This document shows positions 1 to 64,000 of a stretch of 64,000 nt of DNA, piece by piece. Each line of letters begins with the position of its first letter. Positions within the stretch are counted from its first letter, which is position 1. Below the pieces are notes generated by a model that saw only the letters and a program-made list of their open reading frames with translations, had not been told where the DNA came from and searched no databases. The DNA is taken from positions 558,001 through 622,000 of the forward strand of contig NZ_CP017706.1 of NCBI RefSeq assembly GCF_002706375.1, written 5' to 3'. The stretch comes from Lactobacillus amylovorus DSM 20531 (GTDB lineage Bacteria; Bacillota; Bacilli; Lactobacillales; Lactobacillaceae). Made by a program: the position numbers and the translations under genes.

Positions 1-1
1 C

Positions 2-114
2 TTGAAGCAAGCAACTACACAAGACTTCTTGAACATTATCCGCAAGTACGATAATTCAAAGAAGGTTAACAACGTGATCAATAAATTTATTGATCCTAAG
101 TACTTAAGTGAATA
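2..114 (+). CDS. 3' end of an unidentified gene (partial)
   Basis: An open frame enters from the left edge and ends at a TAA at 112-114. Only the last 37 codons are visible. They are rich in Lys, Asn and Asp and end in DPKYLSE. A terminator hairpin follows directly, which supports this being a true gene end. The fragment is too short for me to assign a family. Confidence 0.6.
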
Positions 115-120
115 AAATCA

Positions 121-158
121 AATAACCCCGAAAACGTTTGAGTTTCGAGGTTATTTTT
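121..158 (+). terminator. intrinsic terminator
   Basis: A 13-bp stem with one mismatch (121-133 with 143-155) is followed by a T-rich run. It lies seven bases after the stop of the partial gene and ahead of the SLAP gene. Confidence 0.75.
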
Positions 159-213
159 ACAGTCTCATAAGTGCTAAAATCAACTTATGGGATTATTACA
201 AAGGAGATTAAAT

Positions 214-1191
214 ATGAACACTAAAAAATTAGCAACTATCGCAGCAGCTTTATTAATCAGTGTTGCACCAGCAGCTGCCATTATCAATCAACCTGTTCAC
301 ACAGTTCAAGCAGCTACGCAATCACAAAAAGGTAAAGTTACTCTCAAGAAATCCTTTAACGGCACAGTTCAAGTTTTCAACAGTAAGGGCAATGCCGCTA
401 CAACTACCCAAAAAGTTAACGGCAAAAAATGGACCGTTGCTTCTACTGTCAAAGCTGGCTTTAGCTTTAAATATTATGGCAAGCCTGTCCTGATCCAAGG
501 TAAAAAAGTAGATGCAAAAACTTCTAAGAACTACCACTACACCACCGCTTCATACGTTAACATTGGTAAAAAGCGCTACATCAAATCTTTGAATGTTAGC
601 TCAATGGATGGTCAAAATGTTTTGATCTTAAGTGCTAACTCTCGCATTTATGATAAAAATGGTCATCGCACTACCTACAATGGTTTGTCCCTCATTCCTA
701 AATATATGTTAGTTAAAACACCAGCTAAAACCCACGCCACAACTAAGAATGACGTATTTTTCTACTTTGCAAATCTTAGCGGATCTAAGAAGAGAAGTTT
801 GAATACAACCACTATCAATGGCAAACCATTTTATGCTTTAGGCAACGGTGCTTATATTTATGCTTCAAATGTTGGTTTTGTTAACGGCAGCACTCTTTAC
901 CAAGCTTCTGGCACCACTACAGCCACTATTTTAAACAAGATCCACGTTTTAAATAATAAGCTCAAGTCAACTAGCAAGTTGCTCAAGATTGGTCAAAAAG
1001 TTAAGGTAGATGCCACCAAGACCACTGGTAAAGGCGACAGCGCTGCACTTTACTTCAGAATTGCCGGTACCAAGGGCAAAAATGCACAATACATTTACTG
1101 GGGCGACGATGCTGAATATGGTATGGATCAAGAAAGTACCACGGATGAATTCCAAGGCAACTTTAATTTAGATAATCACCTGGCAAATTAA
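214..1191 (+). CDS. SLAP-domain surface protein
   Basis: A 325-residue secreted protein. The start is set by AAGGAG at 201-206, eight bases before the ATG at 214; an in-frame ATG at 187 has no such site. An N-terminal signal peptide (charged MNTKK, a hydrophobic stretch, probable cleavage after TVQA near residue 34) precedes Lys/Tyr/Thr-rich repeats. These contain the pattern 'Y.YYGKPV / Y.NIGKKRYIK' and 'SRIYDKNG', typical of the lactobacillal surface-layer-associated (SLAP) domain, which binds the protein to the cell wall. It has no sorting signal and no catalytic motif, so the function beyond wall attachment is unknown. The tail after residue 290 is acidic (WGDDAEYGMDQESTTDEF), and the gene ends only about 20 bases before the TnpB element's terminal hairpin. 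Confidence 0.8.
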   Translation: MNTKKLATIAAALLISVAPAAAIINQPVHTVQAATQSQKGKVTLKKSFNGTVQVFNSKGNAATTTQKVNGKKWTVASTVKAGFSFKYYGKPVLIQGKKVDAKTSKNYHYTTASYVNIGKKRYIKSLNVSSMDGQNVLILSANSRIYDKNGHRTTYNGLSLIPKYMLVKTPAKTHATTKNDVFFYFANLSGSKKRSLNTTTINGKPFYALGNGAYIYASNVGFVNGSTLYQASGTTTATILNKIHVLNNKLKSTSKLLKIGQKVKVDATKTTGKGDSAALYFRIAGTKGKNAQYIYWGDDAEYGMDQESTTDEFQGNFNLDNHLAN

Positions 1192-1204
1192 CACAATATG
1201 CTAA

Positions 1205-1387
1205 AAGTCAACTACCCTAGACTGAAGTCTAGGGCTTAGTGGCTCGTTAGCTTGCGCTAACCAGAACACCAACTTGCTTAGATACGGACTTGACTTACCA
1301 GCAATAGTCTTTTGACTATTGCCGATAGAGGTCGTCTAATTACCAAAGCCTTTTAAGTCCGCGAGTTGCTAACGGACTGCAGCCTTT
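1205..1387 (-). ncRNA. candidate omega (re)RNA and right end of a TnpB element
   Basis: This noncoding stretch directly follows tnpB on the minus strand. It contains several stem-loops (for example the inverted pairs GCAATAGTC/GACTATTGC near 1300-1323, and an AGCCTTTCTAGGCT stem at 1380-1395). It ends in a strong hairpin at 1211-1231 (CCCTAGACT/AGTCTAGGG, two-base loop). In IS200/IS605-family elements the right end carries such a hairpin, and the RNA that guides TnpB is made from this region. The RNA itself is inferred from position and structure only. The guide would be the bases just beyond the element end, leftward of about 1205. Confidence 0.5.
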
Positions 1388-2719
1388 CTAGGCTGCTTTT
1401 TTTATTTTAGGATTTTGCCACTTGCTTAATCCTTTTTCTAAGATGTTCACTGCCGCATTCCAATCACGAATATGGGGCATTCGACAAATTGGACAAGTCC
1501 ACTCCCGATCCTTAAGGGTTAATTTCTTATAACCATTTTGGCCCATAATACTGCCACAAGCATGACAGCATTGAGTAGTATATTTAGGATCAATTGTTAG
1601 AAATTCTTTACCATATAGATCTGCCTTATAAGCCAGCATATTCAGGAAACTACGCCAGCCGACATCAGAAATTGATTGCGACAAGGCATGATTCTTTAAC
1701 AGGTTTTTGCTCCTTAATTCCTCGGCAACTACCAAATCGTGGTTTTTGATTAGTGCAGTTGAGAGTACTTGTAAAAAGTCATTACGCTGTCTGCGAATCT
1801 TGTCGTGCAGTCTGGCAACTGATAAGCGTTGCTTTTGATAATTCTTAGCTGTCCGCAAATTACGCCCTTCTTTTTTTGCCCGGCGCTGCCTGCGAGACAA
1901 GACACGCTGGGCATGGGCCAGCTTCTTTTTGGTTTTGCGATAAAATCGTGGATTAGCGACCATTGCTCCGTTAGATGCTGTTAGGAAGTTATCTAAATTG
2001 AGGTCAATGCCAATTTGACTTTGTGTTTTAGGTAATTCCTTAACAAAAGCAGTATCGCTGCCTAATTGCATAGACAGGTAGAACTGGTCATCAGCGGTCT
2101 TTTTTATCGTGACTGTGCCAATTCTAGTTGGTATCTGCTTAAGCAAGCGCTCTTTAATCAGTTTTCTAAAACCAGCAATGCGGACAATTCCCAGCTTAGG
2201 CAATTTAATATGTTTAGCATCAATAAATCTAGCTGTCCCGTTATCAAGATAGGCTTCTGACTGCTTAGGATATTGACAGTTGGTCTGATATGACCAGTCG
2301 CTGCGTTTTTTGTGAAAAGTCGGAATTCCATGACCAATCTTGCGATAGTTGTTCCAAGCTTTCTGATAGTTTTGAATCGCATTGGCAAGAGCGAGACTAT
2401 CAATTTCTTTAACACGTAAAAAGCTATAAGCATCACGAATATTCTTAGGCTTAGCCAATAATTCATTATTGATGACTACTGTTTCTGCCAGTTGGACTTC
2501 ATAGCTATTAAGAGCAGAAAAAGCAAAGGGCATTGCTCGATTTTGCCTATTAGCTAAATAACGTTTAGCATGGTAGCTAGTCCGATTGCGTCCTACATAA
2601 GAGTTGTAGACAAAGCGCTGCGCATCATAGTTTAGTTTAATGATTTTCTTTTGCTTAGAACTAGGATAAAAGCGAAGCTTAACGCCAAAATGATAGGCTA
2701 AACTGCTCATTCTTTTCAT
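1388..2719 (-). CDS. tnpB: IS200/IS605-family TnpB RNA-guided nuclease
   Basis: A 443-residue TnpB (OrfB). The start at 2719 is preceded by AGGAGGTGA; an upstream in-frame start at 2773 has no comparable site. An N-terminal helix-turn-helix-like segment (FYPSSKQKKIIKLNYD) is followed by the RuvC core: IGIDLNLDN (first Asp), VVAEELRSKN (Glu), a CxxC...CxxC zinc finger (CCHACGS ... CPICRMPH) and RDWNAAVNIL (last Asp). All catalytic positions are present, so the nuclease looks intact. No tnpA transposase gene lies next to it, so the element depends on a TnpA elsewhere for movement. The known role of TnpB is cleavage of the empty donor site using a guide RNA from the element's right end. Confidence 0.92.
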   Translation of the reverse strand: MKRMSSLAYHFGVKLRFYPSSKQKKIIKLNYDAQRFVYNSYVGRNRTSYHAKRYLANRQNRAMPFAFSALNSYEVQLAETVVINNELLAKPKNIRDAYSFLRVKEIDSLALANAIQNYQKAWNNYRKIGHGIPTFHKKRSDWSYQTNCQYPKQSEAYLDNGTARFIDAKHIKLPKLGIVRIAGFRKLIKERLLKQIPTRIGTVTIKKTADDQFYLSMQLGSDTAFVKELPKTQSQIGIDLNLDNFLTASNGAMVANPRFYRKTKKKLAHAQRVLSRRQRRAKKEGRNLRTAKNYQKQRLSVARLHDKIRRQRNDFLQVLSTALIKNHDLVVAEELRSKNLLKNHALSQSISDVGWRSFLNMLAYKADLYGKEFLTIDPKYTTQCCHACGSIMGQNGYKKLTLKDREWTCPICRMPHIRDWNAAVNILEKGLSKWQNPKIKKAA

Positions 2720-2791
2720 GTATTTCACCTCCTCATAGATTAGATATTTATATTTTACAGGATAAGCGAACATATGTCTCTATTTTTAGAA

Positions 2792-2819
2792 TAAAAAAAG
2801 CTGACTGCTAGGTCAGCTT
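2792..2819 (-). terminator. intrinsic terminator downstream of murC
   Basis: Read leftward, the arms AAGCTGAC/GTCAGCTT enclose a six-base loop and run into seven T residues. It lies about 50 bases after the murC stop and just upstream of tnpB, so it would also shield tnpB from murC transcription. Confidence 0.75.
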
Positions 2820-2831
2820 GGCCCTATCCAT

Positions 2832-2851
2832 CCCCGCATTAAAATACGGGG
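2832..2851. repeat. short hairpin, possible left end of the TnpB element
   Basis: The arms CCCCG/CGGGG surround a ten-base AT-rich loop between the murC stop and the terminator. A subterminal hairpin at this place is expected for the left end of an IS200/IS605-type element, but the exact boundary cannot be fixed without an empty-site comparison. Confidence 0.35.
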
Positions 2852-2869
2852 ATTTTCGGGCGTTTTTCA

Positions 2870-4183
2870 TTAAAGCAACTTTTCAAAAGCATCTTCGTAC
2901 TTAGGAATATCGCCGGCACCCATGAACACAATGACAGAGTTCTTATTCTTAGTTAAATCAGCAATATTATCTAAGTCAATCACTTCTGAACCTGGGATAT
3001 TCTTAACCAAGTCTTCACTTGAAATATCACCATTAGCTTCACGAGCTGAAGCATAAATTGGAGTTACGTAAGCCTTGTCTACGCCACGTAAGATTTCTTC
3101 GAAGTCCTTTTGGTATTTCTTAGTTCTTGAGAAAGTATGTGGTTGGAAGACAACAACTAACTTCTTGTCTGGGAACTTTTGACGAGCAGCTTGAATAGTT
3201 GCGCGCATTTCAGTTGGGTGGTGAGCATAGTCATCAATAACTGCAATGTCGCCAAAGTCTTTTTCACTAAATCTACGCTTAGCACCCTTAAAGGTAAGTA
3301 AACCATCACGAATATCGTCCATTGGTACCTTTTCAGTGTAGGCAACAGCGATAACAGCAGTTGAGTTCAAAATGCTGTGGTCACCAAACAAGTGAATTTC
3401 AAATTCGCCAAGGTCCTTGCCATGAGCTAAAACGTGGAACTTAGAACCAGTAGTTGACTTCTTAATTTCAGTAGCTTGGAAGTCATCAGTATCGTTAAAG
3501 CCGTAAGTGTACTTAGGAATATCAGTCTTAAGGCTTTGAAGACGCTTGTCATCGCCCCATACGAACAATGCCTTCTTAGTTTGATCAGCTGCTGATTGGA
3601 ATGCGCTGGTGTAATCGTCTTGATCCTTGAAGTAGTCTGGGTGGTCAAAGTCGATGTTAGTCATAATTTGGTAATCTGGGTGATATGCCAAAAAGTGACG
3701 ACGGTATTCATCAGCTTCGTAAACGAAGAAGCGTGAGTCTGGAACACCCTTACCACGACCGTCACCAATTAAGTAAGTAGTTGGTGCAACTTCACCTAAA
3801 ACGTGTGACAAAAGACTAGTGGTTGAAGTCTTGCCGTGAGTACCTGAAATACCGATTGAAGTGTGCATTTGCACGATTTCTTCAACAGTATCTGGGTAGC
3901 TTTGCCACTTAACGCCCTTATCAAGACATGCCTTAACTTCTGGGTTATCTTCCTTGAAGGCGTTACCCTTAACGATTACTTGTTCATCGTTACTCTTGAT
4001 GTTGCTTGGGTCAAAATCCTTAACTTCAATACCAGCTTTTTCAAGTGGAACTTGAGTGAAGGTGTACTTTTCAATATCACTACCGGCAACGTTGTAGCCT
4101 AAGTCGTGAAGAAGTAATGCTAAGGAAGCCATACCGGTTCCTTTAATACCAATAAACCAAATTTGTTTGTTTTTATCTAACAT
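2870..4183 (-). CDS. murC: UDP-N-acetylmuramate--L-alanine ligase
   Basis: MurC adds L-alanine to UDP-N-acetylmuramate using ATP, the first peptide step of peptidoglycan synthesis in the cytoplasm. The 437-residue length is normal. The N-terminal Rossmann motif is IGIKGTGMASLA. The central ATP-binding loop is GISGTHGKTSTTSLL (about residues 112-126). The Mur ligase signature HPDYF...D and the C-terminal domain with DDYAHHPTEM are also present. It appears to be a single-gene unit ending at the terminator to its left. Confidence 0.96.
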   Translation of the reverse strand: MLDKNKQIWFIGIKGTGMASLALLLHDLGYNVAGSDIEKYTFTQVPLEKAGIEVKDFDPSNIKSNDEQVIVKGNAFKEDNPEVKACLDKGVKWQSYPDTVEEIVQMHTSIGISGTHGKTSTTSLLSHVLGEVAPTTYLIGDGRGKGVPDSRFFVYEADEYRRHFLAYHPDYQIMTNIDFDHPDYFKDQDDYTSAFQSAADQTKKALFVWGDDKRLQSLKTDIPKYTYGFNDTDDFQATEIKKSTTGSKFHVLAHGKDLGEFEIHLFGDHSILNSTAVIAVAYTEKVPMDDIRDGLLTFKGAKRRFSEKDFGDIAVIDDYAHHPTEMRATIQAARQKFPDKKLVVVFQPHTFSRTKKYQKDFEEILRGVDKAYVTPIYASAREANGDISSEDLVKNIPGSEVIDLDNIADLTKNKNSVIVFMGAGDIPKYEDAFEKLL

Positions 4184-4234
4184 ATTTAACTCTCCATAAT
4201 GTTAAAAATACTCGTCTTTTATTCTAACATTATT

Positions 4235-6136
4235 TCATTTTTCCGTAGCAAAATCAGAGAACTTTAGAAGTACTTTTTTAGCCCCGCTGCTTGGGATTAA
4301 GTAATATCTTGTCTTTTGGTTACCTTTCCAACCTTCTGCTGGATAATAACCTGGCTTGTGTGCCCACTTTTGATATACCTCGACCATTGGATAATTTTTG
4401 TCACTATTGTAGGCTTGACGCATTAAATTCAAGATTTGTTGTGCTTCTAGAGGCGTTAAGTTGTTGATGTCTTTTACTTTGACTTTTACACCCTTCAAAT
4501 TTTTCTTAGCAAAATTAACTTGCCATAAAGCTTCGTTAACTGCAGCCTTAGTTGCATCTTTATCCGCTGCAACAGTCTTCGTATTTTCTATGGCTTGGTC
4601 GTACAAGCTACGATTTACCCAGTTGTCTAGACGATACTTATCGGATGCCTTAACAGTACTTTCATCAGAAATTGCATTGGTAAGTGAAGTCTTTTCACTA
4701 GTAGTTGCTAATGCACTATTTGCTTTGGCTTCAGCTTCTGTGTTGCTGGTCTTAAGCTTTCTACCACTGAGTGCTACATCACTAGCTTTGACATAGAGAT
4801 TGCTGTAGGCAGTATTTTGACGATCGTCTTCTGCACCTGATTTGTAAACCAATGAGTTTTGAACATGGTAGTACAATTCAGCTTTGTTTTCCTTGGCATC
4901 CCACAAGTAAAGCTTTTGGTTAACGGCCAACTCATCACCGTCAAATTTAGTATCAACCTTTTCACCGTTGACGTTGTAGAAAGCAGTTTGACCTATCTTG
5001 AAGTCAGCCACACTATAGCGCATGTTGTACGCATCTTCACCGCTAAGATATTGTTTAGCTAAAGTTGGACCATTATCACCACTCCAAACATAAGGAACGT
5101 CTGGACTGCTTTCTTCATATAAGCCAGTATCAATATAAACTGGATTCTTACCGCCTTTTACACGATAGTAAGAAGCAGTATAGTCTCCCATACCGGTTTG
5201 AACCACCATATCGGCTGTTACAGTTTGTCCTTTCTTGTACAGCTTATTGATTTGTTGGAAGTCTTGATTGTAAGCAAGTGTATCGGCAACAATCTTAACC
5301 TTGATAGGACCTTTGGTATAAAGAGCATTACCATTAATGGCATTTACGTTGTTAGCCTTGATGTACTGATTCTTACCAATTCTGAAGTAATAGTTGTCCT
5401 TAATCTTGTAGCTTTTAAGTGAACGAACAGTATGGTTCTTGTTATTAGCCACATAGAAATATTGGCCACCTTTGTCCTGAACTTTACCAGCATATGGTAC
5501 TAATCGACCTGCTTTAATTACTTGTCGTTGACGTTGACCGCGAGAATTATAAACGGAACTATTTTGAGAAACGAATAAAATTTCCTTGCCATTTAATTTA
5601 GCAATTTGGTCACTTTGAATATAGATGTTCTTGCCAATGTTGTAGTAAGTATAAGGCTTACGGTAGTATTCCTCACCGTTTGGAGACTTAATCTTAGTGT
5701 TATATGGCAAGTAAGCACGCTTGCCACGGTAGGTCTTCAGTCTCTTACCATTTTTATCGTAGACATATGAATTTCTAGTAAGTACATATGTATCGCCCTT
5801 CATTACATACGCATTATTTTGTTTGACATATCCACCATTGCCGATATAGTAATAAGGTTCTTGGTTAATAAGACGTGGTGTTGTGGCACTAGCATAAACC
5901 ACTTTGTCACCCTTAGTTAAAATAGGTTGACCATAGAATTTATAATTCTTAATTTTGATACTCTTATTGGCATGGATAAATTCGCCTTTTTGTCTAATAT
6001 AAGGCGTTGCGGTTTTATCGTAGCCTTTATGTAAGGTAATACTTTGTGCATTAACTGTTTGAGAAGTTATTAATCCTAAAGAAACTGCTGCTAAAACAGC
6101 CGCTGCACTGGATAAAATTTTATTGTTGAATTTCAT
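4235..6136 (-). CDS. large SLAP-domain surface protein
   Basis: A 633-residue secreted protein. The ATG at 6136 follows GGGAGTGGGG, a better fit than the in-frame ATG 30 bases upstream. A signal peptide (MKFNNK, then a hydrophobic AAAVLAAVSLGLIT, cleavage after VNA near residue 31) precedes five or six repeats with YIGNGGYVKQNNAYV, YVYDKNGKR and YYNIGKNIYIQSDQI patterns. These are SLAP-type wall-binding units. The final 170 residues lack these repeats and are mostly helical, with a Lys/Asn-rich ending. No LPXTG motif is present. The specific role is unknown; attachment to secondary wall polymers is inferred from the repeats. Confidence 0.8.
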   Translation of the reverse strand: MKFNNKILSSAAAVLAAVSLGLITSQTVNAQSITLHKGYDKTATPYIRQKGEFIHANKSIKIKNYKFYGQPILTKGDKVVYASATTPRLINQEPYYYIGNGGYVKQNNAYVMKGDTYVLTRNSYVYDKNGKRLKTYRGKRAYLPYNTKIKSPNGEEYYRKPYTYYNIGKNIYIQSDQIAKLNGKEILFVSQNSSVYNSRGQRQRQVIKAGRLVPYAGKVQDKGGQYFYVANNKNHTVRSLKSYKIKDNYYFRIGKNQYIKANNVNAINGNALYTKGPIKVKIVADTLAYNQDFQQINKLYKKGQTVTADMVVQTGMGDYTASYYRVKGGKNPVYIDTGLYEESSPDVPYVWSGDNGPTLAKQYLSGEDAYNMRYSVADFKIGQTAFYNVNGEKVDTKFDGDELAVNQKLYLWDAKENKAELYYHVQNSLVYKSGAEDDRQNTAYSNLYVKASDVALSGRKLKTSNTEAEAKANSALATTSEKTSLTNAISDESTVKASDKYRLDNWVNRSLYDQAIENTKTVAADKDATKAAVNEALWQVNFAKKNLKGVKVKVKDINNLTPLEAQQILNLMRQAYNSDKNYPMVEVYQKWAHKPGYYPAEGWKGNQKTRYYLIPSSGAKKVLLKFSDFATEK

Positions 6137-6228
6137 TTTCCCCACTCCCTTGTGGCTTTGTTTCAATAACTTTTACAGTTTTATTATACCTTGGTTAATT
6201 ACTCTAGGATGGAATTTGATTTACGGCA

Positions 6229-6250
6229 AAAAAAGCGTTGAGATTTTTTC
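6229..6250 (-). terminator. half of a terminator split by the transposon, with left target duplication
   Basis: Bases 6232-6242 (AAGCGTTGAGA) are one arm of a former hairpin whose other arm (TCTCAACGCTT) is now 13 kb away at 19284-19294. GATTTTTTC at 6242-6250 is repeated exactly at 19277-19285. Joining the two flanks through that 9-bp repeat restores an 11-bp stem with a five-base A loop, followed leftward by seven T residues. That is a normal intrinsic terminator for the gene that ends at 19337. Confidence 0.8.
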
Positions 6251-6292
6251 CAATGTCATTAAGTTAAGACATTGACGAAGGTTGGACTTTAT

Positions 6293-6322
6293 GAACCGAA
6301 TCATTTTGATCCGGTTCTTTTT
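6293..6322 (+). terminator. hairpin near the IS left end
   Basis: The arms GAACCGAATC and GATCCGGTTC pair with one mismatch and are followed by a T-rich run. It lies between the inverted repeat and the transposase gene, where it would stop transcription entering from the left. Confidence 0.6.
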
Positions 6323-6336
6323 CTTTCTAAAATAAA

Positions 6337-6365
6337 AAGTGAGAAGAAAATGTCTCTTCTCACTT
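6337..6365. repeat. second hairpin upstream of the transposase
   Basis: A perfect 10-bp stem, AAGTGAGAAG/CTTCTCACTT, with a nine-base loop, 54 bases before the transposase start. The right-hand IS has an analogous pair of hairpins in the same place, so the arrangement is part of the element design. Confidence 0.6.
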
Positions 6366-6418
6366 CACTTGTTTAAATTTTCAGGTCTTTCAAATAATTT
6401 TAGAAAGGTCGTATTATT

Positions 6419-7780
6419 ATGAAAGCCCTTCATTCAAATATTCTAAAGCTGATGGACAATATTATCAATAAAATTGCCGCTAATATTCATGCTTTCTCTA
6501 CTTCAGATAAGGCTTTTACCCGTTGTCGCAAGCTCAATGTCGTTGACTTGATTAAGCTAATTCTAAATATGGGAGCCGGCAGTTTAAACTCGGAAATCTT
6601 TCATGCATTTCCTGATATGAATCTCAGAATGACTACTTCAGCTTTTGAACAGCAGAAAGCTAAATTAAAGCCCGAATGTTTTAAGGAAATTATGTTAGAA
6701 CTCAGTCGTGAAAGTACTACACTACAATTGTTGGATGATAAGTATTTAGTTGTAGCGATTGATGGATCTGATTTTGACCAGCCATTTAATCCTAAATCGA
6801 AAAACATTTTTAACAATAATGAGGGCCAAGTATATTGTCAGATTCACGTAAATGCTCTCTACGATGTCTTGAATAAATTATATTTAGATTTGATTATTCA
6901 GCCTCATCGAAAGATGGATGAACGTGAAGCTGCGCTGACAATGTTAGAAAATCTGGACAAGCGAGAAAAAGATTTTTTAGTTTTAATGGATCGCGGCTAC
7001 AGCAGCTTTAACTTAATTGAAAACTGTAACAGACTAAAGAATTGTCATTATCTTATCAGAACTAAAGCTGGATATGGTGCCATTAAAGAAATCGCTGTAT
7101 TGCCAGAGCATGAATGTGATATTGACCTTTCGTGCAAAGTAACCTCATTGCATCGCTATTATATGATTCACAAAGATACTGAAAAATTTCTCCACTTAAT
7201 ACACCACAAAAAGCATCACTATAAAGCCGTTCGATCTAAAAATACCTACGATCAGCGCTGGGATTTTGAAGATTTATGCAATGTAAAGTTCCGAGTATGT
7301 AAGTTTAGAATTAATCCACCAGGCTCAGATGATGAGTGGGAAGTACTTATCACCAATTTGGATCGAAATGAATATCCTCTGGCTAGGATAAAAGAGATCT
7401 ATCACCTTCGTTGGGGAATAGAGACTTCTTTTAGAGAGCTTAAATATGATTTAAGTGGCGTTCAGTTTCATTCTAAGAAAGATCAATTTGTTTATATGGA
7501 AATATATGCTCATTTTGCAATGTATAACGCTATGAGTTTATCAGTGATTGCAAGCTCAAAACCATATACTCAGGGAAAATACCAATATCAAATAGACTTT
7601 AAAATGGCTTGTTGTGTTTGGCGTCGATATTTTAATTCAAGTGATAATTCTGATAAGGGGTTTACGCAACTATTATTAAATATGTCATTTTATCTTACAC
7701 CAATTAGACCAGGGAGAAAAGACAAGCAAAATTTAAAGAATAAATTAGTGATTGGCTTTCCTTATCGTCTAGCAGCCTAA
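6419..7780 (+). CDS. IS4-family DDE transposase, intact
   Basis: A 453-residue transposase with the DDE layout of the IS4 family: first Asp in VVAIDGSDF (about residue 116), second in LVLMDRGYSSF (about 189), and the Glu in the Y-(2)-R-(3)-E-(6)-K type motif HLRWGIETSFRELKYDLSG (about 336). The start is the ATG at 6419, preceded by GAAAGG. This copy looks able to act on its own ends and probably on those of the disabled right-hand copy, whose ends match. Confidence 0.93.
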   Translation: MKALHSNILKLMDNIINKIAANIHAFSTSDKAFTRCRKLNVVDLIKLILNMGAGSLNSEIFHAFPDMNLRMTTSAFEQQKAKLKPECFKEIMLELSRESTTLQLLDDKYLVVAIDGSDFDQPFNPKSKNIFNNNEGQVYCQIHVNALYDVLNKLYLDLIIQPHRKMDEREAALTMLENLDKREKDFLVLMDRGYSSFNLIENCNRLKNCHYLIRTKAGYGAIKEIAVLPEHECDIDLSCKVTSLHRYYMIHKDTEKFLHLIHHKKHHYKAVRSKNTYDQRWDFEDLCNVKFRVCKFRINPPGSDDEWEVLITNLDRNEYPLARIKEIYHLRWGIETSFRELKYDLSGVQFHSKKDQFVYMEIYAHFAMYNAMSLSVIASSKPYTQGKYQYQIDFKMACCVWRRYFNSSDNSDKGFTQLLLNMSFYLTPIRPGRKDKQNLKNKLVIGFPYRLAA

Positions 7781-7829
7781 ACTAGTTGAAAAGAACTATC
7801 TTCTTGACAGTTTATTTGTGTTACCAAAA

Positions 7830-7874
7830 AAGACATTTACCGAATAAAATAAGTCGATAAATGTCTTAAAAAGT
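7830..7874. repeat. 45-bp hairpin repeat, left copy
   Basis: This 45-base sequence matches 17555-17599 in the same orientation with three mismatches. It forms a stem of AAGACATTTA.CGA with TCGATAAATGTCTT. Here it is just inside the right end of the left IS and probably serves as the transposase terminator. Confidence 0.75.
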
Positions 7875-7911
7875 GACGTCAGATTTGTCAATTCTTAACT
7901 TAATGACATTT

Positions 7912-8865
7912 TAAATATTTTCTCTATAAACCTAATTTAGTAGAATTCCTTAATTTATGAGTTTCTTTTATACTATAACTAGCACTGCTTTAACAGCATA
8001 ATTGATGTTAATATATCAATTTAAAATACGTTTACTATAATTATTTATTTATTGAATGCAATAAATAATCTACTACAAAACGCAAAGGACTTTGACTATG
8101 ATGCATTGTTCGATCATCTTATTTATCACACGAAGAAACTAAAAAGATATGATTGCACTGATCTGACAAAGACTTAACCAAGTTTAAAATAATAGTAGAC
8201 ATCCTGTTGGTCGCCCAAGGACAGATCATAAGTTTTATTTCTTTGCCTTTTCAGCGCATTTTTTGCAAATATGCAGTGATGATTCCAATATCTTGAAACA
8301 ATTTAAAGTAACTTAAATTATTATAAAGTGCAGTAACGTATCTTTGCAGAATTAAGTTGAATATTACCTAATTTATACATTTCAAGTGTAAGATACTTAT
8401 AAGTATTAGATGAAGTTATAAATAGATCACCTTCTCAAATCAGATGCAATTCAATATTCTGTGATCTGCGAAATACGATCAAGATTCAAACCATCATTAA
8501 TTTTTTCTTCTATTTCTTGTCCCATTCTATCTTTAATTTTAGTTAAAACATATTTATCATTAGGTATACTATACTTCAAAGTTGCTAACTTTAAACATAT
8601 TTTAGTTTTATCTTCTGAACTTAATTCATGCTAATATGCATTATTATTCATTACGTTATTCCCTTAATCTACTAAAATATAGCAATTAAAATCCTACAAA
8701 TAAGCTTAGAACTGTTCTTATAACGTTCACTTTCTACAATTATTAGATCACCATTTAAAACACATTATGATAGGATCACTAACCTAATTTCTATTGGTTC
8801 TATGATAAACACACTAAGGTATAAATATATAGAAGTATGACGATATTTTTATCTACCTTTGGATA
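7912..8865. other. AT-rich intergenic stretch with decayed coding traces
   Basis: Nearly 950 bases between the left IS and the lanthipeptide operon have no intact gene. Two traces are visible. One is a plus-strand open stretch from about 8051 to 8176 (reading LNAINNLLQNAKDFDYDALF and onward) without a convincing start. The other is the minus-strand small ORF listed separately. The rest shows only AT-rich sequence. This looks like a relic zone left by earlier insertions. Confidence 0.5.
8451..8651 (-). pseudogene. small ORF with an early in-frame stop
   Basis: An ATG at 8651 preceded by AAGGG opens a 66-codon frame that reads MNNNAY, then TAG, then about 59 uninterrupted codons with a soluble, charged, helical composition (HELSSEDKTKICLK ... 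RISQITEY). A good ribosome site followed by a stop at codon 7 suggests a recently inactivated small gene. I do not recognise the family. Its place downstream of the immunity-type ABC genes makes an accessory role possible, but nothing shows it. Confidence 0.4.
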
Positions 8866-9738
8866 TTATTTTCCATAAATCTTATTAAATAGGTCTTCAA
8901 TACTAATTTTATCTACTGAATATTGAATATTACGCTGTAATAATTCGACAGTTATTTTTTCTAAAGCATTTGCTTTATTCTTAGAAATAGGTATTAAAAC
9001 TAATCCATCAGGTAATTTTTCATACTTAAGATGTACCAGTATCTTTGAAACTTCTGATGACATTCGAACCTTTAAGTATTGCTTATTTTGTCCTCTATTA
9101 TCAAAATCTTGAATTACCCCACCATCTTTTAAAAATAAAATCCGGTCAGCATACATTTGTAAGTTTTGCAATAAATGAGAAGCCATAATAATTGTTTTTT
9201 TCTTCTCTTTTAGATCTACAAGTACTTTAGATATTAAAGAAACATTTTGTGGATCCAATCCATTCATGACTTCGTCTAACAACATAACTGGTGTATCTGC
9301 AACTACAACCATTGCAAAACATAAACGCTGTTTCATTCCAAGTGAATACGTTTCAACTTTATGATCAACATAGGCATTCATATTAAGTTCATTAACAATT
9401 TCATCAACAGATATTTTAGAATTGTCCCATAAATTCGCATAAAGTTTTAAATGATCTCTTCCAGTCATAAATGAAAATAAATCACTTTGATCAGGGAAAG
9501 CACATATTTTTTTATGTAGTCTAACAATATCACGCTCATTTTTATAACGTAGACCGTCATACTCAACAAAGCCAACTTGAGGTGTAAGATTATTTAAAAT
9601 TATATTTATTAAAGTAGACTTTCCTGTACCATTTGGTGCAACCAATCCGGTAATTGTTCCCTCTTCAAAATTTAGGGATAAATCATTAAAAATCTTCTTT
9701 TGACCAAAAGATAAGGTCACATGCTGTATTTTTAACAT
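8866..9738 (-). CDS. ABC transporter ATPase (lanthipeptide export or immunity)
   Basis: A 290-residue ABC ATPase: Walker A GLVAPNGTGKST (about 33-44), signature YSLGMKQRLCFAM, Walker B PVMLLDEVMNGLDPQ, and H-loop ASHLLQN. It is the last gene of the leftward operon and follows the second permease by 12 bases. Single-domain ATPases with two ABC-2 permeases next to lan genes usually form LanFEG-type self-immunity pumps that extrude the peptide from the membrane. No LanT-type exporter with a peptidase domain is present here, so this pump could also be the exporter. Confidence 0.88.
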   Translation of the reverse strand: MLKIQHVTLSFGQKKIFNDLSLNFEEGTITGLVAPNGTGKSTLINIILNNLTPQVGFVEYDGLRYKNERDIVRLHKKICAFPDQSDLFSFMTGRDHLKLYANLWDNSKISVDEIVNELNMNAYVDHKVETYSLGMKQRLCFAMVVVADTPVMLLDEVMNGLDPQNVSLISKVLVDLKEKKKTIIMASHLLQNLQMYADRILFLKDGGVIQDFDNRGQNKQYLKVRMSSEVSKILVHLKYEKLPDGLVLIPISKNKANALEKITVELLQRNIQYSVDKISIEDLFNKIYGK

Positions 9739-9750
9739 TTACTTTTCACC

Positions 9751-10992
9751 TCAATTAATTAACGGAATTTTCTTTGTTCTACAGATTAAAAATATAATTG
9801 CTTCAATAACTATAACGGTTAACATTAATGAATTTATCCCTTCATTAAATCCCCATCCAGGAGAATCCATCATGTAAGATAAATTGCCAGACAAACTATC
9901 ACCGATTGTAAAATATGTTGTAGGCAATCGCTGTAAAAATGGATGAACAAAGCCCATTCCCATTGAAAAATAAAACACCTTGCCGCTTACAGCAACTATA
10001 CTTGCCACAATTTCTGCAACATATTCATTTCTGAATAACAAAGATAATAGCATCGTTAAATGAATAAAAATGAATGTAATTACAACGGTAAATATAAGTA
10101 ATTGCAAATAATACATACCTAAAGTTGGATAAGTAAACGGTATCTTAAAATATAATCTCCCTGTATAAAAAGTGGTTCTTAAATTAAAGGAGCCTAACCC
10201 ATATCTAGGAGCAATGCATGCTACTGCAATAATAAAAGCCATCAAGAAATCAAGTAGAACGCCCAGTTCAACTACAGCTGTCTTTATCCACAATACAGTA
10301 CTTTTACTCAAAGGGATATTTGTAATAACTGTACGGTACTTTTTATCTCTCGGAAAAATGTCAGCTGTACAAAAAATGACGATTATTATTAAAACCAAAG
10401 TTGTCCATCCCGATAAGGAATTTTGGATTCTTTGTAAAGCAGTATTTTCTTCCAACACATTTTTATTTAGATTGGCATGACTAGTCAAAAGTGCATTATA
10501 AAAATGATGAGTTCGTTGATAACCAAAATGCCCATTCTCTTTATAAATTCCATTGTGCCCATATTCTACTGGATACATAAAATTCTTATTTTCTTTTACA
10601 AAAATCAAATGATCAACATATTTAAACCATTTACTTGAATATAGGGTATATGTTCTCCAATCTTTTCTTTTTAAAGCAACTAATCTTTTTTTATCATATT
10701 TAAGTATTGTCGGATAAGTTTCAATTGCATTTTTTGCACCCTGACTAGGAATAACCGTTAAATTAGGTTTATTTGCTTGTAAAAATTCTTTTTTTGCAAC
10801 TTTAAGAAAAGCAGTATCATCTTTATATTCTTTTTTAATGGCATATGGATCAATGCGATTAATAACGTGGTGATCAGGGACACTTACTATCCCAAAATAT
10901 AAGGCTAACAATGCAGTAACTATGTATAAACCAATATTTTTAGGATTCGTAAAGAATGTTTTTACTTGAAAAAGAAAATAATGCCATTTCAC
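9751..10992 (-). CDS. ABC-2 type permease, second subunit
   Basis: A 413-residue membrane protein. One segment lies near residues 15-33, followed by a long extracytoplasmic loop to about residue 190 and then five to six hydrophobic segments. This is the layout of ABC-2 permeases with a large outer domain. The start is a GTG that shares one base with the upstream stop (TAGTG at 10990-10994), so the two permeases are translationally coupled. It pairs with the other permease and the ATPase as an immunity or export pump; the substrate is inferred from context. Confidence 0.8.
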   Translation of the reverse strand: MKWHYFLFQVKTFFTNPKNIGLYIVTALLALYFGIVSVPDHHVINRIDPYAIKKEYKDDTAFLKVAKKEFLQANKPNLTVIPSQGAKNAIETYPTILKYDKKRLVALKRKDWRTYTLYSSKWFKYVDHLIFVKENKNFMYPVEYGHNGIYKENGHFGYQRTHHFYNALLTSHANLNKNVLEENTALQRIQNSLSGWTTLVLIIIVIFCTADIFPRDKKYRTVITNIPLSKSTVLWIKTAVVELGVLLDFLMAFIIAVACIAPRYGLGSFNLRTTFYTGRLYFKIPFTYPTLGMYYLQLLIFTVVITFIFIHLTMLLSLLFRNEYVAEIVASIVAVSGKVFYFSMGMGFVHPFLQRLPTTYFTIGDSLSGNLSYMMDSPGWGFNEGINSLMLTVIVIEAIIFLICRTKKIPLIN

Positions 10993-12107
10993 TATGCATC
11001 CCTCCCCTTATCGACTAAACACCGAAAAGAGATCATTAAAATTAATGACCACACCATTAATACGAACACACCCATATAACAATTTACAAAGGAGAATTTA
11101 GTTATATTAGCTACAGTTCCATTAAATACTTTAGTAATATTCAAATATGTCGAGGGAAGCCATAAGAAATATTTGCTCATTTTTTCTGGAAGGAATGAGA
11201 TCGTATAAACGAACATCCCTATTAAAATACTCAAATAAACATTTTTAGTTATTTGATTAAGTACCAAAGTTAAAGATGTAGCAAAAATCACTATTACAAT
11301 GCTATAAAGTAAAAATAGTAAACAGTATAACCATAAAGAGATAGCAGTAATTTTAGTAAAATAAAAAACATCAGGGTATCTTAAATCAGAAAAGCCATTA
11401 CGGATACCAGCAAATAAATATGCCCCTATCATGCCTATTAGTAGCGGAATAACTGTTAGGGCTAAATTAATATTAATCTTACCTTTTACTTCATCTTCAA
11501 TTCGATATGGAATATTCTTTAAAACCGTTGGATGATTTAATTTAAGCATCCATACATCACTTGAAACGAAAAGTACATAAAGAAAAATAAAACAGCCTAC
11601 TAGCGACAAAATATAAATTAAATATGTTGACGAAGATTCTGAATTCATCACTATTGGGATATGATGCTTATAAAGATATTTGTATGAAACCAGTCGCTGA
11701 TATAGTTCATATTTTGCAGGAACATTGAGCGTTTTTGCACCTTTATAATTATTCCTATAACCAGCAATCATTGTTTTTATTAAGTTTTCTGATCCCTTCA
11801 AATAAGATTGTGGATCATTAAATGCCTCACCATTTTGTAAATCAGCAATATATGCTGACTGTTTATTCAAATTATCATAAGTTTGTTTATAACGTTTATT
11901 ACGAAGCGAGCTTCCATCAAAATAATCAGTATTTACTTGGACTGATTCTGCATAATCACGCCATTGACGAACTCCATCTCCAATTTCTTGAGATTCAACC
12001 ACAAATAGGAAAAAAGTCATAAAAATTATTAGCAAACAAACCAAAAGAAAGTTCTTTTTTGATTTTATTGCAATCTTGAAGTTGGCTTTAAAATAGTTTG
12101 GATTCAT
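10992..12107 (-). CDS. ABC-2 type permease, first subunit
   Basis: A 371-residue membrane protein with the same plan as its downstream partner: one hydrophobic segment at about residues 22-38, an outer loop rich in Tyr and Asn to about 155, then a cluster of segments. The start is taken as the ATG at 12107, which follows AAGGTGACCATT; a GTG nine bases upstream lies too close to that site. It begins 13 bases after lanC, within one operon. Confidence 0.8.
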   Translation of the reverse strand: MNPNYFKANFKIAIKSKKNFLLVCLLIIFMTFFLFVVESQEIGDGVRQWRDYAESVQVNTDYFDGSSLRNKRYKQTYDNLNKQSAYIADLQNGEAFNDPQSYLKGSENLIKTMIAGYRNNYKGAKTLNVPAKYELYQRLVSYKYLYKHHIPIVMNSESSSTYLIYILSLVGCFIFLYVLFVSSDVWMLKLNHPTVLKNIPYRIEDEVKGKININLALTVIPLLIGMIGAYLFAGIRNGFSDLRYPDVFYFTKITAISLWLYCLLFLLYSIVIVIFATSLTLVLNQITKNVYLSILIGMFVYTISFLPEKMSKYFLWLPSTYLNITKVFNGTVANITKFSFVNCYMGVFVLMVWSLILMISFRCLVDKGRDA

Positions 12108-12119
12108 AATGGTCACCTT

Positions 12120-13382
12120 TTAATATAAAAATAACCAATCAGTTTGCCATCTTACATTATGACTTATTGCATTCAATACCAAACTAACTCCCAATTCACC
12201 TTCTAAAATTCCCATTTCATATCTACACTTATTATCATAAAGATTCATAGAAACATCCGAAAACAAATATCTTTTATTCCAATTGACATGACTCAATAAG
12301 AATTCCAGCATATCATTCATATAGTAATTAAAAGTTTCTTCTTTTGTTTCAAGAAATAAGATATAAGAGCTATATATTGCATTAATCAGTCCATGACACA
12401 ATATTAGTGAATTAGGTCTAATATCTGTTTTCCAATTTTTTAATACAAATTCAAATTCTTTTTGTAATTTATTAATTAGTAAAACATTATCTATACTCCT
12501 TGCAGCCTTAAGCATAGCTCTCAATATTCCTAAAGATCCAAAGCACCAGCCACCGTTTAATGAAGAAATCGATGTATTTTTAACTGCTGTAATACATTCA
12601 GGATATAGTGTTTTATTATTTCTAAACTTAAGAAATACGTTTAATAAACGTTGAATATGTTCTTTTAGTTCCGGTGAACTAAATCTAGAATACACTTCTG
12701 ATAAGATACTCAATATACCAGCCAACCCATGAGCCATTCCCATAAACAAGCCGCCATTAGGTAATAAGATTCTTGATTCACCATTCTCAGGTAAGTTTTT
12801 CTTTAATAGATATATTGGAGATTGCGATATATCATTAAAATCTACATAAGATATCCTAATCAAGAAGTTAATAAGTTGTTCAATCCCCCTATTAACTCTC
12901 GCAGAATGTATTAATTCATTTGCATGAAAAAGAAAATCTAAAATTCCTACGGATCCATTAAATAGATCATATACTGCAAATATCATATTTTGTTGTTGAT
13001 ATTTTTCAACAGCAAAAACTTTTTCAACTTTATTAGTTATTATTAGAGAGATTTGTGTTAATAGTTTCAGATAATTTGAATCGTATTTTGCCATTTCAAG
13101 ACAAGCCGTACCCACACCCGATAACCCACTAAATAAGGACAATGACACATTATTTTTATTTATAGAGTTGATCATTGCTTGTGTAATTTTCAAATTTGTG
13201 TTTTTTATCAATATTTTTTTATCAACACTATTTGTAGTTTTATATATATCTGAAAGAAAAATGCTCATACCCGCAAGTCCATTTGCAACTCCAATATCAG
13301 TACTTTTTTCCTTTAGATTTTGTATACAGCTATCTAGAGAATGATCTAAAATCCTACTAATTTCTTGTTCTATTTTGATCAT
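12120..13382 (-). CDS. lanC: class I lanthionine synthetase cyclase LanC
   Basis: LanC adds Cys thiols to dehydrated Ser/Thr to close (methyl)lanthionine rings, using a zinc ion. The 420-residue protein has the repeated Gly motifs of the alpha/alpha toroid (GVANGLAGMSIFL, LFSGLSGVGTA, LFNGSVGIL, GMAHGLAGIL) and the zinc ligands in order: NGGWCFGSLGI (Cys) and LILCHGLIN (Cys-His). The catalytic His in MAHG is also present, so it should be active. Its start lies 26 bases inside the end of lanB, showing coupled translation. Its match to a single precursor gene upstream makes lanthionine formation on that peptide the obvious role. Confidence 0.93.
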   Translation of the reverse strand: MIKIEQEISRILDHSLDSCIQNLKEKSTDIGVANGLAGMSIFLSDIYKTTNSVDKKILIKNTNLKITQAMINSINKNNVSLSLFSGLSGVGTACLEMAKYDSNYLKLLTQISLIITNKVEKVFAVEKYQQQNMIFAVYDLFNGSVGILDFLFHANELIHSARVNRGIEQLINFLIRISYVDFNDISQSPIYLLKKNLPENGESRILLPNGGLFMGMAHGLAGILSILSEVYSRFSSPELKEHIQRLLNVFLKFRNNKTLYPECITAVKNTSISSLNGGWCFGSLGILRAMLKAARSIDNVLLINKLQKEFEFVLKNWKTDIRPNSLILCHGLINAIYSSYILFLETKEETFNYYMNDMLEFLLSHVNWNKRYLFSDVSMNLYDNKCRYEMGILEGELGVSLVLNAISHNVRWQTDWLFLY

Positions 13383-16038
13383 ATTTCTTCCTATCTGACT
13401 TCACTTTTTCATACTCCAGTATATTTAAATTTAATTGATATTCTTCCTTCTTAGTTGGTTTGAGAAATCTATTAAAATGCATATGTAGAAGCGAAATCAC
13501 TACACTATAATATTTTGGTTTACAGTTATTATATTTTTCTTTTACTTTTTCTAAATATTTGAGAATAGGATCAACATAGTTATCTATGTTTTGATCATTA
13601 AAAATATAACTTTTTTTTTCAAAGTTAATTAATTGCGATACAATGCTACTATGTTTTGAAATTCTCTGATCCTTTGTAAGAATAAATTTAGCTAAGTATT
13701 CAAAATCAACTTTAGCCTTTTCAAGAGTATATGCTGCACTTAAAATAGTTAGTAATTTTATCTTTTCTTCTTGCATATTAATTGTCTTCAAAGCTAATTT
13801 ACTATCACTCTCAAAAGCCTTTAAAGCATCATTAAATAGTGTCTCTCCTCCATATCTTGAATATTCTGGCCTAAAGTTAACTAATTTGAAGTCATTTATT
13901 AATTTTATATTTAAGAGATAGTTCAAGATTTTTAGGATTTTTACTAAAATTCTTTCATCAGCCTGCCAAATTCTTAGACGTAAACTTGGCTTTCCATCAT
14001 CATTGTACTGAATAAAAAAACAATTTTTTTGAATCCCTGCTCTTTTTAAAACTTCGTTGACAACCTCAACATAATTTTTTTCAAATAAATTAGGATACAA
14101 AATAAATGATAAAAATCCATTAGCATAAGTTAATTCATTATTATTTTTTCTATATTCTGATAATACATCCTGACTAGTATTCTTATCTTTACTATCTGCA
14201 ATATAGAATGAAAAAACTCCTTGAATAATATTATTCTTATGAAATTCTGATATTTCGGGAACCTCAACAAAGCTAATTTGGTTATTACTTTTATGAATTA
14301 TTTTCTTTAAAGTCTTCAGTTGTAAATCATTACTTAAATCAAAAACTGTTGGTGCTTCTCCTAATGAAACCCCTATTATTCTCGGCACGTTGTATCTATA
14401 GCGCCAGTTAGTTATAGCTCTTGAGAAACTTTTATCTTGCTCTTTCATGAACTGAGTATCTAATTTCCATTGTTCTCTACGAATAATTATGTCTTTATAT
14501 TCTAGTCTTGGAGACCATACTCTTTCACCTAAGTATCCTGGCAAAACAGGTTTAAAGCTTTCATATCTTTCTCTTGAGAGGAAAAACAAGAACCTATACA
14601 TCTTATTATTAACTGCTAAGCCATTAACCGCATTTGTAAATCTAGGTATAACTCTTTGATGTAAATCTTCGGACCATAAGTAAATACCTTGATCATCTAA
14701 TCCAACTGATAAAGAATCAATATCAAGTTCCTGTTTAATATTATCTTTAGTACTATTTAAATTAATTTCGTATTTATATGGATTAATATTATTACTAATT
14801 GATGCGAATTTTGGATTTTTAAAAAGATACCGAACTTCTGCAATAATTTCATTTTCTGATGCTGACTTTCGTAAAAAACTCAGCATTTTTTTCCTGGCCT
14901 CTGATGGATATGCTTGAATAAAACGACCTATAATTTTTCCGTCACAAGAACTACCAATACCTAAATCTAATATTAGTTTGCCATCTACTACGCTTGCGAG
15001 TAAATCGCCGGATATATTATGGTAACATTCTTGTTTCATGCCTTCTATTATTTTCTCAGGAATAGTGATTTTAGTTTTATTTTGAATTATTTGTGAAGTA
15101 ATATAATCTTCTAATAATTGATAATTATTACCTCTATGAAATTCAATATCGTCATTATTCCAGAAATTGAATTCATCTGAATAAACAACCTTTTTTAAAG
15201 GTATACGTTCAAATAAATAATTTTCAGAAAAATAATTTCGTAGTTTTTTCCATCCCTTATATTCTTGCTTTGTATCTAAAAAATGAGTTAAAAAATATAC
15301 TGCAGAATTTACATCTTTATTAATATCTGTATTAGCAGAATCTAAATTAGAACTAAAACATATTGGTTCTTCTTCATAAGTTGTGGCTTTCGAACAACAT
15401 ATAAATCCAATTTTTATTAATTTGTTCAAATAAATAATAAACGCTGATTCAGAAATTATTGAAAATTCTGATTTTATACTCTGAAATAATTTTGAATATA
15501 AAGTCCAATTTTGCAAATTTAATCTTAGCCAGTTCAAAATCAAAGTGTCTTTAATACAGGTAGAATTAGTTTTCTTGCCTTCATTTTCTATAAAAATTTT
15601 ATTTTCTCTTTTTAAGAATAAATTAGTAAGTTTTAATTCAATTTGGGATTTATTATTTTCTGTTATTACACAATTATTACGCGTTATATATCTTAACTTC
15701 TTTTCGACTTCCTGAGATTTTATCTTGTTATCAAAGGTTATAAAACCCAATTTAGTCATATATCTGAATGGAGTTGTTCTAGTTCCCATGCGCAATAAAT
15801 AGTTCTGTAAGGAGACAGCTAACTTTCTTATTTGCTTTTCCTTAGTCATAGATCCATTTTTATATTTGTTTATTGCATTGAACAACAAGGTATTAGAATC
15901 TCGTAAGGCTTTTAAAATTAATGGATTACTCTCACAAAATAATATTATCTCATCCAAATTTTGAAATTTTTTCTTTACTATTTCGGTAGATATGATTGGT
16001 TTTCTGAATAAATTTATGGGTGATATTACAATATCCAA
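13357..16038 (-). CDS. lanB: class I lanthipeptide dehydratase LanB
   Basis: LanB dehydrates Ser and Thr of the precursor by glutamylation from glutamyl-tRNA followed by elimination. At 893 residues it is somewhat shorter than NisB, yet both halves are visible. The N-terminal glutamylation domain has LRMGTRTTPFRYMTKLGF (about 94-111) and the later SPRLEYKDIIIRREQWK. The C-terminal elimination (SpaB-C) domain has FFIQYNDDGKPSLRLRIW and NFRPEYSRYGGETLFNDA. The start codon is TTG at 16038, supported by AAGGAAG nine bases upstream; no nearby ATG fits. The usual His-Leu-Arg of the family reads Ser-Leu-Arg here. A terminator-like hairpin lies between the precursor and this gene. Confidence 0.93.
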   Translation of the reverse strand: MDIVISPINLFRKPIISTEIVKKKFQNLDEIILFCESNPLILKALRDSNTLLFNAINKYKNGSMTKEKQIRKLAVSLQNYLLRMGTRTTPFRYMTKLGFITFDNKIKSQEVEKKLRYITRNNCVITENNKSQIELKLTNLFLKRENKIFIENEGKKTNSTCIKDTLILNWLRLNLQNWTLYSKLFQSIKSEFSIISESAFIIYLNKLIKIGFICCSKATTYEEEPICFSSNLDSANTDINKDVNSAVYFLTHFLDTKQEYKGWKKLRNYFSENYLFERIPLKKVVYSDEFNFWNNDDIEFHRGNNYQLLEDYITSQIIQNKTKITIPEKIIEGMKQECYHNISGDLLASVVDGKLILDLGIGSSCDGKIIGRFIQAYPSEARKKMLSFLRKSASENEIIAEVRYLFKNPKFASISNNINPYKYEINLNSTKDNIKQELDIDSLSVGLDDQGIYLWSEDLHQRVIPRFTNAVNGLAVNNKMYRFLFFLSRERYESFKPVLPGYLGERVWSPRLEYKDIIIRREQWKLDTQFMKEQDKSFSRAITNWRYRYNVPRIIGVSLGEAPTVFDLSNDLQLKTLKKIIHKSNNQISFVEVPEISEFHKNNIIQGVFSFYIADSKDKNTSQDVLSEYRKNNNELTYANGFLSFILYPNLFEKNYVEVVNEVLKRAGIQKNCFFIQYNDDGKPSLRLRIWQADERILVKILKILNYLLNIKLINDFKLVNFRPEYSRYGGETLFNDALKAFESDSKLALKTINMQEEKIKLLTILSAAYTLEKAKVDFEYLAKFILTKDQRISKHSSIVSQLINFEKKSYIFNDQNIDNYVDPILKYLEKVKEKYNNCKPKYYSVVISLLHMHFNRFLKPTKKEEYQLNLNILEYEKVKSDRKKYDQNRTRN

Positions 16039-16058
16039 ATAGGTAACTTCCTTTCTTG

Positions 16059-16094
16059 TAAAAAAATCTCCTAGATTTACTAACCTAAGAGATT
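16059..16094 (-). terminator. attenuating terminator between precursor and lanB
   Basis: Read leftward, the arms AATCTCTTAG and CTAGGAGATT (one G-U pair, ten-base loop) are followed by a run of T. Partial terminators at this site are common in lantibiotic operons and give more precursor than enzyme transcript. Confidence 0.75.
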
Positions 16095-16111
16095 CATTGA
16101 AAGCTTAGAAA

Positions 16112-16255
16112 TTAATCCATTGTAGCAATTGGACATGGTGGATTAACACATGAACATGAAGAATATGCTGAGTAACTCTTTGCATAACCTTCTGCATCAA
16201 ATGCATTAACTGCACTTTCATCAATTTTTAAGTCTAATAAAGCAGATTCTGTCAT
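16112..16255 (-). CDS. lanA: lanthipeptide precursor peptide
   Basis: A 47-residue ORF with a strong ribosome site (GGGAGG, about 8 bases before the ATG). Residues 1-26 form a charged leader, with LLDLKID at 6-12 in the place of the FNLD-type box that class I LanB enzymes recognise. Residues 31-47 read YSSCSCVNPPCPIATMD, giving Cys at 34, 36 and 41 with Ser at 27, 29, 32, 33 and 35 on their N-terminal side, so up to three lanthionine rings are possible. The leader cleavage site is not obvious: there is no GG motif, and no LanP protease gene is in the island. The identification rests on its place directly before lanB-lanC, its size and its Ser/Cys content. I recognise no known mature peptide. 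Confidence 0.85.
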   Translation of the reverse strand: MTESALLDLKIDESAVNAFDAEGYAKSYSAYSSCSCVNPPCPIATMD

Positions 16256-16288
16256 TTTATTGGCCTCCCATAACTCATTGATAAATTC

Positions 16289-16320
16289 CAAAGTTTAAAA
16301 ACATAAATTTTTAAACTTTG
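16289..16320 (-). promoter_or_regulatory. 13-bp inverted repeat in the precursor 5' region
   Basis: A perfect 13-bp inverted repeat (16289-16301 with 16308-16320, arm CAAAGTTTAAAAA) with a six-base loop lies about 34 bases before the precursor start. It lacks a following T run, so it is more likely a transcript-stabilising hairpin in the precursor leader, or an extra operator, than a terminator. Confidence 0.5.
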
Positions 16321-16327
16321 TACTGTA

Positions 16328-16378
16328 ATTTTATTCTTATATTTTAATGTAGTCTTTATTTTTTCAAATTTGATAATT
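16328..16378 (-). promoter_or_regulatory. candidate activator site and promoter of the precursor
   Basis: Bases 16361-16378 (minus strand AATTATCAAATTTGAAAA) contain the palindrome TCAAATTTGA. A -10-like TAAAAT begins 30 bases downstream of the palindrome, and no good -35 box is visible. The same 18 bases recur inverted at 16495-16512 with nearly the same distance to a -10 box. Promoters without a -35 box and with an upstream palindrome are typical of activator control. Binding by the neighbouring MutR-type protein is inferred. Confidence 0.55.
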
Positions 16379-16433
16379 ATTTATACAACTTAATTTCTGG
16401 TATTAAGCCATATGGCTCTGGAACAATAACCAT
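16377..16433 (-). CDS. 18-residue peptide, candidate signal or leader peptide
   Basis: An ATG at 16433 is preceded by GAGGTGATTAAA, as good a ribosome site as any in the window. It opens an 18-codon frame (MVIVPEPYGLIPEIKLYK) ending in TAA at 16377-16379. The peptide has no Ser, Thr or Cys, so it cannot be a lanthipeptide substrate. It lies between the MutR-type regulator and the precursor, has its own promoter-like region, and shares the 18-bp element with the precursor promoter. A pheromone sensed by the regulator is the attractive reading. It is not like a classic SHP (no Lys-rich start), and a translated leader without peptide function remains possible. Confidence 0.5.
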   Translation of the reverse strand: MVIVPEPYGLIPEIKLYK

Positions 16434-16462
16434 TTTAATCACCTCTATAAAAATATAAGATT

Positions 16463-16512
16463 ATTATAGTAATTTAAGGTGATTCTTTTATTACAATTAT
16501 CAAATTTGAAAA
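16463..16512 (-). promoter_or_regulatory. candidate activator site and promoter of the 18-residue ORF
   Basis: The 18-bp element at 16495-16512 is an exact inverted copy of 16361-16378. Its palindrome TCAAATTTGA ends 31 bases upstream of a perfect -10 box, TATAAT at 16463-16468. The -35 position reads only AT-rich sequence. The element starts immediately after the regulator's stop codon, so the regulator gene and this promoter abut. Confidence 0.6.
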
Positions 16513-17325
16513 TTATTTTGGCAATAATTTTAAAAAATTACTGTATCCACTTAGCGATAGAATTTTTCTAATAGTTTCTTTAGATAAATTATCCCTGGCA
16601 AAAACCGCTTTGTAATATAGAGCTAATTCTTTATATCCTATAAATAATGGATCTTCTGGTAATAATTCTATTTCTTTTAAGGCACTATCAATATTTTTAG
16701 GATTATTATTGTCATAACAATTTTGCAAATAGTTTATAGCTATTGAGGCAATTAATTCTTGAACGTATTTATCACTATCTTTAATCATTTTAAAATGATT
16801 AAAGATAGAATTAACCATTACAGTTAGTTCTTCAAAACTAAAAATAATCATTGAAGTACTAAAAAGTTGCAATGAAAAAGTATCCCAATTATCAGTATTA
16901 AAGATTTCGCTTTTAATCCTTCTTTTTTCTTCAGAACTAATATGCTTCAAATTTTTTTGTATAGAACATTTCATTAATTTAGCTAATAAAATTAAATGGT
17001 CATCATATTTTAGTTCTTCAATTCGTGTTACAATGTGATTTATTTTATCGAGATTCTGTTCATAAAAAGCCTGTTGTAATTTTTTAGTTAATATTTCCTG
17101 TTCTGAAAGTTTATTTGTTTTTATTTCTCGAAAAAATCTTACAACATCAATTCCGTGTAAAGTCAAAATCCTCATTAAATCATTTACATTTATATCAAAT
17201 AAATTTCTTTCGACTTTCGAATAATATGAAACAGACAAAACAGAACCAACCATTTCTTTTTGTGATAGTCCCAATTCTTTTCTCTTATTTTTTAATGCAC
17301 TTCCAACTAAAATTGTATTTTCCAT
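16513..17325 (-). CDS. Rgg/GadR/MutR-family transcriptional regulator
   Basis: A 270-residue regulator. The ATG at 17325 follows AGGTGATTAAG; a GTG nine bases upstream falls inside that site. Residues 8-60 form an XRE-type helix-turn-helix (LKNKRKELGLSQKEMVGSVLSVSYYSKVERN). The rest is the all-helical repeat domain that in Rgg and MutR proteins binds short peptides. MutR-type regulators commonly activate lantibiotic operons. It is the first gene of the leftward series, and two identical palindromic elements lie downstream before the 18-residue ORF and the precursor. Peptide sensing and activation are inferred from family and context. Confidence 0.85.
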   Translation of the reverse strand: MENTILVGSALKNKRKELGLSQKEMVGSVLSVSYYSKVERNLFDINVNDLMRILTLHGIDVVRFFREIKTNKLSEQEILTKKLQQAFYEQNLDKINHIVTRIEELKYDDHLILLAKLMKCSIQKNLKHISSEEKRRIKSEIFNTDNWDTFSLQLFSTSMIIFSFEELTVMVNSIFNHFKMIKDSDKYVQELIASIAINYLQNCYDNNNPKNIDSALKEIELLPEDPLFIGYKELALYYKAVFARDNLSKETIRKILSLSGYSNFLKLLPK

Positions 17326-17554
17326 CTTAATCACCTATAAGCAGATTTAAAAATTTTATTATGGCCAATTATAGTATTAAACGCAAAAGAAATCAGACTT
17401 TAGCGTCTGCTATTGCGTCATTTTTTTACGCGAAAAAATAGCCTTAATTTATCTTCGTAAAACGTTGATAAATCAAGGTTAATCAATCTAAATGAAACTT
17501 TATAATACTGATTAGAAGTAGTGAACACTTAAAAGCAATTGCTTGTAGTCTTTA

Positions 17555-17599
17555 AAGACATTTATCGAATAAAATGATTCGATAAATGTCTTAAAAAGT
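17555..17599. repeat. 45-bp hairpin repeat, right copy
   Basis: A same-orientation near copy of 7830-7874 with a perfect 16-bp stem (AAGACATTTATCGAAT/ATTCGATAAATGTCTT). Here it lies 13 bases outside the right-hand IS rather than inside an IS end, so it is probably a relic of the end of another copy of the left-type IS. It forms a direct repeat around the lanthipeptide DNA. Confidence 0.75.
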
Positions 17600-17737
17600 A
17601 TTGCCAACTAGGCAATGTCATTAAGTTAAGACATTGACAATTAATATTAGACTTTTAAAGCACTGATTTAACATTTAATTGGTTAAATTGGTGCTTTTTT
17701 CGTACAACAAATAAGGCATAGCACAGATTCTGCTTTT

Positions 17738-19117
17738 TTAAGCTACGCGATATAAATAATATACAGCTGATTTGGGCTTAATATTTCTCTTGTCCTTGCG
17801 GCCTGGTCTAATTGGAATGGTATAATAGCTGATCTGAATAAGGATCCGTTCAAAATCTTGCGTTAAAGAAGAAGCCAAATACATGCTCTGAATAATCAAG
17901 CATGATTGCTTGAAATTGATGGCATATTGATACTTGCAATGCTTTTGCGGAATATAGGCCTGTGCATCAATTTGACTGATTGCATTAAACATAATCATAT
18001 GGGCATAAATTTCCATTTCAATAAATTTATCTTGTTTGGAATGGAACTGTACGCTGCCTAAAGAATACTTCAATTTCTTGAAGGAGGTCTCAATACCCCA
18101 ACGCAGATGATAAAGCTCTTTAATTCTTTTTAGCGAATAATTTTTTCGATCAAGATTGGTTAGCACAACTTCCCATTCTTCTTTGCCTGATTTGGCATCA
18201 TTAATTCTAAATTTGCAGGCTCGAAATTTTATTGTGCATAACTTGCCAAAATCCCAGCTTAGATCCTGGGTATTTTTAGAGCGATACTTAATATATTGGC
18301 GATAATGATGCTGGACATGGTGAATATTCTCACTGGCTTTATGCGTGATGTAGTAATAGTTAGAAGTAGTTACCAGGCAGGAAATCTCACGATCACATTC
18401 TTGATCAGGCAATGTCGTTATTTCTTTAACTCCGCCTTGTCCAGCCTTAGTTCGTATTATGTAATGACAGTTAGACAGGCGATTGCAGTTTTCAATCATA
18501 TTGAAACTAGTGTAGCTACGATCCATTGTTACAATATATGGACCACAATTCAAAGCTTTAAGCATTTGAACAGCCGCTTTGCGTTCATCCATTTCTGATT
18601 TAGGCTGAAAAATACAATCCTGGTAGGTATTATTCAATAGATCATATAAGGCATTAACGTGAATTTGTCAATAGGGTTTCTTTTTATGAGAAGAAGCTTG
18701 TACAATGTTATTCAATTTCGGATTCCAGATTTGATTAAAGTCAGAGCCATCAATGGCAAACAAACGGTAGTGATGATCAAAAAGTTGAATATTAAATAGA
18801 TTTTGATTAAAAACAGTCAGAATATGTTTAAAACAAGCAGGAGAAAGCTGGCTTTTGCGTTGAACATAGGCAGAAGTACTAACTACTTTATCGTTCTTTT
18901 TAGTTGCATCTTCGCCAAAAGCTTTAAAGAGTTCACTGTTTAAATTCTGACCTTGCATGTTAATTGTAGTTTTAAGGACTGTCGCTGCATTTAAAGTGCG
19001 TTTCCTGGTAAAAGCATGAGGATTATTAATAAAATCGTGAATATGATCCCCAGTATTATTGATAATTTGATCAAGACGTTCTAGAATATTCTTATGAAGG
19101 GCTTTCATAATTAACAC
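17738..19117 (-). pseudogene. IS4-family transposase with one nonsense codon
   Basis: Read from 19117, the frame is open to a TGA at 18668-18670 and then continues in the same frame to 17738. The intact left copy has TGT (Cys) at the matching position in VYCQIHVNALYD. The stop falls between the first Asp (FAIDGSDF) and second Asp (VTMDRSYTSF), so no active product is expected. The protein is clearly related to the left transposase (for example HLRWGIETSF and VQFHSKQD are shared) but differs at many positions, so the two IS are relatives, not recent copies. Confidence 0.88.
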
Positions 19118-19160
19118 CAGCTTTCTGGCAATAATTTTGAAGGTTTAAAATATATAAGAT

Positions 19161-19232
19161 AGGCGAAAAGGCAGGTCTTTTCGCCTTTATTTTATACAAA
19201 AAAAGAGATCGAATCCAAATGATTCGATCTCT
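19161..19232. repeat. paired hairpins at the IS outer end
   Basis: Two stems lie between the terminal repeat and the transposase start: AGGCGAAAAG/CTTTTCGCCT (19161-19186) and a 12-bp stem, AGAGATCGAATC/GATTCGATCTCT (19204-19232). Both are bordered by T or A runs, suitable for stopping transcription into the IS. Confidence 0.6.
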
Positions 19233-19276
19233 AAAAAAGCACCCTTAATTGTCAATGTCTTAACTTAATGACATTG

Positions 19277-19294
19277 GATTTTTTCTCAACGCTT
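19277..19294 (-). terminator. other half of the split terminator, with right target duplication
   Basis: GATTTTTTC at 19277-19285 repeats 6242-6250. TCTCAACGCTT at 19284-19294 is the arm complementary to 6232-6242. Before insertion the two arms formed the terminator downstream of the frame ending at 19337. Confidence 0.8.
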
Positions 19295-19336
19295 CTTTTA
19301 TCTATATTGACCTATTACAATATCTTCTATTTAACT

Positions 19337-19621
19337 TTATTTAGCTGCAGTAACTGCTGCTTCTTCCTTAGCTTCCTTGGATAATCCAGCAAGGTCACCT
19401 AACAATGTAAAATCAATTTGAGTTGCTAGATCTGGCTTTTTACGTAAGAAATCAACTTCAGATGGTTTAACATTTTCGGTCGGATTATCTTTATCAATTA
19501 ACTCTTGTGAGATTTCACTGTCAGTTAAATTCTTATCTTCTAATACGCTTTCTGTTTCTTTGTCATGAAAAACGCCTTCTTCAACTCTTATTGAAGTTGC
19601 TTTTACAAAAAGGTTTAGCAA
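19337..19621 (-). pseudogene. gene remnant or small unidentified protein
   Basis: A 94-codon frame, acidic and Ala/Glu-rich, ending FTLLGDLAGLSKEAKEEAAV. The only available start is a TTG at 19621 with no ribosome site, and no ATG or GTG lies inside the frame. It therefore looks like the 3' part of a longer gene whose beginning has been lost. The split terminator directly downstream shows it was once a real gene end. I do not recognise the family. Confidence 0.4.
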
Positions 19622-19693
19622 AACGTACTTTTTTATTTAACTGCAGCAAAAAAGCATCAGACTACCATTTAGTAGCCCAATGACCTTTCTCAA

Positions 19694-20341
19694 TTATAAA
19701 GTGATTTCACCACTAGCGATCAATTCGTCGCACTTAGTTGGTTCAAATTCTGCACCAACTTCAAAGTTGTCAGGAACAACCATGATGCCACGCTTTTGAG
19801 GTGCGTGTGGCAAACCAAGTTCTCTAGCTGAACAAATCATACCGTATGAATCAACGCCACGTAATTCACCTGGCCAAATTTGTTGACCGTTTGGCATCAA
19901 AGTACCTGGAAGTGCAACAACAACCTTTTGACCTTGAGCAATGTTAGGAGCACCACAAACGATTTGGTGTTCTTCACCGTTACCAACTTCAACAGTAGTT
20001 ACGTGAAGGTGGTCTGAGTCAGGGTGCTTTTCACAAGTCTTAACATAGCCGTAAACAAGAGTTGGCTTGCCGTATGCTAACTTGTCGTCAAAGCCTGCTT
20101 CAGCAAGCTTCTTGTTAAGAGCTTCAAGTTCATCATCTGAAAGCTTAACTGGACCATTTGGCAATTTGTCAAAGTCAATCAACTTATCAACGTTGAAGAA
20201 GTTATAACCAATAGTCTTACCTTCATCGTTGGTTACGCGAGTAACGTCTTCTTTTTCTTCAAATGAGCTGCGTCCTTCATCATGACCCAAGATAACGATC
20301 AAAGTGTTAGGATAAGCTTCTTTATTAGTACTAGTAATCAT
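19694..20341 (-). CDS. ytpR: YtpR-type tRNA-binding domain protein
   Basis: A 215-residue protein. The ATG at 20341 is preceded by AGAGGAGATTTAAAAAGC; an upstream in-frame ATG at 20368 would overlap the thioredoxin gene and lacks a better site. Residues 1-95 are the DUF4479 region. Residues from about 100 form the OB-fold tRNA-binding domain seen in MetRS and PheT (VKTCEKHPDSDHLHVTTVEVG, VCGAPNIAQGQKVVVA, GMICSARELGL). The role in the cell is unclear; RNA binding is inferred from the domain. It follows the thioredoxin gene by about 20 bases. Confidence 0.9.
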   Translation of the reverse strand: MITSTNKEAYPNTLIVILGHDEGRSSFEEKEDVTRVTNDEGKTIGYNFFNVDKLIDFDKLPNGPVKLSDDELEALNKKLAEAGFDDKLAYGKPTLVYGYVKTCEKHPDSDHLHVTTVEVGNGEEHQIVCGAPNIAQGQKVVVALPGTLMPNGQQIWPGELRGVDSYGMICSARELGLPHAPQKRGIMVVPDNFEVGAEFEPTKCDELIASGEITL

Positions 20342-20360
20342 GCTTTTTAAATCTCCTCTT

Positions 20361-20681
20361 TTAGTCAAGTGATCGCAAAAATTTTTCTACTTCATCTTTA
20401 GTTTTACGGTCCTTATTTACTAGTCTACCAATTTCTTTGCCATCTTGGTAGACAACAAATGAAGGAATTCCCATAATCATTAATTTTTTTGCAACGTCAA
20501 TTGAGTCATCACGGTCAATTTTGTAAAATTTAGCTTCTGAAAAATCCTTTTCAATTTCTGGCAAAAATGGATCAAGGAAGCGGCAGTCTGGGCACCATGC
20601 TGCTGAAAATTCCAAGACAACGCGACCAGACTTAGTAATTTCTTGTAACTTGTCTTCAGTTAATGCTTTAATTTCTTCCAT
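20361..20681 (-). CDS. thioredoxin-like protein (YtpP type)
   Basis: A 106-residue thioredoxin fold with the redox motif WCPDC (FSAAWCPDCRFLDPF) and the cis-Pro segment MGIPSFVVY. The Cys-Pro-Asp-Cys centre matches YtpP-type proteins rather than the main thioredoxin (WCGPC). It pairs with ytpR downstream, the usual Firmicutes neighbourhood. It probably acts as a cytosolic disulfide reductase. Confidence 0.88.
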   Translation of the reverse strand: MEEIKALTEDKLQEITKSGRVVLEFSAAWCPDCRFLDPFLPEIEKDFSEAKFYKIDRDDSIDVAKKLMIMGIPSFVVYQDGKEIGRLVNKDRKTKDEVEKFLRSLD

Positions 20682-20746
20682 TTTTTATGCCTCTATTCTT
20701 TCTTACTTTTTACAAGTATTATACAAAAATGCTGGCTTTTTGCAAA

Positions 20747-21403
20747 CTACTTGGTTTCAAAATGAGCATGCAATGCATAAATCGGATTGCCCTTTGCCGC
20801 AAATTTATGCTCATATTCAGTTTCAATGTTCTTTTCAACGATTTCTGGCTTTTCATGGTGTAAATCAACACTCACAAAATCGAAGAACATTCCGTAATTA
20901 TTCATACTTTGCACAGAATAAGCGAACAAGCCTGAATTATCAGTTTTAAATTCGATATGACCTTCTGGCTTCAACACTTCTTCATACTTACTTAAAAAGC
21001 TCTTATAAGTTAAACGACGCTTTTCATGACGAGCCTTTGGCCATGGATCACTAAAGTTCAAGTAGATTACGTCAGTGGTATTCTTGCCAAAAAAGCTGTT
21101 AATATCAGCCGCATCCCCACGCAAAATTTGCAAGTTATCCAAACCCTTTTCAAGCTTAGTTCGCAAGATAATACCAGCTGCAGTAGTTTGCAATTCTAAA
21201 GCAACGTAGTTTTTGTCGGGATGCATTTCAGCCAAGGTAGTAATAAAGTGACCCTTACCTGATCCTACTTCAATTTCAATTGGATGATCATTGTCAAAAC
21301 GTTCAGCCCAATCAATCTTCTTATCAGGATCTGGGTTTTGCAACACACTTTCAGGATGATCATTAACAAGCTTTACAGCCCAAGGTTTATTTCTTAATCT
21401 CAT
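20747..21403 (-). CDS. trmB: tRNA (guanine-N7-)-methyltransferase
   Basis: TrmB makes m7G46 in tRNA from S-adenosylmethionine. The 218 residues show the SAM-binding motif EVGSGKGHF (about 42-50), NYVALELQ, and the family signature NFSDPWPKARHEKRRLT. It follows ecsB by 11 bases, so the ecsA-ecsB-trmB series probably shares a transcript. Confidence 0.94.
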   Translation of the reverse strand: MRLRNKPWAVKLVNDHPESVLQNPDPDKKIDWAERFDNDHPIEIEVGSGKGHFITTLAEMHPDKNYVALELQTTAAGIILRTKLEKGLDNLQILRGDAADINSFFGKNTTDVIYLNFSDPWPKARHEKRRLTYKSFLSKYEEVLKPEGHIEFKTDNSGLFAYSVQSMNNYGMFFDFVSVDLHHEKPEIVEKNIETEYEHKFAAKGNPIYALHAHFETK

Positions 21404-21414
21404 TTCTCTATTCC

Positions 21415-22653
21415 CTATCTAATTCCAAAGTTCTTTTGATTCATTTTTCTAACGCGATTTGGCAAGTAAGTGGCAACTACCAATGCGGTAAACACGAGTA
21501 AAATACCAATTGCTTCAAATAAGTTTACATTAATTGGCAATAACAATAACCAGAAAATACTGATTAATACCCATTGAATCAGCAAGCCTAAAGTTAATAC
21601 TTTGACCAAGTCCTTGCCACGATCTTGACGTTCAATTGGGTAAACACGATACATAAAGTTACGGTCGAATTCGGTTGCCATTGGCAATAATTGGTAAACA
21701 GTCAAGAAGATCACCAAGCATGATAAGCCAAGCGCCCAGCGCCAATCTTGCACTAACCATGAAATCAAAATTGCGAAGACGGTCATTCTAACCAGCAAGT
21801 TCAAATACTCTGGATTTCTAAGTAGTGATCTTCTGTATAAGAACAAGTTAGGATTTTCTTTAGCAATTGACTTAGGCAAAAGGAAGTCCAAGTACTTTCT
21901 TCGCTTGATGCTTACTTGCTTTTCTTCGACATCGGTAAACATGCTGAAGACTGAATAAACACGGTCTTTTCTAGCCTTTTCGCTTTCTACAGCATAGCGC
22001 CAGTCAAAGAGCAGCTTTTTATTCATCTTATCGCCAAACGATGGCTTAAAGTTAGGCGCAAACAAGATAGTTCCAACTACACCTAAAGCCAAACCTACCA
22101 TTGGATAATAAGCGGAAAGAATTGCAATAAGCAAGGCAACTAAACTAACTAGTCCAAAACTTAGCTTTTTGCCAAAGTATAGATTGCTTTTTTCAATCTC
22201 TAGTTCCGTATCTTTGATAAAGAGCATAGCGAGCACCAACAAGATATAGCTCCAAACACTAATGCCGGCTTTAACTGTCGCAAATGGGAAGACAACCCCT
22301 GCCAGCAAGATTTCCAAAATAGCTGGTAAAACCAGGCTATATCTGTGCATGGGACTTAAATATTCATCCATCTGCTCATCTTGCGTGAACAGAAACTGCA
22401 TATCTGCTTCTTTGATTAAAGTAACAAAGCGTCCTGTCAAAAGAGGCAGCCATAAGATAAAACCAGTTAATGGCTTATAAAACCCAAGGTTAGTTGGCAT
22501 CGTCTTCATCGCTTCAGCATACCAAAACATCAATGCACCAACTAAAAAGATCAAAGCCAAAATAAAGAAGTCATTGAAAACAAGCGTTAAATATTTAACC
22601 GATTGTCTGAGATTCTCATTAAATCTCTTTTTAGCTAACTCACGCATTGCCAT
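21415..22653 (-). CDS. ecsB: ABC transporter permease EcsB
   Basis: A 412-residue membrane protein with about ten hydrophobic segments and a cytoplasmic loop around residues 205-250. It belongs to the EcsB family, the membrane partner of EcsA. In Bacillus the Ecs transporter affects secretion and intramembrane proteolysis by RasP; the substrate is uncertain. Its start overlaps the end of ecsA by 14 bases. Confidence 0.9.
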   Translation of the reverse strand: MAMRELAKKRFNENLRQSVKYLTLVFNDFFILALIFLVGALMFWYAEAMKTMPTNLGFYKPLTGFILWLPLLTGRFVTLIKEADMQFLFTQDEQMDEYLSPMHRYSLVLPAILEILLAGVVFPFATVKAGISVWSYILLVLAMLFIKDTELEIEKSNLYFGKKLSFGLVSLVALLIAILSAYYPMVGLALGVVGTILFAPNFKPSFGDKMNKKLLFDWRYAVESEKARKDRVYSVFSMFTDVEEKQVSIKRRKYLDFLLPKSIAKENPNLFLYRRSLLRNPEYLNLLVRMTVFAILISWLVQDWRWALGLSCLVIFLTVYQLLPMATEFDRNFMYRVYPIERQDRGKDLVKVLTLGLLIQWVLISIFWLLLLPINVNLFEAIGILLVFTALVVATYLPNRVRKMNQKNFGIR

Positions 22654-23383
22654 GATCCTCTCTATTCAAAGCCAAATACAACTTATCAAATGGATCATCA
22701 GGTTTTAAGCCGTAGTGTTCACGAATGTCTTGCAAACTACCGATTATTTCAATCGTACCGTTGTTTAAAACAGCATAATTTGAAATAGCTTGTTGTGCAT
22801 CAGCCAAAACGTGAGTAGTCATGAGCACCATCTTACCGTTGGCAATAGCTTTTTTAATCAAATCAATTAAGTTAGCAACGGCTAAAGGATCAAGTCCTGT
22901 AAATGGTTCATCGATTACGAGTAAACTTGTATCTGCTAAAAAAGCAGAAACGATCATTACCTTTTGGCGCATCCCTTTTGAAAAGTGGATTGGCAACCAT
23001 TCCAGCTTGTCATCAAGTCTAAACATCTTAAGCAGTTCATGCGCTCTTTCCCAAGCCTTCTTTTCATCCAATTTGTAGCTAAGCATGGTCAATTCCAAAT
23101 GCTCTTTTAATGTCAATTCTGGATACAAAATTGGTGTTTCAGGAATATAAGCCACTTCACGCTTAAACTTCGTTGGTTGTTGAGTCAAAACTACGTCGTT
23201 TAAAGTGATCTTACCTTTTTGCGGTCTAAGCAAACCTAAAATATGCTTAATTGTGGTTGATTTACCGGCCCCATTTAAACCAATTAAGCCCAGCGCTTCA
23301 CCTGGTTTAATTTCTAAATTTATATCTTTAATAACCGGGACACCTGTATAGCCTCCAGTTAAATGTTCAATTTTTAATGTCAT
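22640..23383 (-). CDS. ecsA: ABC transporter ATPase EcsA
   Basis: A 247-residue ATPase: Walker A GLIGLNGAGKSTTIKH (about 36-51), signature HFSKGMRQKVMIV, Walker B LLVIDEPFTGLDP, and H-loop MTTHVLADA. It is coupled to ecsB by overlapping translation. It is divergently arranged from hit, the usual order in Firmicutes (hit / ecsA-ecsB). Confidence 0.93.
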   Translation of the reverse strand: MTLKIEHLTGGYTGVPVIKDINLEIKPGEALGLIGLNGAGKSTTIKHILGLLRPQKGKITLNDVVLTQQPTKFKREVAYIPETPILYPELTLKEHLELTMLSYKLDEKKAWERAHELLKMFRLDDKLEWLPIHFSKGMRQKVMIVSAFLADTSLLVIDEPFTGLDPLAVANLIDLIKKAIANGKMVLMTTHVLADAQQAISNYAVLNNGTIEIIGSLQDIREHYGLKPDDPFDKLYLALNREDHGNA

Positions 23384-23474
23384 TTTTCCTATCTTTCTTT
23401 ACTGAATTTCTACATATAGTATGATAGCATGAACTTAATAAGAAACTAAAGTTCAAACACAAGAGGTATATATT

Positions 23475-23906
23475 ATGGAAAAATTAGTAGATGATTGTTT
23501 ATTCTGTAAAATTATTCGCGGTGAAATTCCTAGTTACACCGTTTTTGAAAACGACGACGTTAAGGCTTTCTTGGATATCTCACAAGTAAACCCAGGTCAT
23601 ACTTTAATGGTGCCAAAGAAGCATATCGTTAACTTGTTTGACTACACCAAAGAAGATGCACAACAATACTTGCAATACATTCCTGAAATTGCCAATGCAA
23701 TCAATAAGGCCTTCCCTAACGTTACAGGTATGAACATCACCACCAATAATGGTAAATCTGCTAACCAAGTAGTTATGCACTCACACATTCACTTTATCCC
23801 TCGTTTTGAAGGCGATGGTTTGAAGCTCATGACTCGCAACAACGCTGACAAGTACGACGAAGCAAAATACAACGAAGTTGCTGATAAGATTAAAGCCCAA
23901 TTTTAA
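23475..23906 (+). CDS. hit: HIT-family nucleotide hydrolase
   Basis: A 143-residue histidine-triad protein. CLFCKIIRGEIPSYTVFEND at the start and VVMHSHIHFIPR with the His-x-His-x-His active site place it in the HinT branch, which hydrolyses AMP-lysine-type and similar nucleotide conjugates. It starts 90 bases from ecsA on the opposite strand and is followed after 11 bases by the YtxH-like gene. Confidence 0.93.
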   Translation: MEKLVDDCLFCKIIRGEIPSYTVFENDDVKAFLDISQVNPGHTLMVPKKHIVNLFDYTKEDAQQYLQYIPEIANAINKAFPNVTGMNITTNNGKSANQVVMHSHIHFIPRFEGDGLKLMTRNNADKYDEAKYNEVADKIKAQF

Positions 23907-23917
23907 GGAGTAAACAA

Positions 23918-24274
23918 ATGAAACGCTTTTTATTAGGAACAGTTTTTGGCGCTGCTTTTGGCTTTGTTTTTTCATGCATGAAGGACAGCGATGGCAATCG
24001 TCCTGGCAAACCATTGAAAGTTGAATTCGATGCCTTAAAACACGAAAGCAATCGTTTTGCTACTGCATTGCAAAATGCCAAGCAAGCTAGTCGTGAATTA
24101 AGCGAACAATTGCCTGCAGCACAACGCACTATTAGCGATATCAGTGATGATGTTGAAAAATATTCTAGACATATTCAACCTACAGTTGATCGCATGAAGC
24201 AAAAAGGCGAAGAGTTTAACAAAGATTTGAACTCATTTACTGGTTCAGACACTCAAGATGACGAAAAGGACTAA
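23918..24274 (+). CDS. YtxH-like small membrane-anchored protein
   Basis: A 118-residue protein with one hydrophobic N-terminal segment (FLLGTVFGAAFGFVFS). A long hydrophilic helical region with coiled-coil character follows (residues 35-105, rich in Glu, Gln, Lys and Asp). This resembles YtxH/DUF948-type proteins. It is preceded by AAGGAG and probably co-transcribed with hit. No biochemical function can be read. Confidence 0.75.
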   Translation: MKRFLLGTVFGAAFGFVFSCMKDSDGNRPGKPLKVEFDALKHESNRFATALQNAKQASRELSEQLPAAQRTISDISDDVEKYSRHIQPTVDRMKQKGEEFNKDLNSFTGSDTQDDEKD

Positions 24275-24391
24275 GAAAAATTAAAGAAAATTTGATTTTT
24301 CTGTGAATATTCGTTATTTAAAAACGATTTAGTCATTTTTATGGTATATTAGTTGACAGTTACTTATTTAAGGATGTGGAGATTTAATTAT

Positions 24392-25297
24392 ATGAAGAGT
24401 TATATGAAAAAAATTGCTGCAGTCGTAGCTGTAGCTGGTGTTGCATTATCAACTGCTGCTTGTTCTAACGGTGGTAGTAATTCTACTGTTGCTTCCTACA
24501 AGGGTGGTAAGATTACTCAACAACAATATTACGATGAAATGAAGAAGTCACAAGCTGGTAAATCAACTTTGGCTAACATGATTATCAACCGTGCTTTGGA
24601 ACAACAATACGGCAAGTACGTTTCATCAAAGAAAGTTGACAAGCAATACAACAACTACAAGAAGCAATACGGCTCACAATTTAGTGCTGTTTTACAACAA
24701 AACGGTATGACTGCTTCAAGCTTCAAGGAAAACTTAAAGACTAACCTTCTTTCTGAACAAGCATTAAAGCACATTAAGAAGATTTCAAAGAAGCAAGAAC
24801 AACAAGCTTGGAAGAGCTACCAACCTAAGGTAACTGTACAACACATTTTGGTTGCTAAGAAGTCAACTGCTCAAAGCATCATCAAGCAATTGAAGGATGG
24901 TAAGAGCTTTAAGAGCTTAGCTAAGAAGTACTCACTTGATACTGCTACTAAGAACAAAGCTGGTAAGCTTCCTGCATTTGACTCAACTGATAACACTCTT
25001 GACTCATCATTCAAGAACGCTGCATTTAAGCTTAAGACTGGTGAAGTAACTTCAGCCCCAGTTAAGTCACAATCTGGTTACCACGTAATTAAGATGATCA
25101 ACCACCCAGCTAAGGGTAAGTTTGCTGATCACAAGAAGGCTATCGATGACGAAGTTTACGCATCAATGGCTCAAGACCAAGCAATTATGAAGGACGTTAT
25201 CTCAACTGTTTTGAAACGTGCTGATGTTTCAATCAAGGATAACGACTTGAAGGACGTATTAGCATCATACGTTTCAACTACTAGCGCTACTAAGTAA
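24392..25297 (+). CDS. prsA: PrsA foldase lipoprotein
   Basis: PrsA is a membrane-anchored peptidyl-prolyl isomerase that folds secreted proteins outside the membrane. The ATG at 24392 is supported by GGAG ten bases upstream; an in-frame start 39 bases earlier has no site. The 301-residue product has a lipoprotein signal ending in the lipobox STAAC (Cys at about 23), a parvulin domain at about 130-225 (VQHILVAKKSTAQ ... GYHVIKMINH) and helical flanks. Surface-protein-rich lactobacilli depend on this chaperone. It is monocistronic, with its own terminator. Confidence 0.93.
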   Translation: MKSYMKKIAAVVAVAGVALSTAACSNGGSNSTVASYKGGKITQQQYYDEMKKSQAGKSTLANMIINRALEQQYGKYVSSKKVDKQYNNYKKQYGSQFSAVLQQNGMTASSFKENLKTNLLSEQALKHIKKISKKQEQQAWKSYQPKVTVQHILVAKKSTAQSIIKQLKDGKSFKSLAKKYSLDTATKNKAGKLPAFDSTDNTLDSSFKNAAFKLKTGEVTSAPVKSQSGYHVIKMINHPAKGKFADHKKAIDDEVYASMAQDQAIMKDVISTVLKRADVSIKDNDLKDVLASYVSTTSATK

Positions 25298-25321
25298 TAA
25301 ATATTTAGTTAGTAAATCAGC

Positions 25322-25361
25322 AAAAAAAGAGGTTAACTTTTTTGAAGTTAACCTCTTTTTT
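25322..25361. terminator. bidirectional terminator between prsA and yhaM
   Basis: A 15-bp perfect stem with A runs on one side and T runs on the other, in the gap between two genes that converge here. It can serve both strands. Confidence 0.85.
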
Positions 25362-25371
25362 CGTGCACTTT

Positions 25372-26349
25372 TTATTCCAAATGCTTAGCATTATCCAAAG
25401 CTTGATCATGTTTTGGACGATAATAACGCTTGCCATCTTGGCTAAGTAGCGGTTCAGTAAATGTCCCTCTGCCAGTGTGTTGTAATGCATTTGTTACTGC
25501 ATAAACCATTGCATCCATATCATCGATGCGGTGCAAAATTTCTGCTTCAAGCAATGCTGGTAACTTTGGTGAACCATATTCAAAGCGGCCATGGTGGGAC
25601 AAAACCATGTGTCTAAGCAAAAGCAAAGTTTCAGATTCTAGATCAATCTTTAAATCTTGTGCAGCCAGCATAATTTGTTCATCAATAAGTACTAAGTGAC
25701 CAACCAAATTACCTTCTGTGGTGTATTGCGTTGCCGCTGGACCCGTTAGTTCCAAGACCTTGCCCATATCATGCAAAATGCATCCCGCATAAAGTAACGA
25801 ACGATTAATTTGTTCGTAATTATCAGCCAGACCCTTGGCATCCTTAAGCATCGACAAAGTGTGAAAAGCAAGACCGCCACGCACAGCATGGTGATTGCTC
25901 TTTCCTGCGGGATAATCAAAGAAGCGTCTACCCCACTTTTTTAACAAATATTGGACAATCGTCTTCCAAGTTTTATTTTGAATCTGATCAACAAATTGAT
26001 TAATTTCGGCATGCATATCATTAATCGGTTCTGGAGCTGACTTAACGAATTGATCTAACTCATAGCCTTCTTGTGGTCCAACCACCCTTAAACTATAAAT
26101 GCGAATTTGAGGACGGCCTTGGTATTCTTCTCTTTTACCGTTCAATTCTACAATCGTACCTGTACTAAAGGTAGCCGCATCTTGATTGGTTGCATCCCAA
26201 AAGTTACCCCGAATCTCGCCTGATCCATCGCCAAATTGCATTGCTAAAAAGAGCTTATTTTTCTTATTCCGTCGCAATTGCGAATTCTTAATCAAAACGA
26301 CGATATCCATTTCTTCGCCGTCATTATAATCTAAGAGTCGTTTAAGCAT
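25372..26349 (-). CDS. yhaM: 3'-5' exoribonuclease YhaM
   Basis: A 325-residue protein. The N-terminal OB-fold (residues 14-90, IRGNFWDATNQDAATFSTG) binds nucleic acid. The HD domain carries SNHHAVRGGLAFHTLSM, GCILHDMGKV and LLLLRHMVLSHHGRFEYGSP, the metal-binding His-Asp residues of YhaM. It trims 3' ends of mRNA and can degrade DNA. Its start overlaps yhaN by eight bases, in the yhaO-yhaN-yhaM order known from Bacillus. Confidence 0.94.
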   Translation of the reverse strand: MLKRLLDYNDGEEMDIVVLIKNSQLRRNKKNKLFLAMQFGDGSGEIRGNFWDATNQDAATFSTGTIVELNGKREEYQGRPQIRIYSLRVVGPQEGYELDQFVKSAPEPINDMHAEINQFVDQIQNKTWKTIVQYLLKKWGRRFFDYPAGKSNHHAVRGGLAFHTLSMLKDAKGLADNYEQINRSLLYAGCILHDMGKVLELTGPAATQYTTEGNLVGHLVLIDEQIMLAAQDLKIDLESETLLLLRHMVLSHHGRFEYGSPKLPALLEAEILHRIDDMDAMVYAVTNALQHTGRGTFTEPLLSQDGKRYYRPKHDQALDNAKHLE

Positions 26350-28837
26350 TTTGATTTCCTTTCGTAAAAGTTAAAGGCTGGATCCCTAATTTTTCGACTA
26401 GGTTTTCTTGCGCTGTAAAAATCAGCACTTGATTATTTTCACTAATCTTCTTCAATAATTGTTCAATATATTTGATGCGGTGATCATCAAAGTTAGCAAA
26501 TGAATCATCGATTAAGATTGGCAAGTTGATTTCATCTTTAATTTGTTCGACAAAGGCTAACTTTAAAGCAAAGTAGAGTTGTTCAGCCGTACCGCGAGAC
26601 AAGTACTTAACATCACGCTTTTTACCATCTTTTCTGATGACCGTTAATTTCTTGCCGAGTTCAAGATCAACATAACGTCCACCTGTAAGCAAAGCCAAAT
26701 ATTCTTTAGCTGCTTTGAGCATCTTTGGAAAACGTTCATTTGAAGCTAAATCAAGTGAGCGACCAATCCATTTAGCTGCAAGCAAGTTAGCCAAATATTC
26801 CTTACTACTGCTTTCAAAATTAGTTTCGGTATTGGCCAAATCCTGTTTCGCTTCAAATACTGCAGTTGAATCAGCCAAATTATTCAACTTAACCTGTACT
26901 TGTGCGTTTTGTTGTTGTAAATCGCTGACTTCATTATTAGCTGCAGCTATTTGATCATTCAATTCATGCAATTGCTGCTCTAATTCAGCTGGATTAGTCT
27001 TTGTCAATTGAGTTAAATCATCGTTTAAGCTCTTCTTAAGTGCTTCAACCTGCGTCCTAATTTTGGCTTGCTCTAATGAATCTTTGTACACAGCATCATA
27101 ATCGGCCATATTTTTGACATTAGCTTGAGCAAACAAAGTTTGAAGTTGTAAACCCAATTCTTTCAAATCTTGCTGGTCTTGCTTTAAAGCAGACGAAATC
27201 GTCATTCTTCGTTGACCAATTTCTTGACTGTGGTCAATCTTTTCTTCCAGTTCATCAATTCCACTTAAAACGGAGCTAAAATCATCCTCAATTGGCTTTT
27301 TCAGCGTATTTTGCACATTTGCGGCTAATTGGGCGACTTCTTGATTAATCTGGCTCAGTTGTTCATTATTTGCCTTCTCAGCGTTTTCTTTTAAGTGATA
27401 CTGGTTGGCATTAGCCACCAAATTATTAATATCCAAATTATCAGGATTCAAGCCATATTGTTGCCCAAATCCCTGGCGCTTTTGTGCGACCAGTTTTTGC
27501 TTTTCCAAAATAGCGGCATTTTGTTTATTGGCGTTATTGCCTTTAACGTAGCCTGCACCAAGAAAGATTAGGCCGGTAATTAAGGCGATCACGCCAACTG
27601 TCCCCATCATAACCAGTAAGATCAAACCAAGGACTGCTAGGACAGCACCAATCACATACCAGAGTTTATCATTGGAATTAGGAGCAGCTTCAACTCGATT
27701 TTCTTGTTTAGGCAAAGCTAAATAATCTGCTTGCAGCTGTTTGATTTGCTCTGGCGTCAAGTCTAGTACTTGCTTGGTATCAGGAGATAAAGCAAGAATT
27801 TGTTCTTTTTCTTGTTTGAGTTCATCAGCTTTTTGCAAACATGATTTGTATTCTGCTTGCCATTGAAGTAGTTGCGGCTTTTGTTGGACAAGCTTTTTGC
27901 TAGCTGACAAATCAGCCTGATTATTATCATCCAGATCAGCTAACTGCTCTTTCAAAGACTTAATCGTCTTTTGCAAATTGCGACCTTGCGCCATGATATC
28001 TTGCGCTTTTTGATAATTTTCACTATCAAACTGCATATCCTTAACTTGCTTTTGCAAATCTAGCAAAGTTTGGTAATTGCCTAATTCTTTTTGCAGGTCA
28101 CACAACTCTTGCGCCCTTTTTTGCAGCTTTTCTAAAGCTTGTTGCTTACTCTTTAACTCGTCACTTTTAGCAGTTAAATCACGATCAAGTTCTTCATAAT
28201 CACCAAACTCTGCTTGCGTTTGAGCCAGATTGTCACGATCGTCTTCCATTTGCTTAAGCAGACGATTTACTTCTGGCTTTTTACCCGTCTTCTTAAACAA
28301 CTTGCCAGCTTCTTTTTCAAAGCCATCACGCATTTCAAGCAATTTACCACTATTGGCTGCACCCAAGTAATAAATACGTTCAAGCAAGTCTTCTTGACTC
28401 AAGCTGCTTACCTGACCCAGCATTTCTTGATTAAAGATAAAGCTGTCGGCATAAAACGAACCATCGATTTTTTGAATTTGATCGAAAAAGAGACTCTCGG
28501 GCACTACTTGCCCATCTTTTTTAACGGTTAAAATACCACGCTTAGTCTTATCGCCTTTGGCATACAAGCGCTCTAATTCATATTCGCCATCGTCCGCTTC
28601 AAAGACAAGACTGCCACCCATCGGACTCACATGAGCTAACGGCGTATAATCTTCAAAAAACGGAGACGAATTACTGCGCAAATGAAAGCCAAACATGATC
28701 TGCTTAATAAAAGCTACCGTCGTACTCTTTCCCGCCTCATTAGCACCAAAGAAGACGTTTATTTCTTTGCTAGGTAAATCAAAAGACTTGTCAGAAAACT
28801 GGCCAAAATTGATCATTTTAATTTGTTTCAGTCTCAT
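26342..28837 (-). CDS. SbcC-like AAA ATPase YhaN
   Basis: An 831-residue SMC/Rad50-type ATPase. The N-terminal Walker A is FFGANEAGKSTTVAF (about residues 31-45). Long coiled coils (about 180-360 and 470-690) flank a hydrophobic hairpin (WYVIGAVLAVLGLILLVMMG, about 390-435), and the C-terminal signature and Walker B are YLSRGTAEQLYFALKLAFVEQ and LPILIDDSF. It pairs with the downstream-overlapping metallophosphoesterase as an SbcCD-like complex. The membrane hairpin in the middle is characteristic of YhaN. A DNA repair role is likely but unproven. Confidence 0.9.
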   Translation of the reverse strand: MRLKQIKMINFGQFSDKSFDLPSKEINVFFGANEAGKSTTVAFIKQIMFGFHLRSNSSPFFEDYTPLAHVSPMGGSLVFEADDGEYELERLYAKGDKTKRGILTVKKDGQVVPESLFFDQIQKIDGSFYADSFIFNQEMLGQVSSLSQEDLLERIYYLGAANSGKLLEMRDGFEKEAGKLFKKTGKKPEVNRLLKQMEDDRDNLAQTQAEFGDYEELDRDLTAKSDELKSKQQALEKLQKRAQELCDLQKELGNYQTLLDLQKQVKDMQFDSENYQKAQDIMAQGRNLQKTIKSLKEQLADLDDNNQADLSASKKLVQQKPQLLQWQAEYKSCLQKADELKQEKEQILALSPDTKQVLDLTPEQIKQLQADYLALPKQENRVEAAPNSNDKLWYVIGAVLAVLGLILLVMMGTVGVIALITGLIFLGAGYVKGNNANKQNAAILEKQKLVAQKRQGFGQQYGLNPDNLDINNLVANANQYHLKENAEKANNEQLSQINQEVAQLAANVQNTLKKPIEDDFSSVLSGIDELEEKIDHSQEIGQRRMTISSALKQDQQDLKELGLQLQTLFAQANVKNMADYDAVYKDSLEQAKIRTQVEALKKSLNDDLTQLTKTNPAELEQQLHELNDQIAAANNEVSDLQQQNAQVQVKLNNLADSTAVFEAKQDLANTETNFESSSKEYLANLLAAKWIGRSLDLASNERFPKMLKAAKEYLALLTGGRYVDLELGKKLTVIRKDGKKRDVKYLSRGTAEQLYFALKLAFVEQIKDEINLPILIDDSFANFDDHRIKYIEQLLKKISENNQVLIFTAQENLVEKLGIQPLTFTKGNQNA

Positions 28838-30032
28838 CTTTAATTCCTTTCAATTTACTCATTAGCTTTACTTCGGTTAATTGCTTAACAGCCTCAATAA
28901 ATTTAGGATCTTCTGCTAGTGCAGCTGCTTCTGGATCTTTTTTCTTCCAGTCGTTTACGATTTGATTGAACTCATCTACATCAAAAATTTCCGCCTTGGC
29001 TTTTTCAAAGGCCTTTTGATCATTCTCATTTAATTTCAAACTGGTATTGGTTTCATAACGAACGTCAACTAGCTGAGAAGCAAATGGCAAATTTTGCGAG
29101 ATTGTCTGCCAAAAATCAGTATCTGCAGTCAGTTCTCGCTCTTCTTCAGTCAAATATTGTGCACCCTTGATGGTTAAACTAAAGTAAGTCTTTTGCTTAA
29201 TTTGATTAAGGACTTCAATGATTTTTGTCTGCAAACCTGCTTTATCGATTTCACCTTCCAAATTGATTTCGACAGCTTGCCAAATAATTGGACTAGTTTG
29301 TTTAAACTCAATGCTTGTCTTCTTAGTTTGTTCATTGATCTCGCCAAGATAGCAACCTTTAGTGCCCATTTCGTTGATGTGACGCCCCTGAATGTTACCT
29401 GGATAAACAATCCATGGATTTTCTGACAAGTTATTGCGTGCGTGAATATGGCCTAAGGCAAAATAATCGTAATTAAGGTTCTGCACTTCACTAGTAGTAA
29501 ATGGTGCATAAACATTATTAGTTTGTGTTTTTTCTTGTGCGTGCATTAAACCAAAAGTATAATTTTGTCCCTTTGCAGGAAAATCAGGTATCATGTCACG
29601 CGTAATATGGTTATTCAAATATGAAAAGCCGATTACATCGTAAGTAAAATCAGCTTTTGTCGCAAAAGTGGCTTTCTCCACTTTTTCACCATTACCCAAT
29701 AATTTGAAATAAGGTGTTTCAGTAACTAGTAGATCTTCTTTTTTCATGTGGTCGTGGTTACCGAAAATCATCACCACTTGAATTTTTTGGTCAGTCAGCC
29801 TTTTTATCTGTTCGGCAAAAAATAGCTGCGCTCTTGGAGATGGCGTGTTGCTATCAAAAGTATCTCCAGCGATTAAGACTAAATCAACATTTTGTTTTAA
29901 AGCCAAATCAACAATTCTCGTTAATGATTGATCGGCCGCTTGATATATTTGGTTAAATTCCTTAGATGGCAAAAAAGATAGCCCACGAAATGGACTATCT
30001 AAATGCGCATCCGCAAAGTGAATAAATTTCAT
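28818..30032 (-). CDS. SbcD-like metallophosphoesterase YhaO
   Basis: A 404-residue nuclease subunit. The metallophosphoesterase motifs are in order: HFADAHLDS, IAGDTFDSN, FGNHDH, and GHIHARN near residue 195. The C-terminal part (about 270-404) is the capping region that contacts the ATPase. It overlaps yhaN by 20 bases. It follows the ylbF-like gene after eight bases, so this is a compact operon. Confidence 0.92.
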   Translation of the reverse strand: MKFIHFADAHLDSPFRGLSFLPSKEFNQIYQAADQSLTRIVDLALKQNVDLVLIAGDTFDSNTPSPRAQLFFAEQIKRLTDQKIQVVMIFGNHDHMKKEDLLVTETPYFKLLGNGEKVEKATFATKADFTYDVIGFSYLNNHITRDMIPDFPAKGQNYTFGLMHAQEKTQTNNVYAPFTTSEVQNLNYDYFALGHIHARNNLSENPWIVYPGNIQGRHINEMGTKGCYLGEINEQTKKTSIEFKQTSPIIWQAVEINLEGEIDKAGLQTKIIEVLNQIKQKTYFSLTIKGAQYLTEEERELTADTDFWQTISQNLPFASQLVDVRYETNTSLKLNENDQKAFEKAKAEIFDVDEFNQIVNDWKKKDPEAAALAEDPKFIEAVKQLTEVKLMSKLKGIKDETETN

Positions 30033-30040
30033 CGCAAATT

Positions 30041-30391
30041 CTAGTTTCTAAGGTCTTCATAAAGATCATTAATTGGCTTTGAGTAAGTCTTTTGGATGTC
30101 GTTAAGCAAGTCGTATAAAGCTTGTTCTGACTTAAGCATGTTAACGATCAAATCGTTCTTTTGTACTTGGTCGTTCAAGTCCTTGTAAGCTTGTTGATCT
30201 TCAGCAGCAAGAGGTTGACCAGCTTGTTGAGCACGCAAAATCTTAGCTTGAAGTTCATCCATCTTCTTGAACATAGCTGAGCTTTCGTCGTTTTCTTCTA
30301 CATCCTTAATAGCCTTTTGTAAAGCCTTGTATTGATCAGTTTGTGTTAAATCTTCTGCTAATTTGTTAGCTGAATCGTAAACGTTAACCAT
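30041..30391 (-). CDS. YlbF/YmcA-family (YheA-like) protein
   Basis: A 116-residue all-helical protein (AEDLTQTDQYKALQKAIKDVEEND ... FKKMDELQAKILRAQQAG) of the DUF964 family. Relatives YlbF and YmcA form the Y complex with YaaT that influences RNase Y and competence or sporulation in Bacillus; the single YheA-type member has no settled role. The second of two adjacent ATGs is chosen, six bases after GGAGG. Confidence 0.85.
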   Translation of the reverse strand: MVNVYDSANKLAEDLTQTDQYKALQKAIKDVEENDESSAMFKKMDELQAKILRAQQAGQPLAAEDQQAYKDLNDQVQKNDLIVNMLKSEQALYDLLNDIQKTYSKPINDLYEDLRN

Positions 30392-30408
30392 CATGGTCCT
30401 CCTAAATT

Positions 30409-32466
30409 TTATTGGCCAAATAAGCCTTTCACACTATTATACCATTCATTAATCTTCTGTCCTGCAGAACCTATACCATCTTGAATTTTTTGCCCTAATC
30501 CGCCGGTCCAATCAAAGTTTGAACCATTATCTTTCACAATCTGGTTAGGTGCTTTTTCGGTAAATTGAGTCTGAGCGGTATACGGCAGAATGCCTTCCAT
30601 TTCGGCTTTATATAGTCTAGTAATTCCTGTTTCGGAAATTCCTTGCATATAATGCTGCCTACTGGTTCGGTCAAAACCAACCCAAGTTGCGACAACGATG
30701 TCAGGAGTATAACCAACAATCCACTGGTCCTTAGTACCAAAACCATATGAGTTAGGCACTTCAGTTGAACCAGTTTTACCAGCAACACGGTAGCCACTTG
30801 GTTGAGCAGATTGACCTGTACCGTTAGTAAATACGCCCAGCATCATCGTAGTCATTTCTTTTGCCGTATTTTCAGAAATAATACGGTGTGTGCCCGGATT
30901 GCCATTTTCTGCTAAAACATTACCACTGGCATCTGTAATTCTAGTAATAAAGTAAGAATTGTTAGGCAAATTACCCTTATTGGCAAAGGCAGAATATGCG
31001 TGGGCCATTTGTAATGGTGATACACCAGATGAAAGACCACCAAGGGCTAAAGCAAGATTGCGATCGCTCTTTGGCACCTTAATACCAAAGTTTTCAACAG
31101 ATTGAACACCCTTGTTAACCCCAATCTTATCAAGCAGCCATACAGCAGGTACATTCTTACTTTGAGCTAAGGCTTGGTACATTGGAATCTTATCAGAGTA
31201 GGCATTATCAACGTTGTGTGGCTCATAACCGTTCTTACCAAATTTCTGCAGTTTGTTGGAAAGCTCTGAATCATAATGATAACCATCTTGAAGAGCTGGT
31301 GCGTAAACAGCAAGCGGCTTGATCGATGAACCAGGCTGACGCTTCATTTGCGTTGCACGGTTGTAGCCACGGAAGACGTGTTGTCCACGTCCCCCAACAA
31401 CTGCACGTACGGCACCAGTATTAGGATCCATTGCCACACTGGCACCTTGGGCTTCGGTACCATCTGAACCATTTTGTGGGAAAAGCCAGCTTTGTTCAAA
31501 GGTATCTTGCATCTTGCTTTGGTAATTTTGGTTAAGGGTAGTGTAAATCTTGAGGCCCTTATTCATTACCTGCTCTTCTGTTAAGCCGTACTTACTAATT
31601 GCTTCATCTACAACAGCATCAAAGAAGTATGGGTAACGGTAGCCATCCTTATTCTTAAAGGTATTCTTTAAAGTTAAGCCCTCTTTTGAATAAGCTTTGG
31701 CTTGAGCTGAAGTAATTTTGCCATTATCAGCCATTAAGCTCAAAACCAAATTACGACGTGACAGTGCATTAGCCATATGGTCTACAGGGTTGTAGAAACT
31801 AGGATTCCGCAGCATCCCTGCCAAAGTGGCAGCTTCACTGACAGTTACATCACTAGCATTTTTACCAAAATATCTACGACTAGCATCTTGCACGCCCCAG
31901 ACACCGTTACCAAAATAGGCGTTATTCAAGTACATCGTCAAAATGTCTTTTTTGGAATAAACATGGTTGATCTCAATTGCAAAGAACAATTCTTCCAATT
32001 TTCGTGAAAAGGTCTGCTGCTGAGTAAGTAGTGAGTTCTTAGCCAGCTGCTGCGTTAATGTGGAACCACCACCGGTAACTTGACCGTGGTGAATAACCAA
32101 ACTAACGGCGGCACGAACCATACCTTTAACACTAAAACCAGGGTTCGTCCAAAAAGTACGGTCTTCTGTTGAAATGACCGCATTTTGAATATTTGGCGAA
32201 ATTTTATCATATTCTACAAACGAACCCTTTTGCGAATATAAGGAACCTGCTTTTTTGCCCTTATAATCGTAAATAGTTGTTGTAGTTGAAAGTGACGCCT
32301 TTAAATTCGAGATGTTCGAAGTTTTAACTTTAATTGTATAATATGTACAAGTTAAAAGTATTAAAGTGAGTAGGATTAAAATAATCCAGCGTCCGATAAA
32401 GAAGCGACTATCAAATCGATGCCATGCATCCTTAAAGCCACTTCTTTTTGGTTGGTCATTATTCAT
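30409..32466 (-). CDS. class A penicillin-binding protein (PBP1a type)
   Basis: A bifunctional peptidoglycan synthase of 685 residues. A cytoplasmic tail and one transmembrane segment (WIILILLTLILLTCTYYTI) lead to the GT51 glycosyltransferase domain (AVISTEDRTFWTNPGF, GGGSTLTQQLAKNSLL). The transpeptidase domain has SxxK in PGSSIKPL, SxN in QSKNVPAVW and KTG in GKTGSTEVPNS. The ATG at 32466 lies 11 bases after AAGGAG; an ATG nine bases upstream is too close to it. It faces away from the adjacent rlu gene. Confidence 0.94.
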   Translation of the reverse strand: MNNDQPKRSGFKDAWHRFDSRFFIGRWIILILLTLILLTCTYYTIKVKTSNISNLKASLSTTTTIYDYKGKKAGSLYSQKGSFVEYDKISPNIQNAVISTEDRTFWTNPGFSVKGMVRAAVSLVIHHGQVTGGGSTLTQQLAKNSLLTQQQTFSRKLEELFFAIEINHVYSKKDILTMYLNNAYFGNGVWGVQDASRRYFGKNASDVTVSEAATLAGMLRNPSFYNPVDHMANALSRRNLVLSLMADNGKITSAQAKAYSKEGLTLKNTFKNKDGYRYPYFFDAVVDEAISKYGLTEEQVMNKGLKIYTTLNQNYQSKMQDTFEQSWLFPQNGSDGTEAQGASVAMDPNTGAVRAVVGGRGQHVFRGYNRATQMKRQPGSSIKPLAVYAPALQDGYHYDSELSNKLQKFGKNGYEPHNVDNAYSDKIPMYQALAQSKNVPAVWLLDKIGVNKGVQSVENFGIKVPKSDRNLALALGGLSSGVSPLQMAHAYSAFANKGNLPNNSYFITRITDASGNVLAENGNPGTHRIISENTAKEMTTMMLGVFTNGTGQSAQPSGYRVAGKTGSTEVPNSYGFGTKDQWIVGYTPDIVVATWVGFDRTSRQHYMQGISETGITRLYKAEMEGILPYTAQTQFTEKAPNQIVKDNGSNFDWTGGLGQKIQDGIGSAGQKINEWYNSVKGLFGQ

Positions 32467-32556
32467 TAAGTACATTGCTCCTTTTTAGAAACAAGAAAAT
32501 TGTATCATAATTACTAAAACACATGTTTAGAATTGAAGCAGACTTAGGAAATATTT

Positions 32557-33414
32557 ATGGTTTATAATTTTACACTTTTTTATCCAAAAAATCTTGATCC
32601 ATTACCAGTTAGCGAGGTTCTGCGTAAATTACTTATCCCTAGAAAATGGCGCCATTATTTAAGAATCGAGCAAAATGTAACCATTAATGGTAAATACCGC
32701 TACTTCAATGAATTGGTTAAGCCAGGTGACAAAATTGATATCGTGCTTGATCAAATTGATTCAATGCAGCAAACTTACCCTGAAAGTAGACGAATGCCTG
32801 ACGTTATCTACGAAGACGATAATTTATTGATCATTAATAAAAAGAAGGGGCAGAAAACTCACCCTAACTTAAATGAAACTGATACAGCATTGAATGATTG
32901 TGCTACTTATTTAGGTAGCAGTCCGTACATCGTACATCGACTCGATATGCTTACAGGCGGTCTGCTTTTGGTGGCTAAAAATCCGGCAGTTGTTCCTATT
33001 TTGAATCGAGAACTCACTACTAAAACTTTTCATCGTGAATATTTGGCTAAAGTTATTCATGCGGATAAATTAAAGAAAAACGGTACTATTGATCTTCCTA
33101 TTGGTCAGGATCCTGATGATCAAAGAAAAAGAATGGCTCGCAGCGATGGTCTAAGGGCTGTAACCCACTATGAATTACTTAAAAAATATGATAACAATAC
33201 TGCCCTAGTTAAATTAACGCTTGAAACAGGAAGAACTCACCAGATTCGAGTTCATTTATCAGCAATCGGTTGTCCGATCGTTGGTGATCCTTTATACAAT
33301 CCAGATTTTGCTGGAGAAAATCTAGCTCTTGATGCTTACGAAATTTCATTGATTAAGCCGTTTTCTTTTGAAAAATTACAGGTTAAATTGCCTGCTGAAA
33401 AGATTGAGCTGTAA
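32557..33414 (+). CDS. RluA/RluD-family pseudouridine synthase
   Basis: A 285-residue enzyme with an S4-like N-terminal region (about 20-65) and the RluA core. The catalytic Asp is in YIVHRLDMLTGGLLLVAKN (about 125-143), followed by LLETGRTHQIRVHLSAIGCPIVGDPLYN, written here as seen across about 220-250. It isomerises uridines in rRNA or tRNA; the exact target cannot be set from sequence. A terminator follows directly. Confidence 0.92.
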   Translation: MVYNFTLFYPKNLDPLPVSEVLRKLLIPRKWRHYLRIEQNVTINGKYRYFNELVKPGDKIDIVLDQIDSMQQTYPESRRMPDVIYEDDNLLIINKKKGQKTHPNLNETDTALNDCATYLGSSPYIVHRLDMLTGGLLLVAKNPAVVPILNRELTTKTFHREYLAKVIHADKLKKNGTIDLPIGQDPDDQRKRMARSDGLRAVTHYELLKKYDNNTALVKLTLETGRTHQIRVHLSAIGCPIVGDPLYNPDFAGENLALDAYEISLIKPFSFEKLQVKLPAEKIEL

Positions 33415-33418
33415 AAAA

Positions 33419-33446
33419 GAGATTGCAAGTGCAATCTCCTTTTCTT
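33419..33446 (+). terminator. intrinsic terminator after the pseudouridine synthase gene
   Basis: The stem GAGATTGCA/TGCAATCTC with a two-base loop is followed by a T-rich run. Confidence 0.8.
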
Positions 33447-33473
33447 TTACTGTTCTTATTTATCGATATTATT

Positions 33474-34523
33474 TTATTTTTGATAATACAAAACATCAGG
33501 ATCAAATGACTTTGTATCCTTAACGCCAGTGTACATCATCATTTCTGCCAATTGCTCATTCATTTGCTTGAGCTTATCTTCTACTGCCTTAGTACCGCTT
33601 TGAAGCAGTTCTGACAAGATTCCGCGGCCAATTAAGACAGCATCAGCACCCATGGCTAAAGCTTTATATGCATCATAACCTGTCATCAAAGAACCATCAA
33701 CATAAATTTCCATGCCACTACCAACAAGTGCTTTTTTAATTTCAGGCAAAACTGCTAGAGGTGGAACACCAAAAGGTACGCGACCATGGTGGTGTGAAAC
33801 TACAATTGCCTTGCATCCCGCTTGACGGGCCTTCAAAGCATCGGTCACAGACAACACGCCTTTAGCAATAAACGGTAGCTTGGTACTCTCTGCATAATGC
33901 TTTAAATCAGCCATTGTAATTGAACCTAAAGGGATACCGTCAACAACGTCATATTTGCCGTTTTTTCCGGCAATATGGTCGATGTCGATACCTACGGCAA
34001 CGGCACCATGATCTTCCGCAAATTTAATTTCATCTAAAATCTTGTGATGATCAGCAAAAGGCTTGATAATGCGAATTGTGTCCCCGCCTTGACTGACAAT
34101 TTCACCATATTCTTCGTTGGTTTCCATACCAATCCAGTTAAGCAAATCCATGTTGCGAGCGGCAACTGCTTTTTCTTGCATTGGTTTTCTCGTTTTATCG
34201 CTCAATACTTTATTTAAGTGTGAAACGGCAGCTGGCATCAATGGTGAAGCATACTTTCTACCTAAAATTGTTGTAGTTAAATCAGGCTCAACTGAATCGA
34301 TCACACGCATCTTTACCAAAATGTTGTCTAAAAAGACACGGTTATGGACATTAGCATCGTCGGCTTTACCACTGGTTACTGGGATCATACCCTTTGGACC
34401 AGGCCATGGACTAGTGGCTTCTTCTTTTTTAGATTCTTCATGTTCTAACATCGAAGAACCCGAACTAGCATCAATAGTTTCGGAAGCGCCAGTTACTACA
34501 TCATTTTTATTTTCTTCGCTCAT
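33474..34523 (-). CDS. FMN-dependent alpha-hydroxy-acid oxidase or dehydrogenase
   Basis: A 349-residue TIM-barrel flavoenzyme of the lactate oxidase/glycolate oxidase family. FIAKGVLSVTDALKARQAG carries the flavin-contacting Lys. SHHHGRVPFG holds the catalytic His and Arg (usually NHGGRQ in lactate oxidases). YVDGSLMTGYDAYKALAMGADAVLIGRG is the phosphate-binding end. The N-terminal 45 residues are Glu/Ser/Lys-rich and probably disordered. The changed active-site neighbourhood means lactate need not be the substrate. It stands alone, with no operon partner. Confidence 0.85.
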   Translation of the reverse strand: MSEENKNDVVTGASETIDASSGSSMLEHEESKKEEATSPWPGPKGMIPVTSGKADDANVHNRVFLDNILVKMRVIDSVEPDLTTTILGRKYASPLMPAAVSHLNKVLSDKTRKPMQEKAVAARNMDLLNWIGMETNEEYGEIVSQGGDTIRIIKPFADHHKILDEIKFAEDHGAVAVGIDIDHIAGKNGKYDVVDGIPLGSITMADLKHYAESTKLPFIAKGVLSVTDALKARQAGCKAIVVSHHHGRVPFGVPPLAVLPEIKKALVGSGMEIYVDGSLMTGYDAYKALAMGADAVLIGRGILSELLQSGTKAVEDKLKQMNEQLAEMMMYTGVKDTKSFDPDVLYYQK

Positions 34524-34715
34524 TCTTTACGCCTTTTCTAAAAAATTCCTTACTAATTATTCTACTAGAAAAAACAAAAAAGTAAGAAAGATCTGTTTTT
34601 GAGCAAAATATTTGCAATTTTCAAAATAATCATATCTATTTTCTCAATATAGTGTATAATTCAATCTTGTGTGTATTTTTCACTTATTTTTTTAGAGGAG
34701 TAAAAAGTATCTATT

Positions 34716-35466
34716 ATGGAACATACTTGGATGATAAAGTATTTGGCCGAATTTTTCGGTACGATTATTTTAGTAGTTTTAGGTAACGGTTCAGTTGCCA
34801 ACTCAGTATTGCGTGATACTGGAGGTAATAGCCGCGATGGACAAGCCAATGGTGGGTGGCTTTTAATCGCATTTGGCTTTGGTTTTGGTGTCATGCTTCC
34901 TGCGATGTTATTCGGTTCAATTTCAGGTAACCACTTGAATCCGGCCGTAACCCTTGCACAAGCATGTGCAGGTGCATTCCCTTGGGATCAAGTTCTACCA
35001 TATATCTTGGTTCAAATGCTTGGTGCAATCGTAGGTCAACTTATATTAGTGGCTGTTTACTGGCCATACATTAAGAGAACTGCTAGTGATGACGCTGTTT
35101 TTGCCAGCTTTGCGACTGGTGATACTGCCAACAGTAAGTTAAACGGTTTTATCACTATTTGTTGGTACAGCAATTCTTTTGTTTGTAGCCGTTGGTTTAT
35201 ACCGTGGCATGTTCTTCAAGCAATCAGAAGATATTGCCAACCTCGGTGTTGGTTTCTTAATCACCGCATTGGTTATGGCTGTTGGTGGTCCTACCGGTCC
35301 TGCATTAAACCCTGCAAGAGACTTAGGTCCACGTATCGTTTATGCACTTTGCCCATTGCCTCATAAGGGTTCTGCTCACTGGGACTACGGTTGGGTACCA
35401 GTAGTTGCTCCAATTGCTGGTGGTATCTGCGGTGCATTGTTATACAAGATTGCATTTGGATTATAG
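34716..35466 (+). pseudogene. glpF: glycerol uptake facilitator / aquaporin, frameshifted
   Basis: The first 147 codons read as a normal GlpF with the first NPA motif (NHLNPAVTLAQ). The frame breaks at about 35156. The correct continuation (FVGTAILLFVAVGLYRG, then ALNPARDLGPR, the second NPA) is found in another frame to the stop at 35466. The sequence ATCACT-ATTTGTTGG at the break is explained by loss of two bases relative to a normal ITEFVGT. The rest of the reading frame is intact, so inactivation is recent. A terminator follows. Confidence 0.88.
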
Positions 35467-35472
35467 AAAAAC

Positions 35473-35520
35473 AAAAGATCGATGATCTTCGTTAAAAAAC
35501 GTTGATCATCGATCTTTTTT
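35473..35520 (+). terminator. intrinsic terminator after glpF
   Basis: A 15-bp stem (AAAAGATCGATGATC pairing with GATCATCGATCTTTT) is followed by T residues. Confidence 0.85.
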
Positions 35521-35529
35521 GATATTATT

Positions 35530-35859
35530 TCAAAATTCAAACAAGCGGTGGTTAATGATAATTCTAAATTCACGATCTTCTTCATCAGCTAAACAACTAG
35601 CGACTAATGGTTCATAGCCTCTCTTTTCCTCATCAAACTGATTTCTTTCGGCATCTAGATCTTTAAAGACTTCATCGGGTAACTTATCAACTGGAATTTT
35701 GGCTGCTTTTGCTAATTCATCAAAGCTAACTACTACTCCATCTTGTAAAACATCATCATCTTTGCTTTCATTGTATTTCTTTACCAAGAGCTTCATGATG
35801 GCCAAAGTTTCTGGTCTTAAGTAATTCAAGGAATCAAAATCAATTACATAATCGTCCAT
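35530..35859 (-). CDS. uncharacterised small acidic protein
   Basis: A 109-residue soluble acidic protein (DDYVIDFDSLNYLRPETLAIMKLL ... FDELAKAAKIPVDKLPDEVFKDL). The ATG at 35859 is chosen over more upstream starts because AGGATGGG precedes it. I do not recognise the family; similar length and composition occur in lactobacillal proteins of unknown function. It converges with glpF at the terminator. Confidence 0.6.
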   Translation of the reverse strand: MDDYVIDFDSLNYLRPETLAIMKLLVKKYNESKDDDVLQDGVVVSFDELAKAAKIPVDKLPDEVFKDLDAERNQFDEEKRGYEPLVASCLADEEDREFRIIINHRLFEF

Positions 35860-35965
35860 TGCATTTCCCATCCTTTCGTGAAAAATCATTTTTCTCACTT
35901 TCAGTATGATGTCCTTTTTGAAAATACCCAAACAACATGACTTAAGATTTTTATATCATTCCACG

Positions 35966-36594
35966 CTACAACCCCATAAAGATAGTAATAATCAGCAAAT
36001 CAGCACTACCGCCAAGGCTATAATTCTTTTCTTTAAAAATACGATTTAACTCTAACATGAATTGCTCGCCAGCTTGAGCGCTTCTAAGACTTGCTTGATC
36101 GCACTCATTGTTCCAGAAACCGTGTTCTGCGTTTCCGAATTTTGATTAGAAATATAAAAACCGAATCATTCTCTGAATGAACCTGTGCCACCAGCTTTTT
36201 TCACTTCTGGCCTGCTTAAGCCAACTACAACACCCATGCCATAGTCTTATGGATAACATTCCTGCATCTGCTTAGCTCTAACATCTTCTTTATTAATGAC
36301 ACCAGCTGCATAAGCTGCTGCAAATATGCCTAAAGAATGTCCTGCAACTAAAGTCGGCTGCCAGCCTAACTTTTTTAATTGATCTACTTGATCAATCTGT
36401 AAAAGCAAAATACTCAGCTGAATTTGAACTGAATCTTGATAGCCTTCAGCAGTATCCAGCAGCTTAACTTTGGTCCATTTTTCTACTTGCTCTTTTAATT
36501 GAGGATTGACTTGGTCAAGCATGCCCGGATTTTGACCACCTTGACCTGGAAATAACCACAAGTTTCGCAAAATAATCACCTCTTTGGATCTCAC
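35966..36594 (-). pseudogene. remnant of malonate decarboxylase genes (mdcH fused to mdcB end)
   Basis: From the right, 115 codons match the start of the malonyl-CoA:ACP transacylase-like MdcH subunit (LWLFPGQGGQNPGML, LVAGHSLGIFAAAYAAGVI with the active-site Ser). After a stop, MdcH-like fragments continue out of frame (GMGVVVGLSRPEVKKA, FYISNQNSETQNTVSGTM). They run into the C-terminal end of an MdcB/CitG-type protein (YSLGGSADLLIITIFMGL). This is an operon collapsed by deletion. The adjacent divergent LysR gene was probably its regulator. Confidence 0.75.
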
Positions 36595-36683
36595 ATTTTT
36601 TTAGTTTAAAACGTTTGGATGACAATTTATAATATATAAATAGAATAATGCTTAACCAAATAGTTATGAATCGAGTAAGCAAA

Positions 36684-37548
36684 ATGAATTTAACTACATT
36701 AAAATACTTTATTTCGGTGGCTTCTCTGGGGTCAATCACCGAAGTAGCTAAAGAAGCCTGTGTCAGTCAATCTGCCGTTAGCAAAACTATTAAACAATTG
36801 GAAGAAGAAATCGGGGTAGAATTATTCGACCGTGAAGGCAGAACCATCAAACTAAACCAACAAGGTAAACTTTTTTATTCTTATATTTCTGATAGTTTGA
36901 ATTTGCTTGATCGTGGTATTAAGGCGGTACAAGGCTCAAATCAGAGTCCCTTGAACGTTTTATTTACCGTTACTTCACCTCTCATTTCTAAAATAATCTT
37001 GCGCATGCAAGAAGTTCTGCCAAATATCAGCTTAAACATTCACCAGAAAAATAGTTTTGCCAAGGATTTAGAACAATTCGATTTTATTATTTCTACTGCC
37101 AAGATTCCTAACTTTAACAGCATCCCCATCACTACTGAGAAATTGCTGATTGGTGCAAAAAAAGGTATTCTTCCTAACAAGGATTTCATTGAACTTAAAG
37201 AATTAGAAAAATATATCTTCGTTGGTCTTGATAAAAAAAGAGCTGCAACAAACTATCGATCAATTTTTAAATGCTCACAAAATCAAACTCAATTATCAAT
37301 ATCAATCCGATGAACCGGCAACGGTGCGACAATTGATTGCTAACGGCATTGGGATCGGTTTTATCCCTACTATTAGTTGGCGGGATTTTGAAACTCAAAA
37401 TATTACCAAGGCTCATATTTATCCGGAAGCACCCCAGCGCACAATTTATTTAAACTCACCCCACCATAATTTGAGCAATGCACAGCGTCTTTTTAGCAAC
37501 GAAATTGCCAACGTCTCCTTACAAGAACGGGATGCCGCAACAAGATAA
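36684..37548 (+). pseudogene. LysR-family regulator with a homopolymer frameshift (MdcR-like)
   Basis: The frame starts MNLTTLKYFISVASLGS with a LysR helix-turn-helix (SVASLGSITEVAKEACVSQSAVSKTIKQLEEE over residues 10-41). It breaks at a run of seven A residues (37233-37239). Removing one A joins YIFVGLDKK to ELQQTIDQFLNAHKIKLNYQ and the rest of the effector domain, ending at 37548. It faces away from the malonate decarboxylase relics, the usual position of MdcR. A sequencing error in the A run cannot be excluded, but the neighbouring decay fits a real loss. Confidence 0.8.
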
Positions 37549-37644
37549 TTTTTAATTTAAGCCATTGCTTTTTTAAAAAAATACCTTTAAATTAAACTTG
37601 AACTTCTTTTGGATCTCACAATTCAAAAGAAAAGAGAGATTTTC

Positions 37645-38754
37645 ATGAAAAAATATCAGTTTAATAGCGTTAACACGGCTGATATTGGCGATTATTTGAA
37701 GGTTTTCGCTTGTACGGCTGTAATATCGCAGCCAATTATGTCGATGATCATGGGAGCAGGCCAGTCCATGCATGTGCAAGACATTTTTGGTGTTTTCTAT
37801 AATTTAGTTAAATATACGGCGCCAGCCTTTATCTTTGGTATTTTGTACACTACCATTCGGACTAATGATGAAAAAGGCAGCTTCTCATATGCCAAGCATA
37901 TGCGGGCTAATTGGTCTAACCTTTTTTTGCCGACTATTTGGTGGACATTGATTTACCTTTTTGGGATGCCGTGGGTGCAACAAGTCAATCATTTTAATAG
38001 CATCGGTTCATTTTGCTGGCAATTCATTAATGGTAATGCGGCGCCGCATCTTTGGTACAACACGATGATGCTGCAATTCATTATCCTAATGTCGCTATTT
38101 TGGGTGCTAAGCCGCTTCGTCGGCCATAACTTGACGCGCGGAATCTGGATTGCAATCATTACTTTTGTCCTCTACTTCGCCTGGCTATGGTTCTACGACT
38201 ACTACATTTTCCACGGCGTGCATGAACATGATTGGTATCTGCTTGATCGCGTGTTCATTTCATTCTTTATCTACGGTGTTTATGGTGTACTAGCTTGGCA
38301 ACTGCGAAGTTATTATAATCAATTAGTTACTAAGTTATGGTGGCTGATTTCAATTTTATTCATTGGATGCTTCATTTGGACTAATATTGAATTACAAAAA
38401 TTTGGTCATCCTATCAACTTTAACAATGCTCCATATTACAAGCCATCAATGACCTTGTACTGTTTGACAGTTATTGCACTAATCTCTGCATTTTGCTTGC
38501 ACCAAGTTAGAAAAAATTCACAGACTAGCTTAAATGTCTTTCACTTTTTAGCTACCTATGCTTATCGAGCATATTTATCCAATGTCTTTTGGAATCAACT
38601 AGTTTGGCGCGGCCTCAACATGCAATATCACGCAATCTATCATCCAGTCTTGACTTTGTTTGATACATGGATTTTAACGTGGATCTTATCTTTCACTTCC
38701 GCATATTGCTTGCATGTTTGGTGGATGAAAGCTAAAAGTTTAATTTTAAGATAA
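37645..38754 (+). CDS. acyltransferase-3 family membrane protein
   Basis: A 369-residue protein with about ten hydrophobic segments and the pattern of acyltransferase-3 (OafA/WecH-like) enzymes, which move acetyl or similar groups to surface sugars. The ATG at 37645 follows AAGAGAGA; a further upstream in-frame start lacks a site. The usual N-terminal catalytic His is not obvious (DYLKVFACTAVISQP has no RxxAxxxVxxxH), so activity is uncertain. Aromatic-rich loops lie between segments. It stands alone. Confidence 0.7.
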   Translation: MKKYQFNSVNTADIGDYLKVFACTAVISQPIMSMIMGAGQSMHVQDIFGVFYNLVKYTAPAFIFGILYTTIRTNDEKGSFSYAKHMRANWSNLFLPTIWWTLIYLFGMPWVQQVNHFNSIGSFCWQFINGNAAPHLWYNTMMLQFIILMSLFWVLSRFVGHNLTRGIWIAIITFVLYFAWLWFYDYYIFHGVHEHDWYLLDRVFISFFIYGVYGVLAWQLRSYYNQLVTKLWWLISILFIGCFIWTNIELQKFGHPINFNNAPYYKPSMTLYCLTVIALISAFCLHQVRKNSQTSLNVFHFLATYAYRAYLSNVFWNQLVWRGLNMQYHAIYHPVLTLFDTWILTWILSFTSAYCLHVWWMKAKSLILR

Positions 38755-38757
38755 AAA

Positions 38758-38790
38758 AGAAGTTACTCACACCGAGTAACTTTCTTTATT
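38758..38790 (+). terminator. intrinsic terminator after the acyltransferase gene
   Basis: The stem AAGTTACTC/GAGTAACTT with a five-base loop is followed by T-rich sequence. Confidence 0.8.
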
Positions 38791-38833
38791 TTAATCTTGG
38801 ATTTTGTATGATTTTATTTGAAGTTTACGATAA

Positions 38834-40141
38834 TTAAGCTTTTTTAGCACTCTTTTGCTCTTCAGCAACAGCCTTATTATCAGCAATTTTGAAGAATGGG
38901 AACCAAATCAAAGTACTTAAGACTACTACTACCATAGCGATGATAAAGAATGGAATACCACCTGAGAAGAATGCTTGAACAACACCAGGCATAGTCCATG
39001 GCAATTGAATAAATGGATTTACTGTAGCATGGAATAAATCAATTAATCCCCAACTTACCAGACCATTAATGATAGGTTCAAATAGCATCGGCAAGAAGAA
39101 AACAGGGTTCAACATAATTGGCATTCCGAATATCAATGGTTCATTAATATTGAACAATGCTGGTACCCCAGCCAATTTTAACATTTGTTTATATCGATCA
39201 GATTTTGCTTTAAACATAGAAATAATTAAACCTATTGTGGCACCTTGACCACCGAAAGCACTGTTTAAAATCATAGAAAGCATTGACATCGTGACGTATG
39301 GCATTGGCTGTCCTGCCTTAAAGGCATTCTGATTAACAATACCGTTAGCAATGATAATTGGCATTACAATACCATAAACCATATTTGGGTGAATACCAAA
39401 GAACCATAAAACATTAGCTAAGGTGTAAATAGCAATAATGCTAATTGGAGAAGCAGTAAATGTTTGCAGTGGTGCTTGAACCAATTTAGTAACACAATCA
39501 AAGATGTTACCAAATGCAGTATAACTAAATGCTCCTCTAATTAAAGTCATTAATACCAAAATAATTCCGGCAATTAATGATGGCTGAAGTGAAGCTGCAA
39601 CATTAGGTGGAACACTGTCAGGTAATTTAATTACAATATTCTTTTTGTTAAGGAATACGTAAAGCATCCCAACAACCCAGCCAACAAGGATAGCAACAAC
39701 CATACCAGATGAACCAAGGTAATTAGTACCAAAGGCTGTTACCTGAGTCAACTTAGCATGTGTACCAAATGCTCTAGCCATATAATCTTGTGGAGCTAAA
39801 ATCATAAAACTTGATGCAGCAAGTAATCCCGCTGGCAATGGATTATATTTACACTTTTCTGCATAAACATAAGCAAAGTTAAATACAACAAAGAGTGACA
39901 ATACATTCATAGTTGCATTTTGTGCAGCGTTAAATTGAGTTGCCCAACCTATCTTTTGTAAAAAGTTAGTCCAAGCTGGGATTGGAAAATTACCAATTAA
40001 AAGAACGAAGGCACCACCTAAAGTAATTGGAGTTACTTTCATAAAGGCATCAGCTAATGATGAGAAAAATAGACTTGCTAATGATACTGACAATAAACCT
40101 AAAATTCCAAGCTTATTATCCTTTTCGCCAGTTTGTGGCAA
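38834..40141 (-). pseudogene. chimeric PTS EIIC (lactose/cellobiose family) with an LPXTG leader
   Basis: Residues 25-435 are a PTS sugar permease EIIC of the lactose/cellobiose family (GGAFVLLIGNFPIPAW, ALFNINEPLIFGMPIMLNP with the conserved NEP site, many membrane segments). The first 25 residues are instead a cell-wall sorting signal (PQTGEKDNKLGILGLLSVS). This stretch is nearly identical in DNA to 45746-45826 (81 bases, one mismatch). The true EIIC start is missing and no promoter or ribosome site of its own is seen, so the gene is probably silent or mis-expressed. An IS30 remnant abuts the junction. Confidence 0.8.
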
Positions 40142-40312
40142 TTCTTCCCTAAAGGCAAAAGCATGAAAGATAAGTCAGCTGATTATGTTCAACAGGCACC
40201 AATGCCATTAACCACAAACATCGTCGAATCCTTCAATATCACACAGCAGAAGAACTCTTCAAGCAATATATTTCTTCATAGCCTAACTGTTGCACTTAAT
40301 TTGACAATTCAG
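40137..40312 (+). mobile_element. IS30-family transposase 3' remnant with end repeat
   Basis: In one frame QFFPKGKSMKDKSADYVQQ and in the next AINHKHRRILQYHTAEELFK match the C-terminus of IS30 transposases (usually FFPKG ... INHRPR..L.Y.TPEE.F). The frame ends at 40281. GTTGCACTTAATTTGACAAT at 40289-40308 resembles an IS30 terminal repeat. The 5' part is gone, cut at the junction with the sorting-signal sequence. Confidence 0.75.
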
Positions 40313-40351
40313 GTATAAGTTCATTATACTGTTTGTCGACTAGCGTTCACA

Positions 40352-40383
40352 AAAAATAAAGCTCAGTCATTCGCTGAGCTTTA
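40352..40383 (-). terminator. intrinsic terminator of the small SLAP gene
   Basis: The arms AAAGCTCAG/CTGAGCTTT with a seven-base loop run leftward into T residues, about 20 bases after the SLAP stop. Confidence 0.8.
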
Positions 40384-40401
40384 CTACGTAATATCTTAAT
40401 T

Positions 40402-41043
40402 TTACAAGCCAAATAATAACAAGTTCTTTCCTTCTACATTCATGGAGCCATCCTTCTTTAGTTGATTCAATGAACGTAAAACGAAATCTCTTTGACTGCC
40501 ACGTAACTTCTTAGCAGCTTTCATTGCAGCGCTAAAGTCGCGTTTGTTGTTTGCCTTCTTCAGGCTGGTGTTTAGTCTATTAGCAATTCTCTTGAGTGGC
40601 TTAGTCACGCCTTGCATAGACTTGCTGTTCAAGTAGTAGTATTGCAAGAAGGCTTGAGTAGTCCAAGTTGAATACTTTTTATCCTTTGAAGCGACCAAGT
40701 ATACTGGAGCACCAGCGCCGCGACCTTTTACATTAAGAACCTTTTCAATTCTAAACTTAACCTTTTGTACTTTCTTAGGACTGATAGTCTTAGCACCTTT
40801 AGCCGGGGTTACATTCTTAACCAATTTGTTGTAGTTAGCTTTGCCAACGTAGATTGGGGATGCATCACGATCGTTAAGAACACGCATGATATAGCCTTCT
40901 TTGGTAAAGTTAGCCTTGTTTTGAACTGCTACTACAGGAGCAGTCTTGCTAGTTGCAGCATTTACTGATACAGGTACAACAGCCAATGCACTAGCAGTAC
41001 CAGCTACTAATAATGCACTCGTTACTAATTTTTGAAATTTCAT
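40402..41043 (-). CDS. secreted SLAP-type surface protein
   Basis: A 213-residue secreted protein. The ATG at 41043 follows AAAAGGTTGTG. A signal peptide (MKFQKLVTSALLVAGTASALAVV, cleavage after VNA near residue 29) precedes a basic domain with YIMRVLNDRDASPIYVGKAN and AFLQYYYLNSKSMQG, then a Lys/Arg-rich helical tail. It is small for a SLAP protein and only distantly like the repeats at 214 and 4235. It is likely wall-bound through charge; function unknown. Confidence 0.65.
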   Translation of the reverse strand: MKFQKLVTSALLVAGTASALAVVPVSVNAATSKTAPVVAVQNKANFTKEGYIMRVLNDRDASPIYVGKANYNKLVKNVTPAKGAKTISPKKVQKVKFRIEKVLNVKGRGAGAPVYLVASKDKKYSTWTTQAFLQYYYLNSKSMQGVTKPLKRIANRLNTSLKKANNKRDFSAAMKAAKKLRGSQRDFVLRSLNQLKKDGSMNVEGKNLLLFGL

Positions 41044-41079
41044 TTTAAACACAACCTTTTTTGCTGTTTAAATTAGTTT

Positions 41080-41372
41080 TTAATACCAATTGTGTGCCAT
41101 CCAAAATCTCTTTGCTGCAGTCCATGAGCCATAACGACCTTTAACATATCTATCAGCAGTACGTTCTTGATTGGCTACACTGTAATCACCATGTAAGTAT
41201 GACACATCTAATTGAAAACGTCCATAGTATCTGCCTCTTCTAGCAATCCACAACTTAGCTGAACGTTCGCTTGCAGATAATCTACCGTAGTACTTTTGAT
41301 ATTGTGCACTAGAAATTCCACTATGTGCAGTATAGAGTGCTGTAAACAAAAGTGATAAATCTTCATTTTCTT
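41080..41372 (-). pseudogene. aggregation-promoting-factor (Apf)-like protein, 5' frameshift likely
   Basis: The last 65 codons match the C-terminal region of Apf/resuscitation-type surface proteins (SAKLWIARRGRYYGRFQLD, YLHGDYSVANQERTADRYV, YGSWTAAKRFWMAHNWY). An ATG at 41372 with a good site (GAGGGAAAAGAAA) opens MKIYHF. It reaches the domain only if one T is added to the TTTT run at about 41350. Without that, only a TTG at 41349 with no site is available. The signal peptide and middle region of normal Apf are missing, so this is a shortened, probably inactive copy. Confidence 0.65.
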
Positions 41373-41587
41373 TTCCCTCATAAAATCAACTTATATTTGA
41401 CATTCATAAGTTACTCAACTACCTCTTCGTAACTTACATAAATTATGATAGCACGGTACTATTCCATTCGAGCTTTCTGTCATAAGCAGCTTATTGCGAT
41501 ACAAATTCAATTCATCAATTAAAATATGATACTAAAACATCACAAATATGAATTAAAATGGTCAAATTTACACACATTGGCTAATTT

Positions 41588-42367
41588 TTAAGATTGGATT
41601 TTATCATATAAATGTTGCATTCTTTTATACGCCGATTGTGAAAAATCAACAGTATCACCGTTTACAAACGTTACTTTGTACTTCGGCAAATCAATTAATT
41701 TTATATTTTTAGGATTGGCTAAACAAGATTGACTAATCTTTACTAAAGCCGCAGACTCCTTAGCATATTGATTGATACTGCCAAAGAATTGATTTTCGCC
41801 TCTTACATTCACCATAATTAGCTTATGTGGTGTTTTGGTGGTCGAAATATAAATAATATCATCAATATCTACGTTTCTCACTTGTCTTCCCACTTTATAA
41901 TGAAAAGTTAGCTTTTCTGTATAATCAAAATTCTCAATATTTGAAATAGAAATTTCTAACGTAGCAACAAGCCGCTGTTTAAATCTATCATAATCTTCCT
42001 TATTTCTCGGTTTTACAATATAGTCAACAGGACCAAGTCTTCTCTCAAAAGAAATCAAAGATAAGTCGGCATGCGTCGTAATAAAGATAATCTGTGCTCT
42101 CTTGTCTTGGTTCTTAATCAATTCTGCTAAATCAAAACCATTATTTTGACCGATCTCTTTACCAAGTTCTATATCTAATAGATAAACACCTCCAGTATAG
42201 ATATTATCTTTCAAAAACTTCTTTGCGTCTGCAAAAGTAGTTGTAAACGCCACATCAAATTCAATAGCATGCTCATCAGAAAGAATTTCTTCAGCTTTTC
42301 CAATCATTTTGACTATATCATTTACTTGCATTTGATCATCATCACAAATGAATACTGGATATTTCAT
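41588..42367 (-). CDS. LytTR-type response regulator (AgrA/ComE-like)
   Basis: A 259-residue regulator. The receiver domain (1-125) has the acidic pair in FICDDDQMQ and the phosphoacceptor Asp in GGVYLLDIELG. The LytTR DNA-binding domain (about 150-255) has KVGRQVRNVDIDDIIYIST and FFGSINQYA. Its start overlaps the kinase gene by four bases. Regulators of this type respond to peptide pheromones and bind paired direct repeats in promoters. Confidence 0.93.
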   Translation of the reverse strand: MKYPVFICDDDQMQVNDIVKMIGKAEEILSDEHAIEFDVAFTTTFADAKKFLKDNIYTGGVYLLDIELGKEIGQNNGFDLAELIKNQDKRAQIIFITTHADLSLISFERRLGPVDYIVKPRNKEDYDRFKQRLVATLEISISNIENFDYTEKLTFHYKVGRQVRNVDIDDIIYISTTKTPHKLIMVNVRGENQFFGSINQYAKESAALVKISQSCLANPKNIKLIDLPKYKVTFVNGDTVDFSQSAYKRMQHLYDKIQS

Positions 42368-43815
42368 TCTATTCCTCCTTCGTTATCTGGCATAATTTCT
42401 AACTCAAAATTGAACCAGCCATTCTCAATTCCATAATTCACAAGCATATATTCTTCATACTTTAACTCTATTTGTTTAACATTGGCTAATCCAATACCAG
42501 TATGATGTTTTTTAGTAGAATAACCATCTTTACTTAGGATATCAGAAGCCAAGCTAGTATCTGCTGCTATTCGATTTCGAATTCGAAATTCAAAATTGCC
42601 ATCTTCTTGATAGTACATAGCATCAACTTTAGCAATATCAGTATTACCAGTTTGCTTAATCAAACTTTGGCTCTCTTCAATCGCATTATCGAATGTAATC
42701 CCAATAATCCGTACTATATCAAAAATATTTACTGACTTTGGGATATTATAAATTTCCACATCACAACCAAAACTATAAGGAATTTCTTCATTATAGAGCT
42801 TAGCTAACTTAGTAATTACAATACTCTTTAATTCTTCAACATGAATATGATTAACACCTTTATATTTACGAAGTGCTTTTTCATCAATCTGAGTATCAGT
42901 ATATTCTGCCAGCTGTTTTACAACAGACTCACTATCCCCTTTTTCTGCACTAATTTTCAAACTATTTAAAAGATTCTCATAATCATGCTTAAAATGACGG
43001 AGTTCATCTTCATTTTTATCAAGATAATTAGAATATTCTTTTAGTTGAGCATTTTCTATCTGTAGCTGTTGCCCTTTTAATGCTAGTTCTCTATTTCTAA
43101 TTTCTGTATTTTCTCTCTTTGTTTCTGTTAATTTTAACTGCAGTTTTTGTTGTTCTTGTTCTTGTCTAGTCAATAAATCCTTTTGAATATGTACCATTCC
43201 AGCATAAACAAGAATTGCAAAAAAAGTTTGCAACACTAATAAACCCAAAGAAATTTGAATAACTTCTACAGCCCTTCGATCACTAGATAAATAATAATTC
43301 ACCAGTTCAATTGAAACATACAAATATATAATAATTCCTAAAAATATTGAACTATTGATATCTGTAAGAAACTCCCTGATCCTTTCATTGTATCTATACA
43401 AAGCAAGTAGTACTACGATATCTATTAGAATATCCCACAGATATATTTGACTTTCTGAATCGAATAACAAAAAAAGTGAATTTATTAACCTTTCACTCAC
43501 CATAAAAATAAGATCAACTAAACTAAAAATTATAGCTGACCCTAAAACAAGTTTCTTATTTTTCTTTCTAACTATTCCAAAATAGATATATAATCCCACA
43601 ATTTCACATATCGTTGTTATTAAATAAAAACTATTAAAAAATATGGAACTTACTATACTTATAAGAATTATTAATCCAGTAAACAAGCTTAAAAAAGTTT
43701 TATCTTTTTTATTACGTGCGGAAAGAGATATTCTATCAAAAATTAAAATATCAAAAGTAACAGAAATAATAATAAATATAGTTTGCAGTATTATCTCAAA
43801 CATTAAATTGGACAT
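42364..43815 (-). CDS. AgrC/HPK10-type sensor histidine kinase
   Basis: A 483-residue kinase. Six to seven membrane segments fill residues 1-205. A coiled coil leads to the His box (DELRHFKHDYENLLNSL, the family's HDYxN form), then an N box (GITFDNAIEES) and G box (GIGLANVKQIE). The ATG at 43815 is preferred to one at 43842: it follows AAAGAGATAAAA and lies two bases after the stop of the secreted peptide gene. This kinase type senses secreted peptides. Confidence 0.9.
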   Translation of the reverse strand: MSNLMFEIILQTIFIIISVTFDILIFDRISLSARNKKDKTFLSLFTGLIILISIVSSIFFNSFYLITTICEIVGLYIYFGIVRKKNKKLVLGSAIIFSLVDLIFMVSERLINSLFLLFDSESQIYLWDILIDIVVLLALYRYNERIREFLTDINSSIFLGIIIYLYVSIELVNYYLSSDRRAVEVIQISLGLLVLQTFFAILVYAGMVHIQKDLLTRQEQEQQKLQLKLTETKRENTEIRNRELALKGQQLQIENAQLKEYSNYLDKNEDELRHFKHDYENLLNSLKISAEKGDSESVVKQLAEYTDTQIDEKALRKYKGVNHIHVEELKSIVITKLAKLYNEEIPYSFGCDVEIYNIPKSVNIFDIVRIIGITFDNAIEESQSLIKQTGNTDIAKVDAMYYQEDGNFEFRIRNRIAADTSLASDILSKDGYSTKKHHTGIGLANVKQIELKYEEYMLVNYGIENGWFNFELEIMPDNEGGIE

Positions 43816-43817
43816 TT

Positions 43818-44096
43818 TTATCTCTTTCCATGTCTTCTCCATTTGTTATATAAAACATGCCACCAATTTGTGGTTCCTGGTATTTCTCTAGTGAAATTCA
43901 CAAAAGGACTAGCATTTTCATTACTTCCAACAACATTTTCTCCCAGCTTTACATTCTGCTCACTAATCACAGCAGTAGCATATTGTTCACTCACATTTCC
44001 ATCAGATGCAGCATTTGCTTGTTTAGGCATAGCCACAAATATTGCTACAACTCCTGCAAACATTAACAAACCTATCCAAATTTTTTTCAATTTCAT
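43818..44096 (-). CDS. small secreted peptide, candidate pheromone for the adjacent kinase
   Basis: A 92-residue precursor. AAGAGG lies eight bases before the ATG. Residues 1-29 are a Sec signal peptide (MKLKKIWIGLLMFAGVVAIF, cleavage after ANA). The 63-residue remainder ends in a strongly cationic aromatic tail, TTNWWHVLYNKWRRHGKR. It begins the operon peptide-kinase-regulator, the order used by three-component peptide sensing systems of class II bacteriocin loci. No AgrB-type processing enzyme and no GG-leader exporter are nearby, so if it is a signal it leaves through Sec. It may instead be a small bacteriocin or a regulator of the kinase. Confidence 0.7.
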   Translation of the reverse strand: MKLKKIWIGLLMFAGVVAIFVAMPKQANAASDGNVSEQYATAVISEQNVKLGENVVGSNENASPFVNFTREIPGTTNWWHVLYNKWRRHGKR

Positions 44097-44205
44097 TGTT
44101 TATACCTCTTTCATCAATAATCATAATTCGGAGATATAATATCATATTATCCCTCATTTTTAGCAACTCGTCATATTTCCCCGCCTTGGATATCAAATTT
44201 GCTTC

Positions 44206-44238
44206 CAAAAAAGCAGGATAGTCTCTCCTATCCTGCTC
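44206..44238 (-). terminator. intrinsic terminator after the UbiA-like pseudogene
   Basis: The arms GCAGGATA/TATCCTGC with an eight-base loop are followed leftward by six T residues. Confidence 0.75.
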
Positions 44239-44255
44239 AACGAAACCTTTTATAC

Positions 44256-45158
44256 TTAAACTAAAACCAAAACTGTGTAAATGGCTATATACGTAATAAA
44301 GAATATTGATAGATACTTAATCATTTGTAAATAGGTGGTCTGTTTATCCGGATGTTCAAAGAATTGTTTTAATTTTGGCCATAATATCGGCAACAAAAAG
44401 CAACTAAAAATCAGTGGCCATTTTGCCAAACCAAAAAGAACAACGGCAATTGGAAACAGTAATCCCGCAATAATCAACGCCTTAATTATTTTAAGAGCAT
44501 TCTTTTTTCCCGTATAACTGGCTAAAGTATGGCGTCCATTGTTTAAATCTTCGTGCAAATCACAAGTATTATTGGCTAATTGCAAAGCATAGAAAATAAG
44601 TGTTAAAGGCAAACATCTTATCACAGTGGTTAACGCCAAGTTCCAGGTCAAAGGGTAGACGCCATAAATTGTAACGTAGATACTTACTAATATAATGAAA
44701 TACGAAATAAAAAAAGATACCACTAATTCACATTGCATTTAGCGGCTTAGGCCCTGCAATGTAAAATATTCCAATAAATACCCCACAATCCCCATTATTA
44801 GTACGGGCCAACCAGTACGATAAACCAAAATGATACCCGGAATCGCTGAGATAAAGTAGCTAATCCACACTAAATTCCTAACATCAGTCAAAGGTAACTT
44901 CAGTCGTCCAATTGGATTTATATCAGTCAAAAAATGTCGATCTTTGCCATGAAGATAATCATAGTAATTATCAGCGATATTAACTGCTAAATCAAACAGA
45001 AAAACATCCACCAAGCACAGCAAGATATTAATCAAATTAAACATGTGATATTGTTGAAACGCCATTGCCGCGCCAAAGACAAACCACACTACGTTTAACG
45101 GCGCCGTATAAATCTCTGATAGTTGATAATATACTGGCCAAGATAAAACCTTCTTCAT
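44256..45158 (-). pseudogene. UbiA-family prenyltransferase with two frameshifts
   Basis: The two halves match a UbiA/MenA-type prenyltransferase. The first half holds the NxxxDxxxD-type motif in NIADNYYDYLHGKD and the second holds NNTCDLHEDLNNGRHTL. Between them, 44725-44758 has lost bases at two points: restoring one T gives FYIAGPKPLNAM, and a second shift returns to ELVVSFF. The first half ends in a stop just before the second. In lactobacilli such genes are relics of menaquinone synthesis or make other prenyl lipids. Both motifs are intact, so inactivation looks recent. Confidence 0.8.
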
Positions 45159-45276
45159 AGTAACTTATTAATCCTCCCATTTTTATTCATATCTTAGTCT
45201 TTTTCTAAAACAAAGCATAGCTACCAATTTTGAAAATATTATCACAAATTACTACTTTAGTTATTAATAACTTTCA

Positions 45277-45482
45277 TTACAACTGATGAAACTTCACCAC
45301 TTTATTCTTCAATAAAATTTTCTGAACCTCAAAGCCATATGCTGGCAATTCTTTTTTTATAGCGTAAAAAAGAATTGTCTAAGGTCACTTCCAGCCTGTT
45401 GACCAATCTCATCAAAGGAAAGCTCAAAATTCCCAGTCTCATTATCTTTGATATATTGCCATAATTTATCGTACTTACTCAT
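45277..45482 (-). pseudogene. frameshifted paralogue of the small protein at 49246-49449
   Basis: From the ATG at 45482 it reads MSKYDKLWQYIKDNETGNFE, closely matching the intact gene at 49449 (MSKYDQLWQYIKDNKTGDFE). The frame is lost at about 45380 but continues in another frame as SFLRYKKELPAYGFEV to KFHQL. It is therefore a decayed duplicate of unknown function. Confidence 0.75.
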
Positions 45483-45633
45483 TATTTATTTTTCAATCCT
45501 CAAGATGTAATCTCTTTTTATACTTCTTTTATAATTGAATTTTCTATTTTATAGATTTTTTATAATTCGTACTTTTCATTTTATATTTCTTTTATAGTAA
45601 GTTCAATTAGCTAGAATCTAAAGCAAATCTGCA

Positions 45634-45667
45634 AAAAAATAAAGCCTAGCAAACGCTAGACTTTATT
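45634..45667 (-). terminator. intrinsic terminator of the LPXTG pseudogene
   Basis: The arms AATAAAGCCTAGC and GCTAGACTTTATT pair with one mismatch across a five-base loop, with T/A-rich flanks. Confidence 0.7.
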
Positions 45668-45712
45668 CTTAATAATTATAGAGCCTTTTATTAGTTACGA
45701 TACTTAAAACTT

Positions 45713-46380
45713 CTAATCTTCCTTCTTTTTCTTCTCGCCTAATCCAAATAGACTTGCTAATGATACTGACAATAAACCTAAAATTCCAAGCTTATTATCC
45801 TTTTCACCAGTTTGTGGCAATTCTTCATCACTTGCCTTTGGCTTATTATTAGCTGTCTCATCAGCACCGTTAAATTCGGACTTAGGACCATTATTACTCA
45901 TCCATTCACCTGAGGTCCGTGATTACTCGTCCATTCACTCTTAGGTCCACGGTTATTCGACCATGTCGATGACTTAGCAGATTTCTTAGATTCTGCCTTG
46001 GCTAATCTATTGGCTAATCTACTTGAATTAGTTGTATGTTTCTTTGCCACCTTAACTTTCTTATTCTTCTTTGCCTTCTTAGTTTTCTTTACTTTATGCT
46101 CCTTCTTTGGAGTTGAATGCTTGTCTGAAACAGTTGGTTTCTTTGACTTTTCAGAAACTTCCGGCTTCTTTTCCTTTGAGTCATGATGTTCATCCGTTGG
46201 CGGAATTATCACTTTACTGTAAGTTACCGTCTTTTCAATATCACCATCTTCATGATTTACTTCTCCTGCCCTAATTTCTTGTCTTCCTAATAAATCTGCC
46301 CAAGCAACGTTTGAAGCATATGCTGTCTTGTTAACTTCCTAGTCCAGTCTGAAATCTGATCAGCAGTTTTTAAAAAACTT
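45713..46380 (-). pseudogene. remnant of an LPXTG cell-wall-anchored protein
   Basis: Reading leftward, the fragments DWTRKLT, AWADLLGRQEIRAGEV, KTVTYSKVIIPPTDEHH, a very Lys-rich spacer (KKTKKAKKNKKVKVAKK), a short repeat SNxGPKSEW, and the sorting signal ELPQTGEKDNKLGILGLL with a charged tail together form the end of a sortase substrate. At least two frameshifts separate them (about 46340 and 45915, the latter one base lost inside the repeat). The repeats before the spacer resemble mucin-binding-type proteins. The upstream bulk of the gene is missing. Confidence 0.8.
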
Positions 46381-46424
46381 ATAGCAAGAGATTAATTGAC
46401 AGAACCTTCAAAAATTTAACCAAA

Positions 46425-46925
46425 GTGAGGACAAAAAATATAAAAAAGAAAGTAGCAGTAGAACAATTAAAATTTCCTTCATACCAAGAAATTCCTGCAA
46501 TGGGATTATATTTAAAGCAAGTAGTGAACTATATAAATCAATGTTTAGCGCCCTTAGGAAATATCAAGATTACGAGTTCAATGGTCAGCAATTATGTTAA
46601 ACATGATCTAATTGCATCCCCTGAAGGCCGGCTATACAGCCGTGAGCAAATCGCCACCCTACTTTTTATCACCATTGCCAAAAACGTGATGGATCAAGAA
46701 GACCTGCGCAAGGCGATTGCCATCCAGCAAAAGACCTATTCAACCGAAGTTGCTTATAATTACTTTGCCGCTGAATTGCAGAATGTCTTATTATATGTTT
46801 TCAACAAAAAGAAAGAACTGCAAAAGATCGGTCATGATAACACCAGTCAAAAGCAAATGCTGCGCAACGTCATCATGGCCTTTGCTTATCGAGAATATTT
46901 GTACCAATTTTTCAAAGAAATTTAA
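46425..46925 (+). CDS. DUF1836 protein
   Basis: A 166-residue protein with a MerR-like helix-turn-helix appearance (KITSSMVSNYVKHDLIASPEGRLYSREQIATLLFI, about 50-84) typical of DUF1836 proteins, which are probable regulators. The start is uncertain. A GTG at 46425 opens the frame, but it lies inside AGTGAGGAC, the natural ribosome site, whose expected start eight bases later reads ATA rather than ATG. The true start may have been altered. Confidence 0.7.
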   Translation: MRTKNIKKKVAVEQLKFPSYQEIPAMGLYLKQVVNYINQCLAPLGNIKITSSMVSNYVKHDLIASPEGRLYSREQIATLLFITIAKNVMDQEDLRKAIAIQQKTYSTEVAYNYFAAELQNVLLYVFNKKKELQKIGHDNTSQKQMLRNVIMAFAYREYLYQFFKEI

Positions 46926-46953
46926 AAGACTCAGCTTATGCTGGGCCTTTTAC
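46925..46953 (+). terminator. probable terminator after DUF1836 gene
   Basis: The arms AAAGACTCAGC and GCTGGGCCTTT (with G-U pairs) enclose a short loop and are followed by a T-rich run. Confidence 0.55.
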
Positions 46954-47049
46954 TTTATGCTTTCTATATTAATCAAAATTACCATGATTTAGCTTAATGT
47001 ATTGATCAATTTTTCGAAGATTTTAATTATTAAATAAAGCAAAATAAAA

Positions 47050-47072
47050 AAGTTCAGCTTTCACTGAACTTA
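47050..47072. terminator. hairpin terminator between relic genes
   Basis: The arms AAGTTCAG/CTGAACTT lie close to A and T runs, at the end of the small minus-strand remnant. Confidence 0.55.
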
Positions 47073-47076
47073 CAAA

Positions 47077-47215
47077 TCATAAACTATCCATCCATTGATC
47101 TAAATCTTTTAAACTACCAATTTTAGTAATGGTATGATTTTCTACCTCTTTTTTGCCTTGTAATGCTTCCACAGTATCTAAAAATTTTAAACTTTTATCA
47201 TTTTTTAAAAGTCAT
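47077..47215 (-). pseudogene. 3' fragment of an unidentified gene
   Basis: An open minus-strand stretch of about 45 codons without a start reads LDTVEALQGKKEVENHTI ... DLDQWMDSL and ends in TGA. It lies next to the broken transporter and looks like a truncated gene end. Family not recognised. Confidence 0.35.
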
Positions 47216-47230
47216 AAATTTAACCTTTTA

Positions 47231-48604
47231 CTATTTACTTTTCTTCTTCGGTACAAATACTAGTGCAAGGACTAAATTAACAATTATCAGCACAAGCAGC
47301 ACCATAAACGTCCACTTAGAACCTATTGCCGTGCCATTACCTACATGATTATTTTGTGCAATCGCAATCAAAGTCCCAGCTAATGCAGTTCCGAGTGCTC
47401 CAGAAAATTGCTGCAAAGTATTGAAGATCGCGTTGCCTTGGGCATGGTTGGCTTTGCTCAAAGTAATCAATCCACTGGTCATCAGACTGCCAAAACACAT
47501 CCCATAACCGCCATAATAAAGAACATACAATAATACAATGGCAATACTGCTGAGTGGTGCTAATATATTCATCAAAATCAAACTAGTTAGACTGGCAATT
47601 ACGCCAATAATGATCGGCAAACGCGCACCTTTTTTATCGAGCAGCTTTCCTGCTAAGGCTGCCATCAAGGCATTTATCACCACACCTGGAAATGTAATCC
47701 AACCAGCCAGAGAAACGGATCCATGATTAACGGCTTGCACATAGATTGGAAAGATGAAGCCTAAGGCCAAAGTCGCAATTTTAGCAAAACAATAGGCAAT
47801 TAGTTGCATGCTAAAACGCAAATTTTTAAATAATTGAGGACTAATCAAGGCTTCCTTATCGGACCAAGATATTTTAGCCAAATTAATAAGCTGATGATTC
47901 CTAAAACTAAAAAGCCTAAAACTGGAACTGACAGGAATGAATATTTGGCAATTCGAGTAAAGCTTAGCATTAAGCAAACTAAAGCAACAGCAAAAGACAG
48001 CCACTGACCGTACTTGATCTTCACCTTCTGCAAAGGATTGATCTGGCGAATTGAATAGATTCCTGTTAGTAAACTAATTACTATCAGAAACAGTGAAATG
48101 ATAAAAATCCAGCGCCAATTAAGCGCATCAGTCACGACACCACCAAACACCGGACCAAAGGCTACGGCACAAGCGGTAATCATCGTTCCAATCCCCATCA
48201 TGAAGCCGAGTTTTTCTTTTGGTACTTCTGCCGGAATAATGTTATACATTAGCGGCAAGCCTATACCTACCAATTCCTTGCAAGGCTCGACCTACTAACA
48301 AAAGATCAAACCATGGAGTAACGATATCAATCAGTAAGCCCAATATAAATAATGAAACTCCTAGAATAAATATTTTTTTGGTAGGAATTCTCAACCTGAT
48401 CTGTGAACTAATTGGCACAATCGTTGCAATCACTAGCAACACCAGGGTATTAACCCATTGAACTTGATCGGTAGTAATTGCAAAGTCTCTAGTCAAGATT
48501 GGAAAAGTAACTGTCGTTGCCGTTTCATCAAGGATTCCCAAAAATGAGAGCATCCCTGCCGATAAAATCGCCATCACCAAACGTGGCGTAACTTTTTTAG
48601 TCAT
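47231..48604 (-). pseudogene. MFS multidrug-type transporter with two frameshifts
   Basis: Three overlapping frames together make one major-facilitator protein of the 14-segment DHA2 type. The first is 120 codons from 48604 (SFLGILDETATTVTFPILTR). The second begins near 48273 (GIGLPLMYNIIPAEVPKEKLG). The third is from about 47880 to 47231 (RFSMQLIAYCFAKIATLALGF). Breaks fall at about 48255 and 47870. Only 8 bases separate it from the GyrI-like pseudogene, with which it formed an operon. Confidence 0.85.
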
Positions 48605-49236
48605 TTTTTATCTTCTTTTCTTTAACTGGCAAGCGAATAATCGTTTTTAAATTTTCTAACTTTGTACGTTGAGGATTTGATAAATAGATTTCATGATGAC
48701 GACGCTGATCTGAAAAGTCTAATCCCAAATCATTTTTAGCAATGAATTGATGCATCTTAGCGATAGTAGCAGGCTCATCATCATAACTACCATGATGCAT
48801 AATTTGTACGCATTTTCCTTCTGTCAAAGTAATTAACTTGACTGACGAAAAATCCAAGCCTTTTTTAATTGCAGCTTCTTTTTTAGCCCAAGCCAAAACT
48901 TCATCTGTCACAAACTCAGGCATTCGAATACAGGAAATAAAATTGAATCTTTCTTTATGAGCATAATCAATGCCTTTAACGCCATCTTGCCACCAAAATC
49001 CTTCAAGCGGTGGAACCACGAAGTCAAAATAATCTTTAATCTGATGTGAGCCCTTTTTACTCATTTTAATTGTATAGGCTAAACTATACAAGATCATGCT
49101 TGTATTCTCCGCCCTCTTGATTTGGATCGCCCTGACCTTGAACAGCAATATATTGCATCTGTGGAACATCAATTAATTCAGGCTTTTTGCCTGGACGATA
49201 AAACTGCTTTTCTTCTTTTTTAAAATCGTATGCCAT
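48597..49236 (-). pseudogene. GyrI-like domain protein, frameshifted
   Basis: An ATG at 49236 opens MAYDFKKEEKQFYRPGKKP and VPQMQYIAVQGQGDPN, the normal start of this family of GyrI-like small-molecule-binding proteins. The frame shifts at about 49100 and continues as MILYSLAYTIKMSKKG through FFDFVVPPLEGFWW to the stop at 48597. The family occurs as companion of multidrug transporters, which matches the broken MFS gene beside it. Confidence 0.8.
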
Positions 49237-49245
49237 GTCCTGCCT

Positions 49246-49449
49246 CTATAATTGATGAAACTTAACTGTCTTGTTCTTGAGTGAAATCTTTTTTACCTCA
49301 AAACCATAGTCAGGCAGTTCTTTCTTATAATGCAAAAATGAATGGTCGATTGGCGGTCCTGCTGCTTTTTCGATTTCATCAAATGAAAGCTCAAAATCGC
49401 CAGTTTTGTTGTCTTTAATATATTGCCACAATTGATCGTATTTACTCAT
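49246..49449 (-). CDS. uncharacterised small protein (intact paralogue)
   Basis: A 67-residue protein (MSKYDQLWQYIKDNKTGDFE ... KISLKNKTVKFHQL). The ATG at 49449 is chosen because the frameshifted duplicate at 45277-45482 begins at the same place; an extended start upstream has no support. It looks like a small DNA- or protein-binding fold with a final beta hairpin, but I do not recognise it with certainty. Confidence 0.65.
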   Translation of the reverse strand: MSKYDQLWQYIKDNKTGDFELSFDEIEKAAGPPIDHSFLHYKKELPDYGFEVKKISLKNKTVKFHQL

Positions 49450-49507
49450 ATCTATGTTGCTACACTTTCTAATACTTTCATTAAGATACATCTAATTCTA
49501 TACTTCT

Positions 49508-50014
49508 TTGATGGTCGGCTCAATTTATACAAATTTATGCATGAAAAAATCCTATTCAGAAATTACAGTAACTAAGGAAGTCGTGCTAGGTATACTCCAA
49601 AAAGGTGACATTGAAGGACAACAACATTTATTCAAACAAAGCGAAAATGAAAACTTTGTTGAAGCTGTGGAGGACACCTGGGTTTGCTCAATTAACCGCG
49701 CAGATTTTCAAAAACTTTTGCAGAAAACACCAGATTTGTCATTGAAGCTTTTAAATAATTTCGGTAAAAAGTTAGTCGCAATTGAACATAATTCGGTGCT
49801 TAGAAACACCTTGGATGCCAAAGAACGGATATTAGCTTACTTGAATGACCTTGCCAATGAGCAAGGCAAAAATGAAGTAAAATTAGAACTAAAGAAAAAG
49901 GACTTAGCCAGTTATTTAGGAATTACGCCGAAGACATTCAGTCGTAAGTTAAAAGAACTAGAAAAAGATGGCAAAATTGAAGTTCATGGTCGCTGGATTA
50001 ATGTGAAAAGATAA
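49508..50014 (+). pseudogene. N-terminally truncated Crp/Fnr-family regulator
   Basis: The frame covers the second half of a cyclic-nucleotide-binding-like domain (VVLGILQKGDIEGQQHLF), the long dimer helix, and a complete winged helix at the end (KKDLASYLGITPKTFSRKLKELEKDGKIEV). Normal Fnr-type proteins are about 220 residues with an N-terminal beta roll; here only 168 codons are open. The first codons (MMVGSIYTNLCMKKSYSE) are unlike the family. It is probably a truncated relic, though a short functional DNA-binding product is possible. Confidence 0.65.
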
Positions 50015-50021
50015 ATTATGC

Positions 50022-50056
50022 AAAAAATAAAGCCCAGCAAAAGCTGAGCTTTATTT
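50022..50056. terminator. bidirectional terminator between Fnr-like gene and fba
   Basis: The arms AAAGCCCAGC/GCTGAGCTTT are flanked by A and T runs, between two converging genes. Confidence 0.8.
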
Positions 50057-50074
50057 TAATTAATAATCAAATGA

Positions 50075-50992
50075 TTATTCTTCGTTTAATGATGAACGGT
50101 CGAATGATGCATCCTTAAGTTCGTCATCAATAGTCTTGGTACCTAACCAGCCAATCATTTCCTTCATAGCGTCGGTAATAGCTTCAGTACCTGGCAATAA
50201 CAACTTACGTGGGTCGTAACCCTTGTTGCCCTTGTCTAAGTCCTTGCCAGCTTCGATGTATTCACGAGTAGCCTTTTGGAATGCTAATTGGAATTCAGTG
50301 TTGATGTTAACCTTAGCGATACCAAGTGAAATAGCCTTCTTAACTTGATCTTCAGGAATACCTGAACCACCGTGCAATACAAGTGGTTCTTCTGGAACTG
50401 CTTCAGCAATTTCCTTAAGACGGTCGAAGTTCAAGCCTTTCCAGCCTTCTGGGTATACACCGTGGATGTTACCAATACCACAAGCAAGCTTGTCAACACC
50501 AGCAGCAACGAAAGCCTTAGCGTCTTCAACTGATGCTAATTCACCGCCGTCAGCACCTTGGTTTTCACCAATCTTACCAATTTCAGCTTCAACTGAAATA
50601 CCACGTTCGTGAGCTAACTTGATGATTTCCTTAGTCTTAGCTAAGTTTTCTTCAGTATCAAGCTTGTGACCATCAAACATAACTGATGAGTAACCAAGTG
50701 CGATACATTCCTTAGCTGATTCAAAGTCACCGTGGTCCAAGTTCAAAATAACTGGAACTGAGATGTTCATTGAATCCATTTGGTCAGCTACCATGTCCTT
50801 AACGAACTTGTAACCACCCATGTACTTAGCAGCACCAGTTGATACTTGGATCAACAATGGAGTTCTAGTTTCTTCTGCAGCACGTAATTCTGCACGAGTC
50901 CATTCCAAGTTGTTAGTGTTGTAAGCACCTACAGCGTAATGGTTCTTACGAGCATCCTTAAAGATTTGATTACCGTTGTCAAAATAAGCCAT
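50075..50992 (-). CDS. fba: class II fructose-bisphosphate aldolase
   Basis: This glycolytic enzyme splits fructose-1,6-bisphosphate into two triose phosphates. The 305 residues show the zinc-binding and catalytic motifs NLDHGDFESAKECI (His), VEAEIGKIGENQGADGG, GIGNIHGVYPEG (His), LVLHGGSGIP (His) and KVNINTEFQ. AGGAGG precedes the ATG by seven bases. A strong promoter and a possible CcpA site lie upstream, as expected for a highly expressed glycolysis gene. Confidence 0.96.
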   Translation of the reverse strand: MAYFDNGNQIFKDARKNHYAVGAYNTNNLEWTRAELRAAEETRTPLLIQVSTGAAKYMGGYKFVKDMVADQMDSMNISVPVILNLDHGDFESAKECIALGYSSVMFDGHKLDTEENLAKTKEIIKLAHERGISVEAEIGKIGENQGADGGELASVEDAKAFVAAGVDKLACGIGNIHGVYPEGWKGLNFDRLKEIAEAVPEEPLVLHGGSGIPEDQVKKAISLGIAKVNINTEFQLAFQKATREYIEAGKDLDKGNKGYDPRKLLLPGTEAITDAMKEMIGWLGTKTIDDELKDASFDRSSLNEE

Positions 50993-51013
50993 AAAAAAAT
51001 ACCTCCTAAATAT

Positions 51014-51080
51014 CTTACATGCATATTGTACCCTAATAATTCTATTATGAACAATTTTTCACAAAATGTAAGCGCTATTT
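51014..51080 (-). promoter_or_regulatory. fba promoter with possible CcpA (cre) site
   Basis: Leftward, TTGTTC and TACAAT (18-base spacer) resemble -35 and -10 boxes. Just upstream, minus-strand TAGCGCTTACATTT (51066-51079) resembles half of the cre consensus TGTAAGCGCTTACA. Carbon catabolite control of fba is plausible but only inferred. Confidence 0.4.
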
Positions 51081-51101
51081 TTTAAATTTTCACGATTTTG
51101 C

Positions 51102-52787
51102 TTACATTTCCTTAGGAGCATTTACGCCTAAAAGTCTGAGTGATTCAGTCAAGACGATTGATGTAGCTTGAACTAAGGCAAGACGAGCACCAATTTTATC
51201 GTTCTTAGTTAAAATCTTCACGTTTGCATAGTACTTGTTAAATTTCTTAGCTAAATCAAGAGAATATTTAGCAATTACTGATGGTTCAAACTTTTCACTA
51301 GCTCTAGCCACAATTCTTGGGAAGTCTGCTAAATCCTTAGCTACGGCAAATGCCCAATCATCATCAAGAGCTAAATCAGTGTCACTTGGCTTTTCGCCCA
51401 TCGCGGCAGCTTTACGCAATACACTTTGAGCACGAGCATTGGTGTATTGAACGTAAGGACCAGTATCGCCTTCGAAACGAACGACTTCTTCCAAGTTAAA
51501 GTCGAAGTTATCAAGACGATCATTCTTCAAGTCGTGGAAAACAACGGCACCTACACCAACATCATGAGCTACTTGGTCTTGGTTAGCCAAATCTGGGTTT
51601 TTTTCTTGAATTTGCTTCTTAGCAAGAGAAACTGCATCCTTCAATACTTGATCAAGGAAGACAACGTTACCCTTTCTAGTTGATAATTTCTTACCGCCTT
51701 GAGTAATCAAACCAAATGGAACGTGGTGGATTTCGTCTGCCCAGTCGTAACCCATCTTCTTAAGCACAGTCTTAAGTTCAACAAAGTGTTGCGCTTGTTC
51801 GTTACCAACAACGTAAAGCATCTTAACGAAGTTGTATTCCTTCATTCTCCATTCAGCAGCAGCTAAATCACGAGTTAAGTAAATTGAAGTACCATCTGAC
51901 TTAACGATAATTGCTGGGTTTTCGTCAGGTCCCATGTCAACAACTTGTGCACCTTGAGATTCGTGTAAAAGACCTTTTTCCTTCAATTCATCAATAACTG
52001 GTTGCATCTTGTCGTTAAAGAATGCTTCACCATTGTATGAATCAAAAGTTACGCCCAATTCGTTGTAAATGCGCTTGAAGTCTTCAAGAGAAACTTCACG
52101 GAACCATTTCCACAATTTAACTGCTTCTGGATCACCGTCTTCAAGTTTCTTGAACCATTCACGACCTTCATCATCGAGTTCAGGATTATTTTCAGCTTCT
52201 TTGTGGAAACGAACGTAGTAATGGAAAAGACTCATAATTGGGTCTTTCTTAACGTCTTCTTCGTTACCCCAGTGCTTGTAAGCAGCAATTAACTTACCAA
52301 ATTGAGTACCGTAGTCACCAAGGTAGTTAATCTTGATTGGAGTATAACCTACTTTTTCCATCGTCTTGGCAATTGAGTTACCAATTACAGTAGAACGAAG
52401 GTGCCCCATTGACATTGGCTTAGCAATGTTAGGAGATGACATATCAATTGGAACATTGCCTTCACCTAACTTTTGATCACCGTAGTGTTCCTTTTCAGCT
52501 AAAACATCCTTCAAAGTTGATGAAACAAGCTTTTCATGGTCAATGGCAAAGTTAACGTAAGGACCAACAGCTTGGATGCTGGCAAAGTCATCACTGCTTA
52601 AGTTTTCAGCAATATCCTTGGCAATAATTGCAGGATTCTTGTGCATAGTCTTAGCCAAAATAAATGCTGGAAAAGCATAGTCACCCATCTTAGCATTCTT
52701 TGGACGTTCAATTAATGCAGCAATTTTTTCTTTAGGCAAATCAACTTGGCTTGAAACTAAATCAACTACTTCGTTTTTAAAGTCCAT
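51102..52787 (-). CDS. argS: arginyl-tRNA synthetase
   Basis: Charges tRNA-Arg. The 561 residues are of normal length. The class I HIGH equivalent is SSPNIAKPMSMGHLRSTVIG (about residues 119-138). The KMSKS region is replaced by LSTRKGNVVFL, as in many Gram-positive ArgRS, and the DALR anticodon domain is at the end (YSLDLAKKFNKYYANVK ... LLGVNAPKEM). A T-box leader controls it. Confidence 0.95.
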   Translation of the reverse strand: MDFKNEVVDLVSSQVDLPKEKIAALIERPKNAKMGDYAFPAFILAKTMHKNPAIIAKDIAENLSSDDFASIQAVGPYVNFAIDHEKLVSSTLKDVLAEKEHYGDQKLGEGNVPIDMSSPNIAKPMSMGHLRSTVIGNSIAKTMEKVGYTPIKINYLGDYGTQFGKLIAAYKHWGNEEDVKKDPIMSLFHYYVRFHKEAENNPELDDEGREWFKKLEDGDPEAVKLWKWFREVSLEDFKRIYNELGVTFDSYNGEAFFNDKMQPVIDELKEKGLLHESQGAQVVDMGPDENPAIIVKSDGTSIYLTRDLAAAEWRMKEYNFVKMLYVVGNEQAQHFVELKTVLKKMGYDWADEIHHVPFGLITQGGKKLSTRKGNVVFLDQVLKDAVSLAKKQIQEKNPDLANQDQVAHDVGVGAVVFHDLKNDRLDNFDFNLEEVVRFEGDTGPYVQYTNARAQSVLRKAAAMGEKPSDTDLALDDDWAFAVAKDLADFPRIVARASEKFEPSVIAKYSLDLAKKFNKYYANVKILTKNDKIGARLALVQATSIVLTESLRLLGVNAPKEM

Positions 52788-52796
52788 TTTCTTCCT

Positions 52797-53008
52797 CTTT
52801 TCAAATAAAAAAGCCTCTTTCTATTATCTAGAAAGAGACGAGTTACTAACCCGCGGTACCACTCAAATTGATACAAAGTATCCGCTTATTTAAATCATTA
52901 TTTTAATCAGTTAAACACGCCTTCATTATTCTCTGATATCCAACTTCCACCAACTTGGACTCGCTAAAACAGAAAAATAACTACTACTTTTAACCTACTA
53001 GCAAAGAT
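52797..53008 (-). promoter_or_regulatory. T-box riboswitch upstream of argS
   Basis: Leftward from about 53008 the leader shows a stem I with AGCGAGTCCAAGTTGGTGGA (52948-52967), the antiterminator core GTGGTACCGCGGG (plus strand 52850-52862), and a terminator whose arms are at 52812-52840, followed by seven T residues. Uncharged tRNA-Arg would pair with the T-box sequence and prevent termination. The specifier codon should be Arg; AGA near 52935-52939 and CGT near 52915-52919 are candidates, and I cannot decide between them without folding. Confidence 0.88.
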
Positions 53009-53049
53009 GATTATAACAGGAATGATAAAGGCGTGCCACAAATTTTAAC

Positions 53050-53082
53050 GAAAAAAGCAGATATGACCATTTGCATATCTGT
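53050..53082 (-). terminator. intrinsic terminator of the L,D-transpeptidase gene
   Basis: The arms CAGATATG/CATATCTG with an eight-base loop run leftward into six T residues. Confidence 0.8.
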
Positions 53083-53090
53083 CTAATTTT

Positions 53091-53765
53091 TTAATGATTC
53101 TTGATGACTACTTTAGTACCATTAGGAATATTATCCATAATCCACTTAGAGTCAGGAACACTTAAACGAATACAGCCGTGAGAGCCTTGCGTTCTACCTA
53201 ATTTAGCAGCTTCCTTTAAATTGTAGCTGCCATCACCTTTAGTAGGTACAGAGTGGAATAAGTAAACATTATCAGGACTCCAGCTTGTCCAGTTGTTAGC
53301 CCCTTCTCCTAAATTATAATTGAAGAAACTATCGCCGCGTCCGCCTTGAATACTGTAAGTACCCGTTGGCGTAAGAGATTTACCCTTCTTGAAAATACCG
53401 CCAGTAGAAAGCATGGTGTAAATTACCTTGCCTTTTCTTAACAAGTAAGTACGATTGCCTTCAAGTGAGACACGTAAAGTTAAATCTTTTTCTGTTGGAC
53501 TAATCTTAGGATGTTTCTTAGTCTCACTCTTTTGACGCCAAGTGCCTTCTTTTCTTAAATCCTTAGGATCTTTATATGGACGAAAAATTTCTGTATTTTG
53601 TTTAGCCTTTTTCTTAGCTTTTTTCTTTGGTTTAGTCGTCTTACTTTGAATGGTAGCTGCTTCTTGAGAGATATCAGACTTTGGTGCGCAACCGTTAGCT
53701 AAACCGATAATTGCTCCAAAAGCCAATACGATGCTGGCCACTCCAATAATAATGTTTTTCTTCAT
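53091..53765 (-). CDS. L,D-transpeptidase (YkuD family)
   Basis: A 224-residue exported enzyme. The N-terminal hydrophobic segment (IIIGVASIVLAFGAIIGLA) acts as a signal or anchor; a Cys at about 26 follows it (ANGCAP) but the lipobox is not canonical. A basic linker (KPKKKAKKKAKQ) leads to the YkuD domain with the catalytic HSVPTKGDGS ... TQGSHGCIRLSVPD (His and Cys). It forms or alters peptidoglycan cross-links outside the membrane. Confidence 0.88.
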   Translation of the reverse strand: MKKNIIIGVASIVLAFGAIIGLANGCAPKSDISQEAATIQSKTTKPKKKAKKKAKQNTEIFRPYKDPKDLRKEGTWRQKSETKKHPKISPTEKDLTLRVSLEGNRTYLLRKGKVIYTMLSTGGIFKKGKSLTPTGTYSIQGGRGDSFFNYNLGEGANNWTSWSPDNVYLFHSVPTKGDGSYNLKEAAKLGRTQGSHGCIRLSVPDSKWIMDNIPNGTKVVIKNH

Positions 53766-53897
53766 AAACGTGTTAATCTTCTTTTTTAAAAATAATCTTA
53801 ACTATTATAATTAATGCTTCGCGCATATTAAAGCGTTACGCTAAAAAACATCCCTGAATCGGGATGCTATTTTACTATACTTAAAATTTTAACATGT

Positions 53898-54746
53898 TTA
53901 CGATAATTCTGAATACTTTTTCATTAATTTAGGCAATACTTTAGAAACCTCAGTTGGTTTAACAACGTAGTTATCCTTATTAATTAAATCGCCAGCTAGA
54001 GAATGAATGTAAACAGCTGCCAGAACAGTGTCGACGCTTGGACCAAATTGAGCTACAAAGCCGCCGATAATACCGGCAAGCGTATCGCCCATGCCGCCAG
54101 TTGCCATACCTGGATTGCCCAAAGGGTTAACGAAAACTTGACCTTTGCCATCATAGATATGGGTATGATTTGATTTTAAAACCAACATCGCATTACTATC
54201 TGGAATTAGTTGGTTCAAAGCATCAATATTGGCACTATCTGTTTGAAATGGAATTCTAATTTGACTCAGTCTCTGCCATTCCATTTGGTGGGGCGTAAGA
54301 ATTAAATGACCTGCATTCGTTGGTAAAAGCGATTTATCTTGACTAATCAAGTCAAGCGCACTGGCATCTAGGACTACCGTTTGTTTTTCTGAAGTACATC
54401 TTCTCAGAATAACCATAATTTGCTTGGCTAAATCGGACATGCCAAGCCCAGGTCCACAAACCACGACGTCCATATTTTTAATCAAATTAGCCAGCTTGGC
54501 ATCCCGCCAATCGATAAACATTGCTTCAGGCAAACGTGCATGAAGCGCAGTTAAATTGACCGGATGGGTTGCGACAGCGGTAAGTCCTGCACCACTATTG
54601 ACCGCTCCTGAAGTCGACATAATAATGGCGCCACCATAGTTTTCGCCACCGCCAATTAAAAGGATTCGACCATAATCGCCCTTATGCGTATCACTTGATC
54701 TCTTCGTAATAACCTTTTTTAATATCGCTTCAGTAATTTCTGTCAT
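53898..54746 (-). CDS. nnrD: ADP-dependent NAD(P)H-hydrate dehydratase
   Basis: Repairs hydrated NADH/NADPH. The 282 residues show the carbohydrate-kinase-like motifs RILLIGGGENYGGAIIMS, VVCGPGLGMS, LTPHQMEWQRLS and NPGMATGGMGDTLAGIIGGF (the GxGD signature). No fused epimerase domain is present, which is usual in lactobacilli. It starts one base after the end of dacA's reading frame, so the two genes are probably co-transcribed. Confidence 0.93.
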   Translation of the reverse strand: MTEITEAILKKVITKRSSDTHKGDYGRILLIGGGENYGGAIIMSTSGAVNSGAGLTAVATHPVNLTALHARLPEAMFIDWRDAKLANLIKNMDVVVCGPGLGMSDLAKQIMVILRRCTSEKQTVVLDASALDLISQDKSLLPTNAGHLILTPHQMEWQRLSQIRIPFQTDSANIDALNQLIPDSNAMLVLKSNHTHIYDGKGQVFVNPLGNPGMATGGMGDTLAGIIGGFVAQFGPSVDTVLAAVYIHSLAGDLINKDNYVVKPTEVSKVLPKLMKKYSELS

Positions 54747-54747
54747 T

Positions 54748-56046
54748 TTATCTGCCTCCGAAAAGCCAGCGCCAAATTCTTACAAAGAAGTTGACTTTAC
54801 CATTAGCTGATAAGGCTTTTGCTTTAACATTCATGCCGTTAGGGTTTGACAAAGAAACAATCTTTTCATTGCCAGACTTGAATTGGTAATTGCCGATTGT
54901 TTGATCTTTGGTAATTGGTGCTTCAACAGTCTTTTTATCTAAGCTAGCTACTAAAGTCTTGTCATCTGCTGGATCCCAAATAGTAATTCTGTTCTTCAAG
55001 CCCAAGTTAGTAGTTGCGTTGTCACCGTCAGTAACCTTAATTGACTTAGCACCATTCATTTGACTGCCAGCAGTCATCGTAATTGGACGATACTTGTTGA
55101 AAATAAAGTTCATCAACTTCTTAGTTTGGATAAAACGTGATGGATCGGTACCGTCTTGGTGACGTGCACCCATAACTACAGTGATCAAACGCGCACCACT
55201 GTGTTCAACTGTACCGATAAAGCAAGCACCTGCAGCATCAGTGGTACCAGTCTTTAAACCATCAACTGGGTATGCTTCGTCATATTGAGAAAGACCCTTA
55301 AGCATCCAGTTGAAGTTAGCCATCTTAGTAACTTTATTGCCATCCTTAAAGTTTAAGCGGGCAATCTTAGTTGTGTCCAAAACTTCTGGGAAATCCTTGA
55401 TCAAGTTTTGTCCGATAATTGCCATGTCTTTGGCTGACATAGTGTTTTCATCGTTCTTGTTAACGCCAGGGTAAGCATCCTTGCCTAAATTACCATTAGG
55501 TAAACCACAAGCGGTGTAGATTTTGGCATCTTCAATGCCCCACTTTTTAACTTGCGCACGCATTTGATTAATGAAAGCTTTTTGTGAGCCGGCAATGGTT
55601 TGACCCAAAAGCATTGCGGCACCGTTAGCTGATTCAATTAACGTTGCTTGGTAAAGTTGTCTGATAGTGTAAGAATGTCCCATTTTAAGTGGTACATTTG
55701 AATATTCAGTGTTGTTAGCCACCTTCACGATTGGAGCGGTGGGCTTTACTTTTTGGTCCCATGATAACTTCTTATTCTTAATTGCTTGTAAAGTTAAATA
55801 AACAGTGACCAATTTGGTCATTGAAGCAATTGGTAAGGTTTTATCTGCATTTTTGGCGTATAAAATTTGACCGGAATCGCTATCGATAGCAATAGCAGAC
55901 TTAACGTTCAAATTAAGTTGATCAGCTTGGTAGCTGCTAGTGGCGTCGGCATGTACTGGCGTTGTGAAAACCGCCCCACATGAAATCAACGAAATTGCAG
56001 CAACAAAACTAATAAAAGTTCGTTTTATCTTTTTACTAAAAAACAT
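54748..56046 (-). CDS. dacA: D-alanyl-D-alanine carboxypeptidase (DacA, PBP5 type)
   Basis: Trims the terminal D-Ala from peptidoglycan stems. The 432 residues have a signal peptide (FISFVAAISLISCGAVFTTP, cleavage after VHA), then SxxK in IASMTKLVTVYL, SxN in IESANGAAMLLG, and KTG in DGLKTGTTDAAG. A beta-rich C-terminal domain and a basic amphipathic/hydrophobic end (VNFFVRIWRWLFGGR) fit membrane attachment of PBP5-type enzymes. Confidence 0.94.
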   Translation of the reverse strand: MFFSKKIKRTFISFVAAISLISCGAVFTTPVHADATSSYQADQLNLNVKSAIAIDSDSGQILYAKNADKTLPIASMTKLVTVYLTLQAIKNKKLSWDQKVKPTAPIVKVANNTEYSNVPLKMGHSYTIRQLYQATLIESANGAAMLLGQTIAGSQKAFINQMRAQVKKWGIEDAKIYTACGLPNGNLGKDAYPGVNKNDENTMSAKDMAIIGQNLIKDFPEVLDTTKIARLNFKDGNKVTKMANFNWMLKGLSQYDEAYPVDGLKTGTTDAAGACFIGTVEHSGARLITVVMGARHQDGTDPSRFIQTKKLMNFIFNKYRPITMTAGSQMNGAKSIKVTDGDNATTNLGLKNRITIWDPADDKTLVASLDKKTVEAPITKDQTIGNYQFKSGNEKIVSLSNPNGMNVKAKALSANGKVNFFVRIWRWLFGGR

Positions 56047-56134
56047 GAAATTCCATCCTTTTGCATAATAAAGTATATTTATGCTTACATTTTACCAAAT
56101 ATTTGGTATGATTATTCATGTACATGAGAAAAAT

Positions 56135-56218
56135 GCCCGCTTGGCGGAATTGGCAGACGCGCAGCGTTCAGGTCGCTGTTCAGGTGACTGAGTGAAGGTT
56201 CGAATCCTTTAGCGGGCA
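56135..56218 (+). tRNA. tRNA-Leu (anticodon CAG)
   Basis: A long variable arm is present, as in type II tRNAs. The acceptor arms GCCCGCT/AGCGGGC pair with discriminator A at 56218. The D arm carries the usual GG, the anticodon loop TTCAGGT follows stem CAGCG, and the T arm is GAAGG-TTCGAAT-CCTTT (one weak pair). CCA is not encoded. Confidence 0.96.
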
Positions 56219-56225
56219 TAAAGGT

Positions 56226-56256
56226 AGGTCTAGTAAATGCTAGACCTTTTATTTTA
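56226..56256 (+). terminator. terminator of the tRNA-Leu gene
   Basis: The arms AGGTCTAG/CTAGACCT with a short loop are followed by TTTTATTTT. Confidence 0.8.
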
Positions 56257-56379
56257 CAAAAAGATAAATAATATTTCTTACACAAAGCTTTATATTTTAA
56301 TCCTCCAAATGCCTTTTGCATCCCTTATGCTGTATAATTACAAGTAACCAATAGCGAGATTAGAAATGAGGCTATTATT

Positions 56380-56697
56380 ATGCAAAAAAGATTAACTAAA
56401 TCACAAGACAAAATTTTAGTTGGTGTTTTTGGTGGAATTGCTAACTACTTCAATGTAGATCCAGCTTGGGTAAGAATCATTGGTGCTGCTTTAATTATCT
56501 TCACTGGTTTCTTCCCGGGCACTGCACTTTATATTATTGCAGCAATGGTAATGCCTGAAGCCAATGAAGTTTCACCTAGAGTCGAAAAGCATGAAACTGA
56601 TTATCAAACAGGTCGGCCTAACACAATGAACGGTGACTTTACTAAGTCAGATAATCATGATGAAGATTCAAACGATAATCAAGATAATAAAAACTAA
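56380..56697 (+). CDS. PspC-domain membrane protein
   Basis: A 105-residue protein. RLTKSQDKILVGVFGGIANYF is the PspC start (about 4-24). One membrane segment follows (VRIIGAALIIFTGFFPGTAL and on), then an acidic Asn/Asp-rich cytoplasmic tail. PspC proteins sense or respond to envelope stress; no other psp genes are nearby. A strong terminator lies after it. Confidence 0.88.
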   Translation: MQKRLTKSQDKILVGVFGGIANYFNVDPAWVRIIGAALIIFTGFFPGTALYIIAAMVMPEANEVSPRVEKHETDYQTGRPNTMNGDFTKSDNHDEDSNDNQDNKN

Positions 56698-56713
56698 TTT
56701 TTAATAAAAATTT

Positions 56714-56757
56714 GATCATTCAATTTACGTAGTTACGTATTTGAATGATCTTTTTTC
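56714..56757 (+). terminator. intrinsic terminator after the PspC gene
   Basis: The arms GATCATTCAA/TTGAATGATC with a 17-base loop, itself partly paired (ACGTAGTTACGT), are followed by six T residues. Confidence 0.8.
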
Positions 56758-56760
56758 GAG

Positions 56761-57474
56761 GTGATTTATTTGGATGAAGAAATTGTTGCTCGTCCTTTAA
56801 TTACGATTACGAATATCATTTGGAGTTTCAATCCTAACACTCATTTGCCTCAAATTTTGTTAATTAAACGAGCTAATGAACCTTTTAAGAATAAATGGGC
56901 ATTGCCTGAAACTCTGTTACGTAGAAATGAAAGTGCAGATGCTGCTTGTATCCGACTGATTAAAGATAAAATTGGCATGTCCATCCCTCATGGTGCCACT
57001 GAACAGTTGGCTACTTTTACTGACCCTAATCGAGTTAGTGGTGAACGTGCACTAGCTTTAGCTTATATGACTTTTTTGCCCGCTATGCCCCAACTTAAGC
57101 CTGGCTATGGTGCAACAGAAGCAAGATGGTTCACATTTAATTTTAAGGACCAACATTTTTATTTAAAAAACAATGATATTGATCTAACCTTAACCGAACA
57201 ATCTAAACTTGCCTTTGATCACCATCTAATCGTAATTGCAGCTATCAAGCGAATTAAGAACAAGCTAGATTACCAACCAACAGTACTTCAAATCTTAGGA
57301 CCAACATTTACTCTGCGACAAGCACGCGAAGTTTACGCTATTTTCTTAAAAACTACAGTCGACAAAATTGATAATTCTAACTTTAAGAAAACCCATAAAA
57401 ACATTTTTGAAGAAGTAGGAACAGCTTCTACTAAGCGTTCTGGCCGACCACCTAAGATCTTTAAATTGCGTTAA
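56761..57474 (+). CDS. nrtR: NrtR-type Nudix transcriptional regulator of NAD salvage
   Basis: A 237-residue protein with a Nudix-like domain (residues 15-140: KWALPETLLRRNESADAACIRLIKDKIGM). The Nudix box is degenerate and probably non-catalytic. A C-terminal winged helix ends in RSGRPPKIFKLR, typical of NrtR. NrtR binds ADP-ribose and represses NAD synthesis genes. It is followed at once by pncB and pncA, its expected targets. The start reported is a TTG at 56761 (GAGGTGATTTATTTG); it lies directly after a ribosome-site-like GAGGTGA, and a slightly later TTG at 56770 is an alternative. Confidence 0.85.
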   Translation: MIYLDEEIVARPLITITNIIWSFNPNTHLPQILLIKRANEPFKNKWALPETLLRRNESADAACIRLIKDKIGMSIPHGATEQLATFTDPNRVSGERALALAYMTFLPAMPQLKPGYGATEARWFTFNFKDQHFYLKNNDIDLTLTEQSKLAFDHHLIVIAAIKRIKNKLDYQPTVLQILGPTFTLRQAREVYAIFLKTTVDKIDNSNFKKTHKNIFEEVGTASTKRSGRPPKIFKLR

Positions 57475-57512
57475 AACTTGCACTCGCTAAATAACGTGCT
57501 ACAATCGACACT

Positions 57513-57570
57513 AATAAAAGTTGATTATACTTTTATTTTTGAAGTAATTAAAGTAAATTATACTTAAAAG
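57513..57570 (+). promoter_or_regulatory. candidate NrtR operator and promoter of pncB
   Basis: The 115-base gap before pncB holds an inverted repeat, AATAAAAG/CTTTTATT (57513-57520 and 57530-57537), and two copies of ATTATACTT (57524-57532 and 57558-57566). The second lies in a partial palindrome, AAGTAAATTATACTT. Control by the adjacent NrtR is inferred; no experimental motif is used here. Confidence 0.4.
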
Positions 57571-57591
57571 AATAGGGAGCAAATAAGAAAA

Positions 57592-59025
57592 ATGTATCAT
57601 GAACTTTTAACAGATATGTACGAATTTTCAATGGCCAACGGCTATTTTCAAACTCTGCCACATAATAAGCAAGCACGGTTTGATGTCTTCTACCGTAACG
57701 TTCCTGACCATGGTAGTTTCGTAGTTAGTGCTGGTTTAATGCAAGCACTAGATGAAATCAAGCACTGGCACTTTACTGCCGATGACATCGCCTACTTACG
57801 CTCATTGAAACACTTCTCCGCTGACTTTCTCGATTATCTTGAACATGCTAAAAATCAATGTACCGTTAAAGCTATCCCTGAAGGTACACCAGTTATGCCA
57901 CAAGAACCAATTCTTTCTATTTCTGGTCCATTAATGGAAGTTCAATTACTGGAAACATTAGTATTAAACATTATTAACCATCAATCACTAATTGCTACTA
58001 AAGCGTGGCAAATTACAAATGCAGCTGATGGTCGTGCAGTCATGGAATTTGGTGCTCGCCGTGCTCAAGGTCCTGACGCTGCAACCTACGGTGCTCGTGC
58101 CGCAATCATTGGTGGTTGCAGCAGCACCTCTAACGTTTTAGCCGCTAAACTTTTCCATGTACCAGCAGCTGGCACAATGGCTCATGCTTGGATTGAAAGT
58201 TTTCCGGATGAATTAACTGCATTTAGAGCTTGGGCCAAAATTTATCCTGACACAGCCGCATTATTAGTCGATACCTACGATGTGGTAAATTCTGGTGTTC
58301 CAAACGCTATCAAAGTATTCAAAGAATTACGTGCTGCTGGTCATGAACCAGTTGGCATCAGAATTGACTCTGGTGATATTACTCAATTAGCCAAAAAGGC
58401 TAGAAAGATGTTAGACGATGCAGGCTTCCCTAACGCTAAGATCACTGCATCCAATGCTTTAGACGCTCACATCGTTAAAGCTTTACTTGAAGATGGCGCA
58501 CCACTTGATAACTTTGGTATCGGTGAACGTTTGATTACGAGTTCATCTAGCCCAGTTTTAAGCGGTGTCTACAAAATGTCTGAACTTGAGAACAACGGTA
58601 AATGGAAACCTAAGATCAAGATTAGTAACAGTCGTGAAAAGATTACTTTGCCAGGCAATAAGCAAGTTTACCGTCTCTATAAGAAAAATGAACCTAATAA
58701 GGCTTTTGCTGATGTCATTGCATTAAATGATGAACAAATCGGTGACACTATTTCTGCAGTCAATGCGGATGTATATGCCACTTGCGACAAAGTTGAATTA
58801 AAAGACTTTGTAGCTAAACCACTTTTGAGTGAAATTTTAACTCCTGATCATGAAAAAGATATTGAAACTGACACTTTTGCCATTCAAAAATTCGCTCATC
58901 AAAAAATCGCAGAATTACCAACAGCTACTAAGCGTCTAGTTAACCCTGATCGTTATCCTGTCTTTTTGACAAAGAATTTAGCCGACTTACAACAAAAACT
59001 GATTTCAGAATACAGAAACATATAG
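57592..59025 (+). CDS. pncB: nicotinate phosphoribosyltransferase
   Basis: Makes nicotinate mononucleotide from nicotinate and PRPP, the entry step of NAD salvage. The 477 residues show LLTDMYEFSMANGYF at the start, VMEFGARRAQGPDAATYGAR, GTMAHAWIESFPDE, DTYDVVNSGVPNAI and GIRIDSGDITQLAKKARKML. AGGGAG precedes the ATG. It is followed by pncA after nine bases. Confidence 0.95.
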   Translation: MYHELLTDMYEFSMANGYFQTLPHNKQARFDVFYRNVPDHGSFVVSAGLMQALDEIKHWHFTADDIAYLRSLKHFSADFLDYLEHAKNQCTVKAIPEGTPVMPQEPILSISGPLMEVQLLETLVLNIINHQSLIATKAWQITNAADGRAVMEFGARRAQGPDAATYGARAAIIGGCSSTSNVLAAKLFHVPAAGTMAHAWIESFPDELTAFRAWAKIYPDTAALLVDTYDVVNSGVPNAIKVFKELRAAGHEPVGIRIDSGDITQLAKKARKMLDDAGFPNAKITASNALDAHIVKALLEDGAPLDNFGIGERLITSSSSPVLSGVYKMSELENNGKWKPKIKISNSREKITLPGNKQVYRLYKKNEPNKAFADVIALNDEQIGDTISAVNADVYATCDKVELKDFVAKPLLSEILTPDHEKDIETDTFAIQKFAHQKIAELPTATKRLVNPDRYPVFLTKNLADLQQKLISEYRNI

Positions 59026-59034
59026 AGGTAAATT

Positions 59035-59580
59035 ATGACTAAAGCACTACTGATTATCGACTACACTAATGATTTCATCGCTGATGACGGTGCACTAACT
59101 TGTGGTAAACCTGGGCAAGCAATTGAGGGTCACATTCTAGAATTAGCTGATGAGTTTTATCAAAATGGTGATTATGTGATCTTCCCTACAGATGGTCACA
59201 CTCACGATAAATTTAGTCCCGAATACAAACTTTTCCCACCACACAATATTATTGGCACTTCTGGACAAGAATTGTATGGCAAAATCAAAACTTGGTATGA
59301 TGTCCACAAAGATAGCGACAAAGTTTACAAGTTCAACAAGAATCGTTATTCTTCTTTCCAAAACACCAATCTAGATAATTACTTAAGAGAAAGAAAAATT
59401 GACGATCTTTGGCTAACGGGTGATTGCACCGATATTTGTGTCTTGCACACCGCCATTGCAGCTTATAATCTAAATTATCATATTACGATTCCAACCGATG
59501 CAGTTGCTACCTTCACTAAATATGGGCAACAATGGGCACTGGATCATTTCAAGAATTCATTAGGTGCTAAGTTGGTCTAA
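59035..59580 (+). CDS. pncA: nicotinamidase
   Basis: Converts nicotinamide to nicotinate, feeding PncB. The 181-residue isochorismatase-fold protein has the catalytic Asp in LLIDYTNDFI, metal-binding Asp/His in FPTDGHTHDKFSPEY, Lys in KVYKFNKNRYSSF, and Cys in LWLTGDCTDICVLHTAIAAYN. AGAGGT lies just upstream. Together with NrtR and PncB it forms a compact niacin salvage unit. Confidence 0.94.
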   Translation: MTKALLIIDYTNDFIADDGALTCGKPGQAIEGHILELADEFYQNGDYVIFPTDGHTHDKFSPEYKLFPPHNIIGTSGQELYGKIKTWYDVHKDSDKVYKFNKNRYSSFQNTNLDNYLRERKIDDLWLTGDCTDICVLHTAIAAYNLNYHITIPTDAVATFTKYGQQWALDHFKNSLGAKLV

Positions 59581-59599
59581 ATTGTGAATAACTAACCCG

Positions 59600-59632
59600 A
59601 AAAATCCACACTATGTGTGGATTTTTGTTTTA
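59600..59632 (+). terminator. intrinsic terminator after pncA
   Basis: A 12-bp perfect stem, AAAAATCCACAC/GTGTGGATTTTT, with a three-base loop is followed by T-rich sequence. Confidence 0.85.
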
Positions 59633-59773
59633 TTTTGTCAAAAAGCTCGATATGACGGGCTTTATGGCTATGTTTCACAAGTGAGATTTTGTTTGGTATT
59701 GATTTTTCAATTATGTAAGCGCATAGCAGTGTAAATTTATACTTGCATTTTTGTTTCATTAGCCAATTTTATA

Positions 59774-59803
59774 CAAAAAAGATCCGCATTCACGCGAATC
59801 TTT
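59774..59803 (-). terminator. intrinsic terminator of the small gene at 59836
   Basis: Leftward, the arms AAAGATTCGC/GCGGATCTTT (one G-U type pair) enclose a short loop and run into T residues. Confidence 0.7.
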
Positions 59804-59835
59804 ATAAACAAGTAATCCACGTAATTAATATTTAT

Positions 59836-60090
59836 CTAAATTCCCGACAACTTCTGCATTTCTTTATGCAAGTCTAGGACGCTGTCTGGGGTCTCGCCTG
59901 GACCATGACTAGTAATGTAGCCAGCCAATGCAAGTGCTAAAGCTACTACTTGCATTGGCTTGCCTGCATCCCTCCTGCCATAGGCAACTCTAAAAATATC
60001 CATCAACTCAGGATTATTCTTAACTTCTTGATCGTGATTAACAATCTCTTCAATTTTATTTCTAATAATTCTTTCTTCATTTTCAGCCAT
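59836..60090 (-). CDS. uncharacterised small helical protein
   Basis: An 84-residue protein (MAENEERIIRNKIEEIVNHD ... LALALAGYITSHGP ... DLHKEMQKLSGI). The ATG at 60090 is eight bases after GAGGGTC; another ATG six bases upstream is too near. It is mostly helical with one semi-hydrophobic stretch that is too short for a clear membrane segment. Small immunity proteins can look like this, but nothing here links it to a bacteriocin. I do not recognise it. Confidence 0.6.
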   Translation of the reverse strand: MAENEERIIRNKIEEIVNHDQEVKNNPELMDIFRVAYGRRDAGKPMQVVALALALAGYITSHGPGETPDSVLDLHKEMQKLSGI

Positions 60091-60163
60091 AATCATGACC
60101 CTCTTTCTAAATACATTATACCCTTTAATTGTATTCGCTTACACTAATTATCACTGAAAAGCT

Positions 60164-62029
60164 TTACTTATTTTCTTTACCGATTACACCAATTAAACTA
60201 ATAATCGTTGCAGCGATACCCAATGCCATAGCAGCAGTATCTTTATTATTAATAGTTGCTTCTCTGACTGCATCAAGATCCACATCGGATTGCTTTTCAG
60301 GTGCCTTAGCCTTGGTTTCACTCTTAGCTGATTTACTCAAACCAACGGTGAAGACGACGTGATAACCAATTTGAGCAATTGCCTTCAATGGAATTTCAGT
60401 ACTGTACAAATCATTAATGCTTTCACCTGGTTTACCAGTAAGTGGACCAGATGAGGTTAATTGCTTACCATTGTTGTCCAAAACGATAAAGTTAATAATT
60501 GCAACTTGATCGTTTTGATCTTTTTTAGGCTTAAGCTCTGAGGCAGCTGCTTTTGGTTCTGTAGCAGCCTTAGGTTCTTCCTTCTTTTCTGGCGTTGCTG
60601 GCTTAGCAGACTCTTTCTTTTCAGCCTTGTAAGTTATCTCCAAATCCTTGGCAGGATCATATGGAGCAGTTGTCTTAATATCACAGCTGTAACCCTCTAT
60701 AGTTGGAACAGCTTGTTGATCTAAAACTTGAGTTGGATCTTTAGGGTCAGTTTCAAAAACAGGAGTTGGTGCACCTGCAATCTTGTTACCGTCTACATCA
60801 ACTGGAATGATATGACCATTAGCAGTGTAGGTAACCTTCTTATTTACACTTACTTGTGTAACCTTGCCACCTGCAATCGACTTTTTATCGGCATGATAGC
60901 CTTTAACTACTGGCACTTGTACATCATCATAATTTTCACGATCTACTTGCCAATCGGTTATATATTGACCATCCGCAAAAATTTTACCAGTAACTCGATC
61001 AATAGTTAAACTACGAGTCCATCTAGCTTTTTAAACATTATTGTTTGGAGTAGCAGAACCTGCACCTTCATAATTAACGGCGAATTCTACTTCTCTGAGA
61101 TATTCTGCTTTTTCAACTTTGTCATTTGGATGATCGACATCAACTGGACCAATTGTATGCTTCATCGCCATGATATAAGTTGGAACGTAGTCATCATTAT
61201 TACTATAAAATTGGACTTCACCAACTGGATTATATCCATTATCTACTAAAGTGTAGCCTTGCTTTTCAAGCTTCTCAATTGTGTTCTTAGGATCATAATC
61301 AACCAACATGTTTGCTTGGCCAGTCAAAGTATCGGTAACAATCTCTTGGTTTTCATCATCATGATCAACATATTCAACTTTAACCGTTTGATCTTCAGTA
61401 GAAGGTTGTTGGTTAATTTCATATTCAACGGTGTATTCACGATCACAATCATCAGGTGTAACAGTTTCTCCACCAACTACTGGGTCTTCAGTGATATAAC
61501 CTGGAATTTCAGGAGTGGTAACCATCAAATAAGTTTGCTTTTCAGGTTGCCAATCAAGTGAATCAACTATCTTCTTAGTCACCTTATCAATCATGACGTT
61601 ACGCTTAAAAGTAACATAGCTAACATTATCTTGAGGGGTTCTAGTTGCGGCACTTTTATAATGAACAACCTGCTTGCCGACTCTTTCAAGATCGTTTTTA
61701 GTGATGCCTAAATTAGCATCCGCATGATCTAATTCTTCTGTATCATGTTTTAACGAAATAGTGTAAGTATACAAAGACTCATTAGAAAAAGCAGGTGCAC
61801 TACCAGTTGGATCGTACTCGTTATAACTAAGCTTATAACCTTGATCTGCTAACTTTTTAAGCTCATCAGCACTACTGTAATCAACTGCTTTGCCAGCCTT
61901 ACCTATTATTTCACCAGTACTCGTAATTATTTTCTTATCTTCATCCAGGTCAACATAGTTGATGACAACTTTTTTCTTTCTGCTAAATAGAGACATTATT
62001 TTATTCTCCAGTTTTCTAAATATATTCAT
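60164..62029 (-). pseudogene. MucBP-repeat surface protein with an internal stop
   Basis: From 62029 the frame reads two Mub/MucBP-type repeats (VVINYVDLDEDKKIITSTGE, VKVEYVDHDDENQEIVTDTL) separated by YTVEYEINQQPSTEDQT-type linkers. It meets TAA at 61031-61033, then continues in the same frame (KARWTRSLTIDRVTGKIF, TYTANGHIIPVDVDGNKIAG) to 60164. One nonsense codon thus splits a protein of about 620 residues. It ends in a hydrophobic segment (AAMALGIAATIISLIGVIG) without LPXTG. No N-terminal signal peptide is visible, so export is uncertain and the real start may be lost. A start at 60916 has no support. Confidence 0.8.
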
Positions 62030-62191
62030 ATATGATGTAAAGTACTATTACCTAGAAACGCAGTCTTTGCTTTTCTAGAAATATTTTACAATTTATCATT
62101 CAATTACATTTTAATGATATCACACATATATAACACTTGTTACGAATACTCGTTGCTTTATTTTTTAACTATATATATATTCAAAGTAAGT

Positions 62192-62228
62192 AAAAAAAGT
62201 ACATGCAATTTTTTACACGTACTTTTTT
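62192..62228 (-). terminator. intrinsic terminator of the fatty-acid/biotin series
   Basis: Leftward, the arms AAAAAAGTAC/GTACTTTTTT enclose a 17-base loop and end in T residues, right at the birA stop region. Confidence 0.75.
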
Positions 62229-62934
62229 ACTTATTAAGTTCTACCTTGATAACTTCACCACTTGAATATCTTCGTAGAGTGTTTTGACATGCAATAACCA
62301 ATCGCCCCTGATTATCAATTGTTACTACTCGACCAGTAATATGCTTGCGGCCTACTTTTAAAGTTACTTTTTTATTTTTCAGATAAGAAAGCTCCCGATA
62401 GTTATCTAAAAATTTAGCATTTTGATAAGTCTTGGTAGCTTGGATTATTGCTTTAACTAATTTTCGACTAATTTGATTATTATCAACATCACTTTGCGTG
62501 ATATTACCGACATGATCTGAAATACTGCTAGGAAAAGATGTAGTAGTGATATTTATACCTATTCCAACAATTAATCCAAATTTAGTTTTCTCTGTCAAGA
62601 TGCCAGCAATTTTTCTATCATTTAAATAGATATCATTAACCCATTTTAATTGAAAATCATTTGCTGGAAACTGCTTTTTAAGCACTGGAACTACTGAAAT
62701 TCCAATTGCCAGTGTTAATAAACCTGCATAATTTAGATCTATTTTAAAATTAGGTAAAGCGATACTTAGATAAATTCCTGTTTTAGCAGGTGAATAAAAC
62801 GATCGTCCTCTTTTGCCATAACCTGCAGTTTGTTCTTGTGCAATAAAGGCCGCAGTTTTATTATTTTTTTCTTCTAAATACTTCTTGGCTAAATCTTGCG
62901 TTGAAGTAACTTTCCGATATTCATATATTTGCAT
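62227..62934 (-). CDS. birA: biotin--[acetyl-CoA-carboxylase] ligase
   Basis: Attaches biotin to the AccB carrier of acetyl-CoA carboxylase. The 235 residues show TSTQDLAKKYL, the biotinyl-AMP loop GYGKRGRSFYSP (normally GRGRxGRxW), KWVNDIYLNDRKIAGILTE and GIGINI. It has no N-terminal repressor domain, so it is the monofunctional type. Its start shares one base with the fabI stop, linking it to the accA-fabI fatty acid series. Confidence 0.92.
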   Translation of the reverse strand: MQIYEYRKVTSTQDLAKKYLEEKNNKTAAFIAQEQTAGYGKRGRSFYSPAKTGIYLSIALPNFKIDLNYAGLLTLAIGISVVPVLKKQFPANDFQLKWVNDIYLNDRKIAGILTEKTKFGLIVGIGINITTTSFPSSISDHVGNITQSDVDNNQISRKLVKAIIQATKTYQNAKFLDNYRELSYLKNKKVTLKVGRKHITGRVVTIDNQGRLVIACQNTLRRYSSGEVIKVELNK

Positions 62935-63692
62935 TAGCGCAAATGGACACCTTTATCTACAAAAATCACGTCTCCAGTAACACCACTAGCCAAATCACTC
63001 ATTAAGAAAGCACAGGTATTACCAACCTCTTCTTGCGTAACATTAACACCATCAACAGTTTCACTCTTAGAAATCTTGAGTAAATCTGCATGTCCTTTAA
63101 TACCAGAAACGGCTAGAGTACGCATTGCGCCTGCAGAGATGGCATTTACGCGAATACCATCTGCACCTAAATCTCGTGCTAAATAGCGCATGCTTGATTC
63201 CAAAGCAGCCTTGGCAATACCCATGGTGTTGTAATTAGGCAATGCTCTTTCTGATCCCATGTAAGTTAAGGTTACAAGACTGGCCGGATTATTTAATATT
63301 TTTACGCCAGCTTTAGCGACAACTAGGAAAGAATAAGCTGAAACATCAAGCGCCTGACTGAATCCTTCTCTAGTTGAATTTAGAATTGAACCGCCTAATT
63401 CTTCTTTTTTAGCAAAAGCAATCGCATGAACAATACCATCAATCTTGCCAAAACGAGATTCAATCGTGTTAAAAGCTTGTTCAATACTTTCATCGCTAGA
63501 TACATCACATTCAATTAAACGATTTTCATCAGTAACTAATTTACTAATAAATTTCTTTAATCGCTCATTTTGATAAGTATAAATTATTTCTGCTCCTTGT
63601 TTTTCCATTGCTTGAGCGCAGCCCCATGCAATAGAACGATTATTGGCAACACCCATTACCAAGATTTTCTTTCCTGTTAAAATTCCACTCAT
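62934..63692 (-). CDS. fabI: enoyl-[acyl-carrier-protein] reductase (NADH)
   Basis: Final reduction step of fatty acid elongation. The 252-residue short-chain dehydrogenase has the NAD motif VMGVANNRSIAWGCA, and the FabI-type catalytic pair spaced by six: TYMGSERALPNYNTMGIAKA (Tyr and Lys). SAGAMRTLAVSGI follows. It starts eight bases after accA on the same strand, in the usual fab/acc order. Confidence 0.95.
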   Translation of the reverse strand: MSGILTGKKILVMGVANNRSIAWGCAQAMEKQGAEIIYTYQNERLKKFISKLVTDENRLIECDVSSDESIEQAFNTIESRFGKIDGIVHAIAFAKKEELGGSILNSTREGFSQALDVSAYSFLVVAKAGVKILNNPASLVTLTYMGSERALPNYNTMGIAKAALESSMRYLARDLGADGIRVNAISAGAMRTLAVSGIKGHADLLKISKSETVDGVNVTQEEVGNTCAFLMSDLASGVTGDVIFVDKGVHLR

Positions 63693-63700
63693 TTTTTCTC

Positions 63701-64000
63701 CTAGAATTTCCTAAATCTTTTGTATCGTCTAGTTAGCAATTCTTTATCAGATAAGCCACTCAACTTATGCATTTCATTCTGTAATTTTTCGACAATATTT
63801 TGACAAACCTTTTGATGATCATCGGGTTCAGCAATAATGCCTTCAATAACACCCATTTTTAACAAATCATTAGGCGTTAATTTCATAACCTCCGCGGCTT
63901 CACTAGCTCTCGTCGCATCCTTCCACAAGATAGATGCAAAACCTTCTGGCGACAAAACAGAATAAATACTATTTTCTAGCATCCAAACTTCATCCCCACA
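63701..64000 (-). CDS. accA: acetyl-CoA carboxylase carboxyltransferase alpha subunit, C-terminal part
   Basis: The frame runs off the right edge. The last 99 codons are visible and include [40 protein letters not shown] and a basic end, RYKRFRKF. This is the alpha subunit of the carboxyltransferase that makes malonyl-CoA. The ATG at 63982 is internal, not the start, since the frame continues to the edge with CGDEVW. Confidence 0.92.

Follow-up and report, generated by a model that had tools for sequence, protein, structure and literature searches.

The window, i.e., the complete stretch of 64,000 nucleotides that was analyzed, contains on its minus strand a class I lanthipeptide gene cluster encoding a LanB dehydratase, a LanC cyclase, and a Cys-containing precursor peptide. 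It forms part of a genome of 2.17 Mb in one contig (G000). Read along the minus strand, the cluster comprises an Rgg/GadR/MutR-type regulator and putative peptide receptor (270 residues, 16513 to 17325), an 18-codon micro-ORF (16377 to 16433), the lanthipeptide precursor (47 residues with the core ...SSCSCVNPPCPIATMD, 16112 to 16255), LanB (893 residues, 13357 to 16038, Pfam Lant_dehydr_N and Lant_dehydr_C), LanC (420 residues, 12120 to 13382, Pfam LANC_like), two membrane-like proteins (9751 to 12116), and an ABC transporter ATPase (8866 to 9738). The membrane-like proteins have no family match and are probably ABC permeases, and the best NCBIfam match of the ATPase is of the lantibiotic-protection type, below the cut-off. 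The precursor, identified as an ORF, is the presumed target of regulation; five proteins are similar to it, two of which possess a different C-terminus. Transposase genes are located on both sides of the cluster (17738 to 19117 and 6419 to 7780), one of them in two pieces. An identity of 99.4 to 99.7% to another species suggests recent transfer.

The regulator scored above the cut-offs of the Pfam models Rgg_C (33 bits, cut-off 27) and HTH_3 and of the NCBIfam model TIGR01716 (44.9 bits, cut-off 36.9), in line with the original prediction that an Rgg-class regulator directly precedes the ORF. Its structure model is similar to peptide receptors of solved structure, its best matches (VIA-align) including Rgg144, Rgg3, Rgg2, ComR, and PrgX, and the predicted fold includes a peptide-binding repeat domain; the model is nearest to the SHP receptors Rgg144, Rgg3, and Rgg2.

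The micro-ORF begins with an ATG at 16433 to 16431, and its stop codon ends at 16377. A Shine-Dalgarno sequence, GAGGTG (16440 to 16445, minus strand; GGAGGTG at the related locus L036, see below), is positioned 6 nt upstream of the start codon, and a perfect TATAAT, the −10 hexamer of the micro-ORF promoter, is found at 16468 to 16463. A promoter scan of the window yielded no −35/−10 pair using this hexamer; a missing −35 partner is what would be expected of an activator-dependent promoter. The putative signal peptide, MVIVPEPYGLIPEIKLYK, is devoid of Ser, Thr, and Cys; its MVIV and GLIP stretches are hydrophobic, and it also contains two Glu and two Lys residues as well as Pro. No leader or export signal was apparent in it by eye. 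The original prediction, in which the strand was unstated, had placed the ORF between regulator and precursor at exactly these positions and had pointed out the strong ribosome site, the perfect TATAAT, and the absence of dehydratable residues that LanB could modify, all of which our analysis confirmed. An in-frame GTG farther upstream (16442) was rejected as the start codon because it overlaps the Shine-Dalgarno sequence. When the gap that holds the micro-ORF was shuffled with dinucleotide frequencies retained, an ATG ORF of 6 to 30 codons with a strict Shine-Dalgarno sequence appeared in 50 of 5,000 shuffles (1%). Among 54 mechanically defined ORFs of at least 120 residues in the window, the regulator gene is the only one with a strict Shine-Dalgarno ORF of 6 to 20 codons located 50 to 115 nt 3′ of it.

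Two operator-like sites accompany the micro-ORF. Putative operator 1, AATTTTCAAATTTGATAATT (16495 to 16514, minus strand), overlaps the stop codon of the regulator gene upstream of the micro-ORF promoter, and its palindrome was equaled in 3 of 60 shuffles. It is an 18-bp inverted copy of putative operator 2, AATTATCAAATTTGAAAAAA (16359 to 16378, minus strand), located upstream of the precursor promoter. The exact core, TCAAATTTGANAATT, occurs at two places in the genome (three matches), before the micro-ORF promoter and before the precursor promoter, and in 13 of 75 genomes of the genus, which makes it rare, though not exclusive. L036 retains both sites, one of them as the perfect palindrome AATTGTCAAATTTGACAATT. 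The distances from the palindrome center to the −10 hexamers of micro-ORF and precursor are 36 and 35 nt in the window and 35 and 35 nt in L036, if the precursor promoter uses the putative −10 hexamer TAAAAT (16328 to 16333, minus strand; TACAAT in L036). Such a pair of matched sites is the picture expected if one regulator acted at both promoters. Among the 91 Rgg loci introduced below, a second near-copy of the site following the Rgg gene was detected, within the sequence fetched around each locus, only in L006, L007, and L036, all representing this cluster, and in L075 and L099, so the duplicated operator is no general feature. A reading of the two sites as 18-bp inverted repeats of a miniature transposon around the micro-ORF was rejected because they are two copies of a palindrome that L036 keeps despite nearby letter changes, and because palindromes with other letters follow the stop codons of many Rgg genes.

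Close to the 5′ terminus predicted for the precursor mRNA, folding and alignment revealed a 14-bp hairpin or palindrome (16289 to 16320, minus strand), with fold z scores of −4.5 in the window and −4.0 in L036 and one pair changed on both sides; it may act as an mRNA stabilizer or as a further operator. This strong conserved hairpin before the precursor, the location of the micro-ORF directly upstream and in the same direction, and fold z scores of −2.0 for the ORF stretch of L036 and −2.2 for the ORF-to-precursor stretch of the window would fit a leader-peptide attenuation mechanism, in which translation of the micro-ORF controls read-through into, or translation of, the precursor. We nevertheless regard attenuation as very improbable: the ORF stretch of the window itself folds unremarkably (z, −0.53), no terminator was found in the gap between regulator and precursor, the precursor has a promoter-like site and an operator copy of its own, and the genes located downstream of the micro-ORFs at other Rgg loci are of various kinds.

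Conservation of the micro-ORF was assessed against L036, a 4.4-kb contig that represents the sole diverged locus read with intact regulator, precursor, and LanB, the latter being 81% identical to LanB of the window. This Lactobacillus-like contig is filed under the metagenome-assembled genome Candidatus Avigastranaerophilus faecigallinarum, presumably owing to a binning error. L036 keeps the start codon, the frame, and the N-terminal sequence of the micro-ORF as well as a strong Shine-Dalgarno sequence of its own, and the product reads MVIVPEPYGLIPGVGLYNQ. In the pairwise alignment, codons 1 to 12 are 97.2% identical with one synonymous change, whereas the part from codon 13 to the stop codon is 71% identical, with four of codons 13 to 18 changing the amino acid. 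The corresponding values are 85.9% and 83.9% for the gaps flanking the micro-ORF, 85.4% for the regulator, 84.6% for the start of LanB, and 95.7% for the precursor, the start of which was set at 16252 for this alignment and for the NCBIfam scan, the true ATG being at 16255. A degree of conservation equal to that of codons 1 to 12 was reached by none of 171 overlapping noncoding segments of 36 nt, by 9 of 260 in-frame segments of the regulator gene, by 5 of 201 segments of lanB, and by 20 of 36 segments of the precursor gene.

In a sister species (G012), the region is 99.4 to 99.7% identical and retains the regulator, an identical micro-ORF, and both operator-like sites, while a deletion has removed the core of the precursor along with most of lanB. 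This deletion fuses the leader of the truncated precursor to the C-terminus of LanB (L039, G012:C49, 3932 to 4700); a protein of different origin, P0018, appears to be a fusion of this type as well. Loss of the ORF or a broken frame in relatives, which according to the original prediction would speak against a signal peptide, was observed neither in L036 nor in G012. As to the conservation with synonymous bias that it proposed as a check, the conservation was found for codons 1 to 12; the bias cannot be shown, as a single synonymous change is too few. A search of 75 genomes of the genus with the micro-ORF pattern returned G000 and G012 only, plus two matches with three mismatches each that look like chance, and these two genomes are also the only ones among 397 of the family with a LanB match at an E value of 1e−40 or better. 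Plasmids searched with DNA and with LanB, and viral contigs searched with LanB and the micro-ORF pattern, returned nothing useful. The micro-ORF is conserved and probably translated.

The arrangement of regulator and micro-ORF was surveyed in the genus at 91 loci drawn from the regulator matches listed, namely the best match of each of 30 genomes, L036, and 60 further matches taken in order down to an E value of 5.8e−28; five matches were skipped (one each in G003, G004, G013, G025, and G028), and a single weaker match in the own genome was included as well. Grouping at 80% identity gave 64 clusters. A co-directional ATG ORF of 6 to 20 codons with a strict Shine-Dalgarno sequence, located 50 to 115 nt after the Rgg stop codon, a range chosen after a first look at the loci, is present in 20 of these 64 clusters among the matches listed. 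The same rule gave a mean of 0.5 and a maximum of 4 in 200 dinucleotide shuffle sets and counts of 0 or 1 in five other strand and offset controls. At loci L006 to L053, L126, and L127, which were picked mostly for their Rggs, such a micro-ORF follows 12 of 106 ORFs of at least 120 residues, and all 12 are Rgg genes. A standout palindrome (equaled in at most 3 of 60 shuffles) lies no farther than 34 nt from the Rgg stop codon in 27 of 64 clusters, compared to 0 of 63 at a control offset of +200, and a −10-like hexamer at +45 to +51 is present in 19 of 30 candidate loci, compared to 3.9 in shuffles (SD, 1.8; maximum, 11). Taken together, these counts identify the order of Rgg stop codon, palindrome, −10 hexamer, and micro-ORF as a repeated layout.

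The layout is unevenly distributed. No strict Shine-Dalgarno ORF was found 50 to 115 nt after the Rgg stop codon in 44 of the 64 clusters, the near receptors L009, L024, and L058 have no such micro-ORF, and presence or absence requires 14 changes on the receptor tree. Even receptors of a single cluster can differ. The palindrome found in L086 and L092 is also present in L102 and L109, yet these two have no LPVLP micro-ORF and possibly represent receptors that have lost their signal; in L064 and L067, the L018-type ORF is altered and has no Shine-Dalgarno sequence. In L024, L026, and L058, which are relatives of the regulator, a GTATAC-centered palindrome after the stop codon is followed, at the position expected for the micro-ORF, by a longer ORF preceded by a Shine-Dalgarno sequence (transporter-like by eye). 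Across the family, regulator matches at an E value of 1e−22 or better occur in 23 of 397 genomes and in 4 of 40 genera, and one of four loci outside the genus has a candidate micro-ORF (MTKSDIQIVG).

Judged by eye, the genes downstream of the micro-ORFs encode RiPP-like precursors, the start of LanB, an acyl-carrier-like protein, ABC transporters, and others. L126, another lanthipeptide cluster arranged like that of the window, carries in order (1744 to 5795) an Rgg-type regulator (Pfam HTH_3 only), MIIVTLPVLPKSN, a 40-residue precursor, and a LanB of 963 residues, and the related L127 also encodes LanC; the lanB frame of L127 appears to be broken into pieces. Two further modules reside in the own genome: L054 (G000:C1:987600-989550), an Rgg module with MIYTLPVILN, and L055 (G000:C1:630500-632400), in which MVIVVLPVLSN is followed by a 41-residue peptide ending in Cys and an acyl-carrier-like protein, possibly an unusual RiPP cluster. 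Twenty plasmid records matched, and eight plasmid loci were read. Rgg loci on plasmids of L. kefiranofaciens and L. paragasseri encode MIIVGYPVLPE and MKPEDVVIIVIKG, respectively, neither of which is in the gene table, which is incomplete and was compared for these eight loci only; an L. crispatus plasmid has MKKINNLVVGVIFGIDK, a candidate that fits the type less well, and none of the remaining five loci has a convincing one. The location of the micro-ORF of the window in a bacteriocin cluster could also suggest a small unmodified effector, such as an immunity factor or a second bacteriocin component. To this notion we attach next to no credence, as micro-ORFs of this kind also occur behind Rgg genes where the neighboring downstream genes, judged by eye, are not bacteriocin genes, and the micro-ORF products comprise only 7 to 18 residues.

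The candidate products and their receptors vary together. Thirty peptides were collected, several of them under a relaxed Shine-Dalgarno rule and one (L015) with no good Shine-Dalgarno sequence; MVIVPEPYGLIPEIKLYK is the longest of them and is charged. Three families were recognized by eye, again after a first look at the loci: M(I/V)I..LPVLP, MDLLR.(V/I)III, and M.PWFPL, with L006, L056, L091, L108, and L015 left outside. Placed on the tree of 64 receptors, the three family labels (27 rows) require 3 changes, compared to a mean of 13.2 for shuffled labels, none of 200 shuffles being as low, and the family designated B coincides with one starred branch. Consistently, receptor identity and peptide similarity are correlated for the 30 pairs (Mantel r = 0.678; 0 of 5,000 permutations as high). 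The regulator of the window forks with L015, L057, and L027 (support of 86 in a quick tree), and its nearest receptors by tree path are L015 (MIIVIKPK) and L057 (MVIVVKPTF); the highest receptor identity among the matches listed, 37%, is to L009, where no such ORF is present. The M(V/I)IV..P likeness of MVIVPEPYGLIPEIKLYK to the L057 and L015 peptides is suggestive, although in local alignments to MVIVPEPYGLIPEIKLYK family B peptides such as MDLLRNVIIILPEP outscore both. The shortness of the ORF, the 1% of gap shuffles that produce a comparable one, and conservation that amounts to 12 codons in one locus pair raise the question of whether it is a chance ORF, conserved only on account of promoter or RNA sequence. 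Recurrence in the genus, conservation at the window, the tree labels, the Mantel correlation, and the control with other genes, taken together, make this highly unlikely.

The sequences themselves show the ORF and its conservation, the two copies of an operator-like site, the recurrence in the genus, and the covariation of receptor and peptide. We consider it probable that the micro-ORF encodes the leaderless cognate ligand of the adjacent regulator in a ComRS-like autoinducing circuit that controls the class I lanthipeptide cluster. According to this model, the peptide would be made from an activator-dependent promoter, leave the cell, be imported through an oligopeptide permease, and bind the C-terminal repeat domain of the receptor, which on its CAAATTTG-centered operators would raise transcription of the peptide's own gene in positive feedback and also that of the precursor-lanB-lanC-transporter genes; translation, export, import, binding, and activation are the inferred steps. 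The active part is most likely formed by the N-terminal 8 to 12 residues (MVIVPEPYGLIP), since the N-terminus is conserved while the C-terminal end varies; the last six residues look like a variable extension. The original prediction of a signal peptide probably holds insofar as the ORF is conserved, matched to its regulator in position and evolution, and linked to the precursor promoter by a shared putative operator; apart from the synonymous bias mentioned above, it needs revision in two respects. An active peptide derived from the C-terminus is unlikely, as it is the N-terminus that is conserved and common to the tree-nearest paralogues. Neither is the peptide an isolated new pheromone type; it is the longest of 30 candidates that share a ComRS-like layout and whose products are leaderless, like those of the LCP systems discussed below.

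The peptide might instead remain intracellular and serve the regulator as a timer, an anti-activator, or a private ligand, in which case it would be the cognate ligand but no pheromone, a reading that the operator and covariation evidence fits equally well and with which the product, showing no leader or export signal by eye, agrees; a scan of the cluster proteins brought up neither an exporter nor a protease dedicated to it. Still, we judge it rather unlikely. Eight SBP_bac_5 matches, one with stops, were detected in the own genome, i.e., several Opp-type binding proteins that make import through Opp plausible, and 21415 to 23383 encode EcsB with an adjacent ABC ATPase, EcsB being homologous to the SHP exporter PptAB. 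Moreover, signaling from cell to cell is described for the leaderless peptides of RopB homologues (PMC10518010). An exported ligand of the adjacent regulator remains our preferred reading. Extending it to the genus, we lean slightly toward the view that Rgg/MutR regulators, including supposed orphans in lantibiotic clusters, are widely receptors for leaderless micro-ORF peptides of 7 to 18 residues that are encoded behind the receptor gene. These would comprise at least three families (LPVLP-like, DLLR-III-like, and P-WFPL-like) besides the MVIVPEP type, the mature signal would include the N-terminal end and may keep the initiator Met, and operators that have diverged from receptor to receptor would provide several private channels per cell.

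A search for six of the peptide strings found no paper, the supplementary data of PMC10518010, which may contain some of them, being outside the search, and among the titles and abstracts listed that connect Rgg to Lactobacillus, to lanthipeptides, to LCPs, or to short hydrophobic peptides, none describes the module. One earlier survey considered ORFs of 20 to 120 residues that carry a signal peptide, or else small ORFs located upstream and resembling known mature peptides (PMC9765709), and another considered propeptides of 10 to 100 residues and listed six gene clusters of Lactobacillaceae as possibly so controlled (PMC10075063); with such criteria, the module would tend to be missed. In PMC10518010, ORFs of 6 to 100 residues were searched around RopB homologues, Lactobacillaceae included, so that a partial overlap with our candidates is possible, and its discussion suggests that orphan receptors may have leaderless ligands. 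Our genus survey presents a systematic case for this outside the four species that were tested there. It yields about thirty candidate micro-ORFs, too short for ordinary annotation, in 64 receptor clusters, and the locus described here provides a MutR-type lantibiotic regulator with a concrete candidate ligand, a pair of candidate operators, and a defined target promoter. Should the micro-ORFs encode true signals, they could offer a way to switch on neighboring silent RiPP clusters at will.

Among known systems, ComRS displays a matching layout, in which a box near the receptor stop codon is followed by a TATAAT and comS and recurs at the target promoter (PMC4072589 and PMC5131902). Here, too, a small ORF is located directly downstream of the receptor gene, and putative inverted-repeat boxes precede both the peptide and the target promoter. 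The letters of the box differ, however, as does the target, which is sigX in ComRS and presumably the lanthipeptide precursor here, and whereas XIP corresponds to the C-terminal 7 to 9 residues of ComS, with two Trp residues in types II and III, the peptide of the window is conserved at the N-terminus and contains no Trp. With the LCPs of RopB-type regulators it shares the ultrasmall ORF preceded by a Shine-Dalgarno sequence within 450 bp of an Rgg gene and the missing leader; PMC10518010 also names RiPP clusters and ABC transporters as frequent LCP targets and describes one LCP with eight extra C-terminal residues among other longer exceptions. Unlike LCPs, which mostly comprise 8 to 10 residues and are preferably encoded divergently from the receptor gene, it has 18 residues, and its gene is co-directional. 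LCPs are strongly hydrophobic, with aliphatic and aromatic residues; the peptide of the window combines hydrophobic stretches with Pro, Glu, and Lys.

Rgg/SHP systems likewise combine an Rgg-family receptor with a neighboring short peptide gene, and some of them regulate RaS-RiPP clusters (PMC13361665). SHPs, though, possess a leader and a C-terminal signal that usually begins with Asp or Glu, and their genes are divergent or overlapping, features absent from MVIVPEPYGLIPEIKLYK and its gene. A likeness of MVIVPEPYG to SHP1299 (DIIIFPPFG) was rejected, as 355 of 3,000 shuffles were as good. The MutR-type lantibiotic regulators belong to the same family (TIGR01716) and also adjoin lantibiotic clusters; MutR and GadR are described in PMC9765709 as having no known quorum-sensing functions, whereas here a candidate ligand gene is adjacent. 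Tn7088 of L. crispatus was discarded as a lead, since its bacteriocin cluster is of the listeriolysin S type (PMC10763512). The ComRS-like arrangement together with the LCP-like absence of a leader points to a peptide circuit with positive feedback that would drive the lanthipeptide cluster, and the locus would work like ComRS and the LCP systems, yet it departs from LCP, ComRS, and SHP alike in a defining or typical feature of each.
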